In this document: positions 1 through 64,000 of the stretch, one piece after another
Numbering within the stretch: the stretch's first letter is position 1
Layout: each line of letters begins with the position of its first letter
NCBI RefSeq assembly: GCF_944387275.1
Contig: NZ_CALXEG010000002.1
Span: 1-64,000, forward strand
Direction: 5' to 3'
Length of the DNA: 64,000 bases
Source: an uncultured Pseudoflavonifractor sp.
GTDB taxonomy: Bacteria > Bacillota > Clostridia > Oscillospirales > Oscillospiraceae
The notes under the pieces: generated by a model
Databases searched by the model: none
Seen by the model: the letters and a program-made list of their open reading frames with translations, nothing else
What the model was told of the DNA's origin: nothing
Position numbers and translations under genes: made by a program

Positions 1-72
1 ACGGCAGTTAAGCTCACCTGCGCCGAAAATACTTGGCTGGAGACGGCCCGGAAAGATAGGTAACGCCAACAC
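1..72 (+). rRNA. rrf: 5S rRNA, 3' part (5' end outside window)
   Basis: The first bases match the conserved 3' two thirds of bacterial 5S rRNA: the AGTTAAGCTC block, then GCGCCGA, a GGAAAGATAGGT block, and a terminal ACGCC that would pair with the missing 5' end. It is followed at once by two Rho-independent terminators, as expected for the end of an rRNA operon. The start lies beyond the window edge. The exact 3' end is uncertain by a few bases. Confidence 0.85.
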
Positions 73-80
73 AAAGAGTT

Positions 81-115
81 AGAAGCGGCAGACGGATGTC
101 TGCCGCTTCTTTTTT
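81..115 (+). terminator. Rho-independent terminator 1 after 5S rRNA
   Basis: Perfect 13-bp stem (81-93 with 98-110), GGAT loop, then a run of T. It ends the rRNA transcription unit. Confidence 0.9.
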
Positions 116-148
116 GCCGTTTCCGTACCCACCGGAAACGGCTTTTTT
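116..148 (+). terminator. Rho-independent terminator 2, tandem
   Basis: 10-bp stem (116-125 with 133-142) followed by six T. It directly follows the first terminator, a common arrangement downstream of rRNA operons. Confidence 0.85.
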
Positions 149-178
149 AGTCTGGCCAAGTGATGTGAAATCCCCCAT

Positions 179-527
179 GCGGTACCTACTGCGGAGGGTG
201 CCATCCAGATCGCCATGGAGGAGCTGCCCATTACCATCCACGGCGCCCGGGTGCTGGTGATCGGCTATGGCCGGGTGGGCCGCATGACGGCCCAGCGGTT
301 CCAGGCGCTGGGGGCCAGGGTAAGCGTGGCCGCACGGAAATATGCAGATCTGGCCTGGGCGGAGAGCCTTGGCATGGGTGTGGAGCAGACCGGCCACCTT
401 CTGGGCTGGCTGTGCGGCTACGACCTTGTGATCAATACCGTGCCCGTCCGGGTGCTGGGCGAGGCGGAGCTGGGGGACCTGAAGCCGGGCTGCCTGGTCA
501 TTGATCTTGCCTCAAAGCCCGGGGGGG
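179..527 (+). pseudogene. dpaA: Dipicolinate synthase subunit A, middle fragment (left of the element)
   Basis: The frame reads AVPTAEGAIQIAMEE, then a Rossmann glycine motif (VLVIGYGRVGR), then VIDLASKPGG. This is the NAD(P)-binding half of DpaA/SpoVFA, the mother-cell enzyme that with DpaB makes the spore solute dipicolinate. Homology begins abruptly at about 179. An in-frame stop lies at 161, and 5S rRNA plus its terminators lie immediately upstream, so the N-terminal half (roughly 140-150 residues, judged from Bacillus SpoVFA) is not here. At 527 the frame runs into the recombinase element and stops at 545-547 after ten foreign residues. The C-terminal part resumes at 4093. An internal ATG at 215 is not a believable start. 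Confidence 0.9.
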
Positions 528-547
528 CGGAGGAGGCGGTTGGATAA
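510..547 (+). other. Left recombination junction (attL) of the intervening element
   Basis: This contains the gene-side half-site CCTCAAA (510-516), the GGGGG core (523-527) and the element-side arm CGGTTGGATAA (537-547). The same GGGGG occurs at 4093-4097. The arm recurs inverted at 4072-4082, and the gene half-site is mirrored as TTTTGAGG at 4102-4109. Confidence 0.82.
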
Positions 548-556
548 AAAGCTGAC

Positions 557-583
557 ATAGAGACAGGGACGCCCCGATAGAAT
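557..583 (+). promoter_or_regulatory. Possible sigma-E-like promoter of the recombinase genes
   Basis: ATA at 557-559 and GATAGAAT at 576-583, 16 bp apart, resemble the sporulation sigma-E pattern (an ATA -35 core and a CATACAAT-like -10). No good sigma-A promoter is seen here. The match is degenerate and tentative. Confidence 0.35.
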
Positions 584-624
584 GGCAGTGGGCCCCAATA
601 TGGGCCGGAAAGGGGGCGGCTGGC

Positions 625-777
625 GTGAAACGGGCGGAGATCTATCCTGTGACCTGCCGCTATACGGAAGCAGGGCCTACTCTGGAACAGCTACTGGCAG
701 CGCTGTCACGGGAGCGAAGGGAGGCGGGACGGCTTGACGGAACCAAGGGTGGGGCTGTACCTCCGCCTCTCCCGTGA
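625..777 (+). CDS. Hypothetical 50-residue protein, candidate recombination directionality factor
   Basis: A GTG start preceded by AAAGGGGG at about 8 bp gives a 50-residue product beginning VKRAEIYPVTCRYTEAGPTL. The first ~38 residues look protein-like (mixed polar, then a helix LEQLLAALSRERREAG). It overlaps the recombinase start by about 44 bp in another frame, suggesting translational coupling. In C. difficile the sigK skin recombinase needs a small partner protein for excision, and a co-transcribed small ORF here could play that part. I recognise no homology, so the function is inference and the ORF itself may be fortuitous. Confidence 0.4.
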   Translation: MKRAEIYPVTCRYTEAGPTLEQLLAALSRERREAGRLDGTKGGAVPPPLP

Positions 778-2182
778 GGACGAGGAGAAGGGCGAGTCCC
801 AGAGCATTGCCAACCAGCGGGAGTACCTCCGGCAGTACGCATCGGCCCGGGGGTGGTCCGTAGCGGCCATCTACACCGACGACGGCTACACCGGCACCAA
901 CTTTGACCGGCCGGGCTTCCTGCGGCTGCTGGCAGACGTGGAGGCCGGAAGGATCAACACCGTGCTCACCAAGGACCTGTCCCGGCTGGGCAGGGACCAG
1001 ATCGGCACCATGTACTACTACCAGATCTACTTCCCCCAGCGGAGGGTGCGGTATATCGCCGTCAGCGAGGGCATTGACACCGGCGTGGGGGGCAGCGGGG
1101 AGCTGATACTGCCCTTTCTGGCGGCGGCCAACGACTTCTACACCGCCGACATCTCCCGCAAGGTGCGCACGGCCCTGGAGGTACGGAAGAGGAGCGGCCG
1201 CTTCATCGGCGCTCAGCCGCCCATGGGCTACCGGAAGGACCCGGAAACCCCGGGGCGGCTCATCCCCGACCCGGAGACCGGCCCGGTGATCGGGCTGCTG
1301 TTCCGCACCTTCCTCTCCTGCGGCTCCGTCAGCGGCACAGCCAGGGCCCTGACGGCAGGGGGTATCCCCACCCCTTCCCAGTATAAAAAAGGGCCGCAGA
1401 GCCGCTTCCCGGGGCTGTGGAGCGGCACCATGGTGCGGCGTGTCCTCACCAACCCCACCTACGCGGGGCACCTGACCCAGAACCGAGCCAGAAAAGTGGG
1501 ATACAAGGTGGAAAAACGGGTGACACTGCCCAGAGAGGACTGGATCGTTGTGCCCAACACCCACCAGCCCCTGGTGAGCCAGCAGGTCTTTGACCGGGCG
1601 CAGGAGCTGCTGGCCGTGCGGAGCTACGCGCCCCGGACCGGGAGCAGCCATCTGCTGACCGGGCTGGCCTTCTGCGGCGGCTGCGGCTCCCCCATGACCT
1701 ATGTCAGAGGCAGGGGCGGCAGCTGCTACATGGTCTGCCAGGGCAGCCGGAGAGGGGGCTGTCCGTCCTCTCACTGTATGCGGGAGGACGCCGTCATCGA
1801 GACCATCCGCCGCCAGCTGGCGGAACTGGCAGCGGGGATCAGCCGGCAGGCGGAGCCGCCGCAGGAGCAGTCTCGTGGGGAGGGGGAGAGCAGAGCCATA
1901 GACCGCTGGACGGAAGCGGCGGGACTGCTGTACCGGGACCGGGCGGCAGGACTGCTGACCGAGGAGGAGTTCCGCGCCCTGCTGGGAGCGGCGCGCAGAG
2001 CCCGTGAGGCGGCGGAATTTTGCCGGCATCAGGCCAGCGTGGCCCGTGAGGCAGCCCGGCAGGCGGAGGCCCTGGAGCGGCTGGACCGGGACACCCTGAC
2101 CGCCCTGGTGGAGCGGGTGGTGGTGCACCAAGACAAAAACCTGGAGGTGGTGTTCCGCTTCCGCAGGCCGGAGGCAGGCTGA
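734..2182 (+). CDS. Large serine recombinase (SpoIVCA/skin-type)
   Basis: This 482-residue site-specific recombinase cuts and rejoins DNA through a phosphoserine intermediate. The N-terminal resolvase domain (about 1-150) has the nucleophile in YLRLSRED (Ser13) and the KDLSRLGRD motif. It is followed by the recombinase DNA-binding domain (about 165-290, with YAGHLTQNR near its end), then a zinc ribbon (CGGCGSPM near 313 and YMVCQ...GGC), then a coiled coil, and ends FRFRRPEAG. The architecture and length match integrases and skin recombinases rather than small resolvases. The start is TTG at 734, with GGGAGG about 10 bp upstream. It is the only recombinase in the element and so is the likely enzyme for 523/4097 excision. 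Confidence 0.93.
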   Translation: MTEPRVGLYLRLSREDEEKGESQSIANQREYLRQYASARGWSVAAIYTDDGYTGTNFDRPGFLRLLADVEAGRINTVLTKDLSRLGRDQIGTMYYYQIYFPQRRVRYIAVSEGIDTGVGGSGELILPFLAAANDFYTADISRKVRTALEVRKRSGRFIGAQPPMGYRKDPETPGRLIPDPETGPVIGLLFRTFLSCGSVSGTARALTAGGIPTPSQYKKGPQSRFPGLWSGTMVRRVLTNPTYAGHLTQNRARKVGYKVEKRVTLPREDWIVVPNTHQPLVSQQVFDRAQELLAVRSYAPRTGSSHLLTGLAFCGGCGSPMTYVRGRGGSCYMVCQGSRRGGCPSSHCMREDAVIETIRRQLAELAAGISRQAEPPQEQSRGEGESRAIDRWTEAAGLLYRDRAAGLLTEEEFRALLGAARRAREAAEFCRHQASVAREAARQAEALERLDRDTLTALVERVVVHQDKNLEVVFRFRRPEAG

Positions 2183-2191
2183 GGGAACCTC

Positions 2192-2220
2192 TTGTATTCC
2201 GGGCGGATTTATATTAGAAT
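2192..2220 (+). promoter_or_regulatory. Promoter before mgsA
   Basis: TTGTAT, 17 bp, TAGAAT in the recombinase-mgsA gap. It would let the two cargo genes be expressed independently of the recombinase. Confidence 0.5.
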
Positions 2221-2305
2221 TTAAACCGTATGGCCAACCCCCTGGGGGGCGCACCGCCGCGTGCGGGAGCTGCTGGGCGGGAAATCAGTTGAGAGGATGA
2301 GTTCC

Positions 2306-2779
2306 ATGAGAGACGAGACCTTTATCGAGCAGGTGCTGCCCGCCCAGAAGCGGATTGCCCTCATTGCCCACGACAATATGAAGCCGGAGATCATCGACTG
2401 GTGCCAGAAGAACAAGGAGGTCCTGAGCGGCCATTTCCTGTGCGGCACGGGCACCACGGCCCGGATGATCGCCGACCGCACCGGCCTGCCGGTCTACGGC
2501 TACAACAGCGGCCCGCTGGGCGGCGACCAGCAGGTGGGCGCCCAGATCGTGGAGGGAAAAATCGACCTGGTGATCTTCTTCTCCGACCCTCTCACCGCCC
2601 AGCCCCACGACCCGGATGTGAAGGCCCTGCTGCGCATCGCCCAGGTCTATGACATCCCCATTGCCAACAACCGGGCCACCGCCGACTTCCTCATCAGCTC
2701 GCCCCTGATGAGTACCACCTATACCCACTATGTCACCGACTTCAAACAGGCGGTGTCCAAGCGGGCGGCCACCCTGTAA
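2306..2779 (+). CDS. mgsA: Methylglyoxal synthase
   Basis: Converts dihydroxyacetone phosphate to methylglyoxal and phosphate, a cytoplasmic bypass of lower glycolysis that relieves sugar-phosphate stress. The 157-residue length is normal for the family. Family motifs are HDNMK near 22, GTGTTARMI for phosphate binding near 47-55, and SGPLGGDQQVG with the catalytic Asp near 74, then IFFSDPLTAQPHDPDVKAL and PIANNRATADFLI. I chose ATG 2306 because GAGAGG lies about 9 bp upstream; ATG 2297 touches the SD. It lies inside the excisable element together with the following methyltransferase, so it would leave the mother-cell chromosome on excision. Confidence 0.93.
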   Translation: MRDETFIEQVLPAQKRIALIAHDNMKPEIIDWCQKNKEVLSGHFLCGTGTTARMIADRTGLPVYGYNSGPLGGDQQVGAQIVEGKIDLVIFFSDPLTAQPHDPDVKALLRIAQVYDIPIANNRATADFLISSPLMSTTYTHYVTDFKQAVSKRAATL

Positions 2780-2810
2780 GGGCGCGATTCCACAAAAGAG
2801 AGAGGTAACT

Positions 2811-4013
2811 ATGGAGCAGGCAGCAATTCGGCTCAAGCGGGGGGAGGGCCGGTCCTTCAAGGCCGGCGGCCCCTGGATTTACGACAACGAGATCGGGGAG
2901 ATCACCCCCGGCTGTGAGGACGGCGGCATCGTCCGCATCGAGGATTACAACGGCTATGTGCTGGGCTGGGGCTTTCTCAACCGGAAATCCACCATCGCAG
3001 TGCGGGTCCTGTCCCGGAAGGCGGACGCGGTCATCGACGAGGCCTTTCTGGAGGCCCGTGTGCGGGCGGCCTGGCAGTACCGGAAGGACACGGTGGAGAC
3101 CGACAGCTGCCGGGTGATCTTCGGCGAGGCGGACTTCCTCCCCGGCCTGGTGGTGGATAAGTTCTCCGACGTGCTGGTGGTGGAGTCCCTGGCCCTGGGC
3201 ATCGACCGGCTCAAGGACACCATTCTCAAGGCCCTGGTGAAGGTGCTGGCGGAGGACGGGATCACCGTCCGGGGCATCTATGAGCGCAGCGACGCCAAGG
3301 TGCGGCTGAAGGAGGGCATGGAGCGGGTCAAGGGATTTTTGTCCACACCTTTTGACACCAAGGTGGAAATTTCGGAGAACGGCGTGCGCTATCTGGTGGA
3401 CGTGGAGGAGGGCCAGAAGACCGGCTACTTCCTGGACCAGAAGTACAACCGCCGGGCCATCCAGCCCCTGTGCCGGGGCAAGCGGGTGCTGGACTGCTTC
3501 ACCCACACCGGCGCCTTTGCCCTCAACGCCGCTGTGGCGGGGGCACGGGAGGTCGTGGGCGTGGACGCGTCGGAGACCGGCGTGCGCCAGGCGGAGGAGA
3601 ACGCCCGGCTCAACGGCGTGGAGGACCGGGTGAAGTTCCTGTGCCGGGACGTGTTCGACCTGCTGCCCGAGCTGGACCGGGCGGGGGAGCGGTTCGACGT
3701 GGTCATTCTGGACCCGCCGGCCTTCACCAAGTCCCGGGATTCGGTGAAAAAGGCGGTGCGGGGATACCGGGAGATCAATCTGCGGGGCATCCGCCTGGTG
3801 GAGAACGGGGGCTATCTGGCCACCTGCTCCTGCTCCCACTTCATGACGCCCGAACTCTTCACCAACACCATCGCCCAGGCGGCCCGGGACGCCCACCGCC
3901 GCCTGCGGCAGGTGGAGTACCGCACCCAGTCGGCCGACCACCCCATTCTGTGGGGGGCGGACGAGTCCTACTACCTGAAGTTCTATATCTTCCAGGTCTG
4001 CGACGACATGTGA
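2811..4013 (+). CDS. PUA-domain class I SAM-dependent methyltransferase, RlmI-like
   Basis: This 400-residue protein resembles RlmI, which makes 5-methylcytidine in 23S rRNA, though the exact target base is not proven. The N-terminal PUA domain (about 1-80) includes the GGPWIYDNEI and GYVLGWGFLN segments. A linker contains the EEGQKTGYFLDQK motif shared by the RlmI/RlmK group. The Rossmann methyltransferase domain follows, with VLDCFTHTGAFAL (SAM binding), VVGVDAS, VVILDPPAF and a TCSCSHF segment whose Cys fits the catalytic position. ATG 2811 has GAGAGAGG just upstream. It sits 31 bp after mgsA and ends in its own terminator inside the element. Confidence 0.9.
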   Translation: MEQAAIRLKRGEGRSFKAGGPWIYDNEIGEITPGCEDGGIVRIEDYNGYVLGWGFLNRKSTIAVRVLSRKADAVIDEAFLEARVRAAWQYRKDTVETDSCRVIFGEADFLPGLVVDKFSDVLVVESLALGIDRLKDTILKALVKVLAEDGITVRGIYERSDAKVRLKEGMERVKGFLSTPFDTKVEISENGVRYLVDVEEGQKTGYFLDQKYNRRAIQPLCRGKRVLDCFTHTGAFALNAAVAGAREVVGVDASETGVRQAEENARLNGVEDRVKFLCRDVFDLLPELDRAGERFDVVILDPPAFTKSRDSVKKAVRGYREINLRGIRLVENGGYLATCSCSHFMTPELFTNTIAQAARDAHRRLRQVEYRTQSADHPILWGADESYYLKFYIFQVCDDM

Positions 4014-4022
4014 ATACAAGGA

Positions 4023-4061
4023 CATCGGGCTCCCGCATTGGAACGGGAGCCCGATGTTTTT
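4023..4061 (+). terminator. Terminator after the methyltransferase
   Basis: 13-bp stem (4023-4035 with 4044-4056) followed by T-rich sequence. It closes the cargo transcript just inside the right end of the element. Confidence 0.85.
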
Positions 4062-4071
4062 ATGTCCGCGC

Positions 4072-4109
4072 TTATCCAACCGGCAACGCCGCGGGGGTGG
4101 ATTTTGAGG
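4072..4109 (+). other. Right recombination junction (attR) of the intervening element
   Basis: Element arm TTATCCAACCG (4072-4082) is the exact reverse complement of 537-547. The GGGGG core is at 4093-4097, followed by the dpaA half-site TTTTGAGG (4102-4109), which is complementary to the left gene half-site. Confidence 0.82.
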
Positions 4110-4234
4110 CGGCCGCCCGGCTGGGGGTGCGGGTCATCTGGGCCCTGTCCCTGCCGGGCAAGACGGCGCCGGTGACCGCCGGGGAGAGCATCAAAAACAC
4201 CATCTACAACATGTTGAGCGAGTTAGGAGTGTGA
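4093..4234 (+). pseudogene. dpaA: Dipicolinate synthase subunit A, C-terminal exon (right of the element)
   Basis: The frame reads GVDFEAAARLGVRVIWALSLPGKTAPVTAGESIKNTIYNML and ends ELGV at TGA 4232-4234. This is the C-terminus of DpaA, with the family LPGK.AP.TAG segment. There is no start codon or SD of its own, so it is expressed only as part of a restored dpaA. It continues the frame of 179-527 exactly after deletion of 3,570 bp. The stop overlaps the dpaB start region, as in ordinary dpaAB operons. Confidence 0.9.
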
Positions 4235-4236
4235 GC

Positions 4237-4818
4237 ATGGAAGACTGGAAGGTAGGCTTTGCCTTTTGCGGCTCCTTCTGTACATACGACAAAGCCATGG
4301 CGGCCCTGGAGGAAGTCCACCGGCGGTGGCCGGACGTGACCCCCATCATCTCCGAGCGCAGCGCCGCCACGGACACCCGCTTCGGCAACGCCCACGACTT
4401 TATGCGGGAGATGCAGCGCATCTGCGACAGGCGGCCCATCGACTCCATCCGGGCCGCCGAGCCCATCGGCCCCAAGAAGCTGTTGGATGTGCTGGTCATC
4501 TGCCCCTGCACGGGCAACACCCTGGCCAAGCTGGCCGCCGGCATCACCGACTCCTCGGTGACCATGGCGGCCAAGGCCCACCTGCGCAACGGCCGGCCCC
4601 TGGTCATCGCTGTGGCCACCAACGACGGCCTGGCCTCCAGCGCGAAGAACATCGGCGCGCTGCTGGACAAGAAAAACGTGTACTTTGTCCCCTTCCGCCA
4701 GGACGACCCGGAGGGCAAGCCCACCTCCCTGGTGGCGGACTTTGACCGCATCCCCGAGACGGTGGAGGCGGCCATGGCGGGCAGGCAGGTCCAGCCCGTG
4801 CTGCTGGGCAGCCTCTGA
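4237..4818 (+). CDS. dpaB: Dipicolinate synthase subunit B
   Basis: A 193-residue flavoprotein-family subunit of dipicolinate synthase (SpoVFB). Together with DpaA it converts the lysine-pathway product to dipicolinic acid in the mother cell. Family features are GFAFCGSFCTY at the N-terminus, PIISE, PLDVLVICPCTGNTLAKLA, and MAAKAHLRNGRPLVIAVATNDGL. The start is ATG 4237 with TAGGAG 7 bp upstream; GTG 4231 is an alternative. With dpaA split, the downstream position means its transcript either comes from within the element or is only full-length after excision. It is intact. Confidence 0.95.
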   Translation: MEDWKVGFAFCGSFCTYDKAMAALEEVHRRWPDVTPIISERSAATDTRFGNAHDFMREMQRICDRRPIDSIRAAEPIGPKKLLDVLVICPCTGNTLAKLAAGITDSSVTMAAKAHLRNGRPLVIAVATNDGLASSAKNIGALLDKKNVYFVPFRQDDPEGKPTSLVADFDRIPETVEAAMAGRQVQPVLLGSL

Positions 4819-4834
4819 ACAGGAGAAAACGCAG

Positions 4835-4864
4835 ACAGCCCGCGCCGGTACCGGCGCGGGCTGT
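4835..4864 (+). terminator. Hairpin after dpaB
   Basis: A perfect 15-bp palindromic stem (4835-4849 with 4850-4864) lies just after the dpaB stop. The T-run is weak, so it may act as a stability hairpin. From 4897 a 16-codon remnant frame (MKKMLSLADSYPTVKL) follows; it may be debris. Confidence 0.6.
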
Positions 4865-5000
4865 TCATGCAAAGGAAGGAAAGAGGGATACATGAAATGA
4901 AGAAGATGCTGTCTCTCGCTGATTCTTATCCTACGGTAAAATTGTAAACAAAGAAAACAAAAAGTATTACAAAAGATTTAAATCATCAGAAAAAATAAAA

Positions 5001-5033
5001 AACGGAGCGCTCCCCAAAGAGGGAGCGCTCCGT
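5001..5033 (-). terminator. Terminator of the VanW-family gene
   Basis: 12-bp stem (5003-5014 with 5021-5032) with an A-run on the + strand, so a U-run for leftward transcripts. Confidence 0.85.
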
Positions 5034-5038
5034 CTGGT

Positions 5039-6964
5039 TCAGTTGGCCGGTTCGGAGGGATTGACGATGGGGATTCCCTCCGGCGGGGTGTTGCCGTCGG
5101 CGTCCGGGGTGGCGGAGGGGGAGGACGACGGGGACTCAGAGGGCGTGTCCGACGGCGACGGGGAGGGGGACTGGGAGGGCGGCGTGCTCTCCGAGGGGGA
5201 GGGCGTCACCGACTGGGACGGCGACGGGGAGGGAGAGGCCGAAGGCGCGGTGCTCTCCGAGGGAGAGGGCGAGGGGCTGGTCACCGGCGTCAGATTCCGC
5301 AGGCCGGTGGCCGGGTCGATACCCAGAGCGGCGGCGTCGGCCGGGTTGTAGAAGTAGTAGGCGTTGCGGACAGAGAAGGTGTCGGTGTGAATGACGGTGT
5401 CGCTGATGACGTTGCCGTCGGCATCCCGCAGGCGCTGGTGGACCTCCACCTTCTTGCCGGTGTAGCCGGTGCGGGTGGAGTCCTTCTGGGGCTGGCTGCC
5501 CTGGGGCACCGAGTCCTTGGCCTCGTAGTAGGTCTCATAGGGGATGGTCTCCAGCAGCACGGAGTAGGGGTCGCCGTAGATGCCGGTGGTGTTGGTGCCG
5601 TAGATGGTCACGTTGCACCAGCGGGTACCGTTGCTGTCCTTGGTCAGGGTGGCGACGACCTTGATGGGGTAGTCGGTGTTGTTCTTGAACTTGAAGTCAA
5701 GGGTATCGCTGTACACGGTGGCGTCCATGCCGGAGGGCAGGTAGCCCACGTCGTACTTGTGCTTGGTGCGCTCCACGGTCTCCAGGTTGGCCTTCAGTGT
5801 GGTGTAGTAGATGGTGGAGGAGAGCTGGCACACGCCGCCTGCCCAGGTGTCCTGGGTGGTGCCGCTGACGTAGGCGCCCGCCTTCAGGTAGCCGCCGGCC
5901 TGGGAGTAGGGTCCGCACAGCTCGTTGTAGGAGAACACCTCGCCGGGCAGCAGGATGGTGCCGTTGACCCGCTCACAGGCGGTCTCCACGTTGTGCCAGC
6001 GGTTGGAGGGACCGGAGGTCTTGGTGCTGCTCTTGCCCAGCACGTCCTTGAACAGGCTGGACTCCAGCTTTTCGGTGGTCATGTCCGGCTCGGTCAGGGT
6101 GAGGGGCACCTCGCACTCCGCCCCCTCCTCGGTGCGCTCCATCAGGGCCTGGGCGGTGGAGATGCCGAAGCTGACGCCGGTGACCGACGGGACGATCTCG
6201 CTGGTCTCCTTGTCCAGATAGGCGTCCACCGGCTCCTTGTACACCTCCCGGTAGATGGCCTCAAAGTCCAGCGCCTCAGGGGGCGTGACGTGGGGGGCCA
6301 CTTCGATGGAGGTGCGGCCGGTGAGCAGGCTGTCGATAACCAGGTCCCGGAAGTCGGCGGCGTTGACGCTCAGGCCGGAGACGCCCTTGTGGATGACCAG
6401 GGCGGTGTCGGTCACCTCATAGGTGCTCTCGGTGAGGCCGGAGTCCAGCGCCTTGGTCAGCTCGCCGGGCAGGGCGGTGAGCAGCTGCTCCAGCTCCGCG
6501 GAGGGCTGGGGCTGGGCGGTAATGGCGTAGCCGCCGCCGAAGGTGGCCTTCAGCCAGGCGATGCCGCCGCCCAGAAAGCCCTGCTCCCGGCCGTGGGACC
6601 AGGCGTCAGCCGACAGGGACGCCGCGTCCAGCTGAAACAGGGGGCCGCTGCCGGTGACATCCCGGTCCAGCTGGGGGTACTCGCTGCTGGTCAGCTGGAA
6701 GGAGGTGGGGTACCAGCCCTCAGCCTCCTGACTGATGGTCTGGGAGGCCTGCTCCTGGGTCATACCGGACAGGTCCAGGGTGTGGTCCTCCACCGTCAGG
6801 GTGGTGTTGGGCAGGATCCGCCCGGTGCTCACCCAGGCGCACAGGGCCACGTAGGCCCCGGCCAGGAGGACCAGAAGTACGACGATCACGATGACGGCAA
6901 CCTTAGCGCCGCCGGATTTGCTTTTTTTTGGCATGACGCGCTTGCCGTCCGCGCTGTTTCCCAT
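5039..6964 (-). CDS. VanW-family cell-surface protein with Ser/Pro-rich tail
   Basis: About 641 residues. Residues 15-45 form a basic N-terminus plus one transmembrane segment (VAVIVIVVLLVLLAGAYVAL), placing the rest outside the membrane. A YoaR-like region with repeated peptidoglycan-binding-like folds spans about 50-300. The VanW domain spans about 315-440 (NRWHNVETACERVNGTILLPGEVFSYNE, then GGVCQLSSTIYY). A G5-like segment follows near 480-530, and the C-terminal ~75 residues are low-complexity Ser/Pro/Thr. VanW function is unknown; the domain occurs in cell-wall proteins. ATG 6964 has GGAG 8 bp upstream and is preferred over GTG 6973. Its promoter lies at 7009-7037. Confidence 0.85.
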   Translation of the reverse strand: MGNSADGKRVMPKKSKSGGAKVAVIVIVVLLVLLAGAYVALCAWVSTGRILPNTTLTVEDHTLDLSGMTQEQASQTISQEAEGWYPTSFQLTSSEYPQLDRDVTGSGPLFQLDAASLSADAWSHGREQGFLGGGIAWLKATFGGGYAITAQPQPSAELEQLLTALPGELTKALDSGLTESTYEVTDTALVIHKGVSGLSVNAADFRDLVIDSLLTGRTSIEVAPHVTPPEALDFEAIYREVYKEPVDAYLDKETSEIVPSVTGVSFGISTAQALMERTEEGAECEVPLTLTEPDMTTEKLESSLFKDVLGKSSTKTSGPSNRWHNVETACERVNGTILLPGEVFSYNELCGPYSQAGGYLKAGAYVSGTTQDTWAGGVCQLSSTIYYTTLKANLETVERTKHKYDVGYLPSGMDATVYSDTLDFKFKNNTDYPIKVVATLTKDSNGTRWCNVTIYGTNTTGIYGDPYSVLLETIPYETYYEAKDSVPQGSQPQKDSTRTGYTGKKVEVHQRLRDADGNVISDTVIHTDTFSVRNAYYFYNPADAAALGIDPATGLRNLTPVTSPSPSPSESTAPSASPSPSPSQSVTPSPSESTPPSQSPSPSPSDTPSESPSSSPSATPDADGNTPPEGIPIVNPSEPAN

Positions 6965-7378
6965 GATAATCACTCCAATATCCCGCAGAATCTACGAAAT
7001 CAGTATACATTATAGGGCCCGGTGCCGGGGAAAGCAATTACAGAACGGTTACACATTTGCCCGGCTGTACCGGGCGGACCGGTCCGGGCCGCCGCCGGAG
7101 GGAAACCGGATGGGAACCCCGCCCCTCTTTACAAGAAAGTGCTTTCGTTGTATCATATCTCCATCCATACCCACGGCTGTACCGTGGGCATTCCGGCCCG
7201 GAGCGGGCGGCCCGTCCTGGCCATTGTATCACATTTTATGGACCGTGGGCGGGAAAGAACATAAATTTTAAAGATTTTAAAGAAAAAATCAATCTATTTT
7301 TTCCACAGATATGATATTATATGATCCAGCAGGAGACGGCGGCCGGTCCGCCGGAGCGGAATATAGGAGGCGCTACCC
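6965..7378. other. Divergent intergenic region
   Basis: It holds the leftward promoter below and, at 7255-7320, a very AT-rich stretch that probably contains the rightward promoter of the XpaC gene (a TATTAT-like -10 near 7314; no confident -35). Between 7040 and 7250 I see no gene; open frames there have no SD or recognisable protein. Confidence 0.5.
7009..7037 (-). promoter_or_regulatory. Promoter of the VanW-family gene
   Basis: On the minus strand: TTGCTT, 17 bp, TATAAT, about 45 bp upstream of the ATG. Confidence 0.7.
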
Positions 7379-8647
7379 ATGGCGTACAGCTACAACAACA
7401 ACAGCGGCGGCAGCAACAACGGGGACTTGATATCCTGGATTGTGGTGGTGGCCGCGCTGGTGATCTTCTGGCCTGTGGGCCTGGTGCTGCTGTTCATGAA
7501 GCTGACGGGCCGGTCCTTCGGCAGCAGGCGGAACAACGGCAGTTCCTACGGCTCCAGCCCCACCGGGCCCTACCGCGCTTCGGGCAGCCAGTCCTGGGGC
7601 CAGAGCTCGGGCTATAAGTACGAGTACCGCTATCAGGGCCAGAGCGCACCCCGCCAGGGCGGCCAGACCACCCAGAATACACAGACCAGCCAGAATGCAC
7701 AGAGGACCACCCAGCCTGGGATGCAGGGCGTCAGCGACCAGCCCCGGGACAAGAAGGGACGGTTTATGCCCAAGCGCCGGCCTGTGGATCTGAACAAGGG
7801 CAAGGGCATGATGGTCTGGGGCACGATCCTGGCCATCTTGGGCGGTTTCATCTCCTTTGTGGAGTTCTTCGACACCATGGGCATGGGCTTTATCTACATG
7901 CTTCAGAGCATCGGCTTCCCTCTGGGTGTGCTGGGCGCGGGCCTGGTGCTGCTGGTGTGCGGCACCCAGCGGAACAAGAAGGCCAAGCGCTTCCGCAAGT
8001 ACTTAGCCCTCATCGGCAAGCGGGAGAGCATCTCCATCGGCTCCCTGGCCCAGGCCATGCCCGTGTCCTACCACACCGCCTGTGATGACATCCAGGAGAT
8101 GCTGGACGAGGGGTATATCCCCACCGGCTACCTGGACATGGCCAGCGGCCGCCTGATCCTGTCCGACGAGGGGCTCCAGGAGGAGCCCGAGCCTGAGGAG
8201 GAGGAGCAGCCCGCGCCGCCGGAGGACGACGACGCCATCCTCCGGGAGATCCGCCAGGTGAACGACGCCATTGAGGACCCGGTGATGAGCGAGAAGATCG
8301 ACCGCATCGGCGAGATCACCGGCAAGATCCTGGACTACCAGAGGAAGAACCCCAACAAGAACAGCCAGCTGCGCAGCTTCCTCAACTACTACCTGCCCAC
8401 CACCCTGAAGATCCTGAAGGCCTACGCCCAGATGGAGGCCCAGGGCATCGAGGGGGAGAACATCTCCGCCGCCAAAGAGCGGATTGAGGGCATGATGGAC
8501 AAGGTGGTGGAGGGCTTTGAGAAGCAGCTTGACAAGCTCTTCCAGGACGACGCCATGGACATCACCACCGACGTGGAGGTGCTGGAGCGGATGCTGGACA
8601 AGGACGGCCTCTCCGGCAAGGGCGACGGCTTCCAGATGGGGATATAG
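7379..8647 (+). CDS. XpaC-domain membrane protein
   Basis: 422 residues. Residues 15-40 form a first transmembrane helix (LISWIVVVAALVIFWPVGLVLLFM). A Gly/Ser/Gln-rich linker of about 90 residues follows, then two more helices near 140-200. A cytoplasmic winged-helix-like segment (SISIGSLAQAMPVSYHTACDDIQEMLDEGYI) precedes an acidic stretch. The C-terminal region (DRIGEITGKILDYQRKNPNKNSQLRSFLNYYLPTTLKILKAY) is the 5-bromo-4-chloroindolyl phosphate hydrolysis (XpaC) family. Such proteins often sit with TelA-type proteins, absent here. The biochemical role is unknown; despite the name it is probably not itself a phosphatase. Confidence 0.8.
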   Translation: MAYSYNNNSGGSNNGDLISWIVVVAALVIFWPVGLVLLFMKLTGRSFGSRRNNGSSYGSSPTGPYRASGSQSWGQSSGYKYEYRYQGQSAPRQGGQTTQNTQTSQNAQRTTQPGMQGVSDQPRDKKGRFMPKRRPVDLNKGKGMMVWGTILAILGGFISFVEFFDTMGMGFIYMLQSIGFPLGVLGAGLVLLVCGTQRNKKAKRFRKYLALIGKRESISIGSLAQAMPVSYHTACDDIQEMLDEGYIPTGYLDMASGRLILSDEGLQEEPEPEEEEQPAPPEDDDAILREIRQVNDAIEDPVMSEKIDRIGEITGKILDYQRKNPNKNSQLRSFLNYYLPTTLKILKAYAQMEAQGIEGENISAAKERIEGMMDKVVEGFEKQLDKLFQDDAMDITTDVEVLERMLDKDGLSGKGDGFQMGI

Positions 8648-8717
8648 CAGAACCTGACATCAAGCAGAAATCCCGTGAGACGGCATGCAGGCCGCCCCAC
8701 GGGATTTTTTTGCGCTG

Positions 8718-9083
8718 TCAGGGCAGCACCACGCCGTACTGGTCCATCACGTCGTGGAGGCCCTCCTCGATCTCCTGGCGGGAGAAATTGCCCTCCTCCA
8801 GCTCCTGGTCGGAGAGCAGGTTCAGGCGGAAGTAGAAGTCCACCGCCACCTCCAGAAGAGCGGGGTCATCCTCATCCAGGGCGGAGAAGAGCAGGTCCTC
8901 TCCGTCGGCAATGCGGCCCTCCCGCAGCAGGGCGTTGAGGGAGGCGTGAAGGCTGTCGGCGGCGGTCAGGGTCTCCCGCCCGCCGTGGTTCTCGTACTCT
9001 GCCGTGTCTTTGTGGAACATAATTTTGGCAATGGCCAGGGTCAAGGTCTCGATCTGGCGCATCATCCAGTCCTGAGTCAGCAT
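8718..9083 (-). CDS. DUF6483-family protein
   Basis: 121 residues, soluble, acidic and helical. The opening MLTQDWMMRQIETLTLAIAKIMFHKDT matches a small Firmicutes family of unknown function (DUF6483, from memory). The C-terminus is rich in Leu/Glu helices (DQELEEGNFSRQEIEEGLHDVMDQYGVVLP). It is monocistronic and convergent with the XpaC-domain gene. The start is supported by GAGAGGAG upstream. Confidence 0.65.
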   Translation of the reverse strand: MLTQDWMMRQIETLTLAIAKIMFHKDTAEYENHGGRETLTAADSLHASLNALLREGRIADGEDLLFSALDEDDPALLEVAVDFYFRLNLLSDQELEEGNFSRQEIEEGLHDVMDQYGVVLP

Positions 9084-9132
9084 AACAGAGGGCTCCTCTC
9101 CGGAGAATTATCCCAATAGGGGGACTTTTATA

Positions 9133-9218
9133 GAACACTAGTTTGATTAACATAAGAAAGTTGTATTGACGCCGAGGACGGCAGGTGGTAAGATAGACGA
9201 GAACTAGAACACAAGTTC
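9133..9218 (+). promoter_or_regulatory. Promoter flanked by LexA-like operators
   Basis: TTGACG (9166-9171), 17 bp, TAAGAT (9189-9194). A perfect GAAC-N4-GTTC box, the Gram-positive LexA core, lies at 9207-9218. A GAAC-N4-GTTT variant lies at 9133-9144. The downstream box covers the likely +1 region, a repressing position. Confidence 0.5.
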
Positions 9219-9254
9219 TATTTACCCCGGGGAACATACAGCAGGGAAGGGGGG

Positions 9255-9383
9255 ATGCATAACGTCCGGCGGGAGGATGGGCGGAGCCGGACAGGGAAGC
9301 AGCGCTGGTGCGGCACGAGCAGTGGACAGGTTCGACCGCGTTGCAGGGGAAAAATTTTCATCAGTGTACCACACTTCCGGTGA
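9255..9383 (+). CDS. Possible 42-residue basic peptide
   Basis: ATG 9255 follows AGGAAGGGGGG and encodes MHNVRREDGRSRTGKQRWCG..., rich in Arg/Lys, with no recognisable domain. It is the first open frame after the promoter with the LexA-like box, so a damage-induced peptide is conceivable. There is no homology evidence, and it may be spurious. Confidence 0.2.
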   Translation: MHNVRREDGRSRTGKQRWCGTSSGQVRPRCRGKIFISVPHFR

Positions 9384-9587
9384 AAAGTAAATTTCCGTTT
9401 TCCTGAGACACAAGAGGCGAACACAGCCAGGAGCCGGTTCGGATCCACCGGACAAAAGAAAAACGGCAACCTCAATGAGGTCACCAAGGAGGACGCCGCC
9501 GGAGGCGGCACCAAACCGGAGCCCAGCGGAGCGGGTTCGGTTTGGGAAGGAAGAGCAGCAGAATGAGCGCGCTCTGATTTTGATAAA

Positions 9588-9621
9588 AAATCAGAGCAAG
9601 CGATATGACGCTTGCTCTGAC
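9588..9621 (-). terminator. Terminator of the tRNA-Thr/tRNA-Tyr unit
   Basis: Inverted repeat TCAGAGCAAGCG/CGCTTGCTCTGA, with the minus-strand U-run encoded by the A-run at 9585-9590. Confidence 0.8.
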
Positions 9622-9622
9622 G

Positions 9623-9707
9623 TGGTGGAGGAGGGTGGATTCGAACCACCGAAGCGAGACGCAACAGATTTACAGTCTGCCCCCTTTGGCCACTCGGGAA
9701 CTCCTCC
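9623..9707 (-). tRNA. tRNA-Tyr (GTA)
   Basis: On the minus strand it starts GGAGGAG and ends CTCCTCC-A-CCA, with CCA encoded. The anticodon loop reads CTGTAAA, giving anticodon GTA. The long variable arm makes it 85 nt, as expected for bacterial tRNA-Tyr, and the T-arm GGTTCGAATCC is intact. Confidence 0.97.
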
Positions 9708-9719
9708 ATATGAAATTAT

Positions 9720-9795
9720 TGGAGCTGGTGGACGGACTCGAACCCCCGACCTGCTGATTACAAATCAGCTGCTCTACCAACTGAGCTACACCAGC
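9720..9795 (-). tRNA. tRNA-Thr (TGT)
   Basis: 76 nt on the minus strand from GCTGGTG to CACCAGC-T-CCA, CCA encoded. Anticodon stem CTGAT/ATCAG with TGT, intact D- and T-arms. Transcribed first in the pair, 12 bp before tRNA-Tyr. Confidence 0.97.
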
Positions 9796-9828
9796 GTTTC
9801 AGCTCTCAGCTCGTCCACAACGTTGCTT

Positions 9829-9857
9829 ATTATATCAGGCAAAGGGAGGGTTGTCAA
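9829..9857 (-). promoter_or_regulatory. Promoter of the tRNA pair
   Basis: On the minus strand: TTGACA, 17 bp, TATAAT, a consensus sigma-A promoter about 35 bp before tRNA-Thr. Confidence 0.9.
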
Positions 9858-9940
9858 CAGGAAAAGCAAAAAAATTTCAAAAAATTTTGAGAGGGCGGAA
9901 TGGGCGTCCAAAGGACAGGAGAGGAAGCACGAACGGGAGG

Positions 9941-10198
9941 ATTTTTACCGATCCGCTGCGGGATGTGCAGCGGGAACCGGCGGCGGCCTGGTGCAGGCGC
10001 TGCCGGCAGGAGATCTACGCCTGGGAGCTGGCGGAGGGGGAGGACCTGTGTCCCCAGTGCCGGGCGGAGGAAAAACGAGAGGGAATGGAGCGAAGCAAGG
10101 AGATACATGACGTTACTGGAGATGTCAGTGGAATACCGGGCCCAGGCCCAGGTCCTGCGGCGGCGGATCAGCGAGCTGGAGCTGCGCCGCGCCAATGA
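9941..10198 (+). CDS. Possible small zinc-ribbon protein (start uncertain)
   Basis: The frame reads TDPLRDVQREPAAAWCRRCRQEIYAWELAEGEDLCPQCRAEEKREG. The two Cys pairs (CRRC...CPQC) look like a genuine zinc ribbon. No ATG, GTG or TTG is well placed: GGGAGG at 9935 leads only to ATT at 9941, and the next candidate is GTG near 9962. The last ~30 codons overlap the next gene and look unconstrained. It may use a rare start or be decaying. It precedes the phage-type pair below and may form one operon with it. Confidence 0.35.
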   Translation: MFTDPLRDVQREPAAAWCRRCRQEIYAWELAEGEDLCPQCRAEEKREGMERSKEIHDVTGDVSGIPGPGPGPAAADQRAGAAPRQ

Positions 10199-10340
10199 GC
10201 CGGACGCCACCGAGCGGCTGGTTCTGGAGGACCGCATCAGAATTTTGGAGACAATGTGGCGGGAGGCCAGGGATCTGGCCGTGGTCACGGAGCGATATTA
10301 CGACAGGGGGTATTGGCGCAATGTCAAATACGCGATATAA
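10107..10340 (+). CDS. Small coiled-coil protein paired with a sigma-like factor
   Basis: 77 residues, mostly one long charged helix (SVEYRAQAQVLRRRISELELRRANEPDATERLVLEDRIRILETMWREARDLAVVTERYY). I recognise the type: it commonly precedes a short sigma-70 region-4-like protein in Clostridia, but its role is not known to me. The start ATG 10107 follows AGCAAGGAG. It ends within the first codons of the next gene (10338-10340), so translation is coupled. Possible roles are partner or anti-sigma-like binding, not shown by the sequence. Confidence 0.65.
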   Translation: MTLLEMSVEYRAQAQVLRRRISELELRRANEPDATERLVLEDRIRILETMWREARDLAVVTERYYDRGYWRNVKYAI

Positions 10341-10644
10341 GAGGGGCGGCGCCTACGCCGCGGACATGGCGGTGTACGCCAGGACTATGGCGGAGGACAA
10401 CCGGGCCCAGCGTTCCCGGCTGCGGCGCAACCTGATCCGGGCCCTTCAGGAGGACGTGACCCCCCATCAGCGGCGGGCCCTGCTGCTCTACTATGCCGAG
10501 GGCCTCAACATGCGGGAGATCGGGGAGCGGCTGGGGGTGGACAAGTCCACCGTCTCCCGCACCATCAAGCGGGGCGAGCGCCGCCTGCGCCGCTGCCTGC
10601 GGTACGGGGCCGCCAGCCTGCTCAACGCCCAAGAGGAGAACTGA
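10321..10644 (+). CDS. Sigma-70 region-4-like DNA-binding protein
   Basis: 107 residues. The core LQEDVTPHQRRALLLYYAEGLNMREIGERLGVDKSTVSRTIKRGERRLRRCLRY is a sigma region 4 helix-turn-helix. Regions 2 and 3 are absent, so it cannot be a complete sigma factor. It resembles small phage- or element-derived sigma-like proteins. The start ATG 10321 lies inside the preceding gene. It is very Arg-rich outside the HTH. It ends at a strong terminator. Confidence 0.75.
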   Translation: MSNTRYKRGGAYAADMAVYARTMAEDNRAQRSRLRRNLIRALQEDVTPHQRRALLLYYAEGLNMREIGERLGVDKSTVSRTIKRGERRLRRCLRYGAASLLNAQEEN

Positions 10645-10650
10645 ATTGAC

Positions 10651-10687
10651 AGATGGCCGCGCCATTGGGCGCGGCCATCTGCGTTTT
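10651..10687 (+). terminator. Terminator after the sigma-like gene
   Basis: 13-bp GC-rich stem (10651-10663 with 10668-10680) followed by GCGTTTT. Confidence 0.8.
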
Positions 10688-10716
10688 CGGCGGAATAGAA
10701 ATTTTACGTCTCCCTA

Positions 10717-10768
10717 TTGACAGCGGCTGTTATCTGTGTTTATACTGTATATGATGAGTATACACAGT
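10717..10768 (+). promoter_or_regulatory. Promoter and GntR/YtrA-type operator
   Basis: TTGACA (10717-10722), 18 bp, TATACT (10741-10746). Overlapping the -10 and +1 is an inverted repeat ACTGTATA (10744-10751)/TATACACAGT (10759-10768), the form of site bound by YtrA-subfamily GntR repressors, so autoregulation is likely. Confidence 0.7.
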
Positions 10769-10785
10769 AAAACGAGGTGCACCGA

Positions 10786-11160
10786 ATGGATATTATCATC
10801 AGCAATGCCGGCGGGGTGCCCATCTACGACCAGATCACCCGGCAGATCAAGGGCCTGATCCTGCGGGGTGAGCTGAAGGAGGGGGAGGCCCTCCCCTCCA
10901 TGCGGCTGCTGGCCAGGGAGCTGCGCATTTCCGTCATCACCACGAAACGAGCCTATGAAGAGCTGGAGCGTGAGGGGTTCATTACCACGGTCCCGGGGAA
11001 GGGATGCTTTGTGGCGCCCCAGGACCCGGCGCTGGCCCGTGAGGAGACCCTCCGCCGGGTGGAGGAGCACCTGACCAGGGCTGTGGAGGCCGCCAAAGTG
11101 GGCGGCATCACCCTGGAGGAGATGACCGACACCCTCAACATCCTGTATGGAGACGAATAA
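10786..11160 (+). CDS. GntR-family (YtrA subfamily) repressor
   Basis: About 124 residues. The winged helix spans residues 10-75 (PIYDQITRQIKGLILRGELKEGEALPSMRLLARELRISVITTKRAYEELEREGFITTVPGKGCFV) with a short C-terminal helical dimerisation region, the YtrA layout without a ligand-binding domain. ATG 10786 follows GAGGTG; GTG 10777 is an alternative. It heads an operon with an ABC exporter, and such regulators usually repress the adjacent ABC genes and respond to cell-envelope-active compounds. Confidence 0.9.
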   Translation: MDIIISNAGGVPIYDQITRQIKGLILRGELKEGEALPSMRLLARELRISVITTKRAYEELEREGFITTVPGKGCFVAPQDPALAREETLRRVEEHLTRAVEAAKVGGITLEEMTDTLNILYGDE

Positions 11161-11161
11161 T

Positions 11162-12025
11162 ATGGAAAACGCCATTGAAATCCGCCATCTCACCAAAGAT
11201 TACGGCAGCTTCAAGCTGGACGACGTGTCCTTCGACGTGCCCATGGGCACGGTTGTGGGCCTGATCGGCGAGAACGGCGCCGGAAAATCCACCACCATCA
11301 AGTGCATTCTGAACCTGATCCGCCGGGACGGCGGGGAGATTGTGCTGCTGGGCCGGGACAACATCGCCGACGAGCGGGCGGCCAAGGAGGAGATCGGGGT
11401 GGTGCTGGACGAGTCCACCTTCCACGACACCCTGCGCTCCGGCGATGTGGGGAAAATCCTCCGCCGGATCTATAAGAACTGGGACCAGCGGTTCTTTGAA
11501 CAGCTGCTGAAGAAGTTCGACCTGCCGGAGAAAAAGCTCCTGAAGGACTACTCCCGGGGCATGAAGATGAAGCTGTCCATTGCGGCGGCCCTGTCGGCCA
11601 GGCCCCGGCTGCTCATTCTGGACGAGGCCACCGGCGGCCTGGACCCGGTGGTGCGGGACGAGATCCTGGACCAGTTCCTGGACTTTGTCCGGGACGAGGA
11701 CCACGCCATCCTCATCTCCAGCCACATCACCACCGACCTAGAGAAGGCGGCGGACTACGTGGTCTACCTCCACAAGGGCAAGGTGGCCCTCCAGGGGGCC
11801 AAGGACGAGCTGCTGGAGGAGTACGGCCGCCTGGTGTGCGGCAGAGCCGACCTGGACAAGGTGGACCGGGCCTTCCTGGTGGGCGTGCGGGAGAGCCAGT
11901 TCAGCTGTGAGGCCCTGGTACGGGACCGGGAGAAGTTTGTCCGGCTCTACCCGGCGCTGACCGTGGACCGGGTGACCCTGGACGAGATCATGGTCTTTAC
12001 CGCGAAGGGGGATGTAGCGTCATGA
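11162..12025 (+). CDS. ABC transporter ATP-binding protein
   Basis: 287 residues. Walker A is GENGAGKST (about 41-49), the signature is degenerate (YSRGMKMKLSIA in place of LSGGQ), Walker B is LLILDEAT, and the switch is SSHITTDLEKAADYV. The C-terminal extension (about 220-287) is typical of ABC-2 exporters. It starts 1-2 bp after the GntR stop with GGAG 9 bp upstream. It forms an exporter with the next gene; the substrate is unknown, with antimicrobial or lipophilic compounds the usual guess for YtrA-linked systems. Confidence 0.92.
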   Translation: MENAIEIRHLTKDYGSFKLDDVSFDVPMGTVVGLIGENGAGKSTTIKCILNLIRRDGGEIVLLGRDNIADERAAKEEIGVVLDESTFHDTLRSGDVGKILRRIYKNWDQRFFEQLLKKFDLPEKKLLKDYSRGMKMKLSIAAALSARPRLLILDEATGGLDPVVRDEILDQFLDFVRDEDHAILISSHITTDLEKAADYVVYLHKGKVALQGAKDELLEEYGRLVCGRADLDKVDRAFLVGVRESQFSCEALVRDREKFVRLYPALTVDRVTLDEIMVFTAKGDVAS

Positions 12026-12663
12026 TGGGAATGGTTTATAAGGATTTTCTGGTCCAGCGCAAGCAGCTGGGATATTACATTGCGTTTTTTATCATGTATA
12101 CAGTACTGGCTGTAATGGAAATCATGCCCACGGCCATCATGTACACCATGACCGTGCTCATCGGCATGCTGGTGCCCATGTCCACCTTTGCCTACGACGA
12201 CCTGGCCCGGTGGAACAAGTACGCCGCCGCCACCCCTGCCGGACGTCGCGGCGTTGTGGCAGGCAAGTACGTCTTTTCCCTGCTCGCTGTGCTGCTGGCG
12301 GCGGCCTTCTCCGCTGTGCTGGTGGTGGCCGTACTCATGTTGAAGCCGGAGCTGGGGGCTGTGGACGAGATGCTCATCGGGCTGCTGATCTGCACGCTTA
12401 TCTCCATCCTCATTGACGCCGTGATTCTCCCTGTGTTCATCAAGTTCGGCGCGGAGAAGAGCCGTGTCATCAGCATCATCATCTTTGTCGCTATCTTCGG
12501 CGGAATCCTGCTGCTGGGCCAGCTGGCCGAGACGATGGACGGCATTGTCATCCCCGAGTGGTTCTTCCTGGCCCTGCCCGGTCTGCTGGTTCTGCTGACC
12601 ATCGGAGGCTATATCATCTCCTACTTTATCGCCCGTGGGATTTTTGAGAAGAAGGAGCTGTAA
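12022..12663 (+). CDS. ABC-2 family permease
   Basis: 213 residues with about six transmembrane segments (for example YYIAFFIMYTVLAVMEIMPTAIMYTMTVLIGMLV, VFSLLAVLLAAAFSAVLVVAVLML, VISIIIFVAIFGGILLLG, LPGLLVLLTIGGYIISYFIA). It overlaps the ATPase gene by 4 bp (ATGA), so the two are translationally coupled. It resembles the ABC-2 membrane subunits that pair with YtrA-linked ATPases and peptide exporters. Start ATG 12022, with ATG 12025 equally possible. Confidence 0.88.
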   Translation: MMGMVYKDFLVQRKQLGYYIAFFIMYTVLAVMEIMPTAIMYTMTVLIGMLVPMSTFAYDDLARWNKYAAATPAGRRGVVAGKYVFSLLAVLLAAAFSAVLVVAVLMLKPELGAVDEMLIGLLICTLISILIDAVILPVFIKFGAEKSRVISIIIFVAIFGGILLLGQLAETMDGIVIPEWFFLALPGLLVLLTIGGYIISYFIARGIFEKKEL

Positions 12664-12731
12664 GGCCTCTTGCGCCCATGCCCTGCCCTGTGGTAAACTG
12701 GAGGAAGAAAAAGGGAAGGAGCGTGGGGATC

Positions 12732-12866
12732 ATGACTGCACACGAAGCCATCCAGGAGCTGCTGAAGATCCAGCAGTACTGCACCCCCCGTTCTCTCGCC
12801 GCCGTGGATTACGCCATCCGGGCCATCCAGGAGAAGGAAGCGCGGGAGAAAGCGGAGAAGGAGTAA
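12732..12866 (+). CDS. Small hypothetical protein, 44 residues
   Basis: MTAHEAIQELLKIQQYCTPRSLAAVDYAIRAIQEKEAREKAEKE, two amphipathic helices with a charged tail. GGAGCGTGGGG precedes ATG 12732 and a terminator follows, supporting a real gene. No known domain. It lies 70 bp after the ABC permease and is probably co-transcribed. Confidence 0.5.
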   Translation: MTAHEAIQELLKIQQYCTPRSLAAVDYAIRAIQEKEAREKAEKE

Positions 12867-12880
12867 AGCCCCTGTCCGAC

Positions 12881-12919
12881 AAAAAGGCCGCCTCATCAGA
12901 CGATGAGGCGGCCTTTTTT
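12881..12919. terminator. Bidirectional terminator
   Basis: 17-bp stem (12881-12897 with 12902-12919) flanked by A- and T-runs. It serves both the ABC operon and the convergent NhaC-family gene. Confidence 0.92.
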
Positions 12920-12931
12920 TACAGGTCAGGC

Positions 12932-14659
12932 TCAGGCGGTCTGGCGCTTCTTCATAAAGGCCAGGAAGAGCAGCATGAGCACAGCGCCCACAGGCAGGGC
13001 GATGATGCCGGGGGCACCGTTGGCGGCCAGCAGGCCGGCCAGCAGGTAGGAGATGCCCGCTATGGCCGCGCAGGAGATGGCGTAGGGCAACTGTGTCGAC
13101 ACGTGGTTGACGTGGTCGCACTGGGCGCCTGCGGAGGCCATGATGGTGGTGTCGGAGATGGGGGAGCAGTGGTCGCCGCACACGGCGCCGGCCATGCAGG
13201 CGGAGATGCAGATGATGGCCAGGGGGTCGTTCATGGAGAACACGTTCTGCACGATGGGGATCAGGATGCCGAAGGTGCCCCAGCTGGTGCCGGTGGCGAA
13301 GGCCAGCAGGCAGCCGATGACGAACACGATGACGGGCAGGAACATCTGCAGGTGCTCGGCGCTGCGGACGAAGTCACGGACAAAGTACTTGGCGCCCAGG
13401 GAGTCGGTCATGCCCTTCAGGCTCCAGGCGAAGGTGAGGATGAGGATGGCGGGGACCATGGCCTTGAAGCCCTCGGGGATGCTGCCCATCATGTCCTTGA
13501 AGGACATGGCGCGGCGGGCGGCGTAGTAGACCAGGGTGAAGAGCAGGCCGAAGGCGGAGCCCAGCATCAGGCCCACGGAGGCGTCGGAGTTGGAAAAGGC
13601 CTCCACGAAGTTGGAGCCGGAGAAGAAGCCGCCGGAGTAGATCATGCCGATGACGCAGCACACCACCAGCACCAGGATGGGCAGCACCAGGTCGATGACC
13701 CGGCCCTTGCCCTCCTCGATGTCCTCGTCCAGCATGGCGTAGGGGTTGGAACCGGAGAACAGGTCGCCCTTCTCAATGGCGTTCTTCTCGAACTTGGCCA
13801 TGGGGCCGAAGTCCACCTTCATGAACACCAGGCCCAGCATCATCACGATGGTGAACAGGGCGTAGAAGTTGTAGGGGATGGCGCGGATGAACAGGTTCAG
13901 GCCCTGGCCCTCCTCAGCGAAGCTGGCCACGGCGGCGGCCCAGGAGGAGATGGGGGCGATGATGCACACAGGGGCGGCGGTGGCGTCGATGATGTAGGCC
14001 AGCTTGGCGCGGGAGACCTGGTGCTTGTCGGTGATGGGCCGCATGACGGAGCCCACGGTGAGGCAGTTGAAATAGTCGTCGATGAAGATGAGGCAGCCCA
14101 GGACGATGGAGGCCAGCTGGGCGCCGGCGCGGGTCTTGATGTTCTTCTGGGCCCAGCGGCCGAAGGCGGCGGAGGCGCCGGCCTTGTTCATCAGGGCCAC
14201 CATGGTGCCCAGGATGACCAGGAAGATGAGGATGCCCACGTTGTAGCTGTCGGACAGGACGGACACGATGCCGTCGCTGAATACGTGGGTCAGGGTGCCC
14301 TCAAAGGAGAAATTGGAGTAGAGCAGGCCGCCCACCACAATACCGATAAAGAGTGAGGAGTAGACCTCCTTGGTGATCAAGGCCAGGGCGATGGCAATGA
14401 CCGGGGGCAGCAGGGACCAGATGGTGTTGAAGAAATTGCTGGGGGATTGGACATAGCCGGTGCCGCCGCAAGTCTCACAGGTGACGGCCTCGCCCGCGTC
14501 GTTGAGGACCACGCCCAGAGTGCCGCAGTCGGTGCACTCGATCATCTTGGTGCCTGTCTCGTCGGTGGGGTCACCGGCGGCGAAGGCGGTGGTCGTCAGG
14601 GCGAAGAGCAGCATCAGCAGCAGCGCAGCCCTGGCGAGCCAGGTTCTTCTTGCTCTCAT
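12932..14659 (-). CDS. NhaC-family transporter, probable lysine transporter
   Basis: 575 residues. An N-terminal signal sequence (ARAALLLMLLFALTTTAFAA) precedes an extracytoplasmic insert with two CxxC pairs (CTDCGTLG...CETCGGTGYV, DnaJ-like), then about a dozen membrane helices. NhaC-family hallmarks are FIDDYFNCLTVGSVMRPITD and CGDHCSPISDTTIMASAGAQCDHVNHV. ATG 14659 follows GGAGGG; upstream codons are 5' leader. The gene is controlled by a lysine riboswitch. NhaC-like proteins under lysine riboswitches have been proposed as lysine transporters, so lysine uptake is more likely than Na+/H+ exchange. The Cys insert is unusual. Confidence 0.88.
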   Translation of the reverse strand: MRARRTWLARAALLLMLLFALTTTAFAAGDPTDETGTKMIECTDCGTLGVVLNDAGEAVTCETCGGTGYVQSPSNFFNTIWSLLPPVIAIALALITKEVYSSLFIGIVVGGLLYSNFSFEGTLTHVFSDGIVSVLSDSYNVGILIFLVILGTMVALMNKAGASAAFGRWAQKNIKTRAGAQLASIVLGCLIFIDDYFNCLTVGSVMRPITDKHQVSRAKLAYIIDATAAPVCIIAPISSWAAAVASFAEEGQGLNLFIRAIPYNFYALFTIVMMLGLVFMKVDFGPMAKFEKNAIEKGDLFSGSNPYAMLDEDIEEGKGRVIDLVLPILVLVVCCVIGMIYSGGFFSGSNFVEAFSNSDASVGLMLGSAFGLLFTLVYYAARRAMSFKDMMGSIPEGFKAMVPAILILTFAWSLKGMTDSLGAKYFVRDFVRSAEHLQMFLPVIVFVIGCLLAFATGTSWGTFGILIPIVQNVFSMNDPLAIICISACMAGAVCGDHCSPISDTTIMASAGAQCDHVNHVSTQLPYAISCAAIAGISYLLAGLLAANGAPGIIALPVGAVLMLLFLAFMKKRQTA

Positions 14660-14717
14660 ATTTTTCCCTCCATAAAATGTTGCCGGGGCGCACACATGCC
14701 CCTGTTGCGCCAACGAA

Positions 14718-14753
14718 AAAAGCCATGGGCGCTGATGGAAGCGCCCATGGCAA
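14718..14753 (-). terminator. Riboswitch-controlled terminator
   Basis: On the minus strand an 11-bp stem (14753-14743 with 14734-14724), then six U (14723-14718), between the lysine aptamer and the NhaC-family gene. A preceding hairpin of GGTCCCCG/CGGGGACC (about 14762-14792) probably forms the alternative structure. Confidence 0.8.
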
Positions 14754-14794
14754 AAACCAGGGGTCCCCGCACATAGAAAAAAACGGGGACCTCA

Positions 14795-14957
14795 GGATAG
14801 CGCTCCACATGCTGTGACAGTCCGGACGGTGTTCCCGTACGGCCCAGGCCGCGCCGCCCAGGCAGGCGAAGCGACCTTCGGCGGTGCGCCCTCTCCCCGC
14901 GGGACGGCTGCCTGGCCTTGTCCCGGAGTACGCATGCGTACCGCGCCTCTATCCTCT
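14795..14957 (-). promoter_or_regulatory. Lysine riboswitch (L-box)
   Basis: On the minus strand the RNA opens GGATAGAGGCGCGG and closes GGACTGTCA...GGAGCGCTATCC. These are the lysine-riboswitch P1 strands and conserved core, with GCACCGCCGAAGG internally and a GCGTACTCCGGGA loop-E-like segment. P1 pairs GGATAG with CTATCC. Followed by a terminator, so lysine should switch off the downstream transporter. Confidence 0.92.
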
Positions 14958-15145
14958 TATTAAAGAAGCGTAAGTATCCTATCATGGGTTCCAGGGATTG
15001 TCAAGGCTGAATCCGCCTTTTTGCGCGGTAAGGCTTTGTGCGATATGACGATTTTTGAAATACATCTTTACACCAATAATTTATCATGGTAGTATACTAA
15101 AGCAAGAAGGCGAATCACCGGCGCCTGACAGAAGGAGGATATATC

Positions 15146-16003
15146 ATGAAGCTGAAAAGATGGCTGGCCCTTGCTCTGGCGCTGGCGACCGCAGCGACCC
15201 TGACCGCCTGCTCCACTCCCACGGGCGGCGATACCGGCGGAGATGCCGGCACGCCCTCCGGGTCTCCCGCTCCCAGCGGCTCTCAGGCCGTGGCGGAGAG
15301 CGATATGCAGTATGTGAAGGACAAGGGCACCCTGGTGGTGGGCATGACCGACTTCGCCCCCATGGACTATAAGGACGAGAACGGCGAGTGGATCGGCTTT
15401 GACGCCGACATGGCCAAGGCCTTTGCCGAGAGCCTGGGCGTGGAAGTGGAGTTCCTGGAGATCAACTGGGACAACAAGCTGATGGAGCTGGACACCAAGG
15501 GCATTGACGTCATCTGGAACGGCATGACCATCAACGACGAGGTGGAGGCCGGCGCCTCCGTCTCCGAGCCCTACTGCCGCAACGGCCAGGTGGTGGTGGT
15601 GCCCGTGGACAAGGCGGAGGACTACCAGACCCAGGAGAGCCTGAGCGGGCTGAACTTCGCCGTGGAGAACGGCTCCGCCGGCGCCGAGCAGCTGGACGCC
15701 CTGGGCCTGAGCTACGTGGCCAAGAGCACCCAGGCCGACGCCCTGATGGAGGTGGCCTCCGGCGCCTCCGACGCCTGCGTCATCGACCTGCTGATGGCGG
15801 GCGCCATGATCGGCGAGGGCACCAGCTATCCCGACCTGACCTATACCGTGCAGCTCAACGACGAGGAGTACGGCGTGGCATTCCGCCAGGGCTCCGACCT
15901 GACCGAGGCCTTCAACACCTTCTGGAAGGAGGCCTATGACGCCGGCACCGTCATGGAGACGGCCACCACCTACGGCGTACAGGAGTCCGTCATCGAGAAG
16001 TAA
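15146..16003 (+). CDS. Polar amino-acid ABC transporter substrate-binding lipoprotein
   Basis: 285 residues. Lipoprotein signal with lipobox LTAC at about 19-22, then a Gly/Ser/Pro linker, then an SBP_bac_3 domain (GTLVVGMTDFAPMDYKDENGEWIGFDADMAKAFAESLGVEVEF...IDVIWNGMTINDE). It captures a polar amino acid at the outer membrane face and hands it to the permease below. A hairpin after the gene (16023-16049) would keep its mRNA more abundant than the rest, as is usual for binding proteins. SD AGAAGGAGG precedes the ATG. A TTTACA/TAGTAT promoter near 15067-15095 is plausible. Substrate not determinable here. Confidence 0.92.
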   Translation: MKLKRWLALALALATAATLTACSTPTGGDTGGDAGTPSGSPAPSGSQAVAESDMQYVKDKGTLVVGMTDFAPMDYKDENGEWIGFDADMAKAFAESLGVEVEFLEINWDNKLMELDTKGIDVIWNGMTINDEVEAGASVSEPYCRNGQVVVVPVDKAEDYQTQESLSGLNFAVENGSAGAEQLDALGLSYVAKSTQADALMEVASGASDACVIDLLMAGAMIGEGTSYPDLTYTVQLNDEEYGVAFRQGSDLTEAFNTFWKEAYDAGTVMETATTYGVQESVIEK

Positions 16004-16022
16004 CATCACGCTGAGGGAACAG

Positions 16023-16055
16023 GGCAGAGGGCCGTTACGGCCCTCTGCCTTTCCC
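16023..16055 (+). terminator. Attenuating hairpin after the binding protein gene
   Basis: 12-bp stem (16023-16034 with 16038-16049), short T-run. Probably partial termination within the operon. Confidence 0.65.
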
Positions 16056-16078
16056 CGGTCATAGAGAGGAAAAAGCCT

Positions 16079-16717
16079 ATGCTTCTGTCTGTATCCCTCA
16101 CGCTGCTGGATGGCCTGGTGGTCACCCTGGAGCTGTTCGCCCTCACCCTTCTGTTCGCGCTGCCCCTGGGCCTCATCATCTCCCTGGGCTCCATGAGCCG
16201 GTTCACCCCCCTGCGGGCGGTGGTCAAGACCGTGGTCTGGATCATCCGGGGCACCCCCCTGATGCTCCAGATCATGATCGTGTTCTACGGGCCGGGGCTG
16301 ATGTTCGGCCTGCCCCTGCTGCCCCGGTTCACCGCCGCGGTGGTGACCTTCACCATCAACTACGCCTGCTATTTCTCCGAGATCTACCGGGGCGGCATCC
16401 AGGGTGTGCCGGCGGGCCAGCGGGAGGCCGGTCTGGTGCTGGGCATGACCCGCAGCCAGATCTTCTTCAAGGTCACCCTGCTCCAGGTCATCAAGCGCAT
16501 CGTCCCCCCCATGGGCAACGAGTTCATCACCCTGGTGAAGGACACCGCCCTGGTGCGGGTCATCTCGGTGTATGAGATCATCTGGATGGGCGAGTCCTAC
16601 ATCAAAAAGGGCATGATCTGGCCCCTGTTCTACACCGCCGTGTTCTATCTGGCCATCAGCGGCATCCTTACCCTGCTGCTGAACTGGTTCGAGAAGAAGA
16701 TGGACTACTTCAAGTAA
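16079..16717 (+). CDS. Amino-acid ABC transporter permease
   Basis: 212 residues, HisM/ArtQ type with about five transmembrane helices. The cytoplasmic EAA-like loop is QREAGLVLGMTRSQIFFKVTLLQVIKRIVPPMGNEFITLVKDTALV. AGAGAGGA lies upstream of ATG 16079. It forms the membrane channel of the importer with the flanking genes. Confidence 0.93.
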   Translation: MLLSVSLTLLDGLVVTLELFALTLLFALPLGLIISLGSMSRFTPLRAVVKTVVWIIRGTPLMLQIMIVFYGPGLMFGLPLLPRFTAAVVTFTINYACYFSEIYRGGIQGVPAGQREAGLVLGMTRSQIFFKVTLLQVIKRIVPPMGNEFITLVKDTALVRVISVYEIIWMGESYIKKGMIWPLFYTAVFYLAISGILTLLLNWFEKKMDYFK

Positions 16718-16730
16718 GGAGGTGCGCCCC

Positions 16731-17510
16731 ATGCCGGTTTTGGAAGTACAGCACATTGAAAAGCACTTTGGGGCCACCCGGGTGCTGGAGGACATCAGCT
16801 TTTCCCTGGACCAGGGCCAGGCCCTGGCCATCATCGGCTCCTCGGGCAGCGGCAAGACCACCCTGCTGCGCTGCCTGAATTTCCTGGAGACCCCCAACAA
16901 GGGGAAGATCCTGGTCAACGGGGAGACCCTGTTTGACGCCGCCGACCCGGCCACCCAGCGGGAGAACGAGGTGCGCAAGAAGCGGCTCCACTTCGGACTG
17001 GTGTTCCAGTCCTTCAACCTGTTCCCACAGTACACGGCCCTCCAGAACGTGACGCTGGCCAGCCAGCTGCTGGCGCGGGAGCGGCCCGACTTCAAGCAGA
17101 ACAAGAAGCAGATCTTTGCCGACATCGAGCGGGAGGGGCAGGCGCTGCTGGAGCGGATGGGCCTGGCCGAGCGGGCGGGGCACTACCCCCACCAGCTCTC
17201 AGGCGGCCAGCAGCAGCGGGTGGCCATCGCCCGGGCCCTGGCCCTCAAGCCGGACATCCTCTGCTTTGACGAGCCCACCTCCGCCCTGGACCCGGAGCTG
17301 ACCGGCGAGGTGCTCAAGGTCATCCGGGGCCTGGCCGACCAGCACACCACCATGATCATCGTCACCCATGAGATGGCCTTTGCTCGGGACGTGGCGGATC
17401 AGGTGATATTCATGGACGGCGGCCTTATCGTGGAGCAGGGAGCCGCCCGGCAGGTCATCGAGAACCCCCGGGAGGAGCGGACCAAGCAGTTCCTCTCCAG
17501 ATACCACTAA
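16731..17510 (+). CDS. Amino-acid ABC transporter ATP-binding protein
   Basis: About 259 residues, GlnQ/HisP type. Walker A GSSGSGKTT, Q-loop LVFQSFNLFPQ, signature LSGGQQQRVAIARAL, Walker B ILCFDEPTSALDPE and switch His in IIVTHEMAFARDVAD. ATG 16731 lies 8 bp after AAGGAGG; GTG 16722 is within the SD and is rejected. Ends the importer operon at a strong terminator. Confidence 0.95.
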   Translation: MPVLEVQHIEKHFGATRVLEDISFSLDQGQALAIIGSSGSGKTTLLRCLNFLETPNKGKILVNGETLFDAADPATQRENEVRKKRLHFGLVFQSFNLFPQYTALQNVTLASQLLARERPDFKQNKKQIFADIEREGQALLERMGLAERAGHYPHQLSGGQQQRVAIARALALKPDILCFDEPTSALDPELTGEVLKVIRGLADQHTTMIIVTHEMAFARDVADQVIFMDGGLIVEQGAARQVIENPREERTKQFLSRYH

Positions 17511-17520
17511 AAGACAGCAA

Positions 17521-17556
17521 AAACGGCGCTCTCCCAACGGGAGAGCGCCGTTTTTA
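17521..17556. terminator. Bidirectional terminator
   Basis: 15-bp stem with AAAA and TTTTT flanks between the convergent ABC operon and asnS. Confidence 0.92.
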
Positions 17557-17565
17557 TGGATTTTC

Positions 17566-18960
<1,395 letters not shown>

Positions 18961-19047
18961 AGCGAATCCTCCTCGATTCTTTGCAGTTGCCTCTAAGTAT
19001 AGCCGTTTTCCTCAGAATTTGCAACCACTCCGAGGGGATTGGAGGAG

Positions 19048-19083
19048 AAAAAAGCCGCTCCGGACGGTGAAGCCCGGGGCGGC
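19048..19083 (-). terminator. Terminator of the 129-residue membrane protein gene
   Basis: 10-bp GC stem (19054-19063 with 19074-19083), with A-run 19048-19053 giving a minus-strand U-run. Confidence 0.7.
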
Positions 19084-19089
19084 CTGTAC

Positions 19090-19479
19090 TCATATAGGCT
19101 TGGGCCGGTTCACCCGCCGTGAGATTGCCCACACTACCCAGGCGGCCAGGCAGCCCAGCACCGGGGACACGCACCACCAGCCCGCCAGGACCCATGCCAG
19201 GACATACCACTCGGCGGAGGCCACAAACCACAGCCCGGGGACGGCCAGCAGGGCGGCGGGCAGGAGGATGCGCCACCGCAACTTCGCCGTCCGGCACAGG
19301 AGCAGCTCCAGGAAGAACATGGGGATAAAGTGGGCGTACAGCAGCAGGAGCTGATGCCACGGGGGGATATCCAGGGGGAGGTCGGCAAAGGCCGTGGCGA
19401 AAATGGCGGCGTAGGCGGCAAAGGAGATCAGGGTGAGGGACAGCAGGACGCGGTTTGCCGTTTCACGCATGGGAGCCAT
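19090..19479 (-). CDS. Hypothetical four-helix membrane protein
   Basis: 129 residues with about four transmembrane segments (VLLSLTLISFAAYAAIFATAFA, LLLLYAHFIPMFFLELLLC, WRILLPAALLAVPGLWFVA, GCLAAWVVWAI). I do not recognise the family. GAGGTG precedes ATG 19479. It lies downstream of two other leftward membrane genes and the LytTR regulator, 25 bp after the preceding stop, so is probably in that operon. Confidence 0.6.
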   Translation of the reverse strand: MAPMRETANRVLLSLTLISFAAYAAIFATAFADLPLDIPPWHQLLLLYAHFIPMFFLELLLCRTAKLRWRILLPAALLAVPGLWFVASAEWYVLAWVLAGWWCVSPVLGCLAAWVVWAISRRVNRPKPI

Positions 19480-19504
19480 AACAACACCTCATTTCTAAAG
19501 CCGT

Positions 19505-20029
19505 TCAGTACATGGGGATGAAGAAGAGCCAGGGGGCGGTGATCACGGCCATGGTCAGGGCAATGATATGCTTCTCGCGGGGGGTGAGCAGCTCACACCT
19601 GCCCATGGCTTTTTGATCGAAGAAGTAGATGCACGCCCCGGCCAGGGCCACGCCAATCAGGGTCCAGGCGAAGGCGGCAGGGTGGGCAAAGGCGCTGTGG
19701 GTGATGTGGCCCACCGAGTCCTCCCAGGCGGCCACGATGGCAGGCAGCTCCCCTACTTGCCCGGAACCGGCGATCCACGCGGGCAGCAGGCCCAGGAACA
19801 TCCACGCCACGCCCACCGCGTCGGCGGCAAAGCCCAGCAGCCAGAATTTCCACCATAATTTCTTCATCACGCCGCCCTTGCCCTGATGTTTTAAAGCCAG
19901 CAGGGTGAGGAAGAGCACCAGACAGTCGATAATCAGATTGCCCGGCAGCAGGATCAACCAGATCTCGGGGAAGAGGATCAGCAGCCATATGGGGAGGATG
20001 ATGTTGTAGAACCGGTGTTCCCGTTTCAT
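19505..20029 (-). CDS. Hypothetical membrane protein
   Basis: 174 residues with about five transmembrane helices (IILPIWLLILFPEIWLILLPGNLIIDCLVLFLTLLAL, FWLLGFAADAVGVAWMFLGLLPAWI, AFAWTLIGVALAGACIYFF, HIIALTMAVITAPWLFFIPMY). The start MKREHRFYN overlaps the upstream gene's ATGAAAAAATGA end, so it is translationally coupled. Family unknown to me; proteins of this type travel with DUF3021/LytTR pairs. Confidence 0.65.
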   Translation of the reverse strand: MKREHRFYNIILPIWLLILFPEIWLILLPGNLIIDCLVLFLTLLALKHQGKGGVMKKLWWKFWLLGFAADAVGVAWMFLGLLPAWIAGSGQVGELPAIVAAWEDSVGHITHSAFAHPAAFAWTLIGVALAGACIYFFDQKAMGRCELLTPREKHIIALTMAVITAPWLFFIPMY

Positions 20030-20877
20030 TTTTTCATTCTCCTCTCTCTCACGGTGCGCAGCAGGGCGCCGATGGCGTTGCCCAGCAGCGCGGCGCACAG
20101 GGCAATGGGGATCATCACCCCATCGGCCACGTTGGAAACCAGGTTGGCCAGCAGCACGAAGCAGAGGGTCAGCAGGGCGCACATCACGGGGTACAGGGGG
20201 CAGAAGCCCTGCCGCCTGCCCAGAAAGAGCCCGGAGAAGAAGCCGCCCACCGGCAGGATGAGCATGGCGTAGATGGCGGTGAAGAGTGGGATGGGAGCGT
20301 CCAGGGTGAGCCGCACCGCCATGGGCAGCACCAGGCACATGAGGGCGGCAAAGGGGAGATAGGGCAGGCTCTCCCGCCATTTCAGGGGGGAGGGCCCGGG
20401 GGAGAGGCCCAGCTTCTGCCGGATGGCGGCTATCTCCACATACCACCCTACCCAGCGGCCCAGCCAGATGAGCAGGTAGACCGCCGCCAGCAGCCCCAGG
20501 TAGAGGACAAGGGGCCAAAACTCGCCCCAGTTCCACCCGCACAGCACAACCAGCAGGGTGAGTGCGGCGGCGGTGGCGGCGAAGTGGACCAGGGAACGGC
20601 GCACCAGGGTGGGGCCGTCGTCGGCGAAGGGCAGGGTGGACACCCCCACCACCGCCCCCATCAGGAAGTAGAGCCCCAGCTCAATGGCAAAGGCCAGGGG
20701 GACGGAGCCGGTGAGATACGCCAGGTCATAGCTCACCAGCCGGAAGGAGGTGCGGCTGGAGAGAAGGCCGCCGCTCACCAGGTCGTTAAAGAGGCCGCCC
20801 AGGGGGATGAGGACGGCAATGCCGATGAGTCCGCCCAGGAGGATGCGGATGAGCCACTGTTTCTGTCTGTCCGTCAT
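20026..20877 (-). CDS. Membrane protein with DUF3021-like N-terminus
   Basis: 283 residues, about eight transmembrane helices. The first half (IRILLGGLIGIAVLIPLGGLF...LVSYDLAYLTGSVPLAFAIELGLYFLMGAVVGVSTL) resembles DUF3021, membrane proteins found beside LytTR regulators. The second half adds further helices of unknown type. It follows the LytTR gene by 15 bp and is probably a membrane partner or target of it. Confidence 0.65.
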   Translation of the reverse strand: MTDRQKQWLIRILLGGLIGIAVLIPLGGLFNDLVSGGLLSSRTSFRLVSYDLAYLTGSVPLAFAIELGLYFLMGAVVGVSTLPFADDGPTLVRRSLVHFAATAAALTLLVVLCGWNWGEFWPLVLYLGLLAAVYLLIWLGRWVGWYVEIAAIRQKLGLSPGPSPLKWRESLPYLPFAALMCLVLPMAVRLTLDAPIPLFTAIYAMLILPVGGFFSGLFLGRRQGFCPLYPVMCALLTLCFVLLANLVSNVADGVMIPIALCAALLGNAIGALLRTVRERRMKK

Positions 20878-20892
20878 AGCGATTCCCTCCTA

Positions 20893-21327
20893 TCACAGTC
20901 CAAGGGCTTCCTTGATCTTTTTCACATACCGGCGGGACACGTAGCACACCGTGTCCCCCGCCAGGGTCATCTTGATGGTGCCCGTCAGGGTCAGATCCAG
21001 GGCGGTAACCTTGCCCAGGTTGACGATCTCCGACTGGGAGATGCGCACAAAGGTGTGCCGGTCCAGCCGGGCCTCCAGCTCGTAGAGCCGCTCCTTCAGG
21101 TCGAACACCCCGTCGGAGGTCTGGGCCTTGACCCCCTTGTCCTCCCCGTAGCACCGGAGCAACTTCTCCGGCGGGATGGGGAAGGCGGAGCCGTCCCGCC
21201 AGCCGATGAGCCGGTCCCCGCTCTCCAGCCGGGCGGCCAGGGCCTTCACCTCGTCGGTGAGGGCGGGGGCCGTGATGGTCACGGAGGGCGCACCGCAGCC
21301 CGGGTCAATGCGTATCGTCACCTTCAT
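20893..21327 (-). CDS. LytTR-family transcriptional regulator
   Basis: 144 residues. A LytTR DNA-binding domain at about 50-140 (IPPEKLLRCYGEDKGVKAQTSDGVFDLKERLYELEARLDRHTFVRISQSEIVNLGKV...VSRRYVKKIKEAL) follows a short N-terminal region without a receiver domain. This is the stand-alone LytTR class, commonly regulated by the adjacent membrane protein. SD GGGGGCGG before the ATG is acceptable. First gene of the leftward operon to 19090. Confidence 0.9.
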   Translation of the reverse strand: MKVTIRIDPGCGAPSVTITAPALTDEVKALAARLESGDRLIGWRDGSAFPIPPEKLLRCYGEDKGVKAQTSDGVFDLKERLYELEARLDRHTFVRISQSEIVNLGKVTALDLTLTGTIKMTLAGDTVCYVSRRYVKKIKEALGL

Positions 21328-21361
21328 GGCTTCCGCCCCCTTTCCACCCTAACTATAACCA

Positions 21362-21403
21362 AAAAGAGACCGTCTGTCCATGCCATCGGGACAGACGGTC
21401 TCT
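21362..21403 (-). terminator. Terminator of the lipoprotein gene
   Basis: 14-bp stem (21366-21379 with 21389-21402) and A-run 21361-21365 giving a minus-strand U-run. Confidence 0.85.
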
Positions 21404-21430
21404 CCGCCGGAATATTCGGTTGCGGACGGC

Positions 21431-22180
21431 TCAGGGAGCGCCCGCTTCCCCCACCGTGTAGGTCCAGGAGCCGTCCTCCGCCATCTGGGCGGTACAGTTG
21501 GAAAAGGCATAGCTCTCTGTGCCCGAGCGCCACTTCCGGGCCTCAAAGCCGGTCTCCGCGTCCCCCGTGATGGAGAACAGACAGCCGTCCTCCCAGGCGC
21601 AGAGGTTGGGGTCCTCCTCACCGCCCTCTGCCATGGGGGTGAGATAGCCCTCCTGCCAGAGCACCTCCAGGGGGACCTCCATAGGGGGCGCCAGGCCGCA
21701 GTCCTCGCCAAAGCGCCAGGCCAGGCCCGCCTTCTCGCCCGGGGTCAGGTCGGTCAGGCCGGACAGGTCCACAGCCAGCTGGGTGGCGCCCTCGTTCAGG
21801 CCGGGCTCTGCCGCCCACAGGTCGTTGAGCACCTGGAGGTAGAGGCCGCAGCGGTCGTCCACGCTGCTTCCGTCCCCATCCAGGGCGTAGACCTTGCCAA
21901 GGCCCGCGGGGCAACTGTACAGAAACATCCCGTCAAAAGTGATGGTGATTTTCATGCCGTCTGCCAGGTCGTCCGCCGTGGCCGGGTGTCCGTCTATGGT
22001 GACGGGGCCATCATCCGCACCCAGGCGGTAGATGCCGCTGCCCCCATCCAGGTCGGCCACCATCAGGGCGCCCGTCTCCGCCCCGTCCACAATGCGCACG
22101 GTCAAGGTGGCCTGCTTTCGTGCGCAGGCGGTCAGGACAAGCAGCCCTGTCATGGCCAGTGCCAGGAGCCGAATTTTCAT
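21431..22180 (-). CDS. Hypothetical lipoprotein
   Basis: 249 residues. Signal peptide LALAMTGLLVLTAC with the lipobox Cys at about 19, so it is anchored on the outer membrane face. The mature part is acidic, with a probable beta-rich first domain (ATLTVRIVDGAETGALMVADLDGG...GMKITITFDG) and an acidic second half containing paired Cys. No family recognised. Own terminator and no operon partners; orientation diverges from psuK. Confidence 0.65.
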   Translation of the reverse strand: MKIRLLALAMTGLLVLTACARKQATLTVRIVDGAETGALMVADLDGGSGIYRLGADDGPVTIDGHPATADDLADGMKITITFDGMFLYSCPAGLGKVYALDGDGSSVDDRCGLYLQVLNDLWAAEPGLNEGATQLAVDLSGLTDLTPGEKAGLAWRFGEDCGLAPPMEVPLEVLWQEGYLTPMAEGGEEDPNLCAWEDGCLFSITGDAETGFEARKWRSGTESYAFSNCTAQMAEDGSWTYTVGEAGAP

Positions 22181-22253
22181 TGCGCTTCCTCCTCCTTCCA
22201 GGTTTGGTTCTGCTTTTCAGACGTTTTTTTGGAGAAAAAGTTCCGTTTGTCCC

Positions 22254-22281
22254 TTGACAGAGGAGAGAAAAGATGTATAAT
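22254..22281 (+). promoter_or_regulatory. Promoter of psuK-psuG
   Basis: TTGACA, 16 bp, TATAAT, about 40 bp before the psuK ATG. Confidence 0.85.
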
Positions 22282-22325
22282 AAGCACGTGATTATAAAAC
22301 AAACTTTTGCTTAGGAGGAGAGGCC

Positions 22326-23405
22326 ATGACCCAGCGGGAACGACAGATTCTCAAGTGGATTGAGGAGAACCCCCTCATCTCCCAGCAGGAGCTGGCGGAG
22401 AAGGCGGGCATCACCCGCTCCTCGGCGGCGGTGCACATCTCCAACCTGATGAAGCAGGGGCACATCGCTGGCCGGGGGTACATCGTCCGCACCGCGCCAT
22501 ACGCGGTGGTGGTGGGCGGCGTGAACATGGACATCGGCGGCCATCCGGCCCACAAGCTGGTGCCCGCCGACTCCAACCCGGGCTCCGTGCGCATGAGCCT
22601 GGGCGGCGTGGGGCGGAACATCGCCCACAATATGAGCCTGCTGGGCATGGATGTGCGCCTCCTCACCGCCTTTGGCGACGACATAAACGCCCAGCGCATC
22701 GCGGCCAGCTGCGGCGAGCTGGGCATCGACGTGAGCCAGTGCCTGACCGTGCCCGGCGGGGCCACCTCCACTTACCTGTTCATCACCGATGAGCGGGGGG
22801 ACATGGCCGTGGCGGTGAGCGACATGGAGATCTACAAGAACGTGACCCCCGCGTTTCTCTCCAGCCGTGTCCGGCTGCTCCAGAACGCCCAGCTCATCGT
22901 GGTGGACACTAACATCCCCGCCGAGTCCATCGCCTGGCTGGCGGAGAACATCAAGCTGCCCATCTTTGCCGACCCGGTGTCCACCGCCAAGGCAGAGAAG
23001 CTCCGGCCGGTGCTGGGCAGGCTCCACACCCTCAAGCCCAACCGGCTGGAGGCCGAGCTGCTCTCCGGCGTATCCATTACTGACGAGGCCAGCCTCAACG
23101 CGGCGGCGGACGCCCTGCTCTCCACCGGCCTGCGCCGGGTGTTCATCAGCCTGGGCGGGGACGGAGTGCTGGCCGCCGACCATAACGGCCGCTGTCATGT
23201 GCCCTGCTGTCCCGGCGACATGGTCAACACCACCGGCTGCGGCGACGCGGGCATGGCGGCCATCGCCTGGGCCTATCTGGAGGGCACCGACCTGGAGGGC
23301 ACCGCCCGTGCCGCAATGGCGGCGGGCGCCATCGCCATGGAGAGCGCCGAGACCATCAACCCCAGCATGAGCGCCCGCCTGCTGAAAGAGCGCATGGGCG
23401 CGTGA
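22326..23405 (+). CDS. psuK: Pseudouridine kinase with N-terminal winged helix
   Basis: 359 residues. Residues 1-55 are a winged-helix DNA-binding domain (TQRERQILKWIEENPLISQQELAEKAGITRSSAAVHISNLMKQGHI), and the rest is a PfkB/ribokinase fold with GGVNMDIGG near 60 and the catalytic GCGDAG motif near 307. The HTH-PfkB fusion next to psuG indicates pseudouridine kinase, which makes pseudouridine 5'-phosphate. The HTH suggests self-regulation of the operon. SD AGGAGGAG precedes ATG 22326. Confidence 0.92.
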   Translation: MTQRERQILKWIEENPLISQQELAEKAGITRSSAAVHISNLMKQGHIAGRGYIVRTAPYAVVVGGVNMDIGGHPAHKLVPADSNPGSVRMSLGGVGRNIAHNMSLLGMDVRLLTAFGDDINAQRIAASCGELGIDVSQCLTVPGGATSTYLFITDERGDMAVAVSDMEIYKNVTPAFLSSRVRLLQNAQLIVVDTNIPAESIAWLAENIKLPIFADPVSTAKAEKLRPVLGRLHTLKPNRLEAELLSGVSITDEASLNAAADALLSTGLRRVFISLGGDGVLAADHNGRCHVPCCPGDMVNTTGCGDAGMAAIAWAYLEGTDLEGTARAAMAAGAIAMESAETINPSMSARLLKERMGA

Positions 23406-23473
23406 GCCGGAAACAGGAAAAAACCACTACAATTTGTAATATACATAAAATATTATTCTGGAGGTAATTGAAA

Positions 23474-24397
23474 ATGAGCCTGAACAAGTATCTGGACGTT
23501 GCCCCTGAAGTCGCCGAGGCCATTGCCGCCGGTAAGCCCGTGGTGGCCCTGGAGTCCACCATCATCTCCCACGGCATGCCCTATCCCCAGAACGTGGAGA
23601 CCGCCCTCAACGTGGAGAAGATCATCCGCGAGAACGGCGCCGTGCCCGCCACCATCGCCGTCATCGGCGGCCGCCTGAAGGCCGGCTGCACCAAGGAGGA
23701 GATCGAGTACCTGGGCAAGAAGGGCCTGGAGGTGACCAAGGCCAGCCGCCGGGATCTGCCCGTGCTGGTGGCCCGTGGTGAGGACGGCGCCACTACCGTC
23801 ACCACCACGATGATCATCGCCCACATGGCGGGCATCCAGGTCTTCGCCACCGGCGGCATCGGCGGCGTCCACCGCGGCGCCGAGACCACCATGGACATCT
23901 CCGCCGACCTGGAGGAGCTGGCCCAGACCCCCGTGATGGTGGTGTGCGCCGGCGCCAAGTCCATCCTGGACCTGGGCCTGACCCTGGAGTACCTGGAGAC
24001 CCACGGCGTGCCCGTCATCGGCTACGGCACCAAGGAGCTGCCCGCCTTCTACACCCGCAAGAGCGGCTTCAGCGTGGACTATGAGATCGACACCCCCGAG
24101 GAGCTGGCCGCTGCCTTCCATGCCCAGCGTGAGCTGGAGTTCAAGGGCGGCATGCTGGTGACCAACCCCATCCCCGAGGAGTTCTCCATGGACGCCGACG
24201 TCATCAACAAGGCCATCGACGAGGCTGTGGAGGAGGCCAAGGAGCAGGGCATCCACGGCAAGGCCACCACCCCCTTCCTGCTGGCCAAGATCAAGGATCT
24301 GACCGGCGGCGACTCCCTGGACTCCAACATCCACCTGGTGTACAACAACGCCAAGCTGGCCGCCAAGACCGCCGCTGCCATCTGCGCCCTGAAGTAA
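23474..24397 (+). CDS. psuG: Pseudouridine-5'-phosphate glycosidase
   Basis: 307 residues. It cleaves pseudouridine 5'-phosphate to uracil and ribose 5-phosphate. Typical motifs: VALESTIISHGMPYPQN, GAVPATIAVIGGRLKAGC, VTKASRRDLPVL, TTVTTTMIIAHMAGIQVFATGGIGGVHRGAETTMDISADLEEL with the active-site Lys/Asp region, and VIGYGTKELPAFYTRKSGF. ATG 23474 lies 8 bp after GGAGGT. Follows psuK by about 70 bp; no nucleoside transporter is linked here. Confidence 0.97.
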   Translation: MSLNKYLDVAPEVAEAIAAGKPVVALESTIISHGMPYPQNVETALNVEKIIRENGAVPATIAVIGGRLKAGCTKEEIEYLGKKGLEVTKASRRDLPVLVARGEDGATTVTTTMIIAHMAGIQVFATGGIGGVHRGAETTMDISADLEELAQTPVMVVCAGAKSILDLGLTLEYLETHGVPVIGYGTKELPAFYTRKSGFSVDYEIDTPEELAAAFHAQRELEFKGGMLVTNPIPEEFSMDADVINKAIDEAVEEAKEQGIHGKATTPFLLAKIKDLTGGDSLDSNIHLVYNNAKLAAKTAAAICALK

Positions 24398-24420
24398 GCG
24401 CAGCCTGACAAACATATCTA

Positions 24421-24456
24421 CAGCACCCCGGGATGATTCCCGGGGTGCTGTTTTTT
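24421..24456 (+). terminator. Terminator of psuKG
   Basis: 13-bp stem (24421-24433 with 24438-24450), then six T. Confidence 0.92.
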
Positions 24457-24493
24457 GCGGTAAAAAATTTATTTCCCAGTATACAACTGGGGA

Positions 24494-24540
24494 TTGACGG
24501 CGGAGGGAGCGTGTGATATTATTTGGTTAGCTAAAACTAA
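24494..24540 (+). promoter_or_regulatory. Promoter and metalloregulator-like operator of the ZIP gene
   Basis: TTGACG (24494-24499), 17 bp, TATTAT (24517-24522). Just downstream, TTAGCTAAAACTAA (24527-24540) is an inverted repeat (TTAG/CTAA) of the kind recognised by DtxR/MntR-family metal repressors, over the expected +1. Confidence 0.55.
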
Positions 24541-24579
24541 TTATTAGAACCACAGAACCTTTGAAAGGGGGAGAACCCT

Positions 24580-25371
24580 ATGACAGCACTGCTCTGGGCC
24601 GCCGGCGGCACCGGATTTACCTTTCTGATGACCACCCTGGGCGCGGCCATGGTGTTTTTGTTCCGAAAGCAGGTCACCGCCCTGGCCCAGCGGATTTTCC
24701 TGGGGTTTGCCGCCGGGGTGATGATCGCCGCCTCGGTCTGGTCCCTGCTGATCCCCGCCATTGAGGAGGCGGAGGCGGTCGGTATGATCGGCTGGATTCC
24801 GGCGGCGGGGGGCTTTGTCCTGGGGGTGGGGCTGATGATCGGCCTGGACGGCCTGCTGCCCCACCTGCACCCCGGCTCCCGGGAGCCGGAGGGCGTGAAG
24901 GCCCACCTGAAGCGCACCACCATGCTGGTCTTTGCGGTCACCTTACACAACATCCCCGAGGGCATGGCGGTGGGCCTGTCCTTTGCCCTGGCAGCCCAGC
25001 ACGGGGACGACCCGGCCCTCTACGCCGCCGCCATGGCCCTGGCCATCGGCATCGGCATCCAGAACTTCCCCGAGGGGGCGGCCATCTCCCTACCCCTGCG
25101 GCAGGAGGGGATGGGGCCGGTCAGATCCTTCCTGTGCGGCAGCCTGTCCGGCTTTGTGGAGCCTGTCTTCGGCATCCTCACCGTGCTGCTGGCGGGCCAG
25201 ATCGCCCCGCTGATGCCCTGGCTGCTCTCCTTCGCGGCGGGCGCCATGATCTATGTGGTGGTGGAGGAGCTGATCCCCGAGGCCCATCTGGGGGAGCACT
25301 CCAACGTGGGCACCCTGGGAGTCATGGGCGGCTTCCTCATCATGATGATCCTGGACGTGGCTCTGGGATAA
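24580..25371 (+). CDS. ZIP-family divalent metal transporter
   Basis: 263 residues, about eight transmembrane helices, GufA/ZupT-like. Signature metal-binding motifs are TLHNIPEGMAVGLSF in helix 4 and GIQNFPEGAAISLPL in helix 5, with EEL near the C-terminus. A His-containing loop (LLPHLHPGSREPEG) lies between helices 3 and 4. Imports Zn or other divalent cations into the cytoplasm. Preceded by AGGGGGAGAA SD and a possible metal-responsive operator. Flanked by terminators, so monocistronic. Confidence 0.93.
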   Translation: MTALLWAAGGTGFTFLMTTLGAAMVFLFRKQVTALAQRIFLGFAAGVMIAASVWSLLIPAIEEAEAVGMIGWIPAAGGFVLGVGLMIGLDGLLPHLHPGSREPEGVKAHLKRTTMLVFAVTLHNIPEGMAVGLSFALAAQHGDDPALYAAAMALAIGIGIQNFPEGAAISLPLRQEGMGPVRSFLCGSLSGFVEPVFGILTVLLAGQIAPLMPWLLSFAAGAMIYVVVEELIPEAHLGEHSNVGTLGVMGGFLIMMILDVALG

Positions 25372-25373
25372 AA

Positions 25374-25414
25374 AAGGACTGGGGCGGAAACTTCTGTTTC
25401 CGCCCCAGTCCTTT
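25374..25414. terminator. Bidirectional terminator
   Basis: Near-perfect 18-bp stem flanked by A- and T-runs, between the convergent ZIP and rhomboid genes. Confidence 0.92.
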
Positions 25415-25418
25415 GTAA

Positions 25419-25979
25419 TTAGAGCTTCTTTCTGGCGGCCCAAAAGCCGAAGGCCGTGCCGCAGGCGCCGCCCACCAGGTGCATGAAATTGGCCACGTTG
25501 TCCTGGACGAAGAGGATGGAGTACACCTCCTGGCCCAGGTAGAGCACGGCCACCAGGATCAGGGTGACGGGGATGGACCCGGACTTCATGCCCGCCAGGG
25601 AGGAGAGCATGATGAGCATGAACACGATACCGCTGGCCCCCAGCAGGGCCACTCCAGGGAAGAAGAGGCACTGGAGCAGGCCGGACACGGCGGCGGTGAG
25701 CACGATGCCCGCCAGCAGGGTGCCGCTGCCGTACTTCTCCTCCAGCGGCGGGCCCACCACCAGCAGCAGGAGCATGTTGCCCAGGAAGTGGTCCCAGCCG
25801 GCGTGGCCCAGCACGTGGCCCAGCAGGCGCACGAAGAAGAGCGGGGAGATGGGGGAACGGTAGACCGAGAAGAGATAGGAGTTGGTCCACCCTCCGGTCA
25901 GGCGGTCCAACAGCAGGGCCGCCAGGGAGAGAAAGAAGAACGTGAGGATCACCGGGGAATTGTACTGGAGCCGTCTCAT
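25419..25979 (-). CDS. Rhomboid-family intramembrane serine protease
   Basis: 186 residues, six membrane segments. HFLGNMLLLLVVGPPLEEKYG matches the rhomboid HxxxN region, GASGIVFML holds the GxSG catalytic Ser, and HLVGGACGTAFGF holds the catalytic His. Cuts membrane proteins within or near the bilayer; the substrate is unknown. ATG 25979 lies after GAGGTG and gives MRRLQYNSPV. Its stop lies only 4 bp from the ZIP terminator. Confidence 0.92.
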   Translation of the reverse strand: MRRLQYNSPVILTFFFLSLAALLLDRLTGGWTNSYLFSVYRSPISPLFFVRLLGHVLGHAGWDHFLGNMLLLLVVGPPLEEKYGSGTLLAGIVLTAAVSGLLQCLFFPGVALLGASGIVFMLIMLSSLAGMKSGSIPVTLILVAVLYLGQEVYSILFVQDNVANFMHLVGGACGTAFGFWAARKKL

Positions 25980-26053
25980 CCATATCACCTCAGAAGTAAA
26001 ATAGGGCTCTGCGCAGTGCCGCCCGTGTACGGGCGACTGGAGTACAAGCCCAA

Positions 26054-27145
26054 TCAGGGCTTGCAGTTGCCGCAGGGGGTGTACCCCGCCTCCACGGCCT
26101 CCTCACGGCTGGAGAAGATGATCCGGTTCTGCTCGGCGGGCAGGTTGGGGCAGTCCTCCCGGTGGAACACCTTGGAGTTCAGGTTGCCGATGTAGGTCTC
26201 CTGGGCGCTCTCGGACTGGCTGGGCTGGGGAGACGTCTGGCCGTCCCGGCCGGGGGTGGGGGCGGTGTCCTTCTCGGTGGTGAAGGTGACGGTGGTGCCG
26301 TCGCTCACCGCCACGATGGTGCCCTGCTGATCGGTGCGGTACACGGTGGCGCCCGCATCCCGCAGGCGGCTGAGCACATCGTCAGAGGGGTGGCCGTAGT
26401 CGTTGTCCAGCCCCACGGAGATGACGGCGTACTCGGGCATGACCTCCCGCAGGAAGGAGTAGCTGGTGGAGGTGTCGCTGCCGTGGTGGCCCACCTTGAG
26501 GACCGTGGCGGACAGGTCTGCCCCCTGGTCCAGCAGGTCCTTCTCCGCCTTGGTCTCCATGTCGCCGGTGAAGAGGAAGGAGGTGGCGCCGAAGTCCACC
26601 CGCAGCACGATGGAGGTGTTGTTGGTCTCGCTGTACTCGGCCACAGGGCCCAGAATGGTCACCTGGGCTTCGCCGAGGTCGAAGGTGTCGCCGGGGTTGG
26701 GGATCTCCGGCTCCAGGCCCTGGGCCTCGGTGTACTTGACAAAGTTTTCAAAGGCCTTGGAGTCGTACTGGGTGACAGGGGAGAGGACGTGGCTGACGGT
26801 GCAGGTGTTCAGGGGGCCGGACAGGCCGCCCACGTGGTCCTCGTGGGCGTGGGTGCAGACCACATAGTCCAGCTGGTCGATGCCCTGTTGGTCCAGATAG
26901 GACACCACCAGACTACTGTCGGCCACGTTGCCGCCGTCGATGAGCATGGCGTCATCTCCGCACACCAGCAGGGCGGAGTCGGCCTGTCCCACGTCGATGA
27001 AGTGGACGGCCAGAGTGGAGCCGTCGGTCACAGGGGCGGCGGAGGGAGTGCCGGAGTCCGGCGGAGCGGCAGAGAGCAGGTCGCAGCCAGCCAGAGAGAC
27101 CAGCAGGCAGAGCAGGGTGAGCAGGGGCGCGATACGTCGTTTCAT
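26054..27145 (-). CDS. ComEC-like MBL-fold hydrolase, exported lipoprotein
   Basis: 363 residues. Lipoprotein signal LLVSLAGC, then a metallo-beta-lactamase domain of the ComEC/Rec2 soluble group (HFIDVGQADSALLVCGDDAMLIDGGN, the HAHEDHVGG zinc motif, FTGDME and KVGHHGSDTSTS). The C-terminal ~40 residues form a small Ada-like zinc motif (KVFHREDCPNL...GYTPCGNCKP). Such secreted proteins occur in many Firmicutes; nuclease activity outside the cell is a plausible role. Start ATG 27145 with AGGAGAT upstream. It is the next leftward gene upstream of the rhomboid gene, about 75 bp away, possibly in one unit. Confidence 0.92.
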   Translation of the reverse strand: MKRRIAPLLTLLCLLVSLAGCDLLSAAPPDSGTPSAAPVTDGSTLAVHFIDVGQADSALLVCGDDAMLIDGGNVADSSLVVSYLDQQGIDQLDYVVCTHAHEDHVGGLSGPLNTCTVSHVLSPVTQYDSKAFENFVKYTEAQGLEPEIPNPGDTFDLGEAQVTILGPVAEYSETNNTSIVLRVDFGATSFLFTGDMETKAEKDLLDQGADLSATVLKVGHHGSDTSTSYSFLREVMPEYAVISVGLDNDYGHPSDDVLSRLRDAGATVYRTDQQGTIVAVSDGTTVTFTTEKDTAPTPGRDGQTSPQPSQSESAQETYIGNLNSKVFHREDCPNLPAEQNRIIFSSREEAVEAGYTPCGNCKP

Positions 27146-27313
27146 GGGATCTCCTTTTCCACGTTGGTATACATAATGTGCAGATATCAGTATAAACCAC
27201 AGCGGCGAAAAAAGAAAGAGGGGCGTGGATCAGAGGAAAGAGCAGTTTTCCAGGAAAGGGAAATAAAAGGGGACGACAGCGCATATCCTCTAGGGAGAAA
27301 GGGGGGAACAGCC

Positions 27314-27832
27314 GTGCCGCGACTGTCCTGGAAGCTTCTGACCGCCTTTGTGGCCGTCACGCTGGCGGGGGCCTGTCTCCATTTTGTCCACGATTTCTTT
27401 CCCAATCCCGCTGTGGGCCTCATCGCGCCGGTGAACGAGAGCATATGGGAGCACCTGAAGATCATCTACTGGCCCTTCCTGGCGGGGGTGCTGCTCCTCT
27501 GCCGGCGGGGCGGGCGGGACTGCCTGGGGCCCTGGCTGTTGGCCCTGCTGGCTATCTGCGGCGCCATGCTGGCGGCGGGATATCTCTACCATGTGACAGC
27601 TGGCGGGGACTCCGTGGCCTTTGACGTGGGGCTGTATGTCCTGCTGATGGGGGCGGGCTTCCTGCTGGCGGCGGTGTTCAACCGCCCGGCCGTCCGGCAG
27701 CGGACGGATTTGCTCCTGCTGCTCACCATCGCTCTGGGCGGAGCCATGATCCTGTTTACCTTCCTGCCGCCCGACCATGTCCTCTTCACGGACCTGTCCG
27801 GCGCCAACACCTGGCAGGTCATCCCCTACTGA
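27314..27832 (+). CDS. DUF6512-like membrane protein
   Basis: 172 residues with about five transmembrane segments. The opening half HFVHDFFPNPAVGLIAPVNESIWEHLKIIYWPFL is the conserved block of a small Clostridial membrane family (DUF6512, from memory) of unknown function. The likely start is GTG 27314 after AGGGAGAAAGGGGGG. Monocistronic between the MBL gene (divergent) and tRNA-Arg. Confidence 0.75.
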   Translation: MPRLSWKLLTAFVAVTLAGACLHFVHDFFPNPAVGLIAPVNESIWEHLKIIYWPFLAGVLLLCRRGGRDCLGPWLLALLAICGAMLAAGYLYHVTAGGDSVAFDVGLYVLLMGAGFLLAAVFNRPAVRQRTDLLLLLTIALGGAMILFTFLPPDHVLFTDLSGANTWQVIPY

Positions 27833-27884
27833 CTGCCCGCCTGCCGCAAATCCGGAAGCCCGCAAAAAAAGAGTGAGAACCCCC

Positions 27885-27913
27885 TTTACAAATCGGAAAA
27901 TCCTTGCTATAAT
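27885..27913 (+). promoter_or_regulatory. Promoter of tRNA-Arg
   Basis: TTTACA, 17 bp, TATAAT, about 30 bp before the tRNA. Confidence 0.88.
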
Positions 27914-27942
27914 AATTGAGCGCCTTGGTTGAGGCGTTGTAT

Positions 27943-28019
27943 GCGCCCGTAGCGCAATTGGATAGAGCGTCAGATTCCGGTTCTGAAGGCTGGGGGTTCG
28001 AGTCCCTTCGGGCGTACCA
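27943..28019 (+). tRNA. tRNA-Arg (CCG)
   Basis: 77 nt including encoded CCA. Acceptor GCGCCCG/CGGGCGT (G1-U72 wobble), anticodon stem-loop CAGATTCCGGTTCTG with CCG, T-loop TTCGAGT. A terminator follows at once. Confidence 0.95.
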
Positions 28020-28022
28020 TTT

Positions 28023-28076
28023 AAGACCACTGGAAACCTTGCATTTCAAGGACTCCAGTGGTCTTTTATTTTTTTG
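28023..28076 (+). terminator. Terminator after tRNA-Arg
   Basis: 12-bp stem (28023-28034 with 28054-28065) with a long T-rich tail. Confidence 0.9.
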
Positions 28077-28400
28077 TATTCAGACTTTAAGGGCTAAAAC
28101 TGGACGGTTTTGAGTAAATTGATGGTGGAAATGGTGGTGGAACTATCACCGCTCTCAGGATGTTTTTAACTTGAATGTAGCACTTGATTCCAGAGCGCTC
28201 TTTTCTAGATCACCCCAAACACTTTGGTAGATTCTCGACGCTGCGGTTCAACTAAGCCCATACCAATGAGCGTGCTCTTGATAAGACTAATTACGCCTGG
28301 TTCAGACGGTCCAGTATGTCAGCCATGTCTCAGAGAGCGCAAAGTTTTTTTAGGGCATATTCCATACGGTTTTGTAAAATATAAAAAGGTGGTAAATTTT
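28077..28400. other. Intergenic, AT-rich junction with an accessory insert
   Basis: No complete gene. Around 28118-28171 a frame reads KLMVEMVVELSPLSGCF and stops, which could be the tail of a lost gene, but I cannot name it. GC content falls sharply here compared with the flanks, and stays low to about 29060. Confidence 0.4.
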
Positions 28401-29057
28401 GTGATATATATAATTGGTGGTTTATTTTTAATGCTTTTATTTCCGTTCATGTTTTTTTATACGCAGGATACGGGATGCTACTGGAATGACCCGCCCGGAG
28501 GTGTAAAACTTGAACCTCCGAGTGTTTACAATCTGGAGGACAGAAATATAGATAATATAAATCGGTATGTAAAGAGAATTGTTTGTCCATACTATTACTA
28601 TTTGGACAAAGCGGAGAAGATAAAAGAAGCGGACGATTCAAGTGGATTATTGTTGCTTATAGTGGGAGCTTTTCCCGGCCTGTTTGTATTCTCTGCTGGA
28701 TTGGGAAAATTGGACTTTATAAAGCCGATGACAGCAGCATTTTTTGTTTCCGTTCTGGCTCAAATTGTTGTCTATTTTGTGGAAAACAGAATATATGAAA
28801 AGAAATTTAAACTTGAGGAATTTAAGGTAGAATATGAAAAATATAAAGATATATGCAACTATTTTGAGGAAAATAAGAGCGAGTATGGGGAGACCAGAGA
28901 AGCAGCAATAAAAAGGGAAACGCTTGGAAAATACATTGAATACTTGGCGCGGAATATGAGAAAAATAGAGAAGCGAATTTTTGCAAAAAAATGCTTTACT
29001 TATGTTTGCGGTTTTTTGTATCTTGCAATACTGTTTTTTGGAGCGGCGGAATATTAA
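28401..29057 (+). CDS. AT-rich accessory membrane protein, unknown
   Basis: 218 residues from GTG 28401, with AAAAAGGTGG 8 bp upstream. Hydrophobic segments lie at the N-terminus (VIYIIGGLFLMLLFPFMFFY), in the middle (LLLLIVGAFPGLFVF and AAFFVSVLAQIVVYFV), and at the C-terminus (YVCGFLYLAILFFGA). A Lys/Glu-rich cytoplasmic helix of about 70 residues (EKKFKLEEFKVEYEKYKDICNYFEENKSEYGE) lies between the last two. Codon use is strongly A/T-biased, unlike its neighbours, and it sits beside a tRNA, so horizontal transfer is likely. No family recognised; the upstream in-frame extension to 28224 lacks an SD. Confidence 0.6.
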   Translation: MIYIIGGLFLMLLFPFMFFYTQDTGCYWNDPPGGVKLEPPSVYNLEDRNIDNINRYVKRIVCPYYYYLDKAEKIKEADDSSGLLLLIVGAFPGLFVFSAGLGKLDFIKPMTAAFFVSVLAQIVVYFVENRIYEKKFKLEEFKVEYEKYKDICNYFEENKSEYGETREAAIKRETLGKYIEYLARNMRKIEKRIFAKKCFTYVCGFLYLAILFFGAAEY

Positions 29058-29214
29058 AGCCCACGCCAAACGGGGGGTAGCAGAGCGGAAAGTCGGTCTT
29101 TCTGCGTAGACTACAGCCTGAGCCCTGTCATGTGGATTCGGGTGGTCTGAATATCCTGTCTGGAACTTTCAAGCTCGGTGTGCTATGCTGTAAAAAAGGC
29201 AGCAGGGTGGTGAA

Positions 29215-29544
29215 ATGGGACAGGTTATGGACGAGCGGTTGATCTATGAGATTTTATCTGTGGTGGAGGAAATTCCTGCGGGCAGAGTGGCCACCTACGG
29301 CCAGATCGCCCGGCTCATCGGCAGGGAGAAAAACGCCAGGCTGGTGGGGAGGGTGCTCAGTGACGCGTCCTATTATGGCGACTACCCGTGCCACCGGGTG
29401 GTGAACCATGCCGGACGTCCGGCACCGGGGTGGCCGGAGCAGCGCGCCCTTCTGGAGGGGGAGGGCGTGGGATTCCGCTCCGACGGCTGTGTGGATATAA
29501 AACGGTTCCGGTGGGATGGCGGAGCGCCGGGAGAAACAGGATAG
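29215..29544 (+). CDS. MGMT-family (Ada C-terminal-like) DNA repair protein
   Basis: 109 residues. Only the alkyltransferase-like DNA-binding domain: VEEIPAGRVATYGQIARLIG (recognition helix), then DYPCHRVVNHAGRPAPGW with the PCHRV active-site Cys. The short length without an N-terminal domain fits the MGMT/YbaZ class; the Cys suggests true alkyl transfer rather than an alkyltransferase-like protein (which has Trp). Start ATG 29215 (or 29227). Returns to normal GC after the AT-rich insert. Confidence 0.9.
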   Translation: MGQVMDERLIYEILSVVEEIPAGRVATYGQIARLIGREKNARLVGRVLSDASYYGDYPCHRVVNHAGRPAPGWPEQRALLEGEGVGFRSDGCVDIKRFRWDGGAPGETG

Positions 29545-29545
29545 A

Positions 29546-29588
29546 AAAGCATGAGGCCTCACCCGGCTGGGTGGGGCCTCATGCTTTT
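29546..29588. terminator. Bidirectional terminator
   Basis: 20-bp stem (29546-29565 with 29569-29588) with AAAA/TTTT ends. Ends both the MGMT gene and the rhamnose operon. Confidence 0.93.
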
Positions 29589-29617
29589 GATGGCGGACAG
29601 ACCTGGGGAGAAAGAGG

Positions 29618-30430
29618 TCAGTCCAGGAAGTCTTTCCGGTAGTTGACGCCGAAGTATTCTGCCAGCTCTCTCATCTGGCTGTCCAGGATGGTGTTCTTCC
29701 GGGGCAGGTGGGCGGTGAGCATGTAGATCTGGGCGGCCTTCTCCACGGTCTCGATGAGGCCGAAGGTCTCGTCCAGGGTCTTGCCGGCGCCGTAGATGCC
29801 GTGCATGCCCCACACCACCAGGCGGAACTCCTCCATCTTCTTGGCAGTGGCCTCACCGATGGAGTTGGTGCCGCAGAGCATCCAGGGCAGCACGCCCACG
29901 CCGTCGGGGAAGACCACAATGCACTCGGTGCACATCTCCCACAGGGTGTGGGTGAACTTCTTCTCATCCAGCTCGTGGACGTAGTTCATGGCCAGGGTGT
30001 AGGTGGGGTGGCTGTGCATAACCACCCGGTTCTCCGGGTCCACCTTCAGGCGGGCCATGTGGCTCATCAGGTGGGCGGGCAGCTCAGAGGTGAACTTGCC
30101 GCCGTCCTTATAGCCCCACAGCAGCTCGGCGGTGGTGCCGTCCTGGGCGATGCGGATGACGCCCAGGTTGGTCTCCGGGTCCTTCTCCACGTTCTTGAAG
30201 TACTTGCCGGTGCCGGTGACGATGAAGTACTTGCCGATGAGGGGGGTGGCGTCGAAGCCGGTGGGGATGGTGCGGATGACCTTGTTCAGATCCAGGTACT
30301 CGGCCACCTCGGCCTCGCTGAGCAGGTAGCTGATGTTGCCGCCGTTGCGCTCATCCCAGCCCATGCGGTACATGTTGGCGGTAGTGCTCTTCATCTCCTC
30401 CACAAAGGGAGCGGTCAGAATATCTTTCAT
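29618..30430 (-). CDS. rhaD: Rhamnulose-1-phosphate aldolase
   Basis: 270 residues, class II zinc aldolase. It splits L-rhamnulose 1-phosphate into dihydroxyacetone phosphate and L-lactaldehyde. Family features are GWDERNGGNISY near 25, the zinc ligands in VVMHSHPTYTLAMNY, and VVWGMHGIYGAG. The length matches RhaD rather than the shorter FucA. Last gene of the leftward rhamnose operon, 47 bp after fucO. Confidence 0.96.
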   Translation of the reverse strand: MKDILTAPFVEEMKSTTANMYRMGWDERNGGNISYLLSEAEVAEYLDLNKVIRTIPTGFDATPLIGKYFIVTGTGKYFKNVEKDPETNLGVIRIAQDGTTAELLWGYKDGGKFTSELPAHLMSHMARLKVDPENRVVMHSHPTYTLAMNYVHELDEKKFTHTLWEMCTECIVVFPDGVGVLPWMLCGTNSIGEATAKKMEEFRLVVWGMHGIYGAGKTLDETFGLIETVEKAAQIYMLTAHLPRKNTILDSQMRELAEYFGVNYRKDFLD

Positions 30431-30477
30431 GACGTCTTTTCTCTCCTATCTCATATCCGATGGATGAAATGCTGCTC

Positions 30478-31620
30478 TCACATCAGCTTGCGGAACAGCG
30501 TCTTGAAGTCCTCCACAGTGGCCTCTCTGGGGTTGCCGGGGGCGCAGGCGTCGGCGGCGGCGGACTGGGCCAGGAAGTCCAGGTCCTCCTCCTTCATGGC
30601 GGGCAGCTTGGTGGGGATGCCCACATCCTGGGACAGCTGGCGCACCGCGTCGATGGCGGCCTTGCGGTAGGCGGCCTGGTCCATGCCGGTGGTGTCCACG
30701 CCCATGGCCTCGGCGATGGCCTTGAACTTCTCGCCGGTGTACTCCTGGTTGAACTCCATCACGATGGGCAGCATCATGGCGCAGGCCACGCCGTGGGGGG
30801 TGTCGTACACGGCGCCCAGGGTGTGGGCCATGGAGTGGGCGATGCCCAGGCCCACGTTGGAGAAGGCCATGCCGGTGACGAACTGGCCCAGGGCCATGCC
30901 CTCGCGGCCGTCGGGCTCGTTGTTCACGGCGCTGCGCAGGTTCTTGGAGATGAGGCGGATGGCCTCCAGGTTCAGGCAGTCGGCCAGGGTCCAGGCGGCC
31001 TTGGTGGTGTAGCCCTCGATGGCGTGGGTCAGGGCGTCCATACCGGTGGAGGCGGTGAGGCCCTTGGGCATGGTGGACATCATGTCGGGGTCCACCACGG
31101 CGATGTCGGGGATGTCGTTGGTGTCCACGCAGACGAACTTGCGCTTGCGCTCAACGTCGGTGATGACGTAGTTGATGGTGGCCTCGGCGGCGGTGCCGGC
31201 GGTGGTGGGCACGGCGATGGTGAACACGGTGCGGTTCTTGGTGGGGGCCACGCCCTCCAGGGAGCGGACGTCGGCGAACTCGGGGTTGTTGATGATGATG
31301 CCGATGGCCTTGCCGGTGTCCATGGAGGAGCCGCCGCCGATGGTGATCATGTAGTCGGCGCCCGACTTCTTGTAGGCCTCCACGCCGGACTGGACGTTCT
31401 CAATGGTGGGGTTGGGCTTGATGTCGGAGTAGATCTCATAGGCCATGCCGGCCTCGTCCAGCAGGTCGGTGACCTTCTTGGTGACGTTGAACTTGACCAG
31501 GTCGGGGTCGGAGGCGATGAAGGCCTTCTTGAAGCCCTTGGCGGCCACCAGGCCGGGGATCTCCTTGATGGCGCCCTTTCCGTGATAAGAGATGGCGTTA
31601 AGCACAAAACGATTGACCAT
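30478..31620 (-). CDS. fucO: Iron-containing alcohol dehydrogenase, lactaldehyde reductase
   Basis: 380 residues, group III Fe-dependent alcohol dehydrogenase. GGGSSMDTGKAIG binds NAD, and the metal ligands lie in LTHAIEGY and HSMAHTLGAVYDTPHGVA. Highly FucO-like opening (MVNRFVLNAISYHGKGAI). Reduces L-lactaldehyde from the aldolase step to 1,2-propanediol, regenerating NAD in fermentation. ATG 31620 follows AGGAGGAG; the longer upstream frame is dismissed. Confidence 0.94.
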   Translation of the reverse strand: MVNRFVLNAISYHGKGAIKEIPGLVAAKGFKKAFIASDPDLVKFNVTKKVTDLLDEAGMAYEIYSDIKPNPTIENVQSGVEAYKKSGADYMITIGGGSSMDTGKAIGIIINNPEFADVRSLEGVAPTKNRTVFTIAVPTTAGTAAEATINYVITDVERKRKFVCVDTNDIPDIAVVDPDMMSTMPKGLTASTGMDALTHAIEGYTTKAAWTLADCLNLEAIRLISKNLRSAVNNEPDGREGMALGQFVTGMAFSNVGLGIAHSMAHTLGAVYDTPHGVACAMMLPIVMEFNQEYTGEKFKAIAEAMGVDTTGMDQAAYRKAAIDAVRQLSQDVGIPTKLPAMKEEDLDFLAQSAAADACAPGNPREATVEDFKTLFRKLM

Positions 31621-31662
31621 GATAATACTCCTCCTGTTATGTAATAGTTTCAGACGGCGCAT

Positions 31663-32919
31663 TCAGCGCTGGGAGAGAACCTCTTTTTCATACTGGCGGA
31701 CAGTGTCCAGCCAGGTGCCGTCCAGGGGCGCGCCGCACCGGCGGCAGTACTCGTCCCACACCGCACCGAAGGGCAGGGTCTTCAGCTCGTCCTGCCGCAC
31801 CAGCACGGCGGTGAAGTCGCCGGCGTCCTGGTCGGCCTTCAGGCTGTCGCTGGGGGTGAGCAGGGCGTTGAGCAGGGCCTTCTGCCAGTTGCGGAAGCCC
31901 AGAGTCCAGGCGGCCACCCGGTTGACCGAGGCGTCGAAGTAGTCCAGGGCCATCTTCACCCGGCCGTCCAGGCCGCCGCAGCGGATGATCTCCTTGGCCA
32001 TCTCCCGGGTCTCGTCGTCAAAGAGGACCACGTGGTCGCTGTCCCAGCGGACGGGGCGGGTGATGTGGAGGGCGATCTCGGGGAAGAACACCAGCAGGGC
32101 GGGGATCTTGTCGCTCACCACCTCGGTGGGGTGGTAGTGGCCGTTGTCCATGAGGGGGATGCACTTGCCCGGGTTGGCGGCGGCGTAGCTCAGGGAGAAC
32201 TCGGCGCTGCCCACGGTATAGGCCTCCACGCCGATGCCGAAGACCTTGGACTCCACACAGGGCTTGACCTTGTCGAAGTCAAAGGGCTCGGACAGGATCT
32301 CATCGATGGACTCCTTGTAGCGCATCCGGGGGCCCATGCGGTCGGCGGGGATGTCCTTGAAGCCGTCGCCGGTCCAGATGTTCATGACGCAGGGCTGACC
32401 CAGCTCCTCGGCCAGGTACTGGCTGATGCGGATGCAGGCCTTGCCGTGGTCGATCCAGAAGCGGCGGGTCTCCTCGTTGGGGGAGGACAGGGTGAGGGGG
32501 TCGCACTTGGGGTGGGAGAAGAAGGTGGGGTTGAAGTCGCAGCCCAGGCCCCGCTCCTTGCAGAAGTCCACCCACTTCTTGAAGTGCTTGGGCTCCAGCT
32601 TGTCCCGGTCCACCCAGCCGCCGTTGGCGTCGTCAAAGATGGCGTAGTTGGCGTGGAGGTTCAGCTTCTTCATGCCGGGGCACAGCTTGAGGACCATGTC
32701 GATGTCGGCCATCAGCTCCTCGGGGGTGCGGGCCCGGCCGGGGTAGTTGCCGGTGGTCTGGATGCCGCCGGTGAGGGGCTTGGTGGGGTCGGTATCAAAG
32801 CCGCGGACGTCGTCGCCCTGCCAGCAGTGGAGGGAGACGGGCGCCTTCATCAGCCGCGCCATGGCCTGCTCGGTGTCCACGCCCAGCGCGGCGTATTTCT
32901 CTTTCGCTTCGTTATACAT
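31663..32919 (-). CDS. rhaA: L-rhamnose isomerase
   Basis: 418 residues, the usual length. Converts L-rhamnose to L-rhamnulose with Mn2+. Typical RhaA segments: PVSLHCWQGDDVRGFD, HANYAIFDDANGGWVDRDKLEPKHF, GCDFNPTFFSHPKCD and MNIWTGDGFKD. The start overlaps the end of rhaB by 8 bp, so the two are coupled. Confidence 0.97.
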   Translation of the reverse strand: MYNEAKEKYAALGVDTEQAMARLMKAPVSLHCWQGDDVRGFDTDPTKPLTGGIQTTGNYPGRARTPEELMADIDMVLKLCPGMKKLNLHANYAIFDDANGGWVDRDKLEPKHFKKWVDFCKERGLGCDFNPTFFSHPKCDPLTLSSPNEETRRFWIDHGKACIRISQYLAEELGQPCVMNIWTGDGFKDIPADRMGPRMRYKESIDEILSEPFDFDKVKPCVESKVFGIGVEAYTVGSAEFSLSYAAANPGKCIPLMDNGHYHPTEVVSDKIPALLVFFPEIALHITRPVRWDSDHVVLFDDETREMAKEIIRCGGLDGRVKMALDYFDASVNRVAAWTLGFRNWQKALLNALLTPSDSLKADQDAGDFTAVLVRQDELKTLPFGAVWDEYCRRCGAPLDGTWLDTVRQYEKEVLSQR

Positions 32920-34228
32920 ATGCAGCCTCCTGCAGCAGAATATTTCCCAGGGCCGTGGCCTCGGGGGAGCCGGTGATCACCGGCCGGCCGATGGCCTGCC
33001 AGGTGAGGTGGTTGAGGTAGGTGTTGTTGACGCCACCGCCCACAATGCACAGCACGTTGAACTTCTCGCCGGTGATGGACTCCAGCTGGTCCAGCGCGGC
33101 AGCGTAGGCGTGGGCCAGGCTCTGGTAGATGGCGTGGGCGTACTGGCCGGGGGTCTGGGGTACGGGCCATCCGTGACCGGCGCACTCGGCGTCGATCTCC
33201 GCCATGACCGACTTGGGGGCCAGGTAACGGGCGCTGTTTACGTCCAGGTGGTAGTCGAAATCGGCCTCCGCCTGGGCCATCTGGGCCAGCTGGGCGAAGG
33301 AGTACTGGTCCTTCAGCTCCCGCTTGAGGCACTGGACCAGCCACAAGCCCATGATGTTCTTCAAAAACCGGATGGTGCCCACGCCGCCCTCGTTGGTGAA
33401 GTTGGCCTTCATGGCCTCCGGGGTGGTGACGGGCTGCTCCAGCTCGGCGCCCAGCAGGGACCAGGTGCCGCTGGAGATGTAGGCCGTGCCCTTCTGGGGC
33501 AGGGCGGCGATGGCGGAGGCGGTGTCGTGGGTGGCGGGGAGGACCACGTCGCAGTCAAAGCCCACCTGCTGCGCAATGTCCGTCTTCAACTGCCCCAGCT
33601 TCACAGGCGGCTTCTGGGGCTGGGCGGCGAAGAGCCGTTCCGGCAGGCCCAGGGCGGTGACGATCTCCATGTCCCAGGTCCTGCGCCTGGCGTCCAGCAG
33701 GCCGGTGGAGCTGGCGTTGGTGTACTCGTGGGCCTTGACGCCGGAGAGGTAGAAGCTCAGGTACTCGGGCAGCATAAGAAAGTCCGCCGCGCCGTCCAGC
33801 CGGCCGTTCACCTTGTCCCAATAGAGCTGGTAGATGGTGTTGAAGGGCTGGAACTGAATGCCGGTTTTCTCGTAGAGCTTGTCAAAGGGGAGTACCTTGT
33901 GGACCAGCTCCGCGGCCTGGGCGCCCCGGCCGTCCCGGTAGCAGTACAGGGGCAGAATGGGCTTGTCCGCGTCGTCCAGCAGCACATAGTCCACCGCCCA
34001 GGTGTCGATGCCCACGCTGTCGGGCACAATGCCCTGCTCCTTGCAGGCCTTCAGGCCGCTGACCACCTCCCGGCACAGCCGGTCCAGGTCCCAGACCAGG
34101 TGGCCGTCCTGCTCCTGGGGCAGGTTGGGGAAACGGTAGACCTCTTTCATTTGCAGCGCGCCGTTTTCCCGCCAGGCGGCGATGTGCCGCCCGGAGGACG
34201 CGCCGATGTCAATGGCTAAGTGTATCAT
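32912..34228 (-). CDS. rhaB: Rhamnulokinase
   Basis: 438 residues, slightly shorter than E. coli RhaB. FGGY-family kinase that phosphorylates L-rhamnulose at C1. N-terminal DIGASSGRHIAAW phosphate loop, SVGIDTWAVDYVLLD catalytic segment, HDTASAIAALP, and C-terminal VGGGVNNTYLNHLTWQAIGRPVITGSPEATALGN. Lies between the transporter and rhaA. Confidence 0.96.
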   Translation of the reverse strand: MIHLAIDIGASSGRHIAAWRENGALQMKEVYRFPNLPQEQDGHLVWDLDRLCREVVSGLKACKEQGIVPDSVGIDTWAVDYVLLDDADKPILPLYCYRDGRGAQAAELVHKVLPFDKLYEKTGIQFQPFNTIYQLYWDKVNGRLDGAADFLMLPEYLSFYLSGVKAHEYTNASSTGLLDARRRTWDMEIVTALGLPERLFAAQPQKPPVKLGQLKTDIAQQVGFDCDVVLPATHDTASAIAALPQKGTAYISSGTWSLLGAELEQPVTTPEAMKANFTNEGGVGTIRFLKNIMGLWLVQCLKRELKDQYSFAQLAQMAQAEADFDYHLDVNSARYLAPKSVMAEIDAECAGHGWPVPQTPGQYAHAIYQSLAHAYAAALDQLESITGEKFNVLCIVGGGVNNTYLNHLTWQAIGRPVITGSPEATALGNILLQEAAYV

Positions 34229-34264
34229 TTCCGATACCCTCTCTTTTCTGGGGTTTTGCAGGGT

Positions 34265-35728
34265 TCAGTCCTCCTGCTGCTTGTGACGGGCAGCAATGGC
34301 GGCCTGCTCCTGGGGCAGGTTCTTCTCCACGGTGAAGAAGAAGATCAGGGCGGCGCACACCACATAGGCGATGGTCTCCACCCAGATGTAGCCCACGGTG
34401 ATGGTGCTCTGGACAGCGGCGGTCTGAACAATGGTCTCAGCCCCGCCGGTGGGCTTCTGGTAGTTGACCGCGCCCAGCATGGCCATGAACACGGCGTTCA
34501 TGATGGGGGTGGCGGCCACCATCAGGGAGGAGTAGATGCTCATGGTCAGGCCGTCGGTGCGGATGCCGCTCTTGAACTCGATGTGGTCGATGACGTCGGC
34601 CAGCATGGCCAGGATCAGGTAGCAGGCGGGGGCGGAGCCCAGGCACTTGAGGGCCACGCCGATGGCCACCAGCACGAAGTTGTGGCTGCCCAGACCAGCG
34701 ATGACGCCGCCCACAGCGCCCACCAGCATGCCCGCCATGCACACGGTGCGCTTGGAGAACTTGTTGGCCAGGGGCACCACGAACAGGGCGGCCACCGCCA
34801 TGGGGATGGCGCCCAGGACAGACAGAACGGTCTGGGCCAGGCCCCAGTCGATGGTGCCGGTGGCGCCGATGACCCACTCGCAGAAGTAGCTCATGGAGCC
34901 GTTCTTCATGGCGCCGGCCCACTGGAAGCCCAGGTAGAAGAGGATGACGATCCACCACCACTTCTCGCTGGTGACGGCCCCCAGCTGCTCGCCCAGGGAG
35001 GCGGCCTTGGCCTTGGTCTCCTGGGCGCTGCCGGAGGTCATGGCCTCCTCGGTGACCCGCTCACGGGTGAACTTGTACTGGAGGAAGATGGTCAGGGCGG
35101 AGAAGATGGCCACGGCCAGCATGACCATGAACCACATGTTCTGGTCGTTCTTCATCACCTGGCTGACCAGGATGGGGAACACCATGGAGCCCACGCCCAT
35201 GACGCCCAGGCCGGCCACATTGGTGAAGGAGGCCAGGGCGCCCCGCTGCTGGCTGTTGCGGGTGGACACGGGGATCAGGGTGGAGTTGGCGGTGTTGTAG
35301 ATGGGGTAGGCCACAGCGTAGTACAGGTTGTAGGCGATGGCGATCCACACCATCTTGGCCGTCCCCTCAAAGGGGACGATGAACATAAGCACGCTGGCCA
35401 CCGACAGCGTCAGGGCGGACAGCAGTACCCAGGGCCGGGCCTTGCCCGCCAGGCACCGGGTGCGCTCGATGAGCTGGCCCACAATCAGGTTGGCCGCCAC
35501 GATCAGGATGGTGGATACCACCTGCAGCACGGAGAGGAAGGCCTCGTCCAGGGCCAGCACGTCGGTGAAGTACTTGTTGAGGAAGCTGGTGAAGATGCCC
35601 GAGGAGAGCAGGGCGCCGAAGGGGCCGATGAAGTAGCCCAGCAGCATCTCGGGGAGCCGGACTTCCGGGGAACGGATGAGGGATCTGGTCAGGGGCGTGC
35701 TCCAGAAGTCATTCTTTTTGTCGTTCAT
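34265..35728 (-). CDS. GPH/MFS-family sugar symporter (rhamnose or rhamnoside)
   Basis: 487 residues with about 12 transmembrane helices, glycoside-pentoside-hexuronide:cation symporter family (MELIBIOSE-type N-terminus: RLPEMLLGYFIGPFGALLSSGIFTSFLNKYFTD). Located between the rhamnosidase and kinase, so it probably imports L-rhamnose or short rhamnosides; the exact substrate is inference. AAAGGA lies before the ATG. C-terminus charged (LPQEQAAIAARHKQQED). Confidence 0.88.
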   Translation of the reverse strand: MNDKKNDFWSTPLTRSLIRSPEVRLPEMLLGYFIGPFGALLSSGIFTSFLNKYFTDVLALDEAFLSVLQVVSTILIVAANLIVGQLIERTRCLAGKARPWVLLSALTLSVASVLMFIVPFEGTAKMVWIAIAYNLYYAVAYPIYNTANSTLIPVSTRNSQQRGALASFTNVAGLGVMGVGSMVFPILVSQVMKNDQNMWFMVMLAVAIFSALTIFLQYKFTRERVTEEAMTSGSAQETKAKAASLGEQLGAVTSEKWWWIVILFYLGFQWAGAMKNGSMSYFCEWVIGATGTIDWGLAQTVLSVLGAIPMAVAALFVVPLANKFSKRTVCMAGMLVGAVGGVIAGLGSHNFVLVAIGVALKCLGSAPACYLILAMLADVIDHIEFKSGIRTDGLTMSIYSSLMVAATPIMNAVFMAMLGAVNYQKPTGGAETIVQTAAVQSTITVGYIWVETIAYVVCAALIFFFTVEKNLPQEQAAIAARHKQQED

Positions 35729-35743
35729 AGTCCATATCCTTTC

Positions 35744-38287
35744 TTACAGCTTGCAGGAACAGGTGTAGGTTCCGCTGCCATAAATTGTATGACATCCGTC
35801 AGGCAGCGTCAACTCACAACTTGCACCCACAGGCACCGCCACGGTCACGGTCAGTGCGCCGTTTTCCGCCTTCCAGTCCACTGCGGCCCGGCCGTAGGGG
35901 GTCTCCACCCAGGCGCTGGCCCAGGTGAGGCCGCCGCCCACCAGGGGCTTGACGGCAAAGCGCTTGTAGCCCGCCTCCAGGGGCTCGATGCCCGCTACCC
36001 GCCGGTAGAGGAAGTCGCCCACCGCGCCGGAGGCGTAGTGGTTGTAGGAGATCATGGTGTCGGTGCCGTCGTCCCCGATGGGACACTGGCCGTTCTCGTC
36101 CAGGCCGTCCCACCGCTCCCAGATGGTGGTGGCTCCCGCCTTCACCTCGTAGAGCCAGGAGGGGCACTTGGTGTTCAGAAGCATCTTCCAGGCCGTGTCG
36201 GCGTGGCCGTTGTCGGCCAGGGCGAAGAGGATGTAGGGCGTGCCGGGGAAGCCGGTGCCGATGCAGAAGTCGTTTTTCTCCACCAGCCGGGCCAGATTGT
36301 CCGCCGCCTTGGTCCGCGCCTCCGGCGGGAACATGCCGAACTGGAGGGGCAGCACATAGGCGGTCTGGAACTCGTTGAGGAGCCTGCCCTGTCCATCGGT
36401 AAAAACGGCGCAGTAGGCGTCGGCCACCTTGGCGCTCAGGTCCTTGTAATAGGCGGCATCCTCCTGCTCCCCCAGCAGCTCTGCCACCTGGGCGGTGACG
36501 GCGCTGGTGTGGCACAGGCTGGCGGTGGCGGTCCACTTGCTGCGTGCCTGCCACTGCTGCATCTTGGGCACGTCGGGGGCCACCCAGTCCCCGAAGTGGA
36601 GCACGGAGGGGGTGCTCCAGATGTACTTCTTCTTGCCGAAGCTGAGCAGTCCCGCCCAGAATTTGCAGGCCTTCACGTATTTTTTCATCACCGGGTAGAA
36701 CTTCTTCAGGATGGACAGGTCGCCCCGGGCCATGTACTCCGCCCAGGGCACCAGCACGCAGGCGTCGCCCCACCAGTCCACCGCCATGGCGGGCATGGTG
36801 GCCGGGAAGCCGTATCCCTGGGCGGGGACGGTGTTGGGGATGCCGCCGCCCCTGAGCTGCTCGGCCTGCACGTCCAGCATCCACTTCTCCAGGAAGCGGC
36901 TCATGTCGAAGTTGTAGCAGGCGGTGGGGGAGAACACGGCGATGTCGCCGGTCCAGCCCATGCGCTCGTCCCGCTGGGGGCAGTCGGTGGGGATGTCCAC
37001 AAAGTTGGACTTGGCGCCCCACCGGATGTTGGACTGGAGCTGGTTGAGCATCTCGTTGGAGCAGGAGAAGCCGCCGTTGTCGGCCAGGTCGGAGTAGAGG
37101 GCCACGGCTTTCACGTCGATGTCCTCCGCCGCGATGCCCTCCACGCCCACATACCGGAAGCCCATGTAGGTGAACCGGGGGGAGTAGGTCTGTTCGCCGT
37201 CGGTGCAGGTGTACGCGATGCGGGCCTTGGCGGAGCGGAGGAACGCGGTGTTCAGGGTGCCGTCCGGGTTGAGGATCTCGGCGTGGCGCACCACGATCTT
37301 CTGGCCCTTCCTGCCCCGGAGCTTCAGCCTGACCACACCGGCGAAGTTCTGGCCGAAGTCATAGACCAGGCAGTTTTCCACTTTGGTGCAGGAGATGGGG
37401 GAAAATTCCTCGTGGGCGGTGACCGCCAGGCCGTAGGCCGCCCGGATGGCCGGGCTGACCCGCAGCTGCTCTATCACTGCATTCCGCCAGCCGCCGGTCT
37501 GTGCGGTGGCATCGTACACCTCGCCGTCGTACAGGTCGGCCTCCCGGAGGGGGCCCTCCTCGGTGACCTGCCAGGAGGTGTCGGTGCCCACGATCTCCTC
37601 CGAGCCGTCCTCATAGGTGACCCGCAGCTCCAGCAGCAGGGCCTGACGGTCGGCAGTGACCCGGTTCTTCCGGGTGAACACAAAGGAGCCCACCGCCCAG
37701 CCGCCGGCCACCACCGCCGTCAGGGTGTTGTCCCCCTGGAGCAGGCCGGTCACGTCGTAGGTCTGGTATTGCAGGTTGGTCTTGTAGGAGGTAAAGCCGG
37801 GGGCAAAGTAGTCGTGGCCCACGGCTGCGCCGTTGAGGGCCAGCTGGTAGATGCCCATGGCGGTGGCCCTGATCTTGGCCTCCTTCACCTTGCCCCGGAG
37901 GGCGAAGGCCTTGCGGAAGGTCATGGGCACGGGGGACACCCGCTTCTCCGTGAAGGAGTAGGCCCCGTCGCTGATCCACTGGGCGGCCCAGGGGGTGTCC
38001 AGCCGCCCAGTCTCGAATTCCAGGGAAGCCCGGGCGGTCTCCCCGGCGTCGTCCACCGCCGTCAGCTCCGCCCGGTAACGGGTAAAGGGCTTGAGGGCCG
38101 GGCCGCCGTAGGGGATGGCGACCTGCCGGTCCGTCTCCACCGTCCAGCCGTTGACCGTCAGAACGGCTTTGGCCAGCGCCGCGCCGGCCCGGTCGCTGTC
38201 CAGGGAGAAACCGAACCGGGGGGCGGCCGCGTCGGTCACGCAGTGTTCCCGCTGATGTTCACAGGTAAATGTTCTGATGGTAAGCAT
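35744..38287 (-). CDS. Alpha-L-rhamnosidase, GH78
   Basis: 847 residues. Releases L-rhamnose from glycosides. Order: N-terminal beta domains (to about 330), then the (alpha/alpha)6 catalytic domain with DCPQRDERMGWTGDIAVF, which carries the general-acid region, and SYNHYASGAVGDFLYRRVAG, then a C-terminal beta domain. No signal peptide is visible, so it acts in the cytoplasm on imported rhamnosides such as flavonoid glycosides. First gene of the operon. Its SD is weak (GAAAGG), and the upstream 145 bp hold a terminator for the preceding gene. Confidence 0.94.
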   Translation of the reverse strand: MLTIRTFTCEHQREHCVTDAAAPRFGFSLDSDRAGAALAKAVLTVNGWTVETDRQVAIPYGGPALKPFTRYRAELTAVDDAGETARASLEFETGRLDTPWAAQWISDGAYSFTEKRVSPVPMTFRKAFALRGKVKEAKIRATAMGIYQLALNGAAVGHDYFAPGFTSYKTNLQYQTYDVTGLLQGDNTLTAVVAGGWAVGSFVFTRKNRVTADRQALLLELRVTYEDGSEEIVGTDTSWQVTEEGPLREADLYDGEVYDATAQTGGWRNAVIEQLRVSPAIRAAYGLAVTAHEEFSPISCTKVENCLVYDFGQNFAGVVRLKLRGRKGQKIVVRHAEILNPDGTLNTAFLRSAKARIAYTCTDGEQTYSPRFTYMGFRYVGVEGIAAEDIDVKAVALYSDLADNGGFSCSNEMLNQLQSNIRWGAKSNFVDIPTDCPQRDERMGWTGDIAVFSPTACYNFDMSRFLEKWMLDVQAEQLRGGGIPNTVPAQGYGFPATMPAMAVDWWGDACVLVPWAEYMARGDLSILKKFYPVMKKYVKACKFWAGLLSFGKKKYIWSTPSVLHFGDWVAPDVPKMQQWQARSKWTATASLCHTSAVTAQVAELLGEQEDAAYYKDLSAKVADAYCAVFTDGQGRLLNEFQTAYVLPLQFGMFPPEARTKAADNLARLVEKNDFCIGTGFPGTPYILFALADNGHADTAWKMLLNTKCPSWLYEVKAGATTIWERWDGLDENGQCPIGDDGTDTMISYNHYASGAVGDFLYRRVAGIEPLEAGYKRFAVKPLVGGGLTWASAWVETPYGRAAVDWKAENGALTVTVAVPVGASCELTLPDGCHTIYGSGTYTCSCKL

Positions 38288-38351
38288 ATGTAACCGGCCT
38301 TTCTCGTGCAGCGTAACGTTCTTTCATTTTCCCGCCCTTGCCGGGCAAAGA

Positions 38352-38391
38352 AATTGCTGTGCCCAGGGTGCGTTCCCCAGGCACAGCAATT
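38352..38391 (-). terminator. Hairpin between the GH3 unit and the rhamnose operon
   Basis: 11-bp stem (38353-38363 with 38380-38390); only a short minus-strand U tract, so read-through into the rhamnose operon is possible. Confidence 0.6.
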
Positions 38392-38433
38392 CAAACCCTG
38401 CTCAGGCCTTCAACGCTTGCCTGTAGGTTTTGC

Positions 38434-38910
38434 TCAGTCCGCCTTCTTGTTGAGGCGGAAGAAGGCGGCCACCATGGCGGCCACAGCGGCCACCGCCAGG
38501 CAGATCATGTTGGCGATGGTGCCGGTGGCGGAGGACAGGTTCTCGGGGGTCTGAACCTCCAGGGCGACGTCGGCGTTGGAGAAGTAGATGTAGCCCAGGC
38601 CCTCGGCTCTGGCGGAGATCAGGTTGATGAGGCAGAGGGTGAGGAGCACGGGGATGACGATGCGCATGGCGCCGGAGATGATCTCCACCACGGTGGCGGC
38701 GGCGCCGGAGAGCTTGAGCTGGGCCAGGATGATGACCAGCACCAGCAGGATGATGGCGGGGATGCCGTAGGTGGTCATGCTGCTGACGGCGGCGTTCTGG
38801 AAGTAGCCCGCGCTGGAGATGTTCACGCCGTAGACGATGAGAGAGGCCAGCGCCAGGATGGCGACGATCAGGTTAACCCAAACGCCAGCGGACTGTTTCT
38901 TGATGTTCAT
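38434..38910 (-). CDS. Hypothetical four-helix membrane protein
   Basis: 158 residues. Four transmembrane segments: VWVNLIVAILALASLIVYGV, GIPAIILLVLVIILAQL, MRIVIPVLLTLCLINLI, and IANMICLAVAAVAAMVAAFF, with an extracellular loop of about 30 residues between the last two. No family recognised. It lies 2 bp after the GH3 gene, so the two are probably coupled; it might help anchor or sense the GH3 product. MNIKKQ start has GGAGG upstream. Confidence 0.7.
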   Translation of the reverse strand: MNIKKQSAGVWVNLIVAILALASLIVYGVNISSAGYFQNAAVSSMTTYGIPAIILLVLVIILAQLKLSGAAATVVEIISGAMRIVIPVLLTLCLINLISARAEGLGYIYFSNADVALEVQTPENLSSATGTIANMICLAVAAVAAMVAAFFRLNKKAD

Positions 38911-38912
38911 GG

Positions 38913-41900
38913 TTATACCTCCTCCTTCTTCTTCTCAGGCACCAGGGTCAGGGCCAGCCAGGCCACGCCGGTGATCACGGCCAGCGCGCCGCTGGTGTAG
39001 GTGATGGCGGCCAGGGCGTTGTCCCACCAGGTGTTGACCTTCTCGGTGGACACGTTCATGATGGCGCTGTTGGCGAAGGTGTAGAGCTGGTACTTCAGGT
39101 TCTCTCTGGCCTGCTCCACCAGAGTGGAGTCGTTCTTGACGGTATCCACGGAGATGTAGGGCCAGGTGGCGTCCACGCCGCCCTCGCCCAGGTTGATGTG
39201 GTTGTCCTCGGTGGCGAAGTCGGCCACCTGGGTGATACCGGCCATGACCATGGACTCGGCGTTAAAGTAGTACTTGTTGTTCATCATATCGGTGGAGATG
39301 AGGCCGGTGTAGCCCCACTCGCCCCGGAGAATGGTCTGGAGCATGCCCACGTGGTGGGAGGCGTTGGTGGCGCCGATACGGTTGAAGGCGATCATGACGC
39401 CCATGCCGTCAGCGTCCTCCAGGCCGCCCTGGAAGCAGCGCAGGTCGGTCTCGCGGAACTTCTGCTCGTTCATGTAGGCGGAGATGCCGCCGCGGTTGTG
39501 CTCCTGGTCGTTGAAGCCCATGTGCTTGGGACCGTTGATGATGCCCATGTCGGCGCAGCCCTGGAGCACGCCGTAGCCCATCCGGTTGGTGAGCATGGGA
39601 TCCTCGGAGATGTACTCGTAGTTACGGCCGTTGTAGGGGGTGCGGCGCTGGGTCAGGCCCACGCCCCACAGGTGGTAGCGCTTGAGCCACAGGCCGGAGT
39701 TGCCCTCAATGCGGCCCCACTCATAGGCCAGGTCGGGGTTGAAGGAGGAGCCCAGCAGGGTCTGGGAGTGGACGTTGAAGCGGTAGGTCTCACCGGTGGT
39801 CTCGTCGGTGTAGGTGGCGGTGAAGCCGCTGACGCCCTCGTTCTGGATGACCACGGGGTTGTCCACGTTGGTCAGTACGTCGGACTGGCTGCCGCCGTGG
39901 ATGACGGCGCCCACGGCCTCGTCGATGGTGATGGAGGACACCAGGGTATCCCAGAAGGGGTCGTTGATATCGCTCAGCTGGTCGTACTGGATGTTGGTGG
40001 TGTCAAAGCGGACGCCCTTGTCGCCGCCCTCGGTGGCGGGGCTGTCGGTCTGGATGGTGTAGGTCTGGCCGCGGAGCTCGGCGAGCCACTCGTCGGCCTT
40101 GGGGCTGTCGCCGATGGTGATGGCCACCTCGTTGTAGTTGATGGGATAGGTGCCCTCCCAGTCGCTGCGGGACAGGTAGGTGACAGTGTCCTCGCCGGTC
40201 CAGTAGTTCAGGTCGGCGTCGTCGGCCACGTTGGTGACGGCCACGCCGTTCTCAACGGCAAAGGTGGTCTTGTCCAGCTCGCCCAGGCTCCACACCTGGG
40301 TGTTGCCGGTGGCCTCGGCATCCATGCCGTCGGCGGTGGTCTTGCCCTGGGCGGCCAGAATGTTGTTCACGGCCTCGTGGGCGCCGGCAGCGGCGGTGAA
40401 GTAGTAGTCACCGGCGTCCAGGATGTAGGTCTTGGCATTGGTGTAGTCATAGCTGGCCAGGTACTTGGTGGGGATGGTGATGGTGACTTCGGCAGTGCTG
40501 TTGGCGGCCACCTCGGTCTTGGCGGAGTTGAGGAACATCACCGCGGACTTCTCCACATTGTTCTGCTTGTCGTAGTCGGTGTAGGGCTGCTGGACATAGA
40601 GCTGAGCCAGGAAATAGCCATCCTGGTCGCTGTTGTTCTTGATCTCCACCACGGCGGTGATGTTGCCGTCGGGGGTGCGGTCCACGTCCACGCTCTTCAG
40701 GGTCTGGGTGTAGTCCAGATAGCTCAGACCGTGGCCGAAGGAGTAGATAACTTCCTTATTGTAGTCCCAGGTGCTGTCCTGGGTGGCGCCCGCGCCGGAG
40801 TTGGCGCCGGACTCGGGGTTCATAATGGAGTCGTAGTACCGGGTCTCGTAGTACTTGTAGCCCACGTAGATGCCCTCGGCCTCCACGATGTAGTAGCCGC
40901 CGTTGTAGGTGTCGCTGCCGCCGAAGGAGCCGGCAGTGGTGTTGGCGATCTCCACGCCGGGATAGCGGGGGTCGTCGCCGTCGCTGCCCACGATCTCGTA
41001 GTCGGCGTAGTAGCCGCCGCCGAAGTTCATGACAGCGGGGATGGAGGCGTTGTCGGCCACATAGGTGTCGGGCAGGGCGCCGGTGGCGTTGACCTGGCCG
41101 GTGAGCACCTTCACCACGCCGATGGACTGGTAGTCGTTGAGGCAGCCGATGTAGGCGATGCCGTCCACCTCGTGGGCGCCGCCGGCGGCGATATCCTTGA
41201 TGACCATGGTGTTGCCGGTGTTCAGGAGGACGATGACCTTGGAGCAGGTCTCCTTGGCCACGTCGATGACGGCCAGCTCATCCTCGCTCAGGGCCAGGGG
41301 GTCCTCGCCGGTCTCCTCGCCGGCGTAGTTGACGGCGGAGCCGGGCATATAGGTGTTGCCCTCGCCGGCGCCCCGGGCGAACACGCAGATGCCGATGGTG
41401 TTGTCCTTGTCCACCTGGCTCTTCCAGTCGGCGGGAGCGCCCAGGGCCTCGTACTCCGTGGGGGGAACCTCGGCGATCTGATAGGTGGTCATGTCGCCGG
41501 GGGAGGCCACGTAGATGTGGTCATAGGCCACGCTGGTCTCCATCTCGCCGGTCCACTGGTTGGGCACTTCCTCGGTGTGCTTGTTGAGAATGTTGTTGGT
41601 GTAGAAGTCCTTGACCGTCTCGTTGATCTGCACGCCCGCGTCGGTGAGGGCCTGGACCAGGTCCACCGCGTCGGCGTTGCCGGCCTTGTGGTCGCCGCTG
41701 GTGTAGGGATAGGGAGCGTAGGCGGCCAGGCCGAAGAGGGCCACGGTGGCGTCGGAGGCCAGGGGCAGCACATCGTTGTCGTTCTTCATGATAACGGTGC
41801 CCTCTTCGCCCTCCTTGATGGCGATGTCCTTGGCGGCGGCCTTCATCTCGTCGATGGTGGCGTAGTCGCTCTTGAAGCGGGCGGAATCCTCATCGGTAAG

Positions 41901-42047
41901 GGTAATGTAGCTGCTGGTGCCAAGGAAGCCGTCCAGCGCTGAACGATAGCCCTCCGCGATGCCGGTGCCCACGACGGACAGGGCAAGCACGGAGGCCATG
42001 ACCGCCGAAAGGCCTCTCATGACGGGTGCAATTCGTTTCGCTTTCAT
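38913..42047 (-). CDS. Membrane-anchored GH3 enzyme with inverted domain order
   Basis: 1,044 residues. N-terminal signal/anchor (MRGLSAVMASVLALSVVGTG). The usual C-terminal GH3 domain comes first (about 75-460: EEGTVIMKNDNDVLPLA, ETGEDPLALSEDE as the acid/base region). A fibronectin-like linker follows (FGHGLSYLDYTQTLKSV, about 470-620), and the catalytic barrel lies last (KHMGFNDQEHNRGG and GLISTDMMNN with the nucleophile Asp). A C-terminal helix (ALAVITGVAWLALTLVP) then a basic tail. Inverted GH3 enzymes are known in rumen Clostridia. Beta-glycosidase acting at the cell surface; the substrate is unknown. ATG 42047 is preferred for SD spacing. Confidence 0.9.
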   Translation of the reverse strand: MKAKRIAPVMRGLSAVMASVLALSVVGTGIAEGYRSALDGFLGTSSYITLTDEDSARFKSDYATIDEMKAAAKDIAIKEGEEGTVIMKNDNDVLPLASDATVALFGLAAYAPYPYTSGDHKAGNADAVDLVQALTDAGVQINETVKDFYTNNILNKHTEEVPNQWTGEMETSVAYDHIYVASPGDMTTYQIAEVPPTEYEALGAPADWKSQVDKDNTIGICVFARGAGEGNTYMPGSAVNYAGEETGEDPLALSEDELAVIDVAKETCSKVIVLLNTGNTMVIKDIAAGGAHEVDGIAYIGCLNDYQSIGVVKVLTGQVNATGALPDTYVADNASIPAVMNFGGGYYADYEIVGSDGDDPRYPGVEIANTTAGSFGGSDTYNGGYYIVEAEGIYVGYKYYETRYYDSIMNPESGANSGAGATQDSTWDYNKEVIYSFGHGLSYLDYTQTLKSVDVDRTPDGNITAVVEIKNNSDQDGYFLAQLYVQQPYTDYDKQNNVEKSAVMFLNSAKTEVAANSTAEVTITIPTKYLASYDYTNAKTYILDAGDYYFTAAAGAHEAVNNILAAQGKTTADGMDAEATGNTQVWSLGELDKTTFAVENGVAVTNVADDADLNYWTGEDTVTYLSRSDWEGTYPINYNEVAITIGDSPKADEWLAELRGQTYTIQTDSPATEGGDKGVRFDTTNIQYDQLSDINDPFWDTLVSSITIDEAVGAVIHGGSQSDVLTNVDNPVVIQNEGVSGFTATYTDETTGETYRFNVHSQTLLGSSFNPDLAYEWGRIEGNSGLWLKRYHLWGVGLTQRRTPYNGRNYEYISEDPMLTNRMGYGVLQGCADMGIINGPKHMGFNDQEHNRGGISAYMNEQKFRETDLRCFQGGLEDADGMGVMIAFNRIGATNASHHVGMLQTILRGEWGYTGLISTDMMNNKYYFNAESMVMAGITQVADFATEDNHINLGEGGVDATWPYISVDTVKNDSTLVEQARENLKYQLYTFANSAIMNVSTEKVNTWWDNALAAITYTSGALAVITGVAWLALTLVPEKKKEEV

Positions 42048-42100
42048 CATTTTTCCTCCCCATAGTAGCATGAACATTAACGGCCGTTCTGTTGTGAGAA

Positions 42101-42129
42101 ATTATAACACTGAGGTAATCTTTTGTCCA
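42101..42129 (-). promoter_or_regulatory. Promoter of the GH3 operon
   Basis: On the minus strand: TGGACA, 17 bp, TATAAT, about 50 bp before the GH3 ATG and divergent from the regulator promoter at 42280. Confidence 0.75.
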
Positions 42130-42279
42130 CAATTTAGCGATAATATCCAAGAAGTAGAAAGAACAACATACTTTTTGAGGCAATTGAACGTAAATGAGCA
42201 TAAATGAACAAAACGGGAGGGGAAAAGTAGACACTGTGTCCGGTAACGGTATCCATAATATTCCAAAAACAAGAGCCCG

Positions 42280-42308
42280 TTGACAACAAAATGACCGAAT
42301 GATACAAT
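42280..42308 (+). promoter_or_regulatory. Promoter of the DeoR-family regulator
   Basis: TTGACA, 17 bp, TACAAT, 27 bp before the ATG. Confidence 0.85.
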
Positions 42309-42334
42309 ATCGACCAAATACAGGGGGCTTAATT

Positions 42335-43078
42335 ATGCATACGAACGAACGTTTTGACCTGATCCTGGACTACCTTAAAATGCACAAACGCGCAACAGTT
42401 GCAGATTTGAGCAAAATGGTGTATGTCAGCGAGGCCACGGTGCGCCGGGACCTGAATGAGATGCAGCGTCTGGGGCTGCTGCGCCGGACCCACGGCGGGG
42501 CCATGTATGCCGACGGCTCGGAGGAGGTGTCCATCTTTGTCCGGCAGGAGGTGAACGCCACCGGCAAGGAGGTGACGGCCTCCATCGCCCTGCCCCACCT
42601 GCCCGACTTCCACACCATTTTCATCGACAACTCCTCCACCTGCCTGGCCCTGGTGCAGCGCATGAACCTGCGGCACAAGGTGGCGGTGACCAACGGCATC
42701 CAGGCGGCCACCTGGCTGGCCCAGCAGGACGACGTGCAGGTCATCATGCCCGGCGGAGAGCTGAAGGCCAACACCGGTTTTACCGGCAGCATGGCCTGCA
42801 ACACCCTGCGGGGGTTCCGGTTCGATCTGATGCTCTGCTCCTGCGCCTCCATCGACATGGAGGGCACCTATGAGAACTCCCTGCCGGTGAAGGAGCTGAA
42901 GGTCACGGCCATGGAGCTGTCCGACCGGTGTATCCTCATCACGGACAAGACCAAGTTCAGCCTTCGGTCCCCCTACCGCACTGTGGGCCTGCGGAAGTAC
43001 GACTGTATCTTCACCGACGCGGAGGATGAGGTGCTGACCCCTTTCCGGGCGGAAGGGCTGGAGATCATCAACCATTAA
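42335..43078 (+). CDS. DeoR-family transcriptional regulator
   Basis: 247 residues. N-terminal HTH_DeoR (ILDYLKMHKRATVADLSKMVYVSEATVRRDLNEMQRLGLLRRTHGGA) and a C-terminal DeoR sensor domain with an ISOCOT sugar-phosphate fold (IFIDNSSTCLALVQRM, VIMPGGEL, TGSMACNTL, DKTKF). Divergent from the GH3/rhamnose region, so a likely local repressor relieved by a sugar phosphate. Start ATG 42335 after CAGGGGG. Downstream acylation genes follow by 22 bp and may be co-transcribed. Confidence 0.9.
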   Translation: MHTNERFDLILDYLKMHKRATVADLSKMVYVSEATVRRDLNEMQRLGLLRRTHGGAMYADGSEEVSIFVRQEVNATGKEVTASIALPHLPDFHTIFIDNSSTCLALVQRMNLRHKVAVTNGIQAATWLAQQDDVQVIMPGGELKANTGFTGSMACNTLRGFRFDLMLCSCASIDMEGTYENSLPVKELKVTAMELSDRCILITDKTKFSLRSPYRTVGLRKYDCIFTDAEDEVLTPFRAEGLEIINH

Positions 43079-43100
43079 CCGGATGCAAGGGGGCTTTCCC

Positions 43101-44888
43101 GTGGGCGGCAGGAAATTTTCATGGCTGTGGGCGGCGGTGGCCGCTGTGCTCCTCCTGTCGGGCTGTGTGTCCGCCGGGGAGGGGGCGTCCACCTGCACGG
43201 TGGTCTTTGAGGACGACCCGGAGCTGTTTTTCTACAACCAGATCTATGAGACGCCCCGGGGCGGGGATGTGACGGTGACGGTGGGCGTGCCCGCCGGCCG
43301 CCGGATCGCCACGGTCAGCTTTGACCGGTATACCGTGTCCGCCAAGACCGGCTATTCCGCCAGCTACGACTATTACGACCTTATCCTCCACGACGTCCGC
43401 TACCCTGCGGTGGTGCGGCTGACCACATCCCCCGCCCTCACCACGGTCTACACCGCCGGAGAAGGGCAGGGGGAGACCATCACCGTCCAGGAGGACAGCC
43501 CCCGCCTGTCCCCCAATACCCTGCCCTGGCGGGGACAATTTTCAAGAGAGGGCTTTCTGGCCGTGGGCTGGAACACAGCGCCCGACGGCAGCGGCGTCCA
43601 TATCGGCTTCGGCAGCCGGGGGGCCCGGGAGGACGGGGAAGAGACCTTGACTCTCTATCCCAAGTGGCTACCCTGTACGCCGGAGGAGGCCTTCACCTGG
43701 ACCGAGCGGGACGGCGGCGCCGTCATCACCGGCTATGACGGCAGGGAAGGCGACCTGGTCATCCCTGAGACCCTGGGCGGCCTGCCCGTCACCGCCATCG
43801 CCGCCGGGGCCTTTGGGGCCGTGACGGCGGATACCGTGGCCCTGCCGCCCACCCTGACCGCCGTGGAACCCGGGGCTTTTTCCGCCCTGACGGCGGAACA
43901 CCTCTATCTCTTTGATACCCTGGAGCAGATGGACAAGGCCTCCTTCGGGGACTACACCATCACCCGTCTCCACCTCAACGCGGTGAAAGACCCGGTCTAC
44001 AGCGGCACCTACTTCGACACCTTCCCCGACAAGGCGGACTACCTCCGGTCGGTGGCGGAGGAGGACAAGCTGGTGCTCTTCTGCGGCTCCTCCGCCCGGT
44101 TCGGGTACGACAGTCCCATGCTCGCTGAGGCATTTCCCGACTACGAGGTGGTGAACATGGGGGTGTACGCCTATGCCAACATGCTACCCCAGGCCAGGAT
44201 CGTCCTCCACTACATGAAGGAGGGGGATATCCTCCTCCACTCCCCCGAGCTGGACGCCATCGGGCAGCAGTTCTGCGGCAGCACCGCCCTGGACAAGGAG
44301 ACCTTCTGCATGACAGAATCCAACTACGACCTGCTCTCCCTGCTGGACTGCCGGGAATTTACGAACCTTTGGGGGGCCTTCGGGGCCTTCCAGGCCGCCC
44401 GGGCGGACATGGAGCCCCGGTCCTACGCCGATTCCCCCGCCCTGTACGACGAGGACGGCAACCGGCAGGAGCAGGCCACCTATAACCGCTACGGGGACTA
44501 CATCCTCTACCGGGAGAACAACCTGTCCGGGGAGAATTTCGGCATCAAGCGGGCCTTCTATAACGCCAGCCACATCACCGAGGCCGACTGGCAGGGCATC
44601 AACGCCATGTACGACAGCTTTGCTGCCAAGGGCGTGTCGGTGTACTTCACCTACTCCCCCCGCAGCCGCACCAGCATCTCGGAGGACAGCACCGAGGTGT
44701 CCATCACCGAGCTGGACGCCCTGTTCCGGCAGAAGCTCCACGCCCCGGTCATCTCCGACATCCAGTCCTCCCTCATGGACCCGCTGTACTTTTACGCCAC
44801 CGACAACCACCTCAGCACCGAGGGGGCTCAAATCCACACCGCCCGGGTCATTGAGGACCTGCGCCGGGCACTGGAGGGAGGAGCATGA
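43101..44888 (+). CDS. Lipoprotein with LRR_5-like repeat and SGNH-like domain
   Basis: About 595 residues. Signal peptide FSWLWAAVAAVLLLSGC (lipobox). Middle region with InlB-like (GYSFDGWNT-type: FSREGFLAVGWNTAPDGSG) and BspA-type LRR_5 repeats (GDLVIPETLGGLPVTAIAAGAFGAVTADTVALPPTLTAVEPGAF). The C-terminal ~270 residues resemble DltD/AlgX-like SGNH proteins (LVLFCGSSARFGYDSPMLAEAFPDYEVVNMGVYAYANM...YFYATDNHLSTEGA). GTG 43101 lies 8 bp after the GGGG SD. First gene of a coupled set with an MBOAT protein; probably hands or removes acyl groups on a surface glycan. Confidence 0.75.
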   Translation: MGGRKFSWLWAAVAAVLLLSGCVSAGEGASTCTVVFEDDPELFFYNQIYETPRGGDVTVTVGVPAGRRIATVSFDRYTVSAKTGYSASYDYYDLILHDVRYPAVVRLTTSPALTTVYTAGEGQGETITVQEDSPRLSPNTLPWRGQFSREGFLAVGWNTAPDGSGVHIGFGSRGAREDGEETLTLYPKWLPCTPEEAFTWTERDGGAVITGYDGREGDLVIPETLGGLPVTAIAAGAFGAVTADTVALPPTLTAVEPGAFSALTAEHLYLFDTLEQMDKASFGDYTITRLHLNAVKDPVYSGTYFDTFPDKADYLRSVAEEDKLVLFCGSSARFGYDSPMLAEAFPDYEVVNMGVYAYANMLPQARIVLHYMKEGDILLHSPELDAIGQQFCGSTALDKETFCMTESNYDLLSLLDCREFTNLWGAFGAFQAARADMEPRSYADSPALYDEDGNRQEQATYNRYGDYILYRENNLSGENFGIKRAFYNASHITEADWQGINAMYDSFAAKGVSVYFTYSPRSRTSISEDSTEVSITELDALFRQKLHAPVISDIQSSLMDPLYFYATDNHLSTEGAQIHTARVIEDLRRALEGGA

Positions 44889-45130
44889 ACCTTGTCTTTC
44901 TCCAGTACCCCCTGATCCCCATTCTGCTGGCACTGTCCCTGGTATTGACGGCACTGGCCGGGCTGCTCCGCCGGGGCGGCGGGGCGGCGGCAGCGCTGGC
45001 GGCGGTGTCCGTGGGGGCCATGGCGGTGGCCGCGCTGGCCTGCTCGGTGCCCTATGAGGAGATCCTGCTCCTGCTGCTCCTCCCGGCCCTCACCTGCTTT
45101 CTGACTGTGGCAAGGGGGGAGAAGAAATGA
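44885..45130 (+). CDS. Small two-to-three-helix membrane protein
   Basis: 81 residues, nearly all hydrophobic (LIPILLALSLVLTALAGLL, AAALAAVSVGAMAVAALACSV, ILLLLLLPALTCFLTVA). It overlaps both neighbours by ATGA, so is tightly coupled between the SGNH lipoprotein and the MBOAT acyltransferase. It may act like the small DltX-type partner of MBOAT proteins; that is inference. Confidence 0.7.
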   Translation: MNLVFLQYPLIPILLALSLVLTALAGLLRRGGGAAAALAAVSVGAMAVAALACSVPYEEILLLLLLPALTCFLTVARGEKK

Positions 45131-46554
45131 GCTTTGTGTCCCCCGGCTTTCTCCTCTTTCTCCCGGCGGTGCTGGCCCTCTACCGGCTCACCCCATGGCG
45201 GCAGCGGTGGATGGTGCTCCTGCCCGCCTCCTATTTCTTCTACGCCTGCCACAGCCCCTGGCTGCTCAGCCTGATCTTGCTCACCACCCTGGTGTCCTAC
45301 GGCAGCGCCCTGCGCATTGAGAGGGCGGAGACTAGAAAGCAGAAGCGCCGGGCGGTGGCCCTGGACGCAGCGGTGTGTCTGGGCATTCTCTTTCTCTTCA
45401 AATATCTGGACTTTGCCCTGGGGGGCGCGTTCTCCCTGCTGCGCCTGTTCGGGGTGGAGAGCGGCTTTACCGGCTTCCACCTGCTGCTGCCCATGGGCAT
45501 CTCCTTCTATGTGTTCCAGACCATGTCCTACACCTTTGACGTCTATCGGGGCACCATCCGGGCGGAGCGCCACCTGGGATACTACGCCCTGTTCGTCTCC
45601 TTCTTCCCCCAGCTGGTGGCCGGACCCATTGAGCGCCCCGGGGACCTGCTGCCCCAGCTGAAGGCCCCCAACCCCCTGGAGCAGGAGGACATCGCCCAGG
45701 GCGTCCGGTTTCTGGTGCGGGGGTACGGCAAAAAGGTGCTCATCTCCGACTTCCTGGCTTCCTTCGTGGATACAGCCTACGGGGACGCCGCCGGGGCAGG
45801 GGGCGGGGCCATGGTACTGGCCACCGTGCTCTTTGCCCTGCAAATTTACTGTGACTTCTCCGGCTACTCCGACATCGCCATGGGCTGTGCCCGGCTCATG
45901 GGCATCCGGCTCACCGAGAACTTCCGGCAGCCCTACGCCGCCTCCTCGATCCGGGACTTCTGGCGGCGGTGGCACATCAGCCTGACCCGCTGGTTCACCG
46001 ACTATCTGTACATCCCCCTGGGCGGCAGCCGCCGGGGGCTGGCCCGGCAGTGCGTCAACATCCTGGCGGTCTTTCTGGTCAGCGGCCTGTGGCACGGGGC
46101 CAACCTGACCTTTGTGGTGTGGGGCGGGCTCCACGGAGCGTTCCTGGTGGCGGAGACCCTGATGCTGGGCCGGCGGCAGCTCACCTCGTCCCTGGGCCGG
46201 GGACTCCACCGGGCGGTGACCCTGGTGCTGGTGTGCTTTGCGTGGGTGTTTTTCCGCTCGGCCGACCTGTCCCAGGCCGTGTTCATCCTCCGAGCCATCT
46301 TCACCGACTTCCGCCTCCCCAACGCCCTGACCGGGCTGGGGATGGGCAGGGTGGAGCTGATACTGGCCTGCCTGCTGGTGCTCCTGCTGCCCATGCTGGA
46401 GCGGCTGCCCGCCCTGGAGGTGGAGAAAAACAGAACAAAGGGGCGGTATGCCGTCCCTCTGCTCTACTTCCTGCTGGCCGTCGCCATTGTGGCCTGCCGC
46501 TGCCTGGTGCTGACAGAGCACGGGGCAACTGCCTTCATCTACTTTCAGTTCTAG
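45127..46554 (+). CDS. MBOAT-family O-acyltransferase
   Basis: 475 residues, about 11 transmembrane segments, AlgI/DltB group. Diagnostic segments: YVFQTMSYTFDVYRG, FFPQLVAGPIERPGDLLPQL, YCDFSGYSDIAMGCARLMGIRLTENFRQPYAASSIRDFWRRWHISLTRWFTDYLYIPLGGSRRG, and the catalytic His region VSGLWHGANLTFVVWGGLHG. Transfers acyl groups across the membrane to an extracellular glycan with SGNH partners on either side. The glycan acceptor is unknown. Confidence 0.95.
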   Translation: MSFVSPGFLLFLPAVLALYRLTPWRQRWMVLLPASYFFYACHSPWLLSLILLTTLVSYGSALRIERAETRKQKRRAVALDAAVCLGILFLFKYLDFALGGAFSLLRLFGVESGFTGFHLLLPMGISFYVFQTMSYTFDVYRGTIRAERHLGYYALFVSFFPQLVAGPIERPGDLLPQLKAPNPLEQEDIAQGVRFLVRGYGKKVLISDFLASFVDTAYGDAAGAGGGAMVLATVLFALQIYCDFSGYSDIAMGCARLMGIRLTENFRQPYAASSIRDFWRRWHISLTRWFTDYLYIPLGGSRRGLARQCVNILAVFLVSGLWHGANLTFVVWGGLHGAFLVAETLMLGRRQLTSSLGRGLHRAVTLVLVCFAWVFFRSADLSQAVFILRAIFTDFRLPNALTGLGMGRVELILACLLVLLLPMLERLPALEVEKNRTKGRYAVPLLYFLLAVAIVACRCLVLTEHGATAFIYFQF

Positions 46555-46566
46555 GGGGAGGATGCC

Positions 46567-48003
46567 ATGAAACAGCGAAAAACGCCCTCCCCGGCGGCCC
46601 TCTGCGGCCTGCTGGCGGCGGCGCTGTGCCTGCTGGCCGGGCTGCTGCTCCTCTTCGGCTTCGCCCTGCCGCCCCAGTACGGGGATACCTTTCTGGGCGA
46701 GATGAAGTACAAGATGGAGCGGCTGGAGGACACAGAGGGGCACCGCATCGTCGTGGTGGGGGGCAGCAGCGTGCCCTTCGCTCTGAAGAGCGGCCTGGTG
46801 GAGGAGTACCTCCCCGGCTATCAGGTGGTGGACTTCGGCATGTACGCCGGCATGGGCACGGTGGTCATGCTGGACTGGGCCCAGACCCAGGCCAGGGCGG
46901 GCGACATCTTCATCATCGCCCCGGAACAGAGCGCCCAGACCCTATCCTGCTATTTCTCTGGCGAGCTGGCCTGGCAGGCGGCGGACGGCGCCTTTGATCT
47001 GCTGCCCGCCGTCCACTCCAGCCGGTACGAGTCCCTGGCCGCATCCTTCCCCGCCTTTGCGGGGAAAAAGCTGTGGTATACCCTATTCGGGTCCCCGGAG
47101 CCGGAGGGGGTGTATGCCCGGTCCTCCTTTGACGGGTACGGCGATATCATTTACCCGGACCGGACAGCCAACATCATGTCCGGAGGGTACAACCCCAACG
47201 ACCTCATCTCCTTCTCCCGGGACGTCATTGCGGAGGACTTTGTCGACGCCCTCAACGACTTCGCCCGGGCGGTGGTGGCCAAGGGGGCCAAGGTGGTCTA
47301 CCACTTCCCGCCCATGAACGCCGCCGCCCTGGAGCCGGACACCGACCAGACAGCGGTGGATACCTACTACGACTACCTGGACGGACAGCTTCTGTTCCCA
47401 ATCCTGGGGGACCCAAACCGCTGTATCCTGGACAGCGGCTGGTTCTACGACACCAACTTCCACCTCAACGCCAGCGGCGCCACGGTGTTCACCAAGCTGC
47501 TCATTGAGGACCTGAAGGTCTATCTGAAGGACACCTCCCCCACGGAGATTTCCCTGCCAGCCATGCCCGCCGCGGGGGCGTCGGCTCTGGCGGCGGACAG
47601 CACGGATGCCGCCCTCTTCACCTACCGGCATACAGAGGAAGGCTGGATTTTGTCCGGTCTGACGGCGGAGGGACAGGCCGCCCAATCCCTCACCCTGCCG
47701 GGCAGCTATGAGGGAGAGCCGGTGGTGGGGATGGACGAAACATTGCTTGAAGAAAATACCAGAATCCATGAAATTACGGTTCAGCCCAATATTGGGATTC
47801 TGTACGACGGTATGTTCTCCGGCTGTACGGCCCTGGAGCGCCTGATTCTCACCGGTGAGGACCCGGCGGCCTATGTGGCAGGGGACGGCCTGCGGGACGG
47901 GGCGGACTTTTTCATCTGCGTGCCGGAGGGGGCCCTGGACCGGTACCGCCGGGACTACTTCTGGCAGACATACGCCCCCTGGATTCAGCCTACGGAGGGA
48001 TAA
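46567..48003 (+). CDS. Membrane-anchored SGNH-like protein with LRR_5 C-terminus
   Basis: 478 residues. N-terminal transmembrane anchor (LLAAALCLLAGLLLLFGFAL). The DltD/AlgX-like SGNH-type domain (RIVVVGGSSVPFALKSGLVEEYLPGYQVVDFGMYAGMGTVVML...NFHLNASGATVFTKLL) has the GGSSV nucleophile-like motif and a distal DxxH-like segment. The C-terminal ~110 residues hold a BspA-like LRR_5 region. It parallels the gene at 43101, so two SGNH partners flank one MBOAT enzyme. SD GGGGGAGG before ATG 46567. Confidence 0.75.
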   Translation: MKQRKTPSPAALCGLLAAALCLLAGLLLLFGFALPPQYGDTFLGEMKYKMERLEDTEGHRIVVVGGSSVPFALKSGLVEEYLPGYQVVDFGMYAGMGTVVMLDWAQTQARAGDIFIIAPEQSAQTLSCYFSGELAWQAADGAFDLLPAVHSSRYESLAASFPAFAGKKLWYTLFGSPEPEGVYARSSFDGYGDIIYPDRTANIMSGGYNPNDLISFSRDVIAEDFVDALNDFARAVVAKGAKVVYHFPPMNAAALEPDTDQTAVDTYYDYLDGQLLFPILGDPNRCILDSGWFYDTNFHLNASGATVFTKLLIEDLKVYLKDTSPTEISLPAMPAAGASALAADSTDAALFTYRHTEEGWILSGLTAEGQAAQSLTLPGSYEGEPVVGMDETLLEENTRIHEITVQPNIGILYDGMFSGCTALERLILTGEDPAAYVAGDGLRDGADFFICVPEGALDRYRRDYFWQTYAPWIQPTEG

Positions 48004-48009
48004 GGGACA

Positions 48010-48039
48010 GGGCGGGAGCATACAGCTCCCGCCCTTTTT
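48010..48039 (+). terminator. Terminator of the acylation cluster
   Basis: 10-bp stem (48010-48019 with 48025-48034), five T. Confidence 0.9.
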
Positions 48040-48170
48040 CAGCCTTGAGACAGGAAAAAACCGGAATTCTCTTTTCCAACCCGCCGGGACATAGTATAAT
48101 GTTGAAAAAACAGGCGTTCCGCGCCGGAGTCTGCGGACGCTGTACGGCAGACCAGACCGGGAGGAAAACT

Positions 48171-49958
48171 ATGGCGGGAAAAAAGCGGGATTTGGGGGAG
48201 AGCCCCTTCGAATCCCTGAATGTTTTAAAGAGAAAGTGGAAGGACGGCACCTTTTCCGAGATCCTGGAGGACTGGAAGTGGATATTCGGGTACAGCGCCC
48301 GGTACAAGGGGGCCATCGTGTTCTATATCCTGATGGGCATCCTCAGCACGTCCCTGGGGCTGGTGAGCAGCGTGGCGGGAAAGTACGCCATCGATGTCAT
48401 CACCGGCTATGAGACCAGCAAGCTGTGGCTGGTGATCCTCATCATGGTGGGCAGTACCCTCATCAGTTTGCTGTTCACCAGCGTCATCAGCCGGGTGTCC
48501 ACCAGGCTGGCCCTGGACATTGACAACGATATCCGGGCCGACATCTTTGACCAGATCATGGACGCGGACTGGCTGTCCCTGAGCCGGTACACCAGCGGCG
48601 ACATCCTCAACCGCTTCAACGGGGATGTGAGCACGGTGAGCAGCAACGCCATCAAGTGGCTGCCCAGCGTGATCATCGCGGTGTACCAGTTTGTGGCCAC
48701 CTTTCTGGTGCTGTTCTACTACGACTGGGCCATGGCCCTCATCGCCCTGGGCAGCGCGCCCTTCCTGCTGCTGGCGGGGCGGCTGCTGGTGCGGCGGCAG
48801 CGGGAGTACAACCGGCAGGTGCGGGAGGCCAGCAGCGACCTGATGGCCTTTGAAGTGGAGGCGGTCAGCAACTTCGACACCATCAAATCCTTTGGCGTTG
48901 GCCCCCACTACAGCGGCAAGATCCGCTGGTGGCAGGCCAGGTTCAGGGACATCAGCCTGAAGTACAACCTGTTCTCCATCAAGAGCGGCGCGCTCATGTC
49001 GCTGCTGGGGATCGTGGTCCAGTTCGTGGCCTTCGGGTACTGCCTGTTCCGCCTGTGGGGCGGCGGCATTACATATGGCACCATGACCCTCTTCCTCCAG
49101 CAGCGCAATGAGCTGTCCACAGCCTTCACCAATCTGGTGGGCATCGTTCCCAGCTTTCTCAGCAGCTCGGTCTCGGCCCATCGGATCCGGGAGCTGGCGG
49201 AGCTGCCCCGGGAGGTGCACCTCCCGGAGAGCGGCAAGCTGGATGTCCACGGCGGCGGGAGCTTTGAGGTGCGCATGGAGCATGTGACCTTCTCCTACCG
49301 GGAGGGGGACCAGGTCATCACCGATTCGGCCTTCCACGCCGCACCGGGGGAGATTGTGGCCCTGGTGGGTCCCTCCGGCGAGGGCAAGACCACCCTGATC
49401 CGCCTGATCCTGGGCCTGGTGTGCCCGGGAGAGGGGAGCGTGGTGCTCCGGGACTGCGACGGCCGGGAGGTGCCTGCCAATGCGGAGACCCGGCGGCTCT
49501 TCGCCTATGTGCCCCAGGGCAACACCATATTCTCCGGTACGGTGGCGGAGAATATGCGCCTGGTGAAGGAGACGGCCACCGATGAGGAGATCATCGAGGC
49601 GCTGAAGCTGGCCTGCGCCTGGGAGTTTGTGGAGAAGCTGCCGGAGCAGATCAACAGTCCGGTGGGGGAGCGGGGAAAGGGCCTGTCCGAGGGCCAGGCC
49701 CAGCGGCTGGCCCTGGCCCGGGCCATGCTGCGGGACGCGCCCATCCTCCTGCTGGATGAGGCCACCTCGGCTCTGGACGTGGCCACCGAGCGGGCTGTGC
49801 TGCGCAATATCGCGGGCTGCGGCAGAGGCAAGACCTGTATCGTCACCACCCACCGGCCCAGCGTGCTCAGCCTGTGCCAGCGGGTCTACCGGGTGATGGA
49901 CACCCGGGTGACCGAGCTGGGCCGGGAGGAGTCGGGCCGCATGGCCATGGATTTCTGA
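48171..49958 (+). CDS. ABC exporter, fused permease and ATPase
   Basis: 595 residues. Type I exporter half: six transmembrane helices over about 40-320 (IVFYILMGILSTSLGLVSSVAG, LWLVILIMVGSTLISLLFTSV, WLPSVIIAVYQFVATFLVLFYY, and others), then an ATPase domain with Walker A GPSGEGKTT, signature LSEGQAQRLALARAM, Walker B ILLLDEATSALD. It lacks a C39 peptidase domain, so is not a bacteriocin processor. ATG 48171 follows GGGAGG. A TATAAT at about 48095 could be its -10. Function unknown; glycan, lipid or peptide export are possible. Confidence 0.9.
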   Translation: MAGKKRDLGESPFESLNVLKRKWKDGTFSEILEDWKWIFGYSARYKGAIVFYILMGILSTSLGLVSSVAGKYAIDVITGYETSKLWLVILIMVGSTLISLLFTSVISRVSTRLALDIDNDIRADIFDQIMDADWLSLSRYTSGDILNRFNGDVSTVSSNAIKWLPSVIIAVYQFVATFLVLFYYDWAMALIALGSAPFLLLAGRLLVRRQREYNRQVREASSDLMAFEVEAVSNFDTIKSFGVGPHYSGKIRWWQARFRDISLKYNLFSIKSGALMSLLGIVVQFVAFGYCLFRLWGGGITYGTMTLFLQQRNELSTAFTNLVGIVPSFLSSSVSAHRIRELAELPREVHLPESGKLDVHGGGSFEVRMEHVTFSYREGDQVITDSAFHAAPGEIVALVGPSGEGKTTLIRLILGLVCPGEGSVVLRDCDGREVPANAETRRLFAYVPQGNTIFSGTVAENMRLVKETATDEEIIEALKLACAWEFVEKLPEQINSPVGERGKGLSEGQAQRLALARAMLRDAPILLLDEATSALDVATERAVLRNIAGCGRGKTCIVTTHRPSVLSLCQRVYRVMDTRVTELGREESGRMAMDF

Positions 49959-49983
49959 TCTATTTTCCGGAGGCAGAATATAA

Positions 49984-50025
49984 AAAACGGTCCCCTGTGA
50001 ATCCGAGATTCACAGGGGACCGTTT
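49984..50025. terminator. Bidirectional terminator
   Basis: About 19-bp stem flanked by A- and T-rich sequence, between the convergent ABC and SLH genes. Confidence 0.92.
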
Positions 50026-50039
50026 GCTGTTGGGCGTTA

Positions 50040-52334
50040 TTACTGATCGCCGGCGACCTCGCCGCCGTTGGGATCGGGGGCGGAGTTGGCGGTGGACCAG
50101 GCGCGCTCCAGAGCGGCCCAGTCGCGGACGGGCAGGAGTTCGGTCCAGGACTCGACCTGAGCGCCATCCACGGTGATGAACTCATAGTCGTGGGAGTTGG
50201 TGGCCTCCTGAACGGCCGCATAGTACCAGACGCTGGTATCCATGTTGTCGGGCCAGGTGATCATGCCGGGCAGCATGTTCTCCGTGGAGGGAGCGCGGCC
50301 CAGGGTGCGGTTGACGATGGTCATGGCCTCGGCACGGGTGATGTAGGCGTCGGGATCGAAGGTGCCGTCGCCGCGGCCCTCAATGATGCCCAGGACGGCG
50401 GCGCGGTTGATGTACTGGTTGGCCCAGTGGCCGGCGATGTCGGGGAAGATGTCCTCGCCCTCATAGGTACCGCCGAAGAAGCGGACCGCGATGGTGGCGA
50501 ACTCGGCGCGGGTGATGGGGGCGTCGGGGTCGAAGAGACCGCCGGGCTTGCCGGTGATGATGCCGGCGTTGGTCAGGGTGGCGGCGGCGTTGTTGAACCA
50601 GTCGCTGCTGTCAGTGTCGACATAGCCGCTGTTGGTGCTCCAGAGCATGGCGCGGGACTGGTCGGTGAGCATGCGGAAGAAGATGGTGGCCACCTCGGCG
50701 CGGGTGATGGAGGCCAGGGGGTGGACCAGACCGTCGTCACGGCCGATGATGTAGGCGAAGTGATCGGTGGTGTTCAGGTCAGGACCGGGGCCCAGGGGGA
50801 CGTCGGGGTCGTCAATGTCGGTCTCGCCGTCGTCACCGCCGATGACGGTGTAGGTCACGGAGGGACGGGGGAAGTACAGCTTGGACTCACTGTCCTTGGG
50901 GGTCAGATAAGCCTCCACGTTGGGGTAGGCGATGTAGGTGCCGGCAAAGCCCATGTGGCCCACCAGTCTGGCGGAGTAGGTGATGGACAGCTTCTGGCCG
51001 CGGAGCAGGTCCTGGTGCAGGGTGAGGGTGAACTGCTCGGTGCCGTCAGAGGCCTTGGTGTAATTGAGCGTGAGGAACTCAGCGCCGTCGTCGGTGTGGA
51101 AGACCAGGCTGTCCTTGTCGCCCAGGGTCTGGCTCTCCCAGTACAGACCGCCCTCGTTGGTGCCGTTGGCGTTGGTCAGGCTGACACGGATGGCCTTGTC
51201 GGTGGCCAGATCGAAGTTGTAGCCGTCGGAGGAGCTGTAGCCCAGCACGTCGGTGATGACGCTGCCGGCGGGGACCGCCACGTTGGCGGACTGGCCGTAC
51301 ATGGCGCTGATGATGTTGTCCAGCTGGGAGGCGGTGTTGTCCAGGGTGGCGTCAAAGGCGCCGCCGGTCACGCTCTTGCTCTGGGCGTAATCGATGAACT
51401 GAGCGGCCAGCGTGGACAGGGCGCTGACATTGGCGTCGTCCTCATAATAAGGATAGCCCACGGTGACCAGTTTCACGCCGGCCTCCGCCACCTTGTCCAG
51501 CTCCTTGGCGGCGAAGTAGACGCCGGTCTCGAAGTTGGTGTAGGCGTTGGCGTCGTCCTTGACGGCCTGGACAGCGGCGGGCAGAGGCTCGCTGGCGGAG
51601 GCGCTGCCGTAGGTCTTGGGGGCGGCGGACAGGTTCAGGGCCAGCAGGTCGTCCAGGTCGGTCAGGGCCTGGTAGCCGCCCTCGGCGGCGTCGCTGTTGG
51701 CCATGGTGGCGGTGGTGCCGTCGGCCTTGTAGTAGGAGTTGTTCACAGCGCTGCCGTTGTCGTCCAGCCAGTAGAAGCTGCCGCCGTCGGTGATGAGCAC
51801 CAGATAGCGCTTGTCAGCGGCCACGGTGTCGGTGGACAGGCTGTTGAGGGCGCTCAGGCCCTCCCGGATACCGGCCTGGACGTTGGTGCCGTGGTCAGAG
51901 GCCAGAACAAAGGCGGCACACTCATCCTCCACGCCGGAGAGGGCGGCCTCGGAGCTGCTGGTCAGCAGCTGGGGCTCCACCACGGTCTGGGCGGTGGTGG
52001 TGAAGATGGTCAGGCCGGCGTAGATGTTCTTGTCGGCCATGAACTTGAGGGCGTTGGCCCAGTTCTCCACGTAGGTCTTGTTATCCTCGCTGAGGAAGAG
52101 GCTCTGGGTGGCGTCCAGCACGAACTGGATGGCGATGGGGTTGGCGTTGGTGTTGGCCACCACATCCAGGGTGATGGTGGTGTCGCTGCCGGCCAGCTCG
52201 CTGGCCTGCTTGCCCAGGGTGATGCCGTTCTCGGTGTTGGCAGGCGGGTTGGTTACCGTGGCAGAGGCGGCGGGGAGCATGCCGATCAGCATGACGACAG
52301 CCAGCGCCGCGGCCAGGAATTTGCGCATACGCAT
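50040..52334 (-). CDS. Secreted VWA-domain S-layer homology protein
   Basis: 764 residues. Signal peptide MRKFLAAALAVVMLIGMLPAASA. VWA domain about 60-340 with an unusual MIDAS start (DATQS instead of DxSxS), a T in DHGTNVQAG and VLITDGGS. A beta-rich stalk follows, then three SLH modules (about 550-720: VHPLASITRAEVATIFFRML, FDPDAPITRAEFATIAVRFF, FDPDAYITRAEAMTIVNRTL) that bind secondary cell-wall polymers. Probably a surface adhesin. The C-terminal 40 residues lie outside the SLH modules. Confidence 0.93.
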   Translation of the reverse strand: MRMRKFLAAALAVVMLIGMLPAASATVTNPPANTENGITLGKQASELAGSDTTITLDVVANTNANPIAIQFVLDATQSLFLSEDNKTYVENWANALKFMADKNIYAGLTIFTTTAQTVVEPQLLTSSSEAALSGVEDECAAFVLASDHGTNVQAGIREGLSALNSLSTDTVAADKRYLVLITDGGSFYWLDDNGSAVNNSYYKADGTTATMANSDAAEGGYQALTDLDDLLALNLSAAPKTYGSASASEPLPAAVQAVKDDANAYTNFETGVYFAAKELDKVAEAGVKLVTVGYPYYEDDANVSALSTLAAQFIDYAQSKSVTGGAFDATLDNTASQLDNIISAMYGQSANVAVPAGSVITDVLGYSSSDGYNFDLATDKAIRVSLTNANGTNEGGLYWESQTLGDKDSLVFHTDDGAEFLTLNYTKASDGTEQFTLTLHQDLLRGQKLSITYSARLVGHMGFAGTYIAYPNVEAYLTPKDSESKLYFPRPSVTYTVIGGDDGETDIDDPDVPLGPGPDLNTTDHFAYIIGRDDGLVHPLASITRAEVATIFFRMLTDQSRAMLWSTNSGYVDTDSSDWFNNAAATLTNAGIITGKPGGLFDPDAPITRAEFATIAVRFFGGTYEGEDIFPDIAGHWANQYINRAAVLGIIEGRGDGTFDPDAYITRAEAMTIVNRTLGRAPSTENMLPGMITWPDNMDTSVWYYAAVQEATNSHDYEFITVDGAQVESWTELLPVRDWAALERAWSTANSAPDPNGGEVAGDQ

Positions 52335-52772
52335 AGGTCATACCTCCGTTTGCAATTTGCATAAAACAGCGCGACAGACAGCCGGAGAATCTGCGCGCCT
52401 CATGCTATAACACACGACAAATTATAGCATAGTTAAAAGGAAACGGCAATAAAAAATCACCCACAGGAAGGGGAAAATTCCAAAATTAGTTTGTGAGTGA
52501 TATATGACGCTTTTTGGTTACATATGCGCGAAACATTGCAAAAATGCGGGTGAATAAATAAAAAAGGGGGACCACTTGTTAAAAAATATCCGAAAGAATA
52601 AAGGAAGATTCTTGAATTTAGCGGCCGCCTATGCTATACTAGCCAAAAATAGGTGTGTTTTCGGCGGAAGCGTCGGAACGTGCCTGATGGTTTGCAGCCA
52701 GACCCCTGTATCGACGGTGACGCCGGAAGCCGGCCTTGCGGGGCAACTGTTTTGCAAGGGAGGAGAATAATT
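52335..52772. other. Divergent intergenic region upstream of the GH20 gene
   Basis: Contains the GH20 promoter (52612-52640) and a GC-rich 5' leader of about 130 nt. AT-rich sequence at 52420-52600 probably holds the leftward promoter of the VWA-SLH gene. No gene recognised; no riboswitch class identified in the leader. Confidence 0.5.
52612..52640 (+). promoter_or_regulatory. Promoter of the GH20-type gene
   Basis: TTGAAT, 17 bp, TATACT, leaving a leader of about 125 nt before ATG 52773. Confidence 0.75.
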
Positions 52773-55700
52773 ATGAAGAAAGCAGTGCGTAAGGGCGCAG
52801 CCAAAGCGGTTGCTCTGGTCCTCAGCCTGGCGATGATCTTCGGCATGGCGCCCATGGTCAACGCTTCGGCTGGAGATTCAGCTGCTGCTTCGGCCAGCAC
52901 GACCACGGAAAGTACTTTTGACCGTATCGTCCACCTGGACATGGGCCGGAAGTACTTCAGCCCCGAGTGGATCAAGGCACTCATCAACGAGATTTCTGCT
53001 CTGGGATATACGGAACTGGAGCTGGACTTCTCTAATAATGAGGGCTTCCGGTTCTCTCTGCCTGAAGATCAGATGCAGATCGAAGTGGGCGGCTATGAGA
53101 CCGTCCTGATGGAAGTGGAAGCCGAGGAGACGCAGTCTTCTGAGACGGACGCGGCTGCGGCTGGCGACACTGGTGTGACGGAATCCGCTCTGCCTCAGGC
53201 TTCTGACGCCGCCCAGCCCGAAGAGGGCACTGGCGAGGCGGATGCTGCCCAGACTTCCGAGCCCGCCGGGAGCAGCGAGGCGGAGCCTAAGCCCCAGTAC
53301 AAGGAAGTTCAGGTCTATAACAGCAAGACCGTGGATCTTACCAAGGCTCTGAGCCAGGATGGATATATCACCGCAGATGAAATGGCGGAGATCATTGACT
53401 ATGCCCAGAGTAAGAATATTGAGATCGTCCCGCTGCTGAACAGCCCCGGTCACATGGGCGCTATTTTGAGTGTGTATTCGCAGTACCAGTGGATGGATAA
53501 TCTGGGCAGAACCAGCGAGAGCACCATCAATCTTGAAAACGACGAGGCGGTGCGCTTTGCTGAGGGTGTGGTGAGAGCTTACGCCGAGTGGTTTGCAAAG
53601 CAGGGCTGCAAGACCTTCAACATCGGCGCCGATGAGTTTGCCAATGATCTCGGTACGGAATATAGTCCTGTCATGGGACTGAACTATATTTATTACAATC
53701 AACGAGAGGTTTATAGCAAGCTGATCGAGTACATCAACGATCTGGCGGTTATTGTAGAAAAAGCTGGCATGACCCCCCGGGCCTTCAACGACAGCTTCTG
53801 CTATAACAATGATACTGCCTACGCGCCCAGCACTGATATCCAGGTCTGTTACTGGTCCTCTGGGTGGGGTTACGCCTATGATTTGGCAGAGGCATCTACG
53901 TTGGAGGTGAAGGGATATCAGCTCATCAACACCCACGGCGATTATTATTACGTCCTGGGGAAAGAAGACAGTTGGGACAGCAGCGATACATACCGATATG
54001 ATTTTGATAACAACACATTTGCTGGAGGGAGCAATATCTCCGATCCGGTGGGCTCCATGTTCTGCATCTGGAGCGATTATCCCAATGATGAGACTGAGCA
54101 GAAGGTAGCAGAGAAGGTTCGTGTGCCTCTGCGCATTATGGCGGCCCGTATGCAGGACCAGAAAGTGAGCGCGGGCACCGTGGATACCGCTGTGATTCCC
54201 GGCGGCTTTAACGCCGATGGTACCATCAACACCGATGTGCCCAGCACTGAGGTGAAGGATGAGGCCACCGGCGTGGCGGTCACGGCGCCCGGCCTGACCG
54301 GCATTGCGGTGGAGAAGGCGGAAGTTCCCGCTCTGGCGGAAGTCCCCTATGTGGCCTATAATGTCACCCTCAACGGCGGCGGATACACAGGCTCTGCGGA
54401 GGTCACCATCCCCCTGGCGGGCACTGGGCTGGAGAATGCGGAGGCCCTGATGGGCTTTGTGCTGGAGCAGGATGGTTCCGTGACCCCGGTTGAAGGCCAG
54501 CGCAGCGGCGCGGACTTTACCTTTACCGCCCCCCATTTCTCCACCGTGGGCGTCTACGACGCCTCTGCGCTGGCGGCCTCCTCTGTCGCCGGGGACTATG
54601 AGCAGTTCACCGGTACGATGGAGGAAGGGCGGTACCTGATTGTCCGTCAGTATACAGAACGTTCTTGGGGTAGCTCTACTACCCATTACTACGCGATGAC
54701 CGCCGATGGCGGCTCTTGGGAGGTCTATCCTAATGAGGACGGTATGATTCCTCTGGATGAGCAGAATGAGGGGCTTCTGTGGACCTTCGCCGGCGACAAT
54801 TCCAGCGGCTTTGCCATCACCAACGGGAGCAGCACCCTCGGTATTACAGGTAGCTTTGGCTTGCGCTGGAATTTCTCTCTGAATGCTGTCGGCGATGGTG
54901 TCGACCGCTTCTACGTCAGCTTCTACGATAACGCGTGGAATATTCACGGTACGGAAAAACTGGAATATGAGGGATGGTTCGATACTCATACTACGGACGT
55001 CTATCTGGACACCTCCGGTAACAGTTTCGGCGCGGGAAATACCTCTGGTAACAGCCAGGTCTATCTCTACAAGCTGGCTGAGCCCACCTACCCTGTGACC
55101 ATCATCTGCGAGACAGAGGACGGTATACAGATTGGAGAGCCTTCCACTGAGTACTATCCCGCGGGCTCTGCCACCATCGGGGCTCCCTCTGTTGAGGGCT
55201 ATGACGTGGTTCCCCCTTCTGAGCAGACCATCACTGTAACGCCCTCCGGCCCGAATACCGTGACCTTTACATACAAGCAGTCCGAGAATCCGCCGTCCAA
55301 TGCTCTGCGTGGCAACAGCCTCGAGGTTGAGTGGTGGATTACCAACAGCATGGTGCGCGAGGAGGCTAACGATGGGGCGAATAGCTCCACCACCATCTCC
55401 AGCTCCGCAGCCGGCGGCAACGACGGCGTGGCGCTGACGGAAGTCTCTCCCGAGACGGCCTACTCCAACTACGACGGCTGGGTGGAGCTGCATTACTGGC
55501 AGAGCATGCGTCTCGACCGCAATAATCACCAGACCGGCGACGGCGGCGACGATGAGACCGCCGACGGCACCGTCATCACCCGGGTGCGCTATCACAACGG
55601 CGCCTGGCAGTACATGGACGAGAACGGCCTCTGGAACTGGTTTGTCAGTGGCGACCAGGTGGTCACCTACTACATGCGGCACACGGATATCACCAAAGAG

Positions 55701-57710
55701 ATTACCACCGCTATGAAGGACTGGGGCTATGATCCCAATACTCCCGGGGGTACTCCGGATACTTCGGATGATGGCCATGGGGGCAGGACAGGCCAGGTGG
55801 CCCTGTCGGTGGCTGTGGTCTATCCCGACGGCAGCCTCAGCCCCGCAGAGGGGGACATCTACCTCAATTCCACCACCATTTTCAACTACTGGGCGGGCCG
55901 GGACATCGGCATCATCGCCCCCCTCAATAACTCGGAGTATACCGTCACCCGTATCACGGTTGTCGACGGCGAGCGCGATGACCGAGGATGGGGGGGATAT
56001 CGAAACGAGAACGTATGGTATGACGACGACACCATCACCTGGAATAAAGAGAATGGCCGGTTTGTCGAGAGAGAGGTCTGGAGCGAGGACATGGGCGGCG
56101 CGCCCATGGTGAACGGCAAAGTCAGCAACATCACCTGGCCCGCCAAGAGCACTGCCAAGCTGGTTCTCATCTACCTGGAGCCTGTGAAGCGAGAGAGCAA
56201 CCTGAAGGTGGAGTATCGAGTGGACGACGCGTCCAAGACTCTGCTCTATGGCTTCGATGTTGTGGTCTCCGAGACCGCTGAGGAGCCTGTGACCTTCCTC
56301 AACAGCCTGGTGAACGGTTCTGATGAGCTCCCTCATGATCCCGGCAAGATTGAACTGCGTGACGATGCCTACATTGTCAACAGCTCTAACGTCCACCAGA
56401 CCTTCAACAAGAATTTGGCCACCATTCCCGACCTAAACCTGCCGGCACGATATAATTATGTCCGCGCGGAGATTTCTGAGGATGGTAAGACGCTGACTCT
56501 CTACTATAACCGTCTGGCTTCTCAGTATCAGTTCGTGGTGGACTACGGCCTGCCGGTGGAAATTGATTTTGCGGCGCTGAGCATCGAGACGAATGGCCTT
56601 CAGTCGGTCAGCGGCGGCACTGCTGATATGAGTGTGGCGGCCGACCTGGCCAGTCAAACGCTGACTGTGACGCCCAAGGGTATTTTGAACGACACAGCCA
56701 CTGTCCCCCTGACCCTGACATATAAGGACACGTCGGGCGGTACCAACACCCAGGAGGTCACTGTGGACTTCATTCCCGCCTCCACGGTGTACTATGAGGA
56801 TACCTTCGGAGCCATTGAGTATGGCAAGGGCTGGGAGACTGTTGGTACCACCATTACCGGTCGCACTCAGACCACCAGCGCGCTGGGTGATAAGGCTGTC
56901 TACGGATATGATGCTGCTTATGCCACGGATACTACTTACAGCGGCGGCAGCGCCCACAAGGTTACGCTGAAAAGCGGCGAAACCGCTACGGCTTCCTTCA
57001 GCTTCCACGGCACCGGCTTCCAGTTGGTCAGCATGACCGACGCCACCTCCGGCTGCATCACGGTCCACGTGGAGGGCGGAGAGATTAATAACTACTACTT
57101 TGTGGACTGCTACTATGCGAACGGCGGCGCGCTCTACCAGGTGCCTGTCCTGAAAGTAGATGACCTTGCGCTGGGCAACTATACCGTTACGGTTACAGCG
57201 GGGCACCTGAGCAGCTCTGACTGGAATGGGGACAAGGAGTCTACCTTTGTCCTGGACGGCGTCCGTATCTACAAGCCCATCGGCGATTATCCCAATTACA
57301 CTCAGGATAACGAGGGTAATGTGACCTACAGCGAGATCCGCAACATCCTTCTGTATGACGGAGCGTGGGATCAGAGCAACAGCGTTTATGTAGATACGCT
57401 TGGTGCGTCTACAAACAGCGCTGCTGACTACGCCAACGTGGGTCCCAACAACGAGGTCTATCTGAAGGCCGGCGATCAGATCACCTTTACCGTGCCTGAG
57501 GGCGGCTCCATCGTCCAGATCGGCGCCAAGCTGGTGTCCGGCGACAGCATGACCTTCACTGTGAATGGCAAGGAGCCGTACAAGATTACCTCCGCAGCGG
57601 AGATGTATTACCTGCTGGATGGCGTACAGCCTAACGAAAAGATTACCATTACCGCCTCGGGCGATGGAATCCTGTCCCTGACCAACCTCAAGCTTGTAAG
57701 CGGTTCTTAA
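52773..57710 (+). CDS. Large secreted GH20-like beta-hexosaminidase, multidomain
   Basis: 1,645 residues. Signal peptide (VALVLSLAMIFGMAPMVNASA). GH20-like barrel about 48-465: FDRIVHLDMGRKYFSPEWIKALIN, LNSPGHMGAILS, NIGADEFAND carrying the catalytic Asp-Glu pair near 286-287, and SMFCIWSDYPND. About 65 residues of acidic Ala/Ser/Glu low complexity interrupt the barrel near 113-177. Next come a MucBP-like repeat (VTIICETEDGIQIGEPSTEYYPAGS) and several beta modules to the end. No SLH or LPXTG anchor. Probably acts on mucin- or chitin-type N-acetylhexosamines. ATG 52773 has GGAGGAG upstream. Codon use is less GC-biased than in most neighbours. Confidence 0.88.
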   Translation: MKKAVRKGAAKAVALVLSLAMIFGMAPMVNASAGDSAAASASTTTESTFDRIVHLDMGRKYFSPEWIKALINEISALGYTELELDFSNNEGFRFSLPEDQMQIEVGGYETVLMEVEAEETQSSETDAAAAGDTGVTESALPQASDAAQPEEGTGEADAAQTSEPAGSSEAEPKPQYKEVQVYNSKTVDLTKALSQDGYITADEMAEIIDYAQSKNIEIVPLLNSPGHMGAILSVYSQYQWMDNLGRTSESTINLENDEAVRFAEGVVRAYAEWFAKQGCKTFNIGADEFANDLGTEYSPVMGLNYIYYNQREVYSKLIEYINDLAVIVEKAGMTPRAFNDSFCYNNDTAYAPSTDIQVCYWSSGWGYAYDLAEASTLEVKGYQLINTHGDYYYVLGKEDSWDSSDTYRYDFDNNTFAGGSNISDPVGSMFCIWSDYPNDETEQKVAEKVRVPLRIMAARMQDQKVSAGTVDTAVIPGGFNADGTINTDVPSTEVKDEATGVAVTAPGLTGIAVEKAEVPALAEVPYVAYNVTLNGGGYTGSAEVTIPLAGTGLENAEALMGFVLEQDGSVTPVEGQRSGADFTFTAPHFSTVGVYDASALAASSVAGDYEQFTGTMEEGRYLIVRQYTERSWGSSTTHYYAMTADGGSWEVYPNEDGMIPLDEQNEGLLWTFAGDNSSGFAITNGSSTLGITGSFGLRWNFSLNAVGDGVDRFYVSFYDNAWNIHGTEKLEYEGWFDTHTTDVYLDTSGNSFGAGNTSGNSQVYLYKLAEPTYPVTIICETEDGIQIGEPSTEYYPAGSATIGAPSVEGYDVVPPSEQTITVTPSGPNTVTFTYKQSENPPSNALRGNSLEVEWWITNSMVREEANDGANSSTTISSSAAGGNDGVALTEVSPETAYSNYDGWVELHYWQSMRLDRNNHQTGDGGDDETADGTVITRVRYHNGAWQYMDENGLWNWFVSGDQVVTYYMRHTDITKEITTAMKDWGYDPNTPGGTPDTSDDGHGGRTGQVALSVAVVYPDGSLSPAEGDIYLNSTTIFNYWAGRDIGIIAPLNNSEYTVTRITVVDGERDDRGWGGYRNENVWYDDDTITWNKENGRFVEREVWSEDMGGAPMVNGKVSNITWPAKSTAKLVLIYLEPVKRESNLKVEYRVDDASKTLLYGFDVVVSETAEEPVTFLNSLVNGSDELPHDPGKIELRDDAYIVNSSNVHQTFNKNLATIPDLNLPARYNYVRAEISEDGKTLTLYYNRLASQYQFVVDYGLPVEIDFAALSIETNGLQSVSGGTADMSVAADLASQTLTVTPKGILNDTATVPLTLTYKDTSGGTNTQEVTVDFIPASTVYYEDTFGAIEYGKGWETVGTTITGRTQTTSALGDKAVYGYDAAYATDTTYSGGSAHKVTLKSGETATASFSFHGTGFQLVSMTDATSGCITVHVEGGEINNYYFVDCYYANGGALYQVPVLKVDDLALGNYTVTVTAGHLSSSDWNGDKESTFVLDGVRIYKPIGDYPNYTQDNEGNVTYSEIRNILLYDGAWDQSNSVYVDTLGASTNSAADYANVGPNNEVYLKAGDQITFTVPEGGSIVQIGAKLVSGDSMTFTVNGKEPYKITSAAEMYYLLDGVQPNEKITITASGDGILSLTNLKLVSGS

Positions 57711-57726
57711 GAAAGGGGTGTGCAGT

Positions 57727-57975
57727 ATGAAAAAGAGATATTGTAAACCCGAGATCGGCTTTGAGAGCTTCGAGCTGTGCAGCGACATCGCCAAGGGCTG
57801 CTACTTCCATGTGACGTCCCAGGATTACGGCTGTACGATTACGAGTCCCGGTATTCCCACGCTCTTCTGGTATGGTACATGCAATGATCTTGCTCAGGGC
57901 CTGGCTACATTGCAGAAGCATGATAAGCCCTGCTACCACGGCCCCAGCGGCAAGACCATCCTCTTCACATCGTAA
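57727..57975 (+). CDS. Cys-rich small protein, candidate RiPP precursor
   Basis: 82 residues with six Cys (6, 18, 25, 36, 52, 69). The opening MKKRYCKPEIGFESFELCSDIAKGC resembles a leader block seen at the start of many small gut-Clostridial proteins (a KPE..FESFEL pattern followed by a Gly-Cys); the rest, rich in Gly, Thr and aromatic residues, could be a core. AAGAAAGGGGTG lies upstream of ATG 57727. It is followed by a terminator and then an HprK-like kinase, radical-SAM/SPASM and PqqD-like genes, a context typical of modified peptides. The product and whether it is modified are unknown. Confidence 0.65.
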   Translation: MKKRYCKPEIGFESFELCSDIAKGCYFHVTSQDYGCTITSPGIPTLFWYGTCNDLAQGLATLQKHDKPCYHGPSGKTILFTS

Positions 57976-57984
57976 TACCACGCA

Positions 57985-58017
57985 AAAAGCCCTGCCCCGA
58001 TGGGGCGGGGCTTTTTT
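57985..58017 (+). terminator. Terminator between precursor and modification genes
   Basis: About 12-bp GC-rich stem (AAGCCCTGCCCC/GGGGCGGGGCTT), then six T. It would make precursor mRNA exceed enzyme mRNA, a frequent RiPP arrangement. Confidence 0.85.
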
Positions 58018-58038
58018 GCAGAAAAGGAGGCAGGCCTG

Positions 58039-58899
58039 TTGTACCGGCAGGATTATCAATTCGGCGGCGTGCGTTTTGCCCTGACAGCAGAGGTGTCCAT
58101 CCGGACGGATACGCTTTTGGAGCGGTTCCGTGTTCCGGGTGGAAAACCAGACCATCAGATTCAATGCCGATTTGCAGAACAGTTGCCGACTCCTCCGAGC
58201 CACTCGCCGCTTGATACGCCGGAGGAAAAAATGTGGAGGGAGGACGGCGTACTCTGCGGCTTTCATAATTACAAGATCAGCCACAGGGATCCCCTGCGGC
58301 CCGCTTGCTGGTGGCGGAGGCAGGGCGATGTGACGGAAATGCTGTGGTCGGAAGCCTTCCGAGACATGCTGTACGCGCGGAACGTACTGATGTCGGCCGA
58401 TCTGTTCGGAATCCTGCTGGAATATGGTGGACTCGTCCTCCATGCCGCATATGTTGCTTATCAGGGCCAGGGGATTTTGTTCTCTGGGCCCAGTGGAATG
58501 GGAAAGTCTACCCAGGCCGCTCTCTGGGAGAAATATAGGGGGGCTGAGGTCATAAATGGCGACCGAACCCTGATCCGGCGCGGCCCGGACGGAGCCTTTT
58601 GGGCCTATGGTGTCTGCTACAGCGGTACATCCGGTATCTGCAAAAATGTAGGTACCCCTCTGAAAGCGCTGGTATTGCTGGCCCAGGGGCCGGAGAATAC
58701 GGTGGAACCGCTGGGAGGATTGACTGCGTTTCGCGCGCTGCTCCCCAGGGTTTCCTATCGGACCTGGGATACAGAGGAAATTAAAAATGCCACCCAAATC
58801 CTTTCGGCGCTTTTGACCGAACAGCCTGTATTTTATCTGACCTGTCGGCCGGATGAGGGTGCAGTCAAAAGTTTGGAGAAATATCTATGGGACAGATAA
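58039..58899 (+). CDS. HprK-like serine kinase domain protein
   Basis: 286 residues. The C-terminal half carries GPSGMGKSTQAALWE (P-loop) and NGDRTLI, typical of HPr-kinase-like proteins found with PqqD and NTP_transf_5 genes; the N-terminal ~120 residues are unassigned. Start TTG 58039 has AAAGGAGG 8 bp upstream; ATG 58000 is rejected because it lies in the terminator loop. These proteins are thought to phosphorylate peptides or other partners (as in kinase-containing lasso peptide clusters); the target here is unknown. Its stop overlaps the next gene's start region. Confidence 0.8.
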   Translation: MYRQDYQFGGVRFALTAEVSIRTDTLLERFRVPGGKPDHQIQCRFAEQLPTPPSHSPLDTPEEKMWREDGVLCGFHNYKISHRDPLRPACWWRRQGDVTEMLWSEAFRDMLYARNVLMSADLFGILLEYGGLVLHAAYVAYQGQGILFSGPSGMGKSTQAALWEKYRGAEVINGDRTLIRRGPDGAFWAYGVCYSGTSGICKNVGTPLKALVLLAQGPENTVEPLGGLTAFRALLPRVSYRTWDTEEIKNATQILSALLTEQPVFYLTCRPDEGAVKSLEKYLWDR

Positions 58900-60008
58900 T
58901 GGAACGGGATGTGGAACCACTGTGGTCCACATATATCCACCAGAAGGGAAGTATGCTGGGCCTGCCCGTCAGCGGCAGCTTTGAGCTGACACCCCGCTGC
59001 AATTTCAGCTGCAAGATGTGCTATGTGCACCAGACGCCGGAGCAGATCGCCGCCTCCGGCCGACGGGAGCTCACCGCCGATCAGTGGCTGGATATCGCCC
59101 GGCAGGCAAAGGACGCCGGTATGGTCTTTCTGCTCCTCACCGGCGGAGAACCGCTGGTATTCCCGGAGTTTCCACGGCTGCTCCACGAGCTGAAGCAGTT
59201 GGGCCTGCTGGTGTCAATCAACTCCAATGGCTCCCTGATCCGCGGGGAGGTGCTGGAGATGCTGAAAAAGGACCCGCCGCTCCGATTCAACATCACCCTC
59301 TACGGCGGCAGCGACGCCACCTATGAGCGGCTGTGCGGCCGGCCCATGTTCCACCAGGTGGTGGAGAACATCCGGGCCCTGAAGGAGGCGGGTATCCCCG
59401 TGCGGCTAAACGCCTCCATCACCCCGGACAACAAGGACGACGTGGCGGATATCTTCCGCATCGGCAGAGAGCTGGGGGTCTACATCAAGTCCACCACCTA
59501 TATGTTCCCGCCGGTTCGTATCAACGGCGGCGCGGCCGGCCAGGCGGACCACCGCTTTTCGGCGGCCGACGCGGCCAAATACGAGCTGCTCTGTCGGGAG
59601 CAGACCATGACAGAGGAGCAGCTCCGCGAGGCGGTGAAGAACGGCGGTCTGCCGCCGGACGGCGAAGAGTGCACCGGTGGCGCCGAGGGCGAGCCCCTCT
59701 TCTGCCGGGCGGGCCGCAGCTCCTTCTGGATGACCTGGGACGGTCGTCTGCTCCCCTGCGGTATGATGGCGGACCAGGGCGTGTCCGTGCCGGAGCAGGG
59801 CTTTGCCGCAGCCTGGGGGGCGGCCAGACAGATGGCGGCAGCCATTCGCCTGCCCAAGGAGTGCACGGGCTGCCCTATGCAGCAGCAGTGCGCTTCCTGT
59901 GCTGCCTCCTGCGCAGCGGAGACCGGCCGGTGGGACTGTAAGCCGGAGTATCTCTGTGAGATGACCAGAAACCTGATTCACCTGACATGGGAAAAATACG
60001 GAAAGTGA
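58887..60008 (+). CDS. Radical SAM protein with SPASM domain
   Basis: 373 residues. The CxxxCxxC cluster motif is at C38, C42 and C45 (RCNFSCKMC), with the GGEPL motif near 88-92. The C-terminal SPASM-like region has FCRAGRSSFWMTWDGRLLPCGMM, then CTGCPMQQQCASCAASC...CKPEYLC, ample Cys for auxiliary Fe-S clusters. Such enzymes modify peptide side chains (for example thioether or C-C links). ATG 58887 with GGAG 9 bp upstream; ATG 58899 is an alternative. Part of the precursor-kinase-PqqD group. Confidence 0.92.
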   Translation: MGQIMERDVEPLWSTYIHQKGSMLGLPVSGSFELTPRCNFSCKMCYVHQTPEQIAASGRRELTADQWLDIARQAKDAGMVFLLLTGGEPLVFPEFPRLLHELKQLGLLVSINSNGSLIRGEVLEMLKKDPPLRFNITLYGGSDATYERLCGRPMFHQVVENIRALKEAGIPVRLNASITPDNKDDVADIFRIGRELGVYIKSTTYMFPPVRINGGAAGQADHRFSAADAAKYELLCREQTMTEEQLREAVKNGGLPPDGEECTGGAEGEPLFCRAGRSSFWMTWDGRLLPCGMMADQGVSVPEQGFAAAWGAARQMAAAIRLPKECTGCPMQQQCASCAASCAAETGRWDCKPEYLCEMTRNLIHLTWEKYGK

Positions 60009-60017
60009 GAACGCACA

Positions 60018-60278
60018 ATGGAAGTGAAGAAACAGTTGGTCCTGCGGGAGATCGCAGGGGACTATGCTCTGATTCCAGTAGGTGATACTGTAATCAAAAA
60101 TAACGGTTTGTTTTCCTTGAGCGAGACTGGAGCCCGCATCTGGGAGCTTCTGCCCCAGGCTGAGGGTACGGAGCAGCTGGTGGACACGCTGCTGGAGGAG
60201 TACGACGTGGACCGGGAGACGCTGGAGCAGGATGTAACGGAATTCCTGAATCAGCTCCGACAGATGGAGATCCTCTAA
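60018..60278 (+). CDS. PqqD-family protein (peptide recognition element)
   Basis: 86 residues: GDYALIPVGDTVIKNNGLFSLSETGARIWELL, then LVDTLLEEYDVDRETLEQDVTEFLNQLRQMEIL, the small winged PqqD/RRE fold that binds RiPP leader peptides and presents them to radical SAM enzymes. It lies 9 bp after the radical SAM gene. Very likely the recognition subunit of this cluster. Confidence 0.92.
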   Translation: MEVKKQLVLREIAGDYALIPVGDTVIKNNGLFSLSETGARIWELLPQAEGTEQLVDTLLEEYDVDRETLEQDVTEFLNQLRQMEIL

Positions 60279-61145
60279 GTGAGGAGACGGCGGCGGTGGC
60301 TGTTGTTAGCGGCGGCGGCCCTCCTGCTCCTGGCGGCCTGGGTGGTCTGGGGAGTGTGGCGCTCGGCCCACCGGCCGGTGGCCCGGACCTGGCAGGTGGA
60401 GGCGGGGCTGCCCGTGCGGCTGGCGGTGCTGTCGGATCTGCACGGCTGCGTGTTCGGGGAACACAACGGCGAGCTGGCTGCCCTGGTGGCGGAACAGGAG
60501 CCGGATCTGATCCTGCTGGACGGGGATATGCTCAACGGCGACGCGCCGGGGCCGGAGGATCTGCTGGACCTGCTGGGGCAGCTGGTGGAGATCGCGCCGG
60601 TCTACTACGCCTGGGGCAACCATGAGCGGGAGTACATCTCCTGTAACACCTCCGACCTGCGGGCCCAGATCGAGGCCCTGGGGGCGGTGGTGCTGGAGCT
60701 GGACTATGTGGACCTGACGGTCAACGGCGCACAGCTGCGGCTGGGCGGCATGTACGACTACGCCTTCGCCCTGGACGACAAGAACTCCTGCGATCCGGCG
60801 CGGATGAAGCCGGAGGTGTGGCAGTTCCTGACGGATTTCCAGGACACGGACCGGTATAAGGTGATGCTGTCCCACCGGCCGGACAGCTTTGTGTTCGGGG
60901 AGGCATCCGTAACCTGGAATGTGGATCTGGTGGTCAGCGGCCACCTCCACGGGGGACAGGTGGTGCTGCCCCTGCTGGGGGGCGTGTTCGGCGGGGACCA
61001 GGGCCTGTTTCCGAAGTATGTACACGGCATCTATGAGAAAGACAAGCTTGTCCTGGCGGTCACCAGCGGCCTGGGCAGTCAACCGGAGCGGCTGCCCCGG
61101 TTCAACAACCCGCCGGAGGTCATGGTGCTGGATCTGTCGGCCTGA
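60279..61145 (+). CDS. Membrane-anchored metallophosphoesterase
   Basis: 288 residues. An N-terminal Arg-rich segment and one transmembrane helix (WLLLAAAALLLLAAWVVWGVW) precede a calcineurin-like phosphoesterase domain with metal motifs LSDLHGC, LLDGDML, WGNHE and VSGHLHGGQ. YkuE-like architecture; in Bacillus related enzymes act on wall or membrane phosphoesters. The GTG start is directly after the PqqD-like stop, so is coupled. Its position in the cluster suggests it acts on a phosphorylated product, which fits the upstream kinase. Confidence 0.92.
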   Translation: MRRRRRWLLLAAAALLLLAAWVVWGVWRSAHRPVARTWQVEAGLPVRLAVLSDLHGCVFGEHNGELAALVAEQEPDLILLDGDMLNGDAPGPEDLLDLLGQLVEIAPVYYAWGNHEREYISCNTSDLRAQIEALGAVVLELDYVDLTVNGAQLRLGGMYDYAFALDDKNSCDPARMKPEVWQFLTDFQDTDRYKVMLSHRPDSFVFGEASVTWNVDLVVSGHLHGGQVVLPLLGGVFGGDQGLFPKYVHGIYEKDKLVLAVTSGLGSQPERLPRFNNPPEVMVLDLSA

Positions 61146-61160
61146 GAGGAGAGACCGCCT

Positions 61161-62402
61161 GTGGAGAAACATGAGCAGCAGCTTTTACAGTGCCTCCGGT
61201 CGGCCCTGTTCCGGCAGGAGGCCGCCCAGTGGCCCGGAGATGAGGAAGAGCTTAACAGGCTCCTGACGCTGGCGGAGGAGCAGCACGTCCTCCCCCTGGT
61301 GCTGGACCGGCTCATCCCCGCCGCCAGGACTGCCGGCGCGGAGGCGGACGCTCTGCGCCCCCTGCGGCAGATGCTGCTCCAGAGCGCTGTGGGGCAGACC
61401 CGGCGCACCCGGAAGCTGGAGGCGCTCTATGGCGCGCTGGAGGCAGAGGGCCTGCGGCCCCTTCTAGTCAAGGGTCTGGCCTGCCGCCTGCTCTACCCCA
61501 ATCCGGACCTGCGCCCCTCCTCCGACGAGGACCTGCTGGCCCGGGAGGAAGAGATGAAAGATATCCACCGGGTGTTTACCCGCATGGGGATGGAGCAGGA
61601 GGGGGACGGCCGGCTGGGCGAGGCCCAGGTGGTGACCTATTGGGACAGGGAGAGCGGCCTGCGCATAGAGCTCCACCGGAAGCTGTTCCCCGAGGACGCC
61701 CGGGCCTACGGCGGCATGAACCGCTGCTTTGAGCAGTCCTTTGACCGGGGCATACGCCTGGAGGGGGCAAATGGCCCGGTGTGGACCATGGGGCCGGATG
61801 ACCACCTGCTCTATCTCATCTGCCACAGCTTCAAGCACTTTCTCCACTCGGGCTTTGGCGTCCGGCAGGTGTGCGACATCTGCCTGGCGGCAGCTGCCTG
61901 GGGAGAGCGCATCGACTGGGACGGCTTTTTCGCCGCCCTGGAGCCCTTCCGGGCGGACTGCTTTGCCCGGAACCTGTTTGCCATCGGCGCGGAGTACCTG
62001 GGCTTTGCCGGACGCTGGCCTTTGCCCATGGAGGCGGCCCTGGCCGCCCGGGGTGAGACCGACTGCGGCGCCCTGCTGGAGGATCTGCTCACCGCCGGCG
62101 TGTACGGCAGCAGCTCTGATGTGCGGCTCCACAGCAGCCGCATCACCCTCAACGCCGCAGCGGCGGAGGGGGAGCAGACGCTGGGCCGGTCGGTACTGCG
62201 GACGGTGTTTCCCTCCGCCCGAGAGCTAGAGGGGCGCTATCCTTATTTAAAGAAAAAGCCCTGGCTGCTGCCTGGGGCCTGGGTCCAGCGGCTGGCCCAC
62301 TACGCCGGGGAGAACCTGGGCCGGACAGGCGCGGCCCGGGAGAGCGTGGCCATCGGCGAGCGCCGGGTGGCTTTACTGAAGAAATACGGGGTGATCCCAT
62401 GA
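61161..62402 (+). CDS. NTP_transf_5-family nucleotidyltransferase
   Basis: 413 residues, the family length. The core LLVKGLACRLLYPNPDLRPSSDEDLLAREEEMKDIHRVF has the D-x-D nucleotidyltransferase motif (SSDEDLL), followed by VTYWDRESGLRIELHRKLF and HLLYLICHSFKHFLHSGFGVRQVCDICL. Members occur with PqqD, S24/S26 peptidases and HprK-like kinases, including some lasso peptide clusters. Start GTG 61161 after GAGAGGAGAG. The biochemical role in these clusters is not established. Confidence 0.88.
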   Translation: MEKHEQQLLQCLRSALFRQEAAQWPGDEEELNRLLTLAEEQHVLPLVLDRLIPAARTAGAEADALRPLRQMLLQSAVGQTRRTRKLEALYGALEAEGLRPLLVKGLACRLLYPNPDLRPSSDEDLLAREEEMKDIHRVFTRMGMEQEGDGRLGEAQVVTYWDRESGLRIELHRKLFPEDARAYGGMNRCFEQSFDRGIRLEGANGPVWTMGPDDHLLYLICHSFKHFLHSGFGVRQVCDICLAAAAWGERIDWDGFFAALEPFRADCFARNLFAIGAEYLGFAGRWPLPMEAALAARGETDCGALLEDLLTAGVYGSSSDVRLHSSRITLNAAAAEGEQTLGRSVLRTVFPSARELEGRYPYLKKKPWLLPGAWVQRLAHYAGENLGRTGAARESVAIGERRVALLKKYGVIP

Positions 62403-62890
62403 ACAGCGGGCGGCGTCTGCTGCACGACGACCAGGTGGAGGAGCGGCTGGCGCCGCTGCTCCGGGCGGGGGCGGAGGTGCCCCTGGTGGTGACGGGAAAC
62501 AGCATGGTCCCCTTCCTCCGGGACCGGCGGGACAAGGTGTACCTGAAATCCCCCGATCTTGTGCCCGTCCGGACGGGAGACATCCTGTTTTTCAAGCGGG
62601 ACAGCGGCCAGTGGATCCTCCACCGGCTGCACCACTTCACGGCGGACGGTCTGCTGGTCATCAACGGCGACGGCCAGACCTGGTTTGAGACCATCCGCCC
62701 GGACCAGGTGCTGGGCGTGGTGGTGAAGATCAGCCGGAGCGGAAAGCCCCCCTTTCCCGCCCGGCGGTGGGACTGGGCGCTGCTGCGCCGGCTGTGGAAG
62801 CTGCTGCTGCCGGTGCGGCCGGCGCTGCTGCGGGTTCTGGGACGGATCGGCCGGCTGAGACCCGGGCGGCCGACGGGCCGGAGGGCCTGA
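62399..62890 (+). CDS. S24/S26-like peptidase
   Basis: 163 residues. LVVTGNSMVPFLRDRRDKVYLK carries the TGNSM motif with the catalytic Ser, and GDILFFKRDSGQWILHRLHHFTADGLLVINGDGQTW forms the rest of the LexA/signal-peptidase-like beta fold. The second catalytic Lys is not clear; HR occupies the expected ILH(R/K) site. The last 50 residues are basic. Its ATG overlaps the previous stop. Possibly a leader-cleaving peptidase of the cluster. Confidence 0.8.
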   Translation: MNSGRRLLHDDQVEERLAPLLRAGAEVPLVVTGNSMVPFLRDRRDKVYLKSPDLVPVRTGDILFFKRDSGQWILHRLHHFTADGLLVINGDGQTWFETIRPDQVLGVVVKISRSGKPPFPARRWDWALLRRLWKLLLPVRPALLRVLGRIGRLRPGRPTGRRA

Positions 62891-62997
62891 TGCGCCCCTC
62901 CGCAAAACGCCTGCAGCGCTGTCCCCACAGGGCTTTCCAGGCTGTCGGGCATAGTGGGAAAAGAGGCAATATTTTCCCGAATATATACCTGGTTTAT

Positions 62998-63026
62998 TTG
63001 ACTTCCAGGAAGAAATGAGATAAAAT
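62998..63026 (+). promoter_or_regulatory. Promoter of the capD-like gene
   Basis: TTGACT, 17 bp, TAAAAT, 37 bp before ATG 63064. Confidence 0.8.
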
Positions 63027-63063
63027 GGAACGAATAAAGCCAGATATAGGGGAGAAGAGAGAT

Positions 63064-64000
63064 ATGAACATGGCACGTATTCGCGGGTGGATTGTGCTGG
63101 CCATGGATGTGTTCACCATCTTTGCGTGCAATATCCTGATATTTCTGCCGGCCTATCTGAGGAATGACATCCGCCTGCTCAATCTGATCCTGCACATCGG
63201 GTTTCTGACCGCCTGTGTGCTGGTGTTCCAGGTGGTATTCAGGACCTATGAGAGCCTGTGGCGCTACGCGGAGAGCAGGGAGTACCTCTGCCTGCTCAGC
63301 GGGCTGACGGCGGGCTATGTGCTCTACGCCGTGCTGAATGTCCTGCTGGGGGCCCAGAGTGTGTGGATAGCCTCCGCCTTTTTCGGCACGGTGATCGCCC
63401 TGGTGGTCATGCTGGCCTACCGCTTTGCCTACCGCCTGTTCCGGTTCCGGAGGGCGGGCATGCAGAACAAGGGCCAGCGGCAGGTGGCCATCATCGGCAC
63501 CGGCACCGCCGGCGTGTCCCTGCTCTACGAGCTGATGCACAACATCGGCGGGAATTACGCCCCTTACTGCCTGCTGGACGACGCCCCCGACAAGATCGGA
63601 AAGGTGGTCCAGGGCGTGCCGGTGAAAGGCCCCATCAATGACCTGTGCGCCATCCTGCAGGACACTCCGGTGACCGAGATCATCCTGGCCATCCCCACCC
63701 TGAAGGCCGAGCGGAAGGCGGAGATCCTGGAGCTGTGCTCCAAGACCAAGTGCCGCCTGCATATCCTGTCCGACCCCATCAAGCAGCTGGAGGGCAACGC
63801 GGGCTCCATCATGGCCTCCAACGTCCGCGAGGTGCAGATCGAGGACCTGCTGGGCCGGGACCCCATCCAGCTGGACAAGGCCAGCGTCCGGTCCTTCCTG
63901 GAGGGCAAGACGGTGCTGGTGACTGGCGGCGGCGGCTCCATCGGCTCGGAGCTGTGCCGTCAGATCGCGGAATGTGGGCCCAGACAGCTGATTGCGGTGG
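63064..64000 (+). CDS. CapD/PglF-type nucleotide-sugar dehydratase/epimerase (3' end outside window)
   Basis: Partial: about 312 residues are visible. Four transmembrane helices at the N-terminus (WIVLAMDVFTIFACNILIFLPAY, LILHIGFLTACVLVFQVVF, CLLSGLTAGYVLYAVLNVLLG, WIASAFFGTVIALVVMLAYRF), then a first Rossmann-like domain (VAIIGTGTAGVSLLYEL), then the catalytic short-chain dehydrogenase domain beginning VLVTGGGGSIGSELCRQI. Makes a modified UDP-sugar, often UDP-4-keto or bacillosamine precursors, for surface glycans. GGGGAGAAGAGAG precedes ATG 63064. Confidence 0.93.
   Translation, partial: MNMARIRGWIVLAMDVFTIFACNILIFLPAYLRNDIRLLNLILHIGFLTACVLVFQVVFRTYESLWRYAESREYLCLLSGLTAGYVLYAVLNVLLGAQSVWIASAFFGTVIALVVMLAYRFAYRLFRFRRAGMQNKGQRQVAIIGTGTAGVSLLYELMHNIGGNYAPYCLLDDAPDKIGKVVQGVPVKGPINDLCAILQDTPVTEIILAIPTLKAERKAEILELCSKTKCRLHILSDPIKQLEGNAGSIMASNVREVQIEDLLGRDPIQLDKASVRSFLEGKTVLVTGGGGSIGSELCRQIAECGPRQLIAV

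Follow-up and report, generated by a model that had tools for sequence, protein, structure and literature searches.

The window, the whole stretch of 64,000 nucleotides analysed here, comes from the genome of an uncultured Pseudoflavonifractor sp. (G000; family Oscillospiraceae). Its left end holds the right end of one element (element A), the middle piece of dpaA, a second element (element B), the 3' piece of dpaA and dpaB, as follows.

1..71, + strand: 3' part of 5S rRNA, right end of the element A rRNA unit (match to 5S tails of other operons)
81..150, + strand: two terminator-like hairpins of the element A rRNA unit (read by eye)
164..207, + strand: attR of element A, core GCGGTACCT at 179-187, inferred crossover between 185 and 186
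182..527, + strand: dpaA middle piece, residues 131-245 (NF006162 positions 134-249, E 1.4e-40)
503..546, + strand: attL of element B, core GGGGG at 523-527, inferred crossover between 524 and 525
625..777, + strand: 50-codon ORF that runs into the LSR1 start; from its place only, a candidate recombination directionality factor (RDF)
734..2182, + strand: LSR1, large serine recombinase (LSR) of 482 aa, site-B lineage (PF00239, PF07508 and PF13408 above cut-off)
2306..2779, + strand: mgsA, methylglyoxal synthase, element B cargo (NF003559, 204.7 bits, cut-off 84)
2811..4013, + strand: rlmI-like class I rRNA methyltransferase, element B cargo (PF10672 and PF17785 above cut-off)
4073..4116, + strand: attR of element B, core GGGGG at 4093-4097, inferred crossover between 4094 and 4095
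4097..4234, + strand: dpaA 3' piece, 45 codons (residues 246-290) plus stop (NF006162 positions 249-290)
4237..4818, + strand: dpaB, dipicolinate synthase subunit B, whole (NF006161, 276 bits, cut-off 156)

The dpaA gene is present in G000 in three pieces, without any whole copy, that correspond to DpaA residues 1-131, 131-245 and 246-290. The 5' piece (residues 1-131) lies on a separate contig (C1, the window being on C2), where it adjoins the gene for a second recombinase, LSR2. At the break within the window (break B), the NF006162 profile positions meet at 249 from both sides, that is, at residue 245/246 of G000 DpaA, and the final bases of the middle piece are common to core B. When the three pieces are fused at the two short cores that they have in common, a single stop-free DpaA frame of 290 codons results, "in frame" being partly selected because the joins were chosen by the top protein score among those with at least two shared bases. 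The fixed dyad step described below, unlike the in-frame joining, is not a product of this selection. The "left dpaA fragment" of the original prediction is genuine dpaA but only the middle of the gene, from residue 131 onwards, with a 5S rRNA tail and terminators ahead of it; that it could be the entire 5' half is ruled out by the NF006162 profile positions. Likewise, the deletion that had been expected to restore a continuous DpaA does produce an exact in-frame junction but not a whole protein because the 5' part lies on C1, and excision of element B alone would fail as the proposed dipicolinate switch because dpaA is broken again at codon 132.

The presence of a serine-recombinase element inside dpaA is borne out by the split gene and by LSR1, which contains the three domains that define the LSR class (resolvase catalytic, recombinase and zinc ribbon; PF00239, PF07508 and PF13408). 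The GGGGG repeats (523-527 and 4093-4097), the sequences CCTCAAA (510-516) and TTTTGAGG (4102-4109), and the arms CGGTTGGATAA (537-547) and TTATCCAACCG (4072-4082) all lie where they had been placed. In the rebuilt circle junction of element B, 16 of 22 positions pair about the G/G step at 524/525 (binomial P ~1e-5 with p=0.27 per position, a calculation that, like all dyad P values given here, treats positions as independent), in agreement with the predicted attP-like dyad on a single G/G step; the dyad of the same element in the sister species G001 is weaker (11/22). Apart from LSR1, element B consists of mgsA, the rlmI-like gene, whose top NCBIfam matches are below their cut-offs, and small ORFs, with no phage or transfer gene recognised among NCBIfam and PF profile matches; a prophage in the window was rejected because these matches include no phage gene. 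The description "skin-like" holds for an LSR element that splits a spore gene, but not for the gene content, in which mgsA and the rlmI-like gene are found and phage genes are not.

Element A is assembled at its ends only, in both G000 and G001, and these ends, LSR2 and the rRNA flanks, contain no phage gene. LSR2 is only distantly related to LSR1; the precomputed domain listing for LSR2 includes PF00239 and PF07508, with PF13408 absent from it. The remainder of the 5S rRNA falls inside the assembly gap, and Rfam makes no call for the truncated 5S at the window's edge. Elements A and B in G000 bear host-type cargo, not phage genes, and in a sister genome assembled as a single contig, the sole trpA lies inside the site-A element.

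Taken together, dpaA exists in three pieces, and two skin-like elements, each with an LSR of its own next to a break, would probably both need to leave the chromosome of the sporulating mother cell ahead of any DpaA synthesis. The same arrangement recurs across the family: dpaA is interrupted at one or both of two sites in 25 genomes (G000 and 24 others) from 13 genera, so that the search for relatives with a different junction, which the original prediction named as a refuting observation, instead revealed the same junction place again and again. There are 31 junctions, 18 at site A and 13 at site B; 24 are on one contig in the normal order, 6 are across contigs, and in the last (G344) the parts share a contig but stand in the wrong order. 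This count leaves out G142, G259 and G058, which are possible further splits in incomplete form, and G190, where the parts are 12 bp apart. At the fixed step, the attP dyad averages 14.67 of 22 paired positions for site A (18 junctions, including the mis-joined G031) and 15.42 of 22 for site B (12 of the 13 junctions, G299 being without an anchor), compared to means of 3.2-8.4 of 22 at 16 shifted control steps. Taken singly, 15 of the 18 site-A junctions and 9 of the 12 at site B have a dyad at P<0.01. The six of the 30 anchored junctions below this level are G046, G189 and G031 at site A and G001, G045 and G189 at site B; the G031 dyad was missed through mis-joining and has 15/22 pairs once re-anchored. 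One of these weak-dyad junctions, G001 B, comes from the sister-species counterpart of element B itself.

Each site has its own recombinase lineage. An LSR was found in 17 of the 18 site-A elements, always of the site-A lineage (41-78% identity to LSR2, at most 31% to LSR1), and in 13 of 13 site-B elements, always of the site-B lineage (44-82% to LSR1, at most 32% to LSR2); these identities are from local alignments with self matches excluded, and G189 and G344 were assigned by hand. In the LSR tree, LSR1 and 11 other site-B LSRs form one clade with support 99, and 23 site-A LSRs group together with one outsider among them. The tree was built without LSRs shorter than 400 aa (among them those of G405 and G142), without five of the six other LSR loci of G000, which the filter passed over, and without 3 of the 80 loci from genome contigs (two duplicates and one that lacks a long frame). 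LSRs of neither lineage occur as extra ones inside the G325 site-A stretch and near the G049 site-A stretch. The orientation of the LSR relative to dpaA differs among the elements, so that read-through from the dpaA promoter cannot be a general trigger.

An alternative that we regard as possible, although doubtful, is that the elements are still mobile and exploit dpaA as a safe landing site, excising for transfer, with the repair of dpaA a by-product that is not timed to sporulation. Phage integrases favour small targets in conserved codons, and the targets here are small and lie within such codons; furthermore, the same two sites hold elements that span 2.7 to 44 kb and differ in cargo, and intact and split dpaA can be found within a single genus. 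Against this possibility, no transfer or phage gene was recognised in element B of G000, nor among the 25 families listed of 42 and 60 for the two elements of G002, and G000 and G001 retain the same elements. Among the 80 loci kept from a search of genome contigs with the LSR2 alignment, the closest is at 59% identity (best segment), and 6 are accompanied by dpaA sequence. Among the 160 loci kept from two scans of viral contigs, dpaA sequence is present in none of the stretches examined; among the 80 of these loci that were kept for the site-B type, the relatives are at most 36% identical to LSR1 (44% to the LSR of G299). One viral record of 97 kb (L214) matches the site-A LSR of G376 at 99.8% over 1,414 bp, but it is not taken as proof of a phage because the 5' end is missing and several LSR genes are clustered around the match.

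Between the two species, purifying selection acts on the dpaA pieces and on LSR1 and LSR2. In the comparison of G000 with G001, dN/dS is 0.104, 0.068 (middle) and 0.000 for the dpaA pieces, 0.084 for dpaB, 0.209 for LSR1 and 0.252 for LSR2, with no stops in any of these, and, for the cargo, 0.07 for mgsA and 0.06 for the rlmI-like gene. These values bear on a second alternative, namely, that ordinary mobile elements landed in dpaA of lineages that have ceased to sporulate or that make dipicolinate otherwise, and that the pieces are decaying. Insertion into a coding gene normally kills the gene, and no dpaA match was obtained at E 1e-9 in 88 of 400 sampled family genomes, many of them incomplete, so loss may occur. 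Nevertheless, decay appears very unlikely given that the dN/dS of the pieces (0-0.10) is similar to that of dpaB, that the two species share the split architecture at dS 0.2-0.5, that dpaB is over the cut-off in 25 of 25 genomes with split dpaA, and that spoIVA is present in 6 of 6 genomes checked (in two parts in G001).

A third explanation, an assembly artefact in which C1 and C2 do not adjoin each other and a chromosomal rearrangement via rRNA operons, with no element, produced the 5' break, is suggested by the fact that both contigs end in rRNA sequence, a classic spot for false joins or true rearrangements, and by the wrong order of the parts in G344; it is highly improbable because the same contig ends, including the tail at 1..71, are seen in G001, attR and attL (the latter on C1) of element A combine into an attP spanning both contigs with 18 of 22 positions paired, site A is broken on a single contig in the normal order in 11 genomes besides G000, and the hairpin region 81..150 aligns with the terminators of operon R1 (contig C25), not operon R2, the leader likewise being that of R1. 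We infer that C1 and C2 are bridged by one element with one rRNA operon.

Under the double-excision scenario, each LSR, with a small upstream ORF as the putative directionality factor, would recombine its own attL and attR. Excision would be confined to the mother cell, and the forespore would transmit the interrupted dpaA. With the two elements, mgsA, the rlmI-like gene and the rRNA operon would be lost from the mother cell, which can do without them because it dies. Potential promoters were examined as well. The spoVF operon of Bacillus subtilis is under sigma-K control, and a sigma-K-like site is located upstream of dpaA in G000 and G001, although an equally good one occurs in 4.5% of shuffles of the G000 stretch. 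No convincing mother-cell promoter precedes LSR1 or LSR2 in G000 (at best, sigma-E-like sites with 5 mismatches and sigma-K-like sites with 2 and 3). Across 32 LSRs, the upstream sigma-E-like sites have a mean of 3.91 mismatches vs 4.77 in composition shuffles (SD 0.12), and the sigma-K-like sites 2.31 vs 2.56 (SD 0.10). The scan is given little weight because dinucleotide frequencies are not preserved in the shuffles and because LSR1 and LSR2 themselves have poor sites.

A broader generalization, for which we consider the chances to be even, is that Oscillospiraceae dpaA acts as a spore gene with two locks: a pair of LSR lineages, each specific to one codon step, would keep it in three pieces and make dipicolinate synthesis depend on a double excision, the element interiors would park core host genes, and sporulation would amount to programmed elimination. 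If so, the parked genes would include an rRNA operon, trp genes, mgsA and germination genes, and ordinary chromosome would be eliminated from the "soma" (mother cell) and kept in the "germ line" (spore). Two LSR lineages with att sites readable from sequence, about 30 sets of LSR, attP and attB, make integrase-site co-evolution, double excision and trapped host genes directly testable. Gene-content surveys may wrongly score such bacteria as lacking dpaA.

Here, one spore gene has been hit repeatedly, at two sites, across 25 sampled genomes of a single family. In the consulted excerpts of the literature, the elements that split sporulation genes are single ones in sigK, spoVFB, spoVR, spsM, gerE and yabG, in hosts of the Bacillus and Clostridium type, and an element in dpaA was not met, in line with the novelty originally claimed for this target; the sigK skin and the spoVFB element, named as precedents, are indeed such (PMC6957869, PMC10747680). 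The sigK skin of Bacillus subtilis and Clostridioides difficile, LSR-bearing DNA as well, interrupts a sporulation gene of the mother cell and is removed with precision; by contrast, in the present case, where excision is predicted, dpaA is the target, there are two elements per gene, and the window element has no recognised phage gene. The vfbin element of Bacillus weihenstephanensis interrupts spoVFB (dpaB), the gene for the other subunit of the same enzyme (PMC6957869, PMC10747680); it differs in gene, lineage and in being a single element. In Bacillus cereus ATCC10987, gerE is interrupted by gin, an element that encodes an LSR and its RDF (GirC, GirX), has no phage genes and rebuilds gerE (PMC5595907); gin spans 28.6 kb and has three LSRs at a single site, whereas each of the two dpaA sites has an LSR lineage of its own, and the cargo is of host type. 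In yin, described as a single prophage-like element in yabG of Clostridium botulinum, the recombinase adjoins the 5' part of the split gene (PMC10747680), as it does in dpaA. Traits shared with the elements that intervene in sporulation genes (skin, vfbin, gin, spsM/SPbeta, yin) are a split gene with kept parts, an own recombinase and, as read from the sequence, a short common core that restores the exact frame; phage-related genes, a trait of skin elements proper, were not recognised in element B or the assembled ends of element A. The top NCBIfam match of LSR1 is XisF, at 106.6 bits, far below the cut-off of 375, and by score LSR1 does not belong to that family. The fdxN element of Anabaena (named in PMC6957869) undergoes developmental excision in a terminal cell, as proposed here for dpaA, but belongs to a different organism and a different development. 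Finally, inspection by eye places a small ORF with a lineage motif just upstream of the LSR gene in 9 of the 13 elements at site B and in 8 of the 17 LSR-bearing ones at site A. In the B. subtilis skin, this place is taken by the RDF gene skr (64 aa), which shares 101 nt with the beginning of spoIVCA, the LSR gene (PMC6957869).

The dpaA gene of the uncultured Pseudoflavonifractor genome (G000) is split into three pieces by two elements, element A at residue 131 (codon 132; site A) and element B at residue 245/246 (site B). Element B was originally predicted as a skin-like element at 523-4097 of the window, with exact in-frame excision of 3,570 bp. The sequence strings and coordinates given for it are correct when checked in the window sequence, its length is 3,570 bp, and the dyad in attP, the rebuilt circle junction, does have a single shared centre, at 524|525 and 4094|4095. 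In the window, the NF006162 matches to the two parts of dpaA meet at profile position 249, that is, at residue 245/246 of the G000 DpaA. The genes of element B and the adjoining dpaB are as follows.

734-2182, gene for LSR1, a large serine recombinase (LSR), in element B
2306-2779, mgsA, in element B
2811-4013, rlmI-like methyltransferase gene, in element B
4237-4818, dpaB, directly after the 3' piece of dpaA

The left dpaA fragment ends at the predicted junction but does not include the 5' part of the gene: it starts only at residue 131, and upstream of 179 the window consists of the tail of a 5S rRNA gene and terminators. The missing 5' part lies on the minus strand of G000 contig C1, adjoining a second LSR; there dpaA continues up to GCGGTACCT and is followed by a small ORF and LSR2 (502 aa), beyond which the contig ends in a promoter-like region. 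GCGGTACCT recurs at window 179-187. Joined at both cores, the pieces form an open DpaA frame of 290 codons, and no whole dpaA was found in a search of the G000 assembly (74 contigs, 82% complete). LSR1 and LSR2 are about 28% identical; the 2.8-Mb draft contains nine LSR-domain matches. Elsewhere in the window, on the minus strand, are two tRNA genes (9626-9795) and a lysine riboswitch (14790-14959, 81 bits).

Split dpaA recurs across the family, which named homologues indicate to be the Oscillospiraceae, close to Flavonifractor and Pseudoflavonifractor. A dpaA match is present in 312 of 400 family genomes, and the gene is split in at least 25 genomes from 13 genera, a lower bound given that 88 of the 400 lack a match, that a second look covered 38 genomes and that positions are those among the matches listed. 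Twelve genomes are split at site A, 6 at site B, 6 at both (G000, its sister species G001, the single-contig sister genome G002, G171, G189 and G430) and one, G049, at B with A likely. Split and whole dpaA coexist within several genera, and the neighbouring dpaB scores above its protein-family cut-off in all 25 split genomes. None of the 38 genomes from other families of the order, in a sample of 99 relatives, has two dpaA matches at E 1e-9. In 24 of the 31 junctions the two dpaA parts share a contig and keep their normal order, with elements of 2.7-43.1 kb at site A (n=11) and 3.6-44.5 kb at site B (n=13), and 6, all at site A and including those of G000 and G001, span contigs. In the remaining one, on G344 contig C10, the parts (132375-132770, L149; 393814-394293, L150) are in the wrong order and 262 kb apart, reflecting either misassembly or rearrangement; excision from this arrangement would split the chromosome rather than free a short element.

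The break falls at NAV-P/TAEG in the 18 site-A junctions and at KPG-G/VDF or its equivalent in the 13 site-B junctions, although the joins were picked by best protein score, so that frame restoration is partly selected. Independently, one base step per site was fixed from the dpaA codons, attP was built from the two element ends (attL and attR) and pairing was counted out of 22, for 18/18 A and 12/13 B junctions (G299 has no anchor). Mean pairing at the fixed step is 14.67/22 (A) and 15.42/22 (B), compared to 3.2-8.4 when the step is displaced by 1 to 8 positions in either direction. The dyad is individually significant (P<0.01) in 15/18 A and 9/12 B junctions; the site-A junction of G031, wrongly joined in this individual test, reaches 15/22 once re-anchored. 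Among the anchored junctions, a clear attP dyad is absent from G046 A, G189 A, G001 B, G045 B and G189 B. By eye, many attP arms share TATCCAA..TTGGATA at site B and TGTCC..GGACA at site A, across genera.

LSRs are present in 17/18 site-A and 13/13 site-B elements, the exception being the stretch examined of the G031 site-A element, where none was found, and each of these 30 elements has an LSR of its own site's lineage (G189 and G344 placed by hand). In a midpoint-rooted FastTree phylogeny of 109 LSRs, 12 site-B LSRs form one clade (support 99), and 23 site-A LSRs form one group whose single other member, L089, comes from a Neobacillus MAG with no dpaA found nearby. A small ORF with a lineage-specific motif (by eye) runs up to or into the start of the LSR gene in 9/13 B and 8/17 A elements. 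Because the gene skr, encoding the recombination directionality factor (RDF) of the Bacillus subtilis skin element, occupies the matching place relative to its LSR gene (PMC6957869), these ORFs are candidate RDFs. The site-B LSR frame of G405 (contig C7, L161) spans only 324 aa and is possibly broken at the N-terminus, in which case it could not rebuild dpaA alone. G046 site A (contig C17, L056), which lacks a clear attP dyad, contains two oppositely oriented LSRs of the site-A type and may be two elements combined. Further LSRs, outside both dpaA lineages, occur in the site-A stretch of G325 (contig C44, 8182-9933, L170) and inside or near the site-A element of G049 (contig C1, 155046-156212, L174). 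A 97-kb record of a viral collection (IMGVR_UViG_2513237329_000015, L214) also has several LSR genes clustered at its end (4479-11407), the last being a near-copy of the G376 site-A LSR without the 5' end.

The sequence evidence thus supports well the assignment of the dpaA elements to the sporulation-gene-intervening elements, with excision predicted. Recombination between attL and attR, carried out by each LSR together with the small ORF product beside it, would let the element leave as a circle, and an exact codon junction would remain; with two elements, DpaA would be made only after both LSRs act. Some cyanobacterial nif genes are interrupted by several elements. The split genes encountered in the portions of the literature surveyed are sigK, spoVFB, spoVR, spsM, gerE, yabG and kamA; in the openly licensed part of it, we met no case of a split dpaA/spoVFA, of two elements interrupting a single gene, or of an element of this kind carrying an rRNA operon. 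The target, the two sites, the two recombinase lineages and the host-type cargo appear to be new among the sporulation-gene-intervening elements. Excision would presumably be restricted to the mother cell, given a sigma-K-like site upstream of dpaA and the precedents (PMC6957869, PMC5025042, PMC5595907 and PMC10747680).

In element A of G000 and G001, LSR2 is followed by an rRNA-type leader, and a 5S tail and terminators form the other end; no 16S gene was found in searches of both genomes. In G002, rRNA operon R1 (16S at 582595) is flanked upstream by the homologue of G001 contig C77 and downstream by that of G000 contig C25, and the 5S of another operon is followed by the C11 homologue. The element A leader matches that of R1, the only operon compared for it, and the terminators match R1, not the operon R2, so that element A most likely carries an extra copy of R1, of which the leader, 5S tail and terminators are assembled there. 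The site-A element of G002 (32.5 kb) encodes families of trp genes, accompanied by a T-box (L049, 15529-15771), GerA-type germination, a pyruvate-formate-lyase-like protein and zinc uptake, and the site-B element (44.5 kb) encodes metabolic families; the 25 families listed, of the 42 and 60 in these two elements, include none from phages (26 and 34 ORFs scanned). The only trpA match in G002 is within its site-A element. The closest mgsA of G002 lies elsewhere in the chromosome, so that host genes have moved in or out. The G024 element, by contrast, encodes restriction-modification, helicase and DarT/macro families (scan of 30 of the 31 ORFs selected).

G000 and G001 share the whole dpaA architecture. 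For this single genome pair (own Nei-Gojobori script), the dpaA pieces have dN/dS values of 0.104, 0.068 and 0.000 (the third has only 45 codons); the value is 0.084 for dpaB, 0.209 for LSR1, 0.252 for LSR2, 0.071 for mgsA and 0.063 for the rlmI-like gene, and no stops occur in the genes compared.

The spoIVA gene of G001 is also split, into parts about 30.7 kb apart on the minus strand of contig C2 (19347-19628 and 50310-51515; L357/L358), and is likely to be a further interrupted mother-cell gene. One end of the interruption has a 562-aa LSR, 38% identical to LSR2 over 377 aa, and the joined flanks give SIHMIRADIETEV, the same as in the whole G000 gene.
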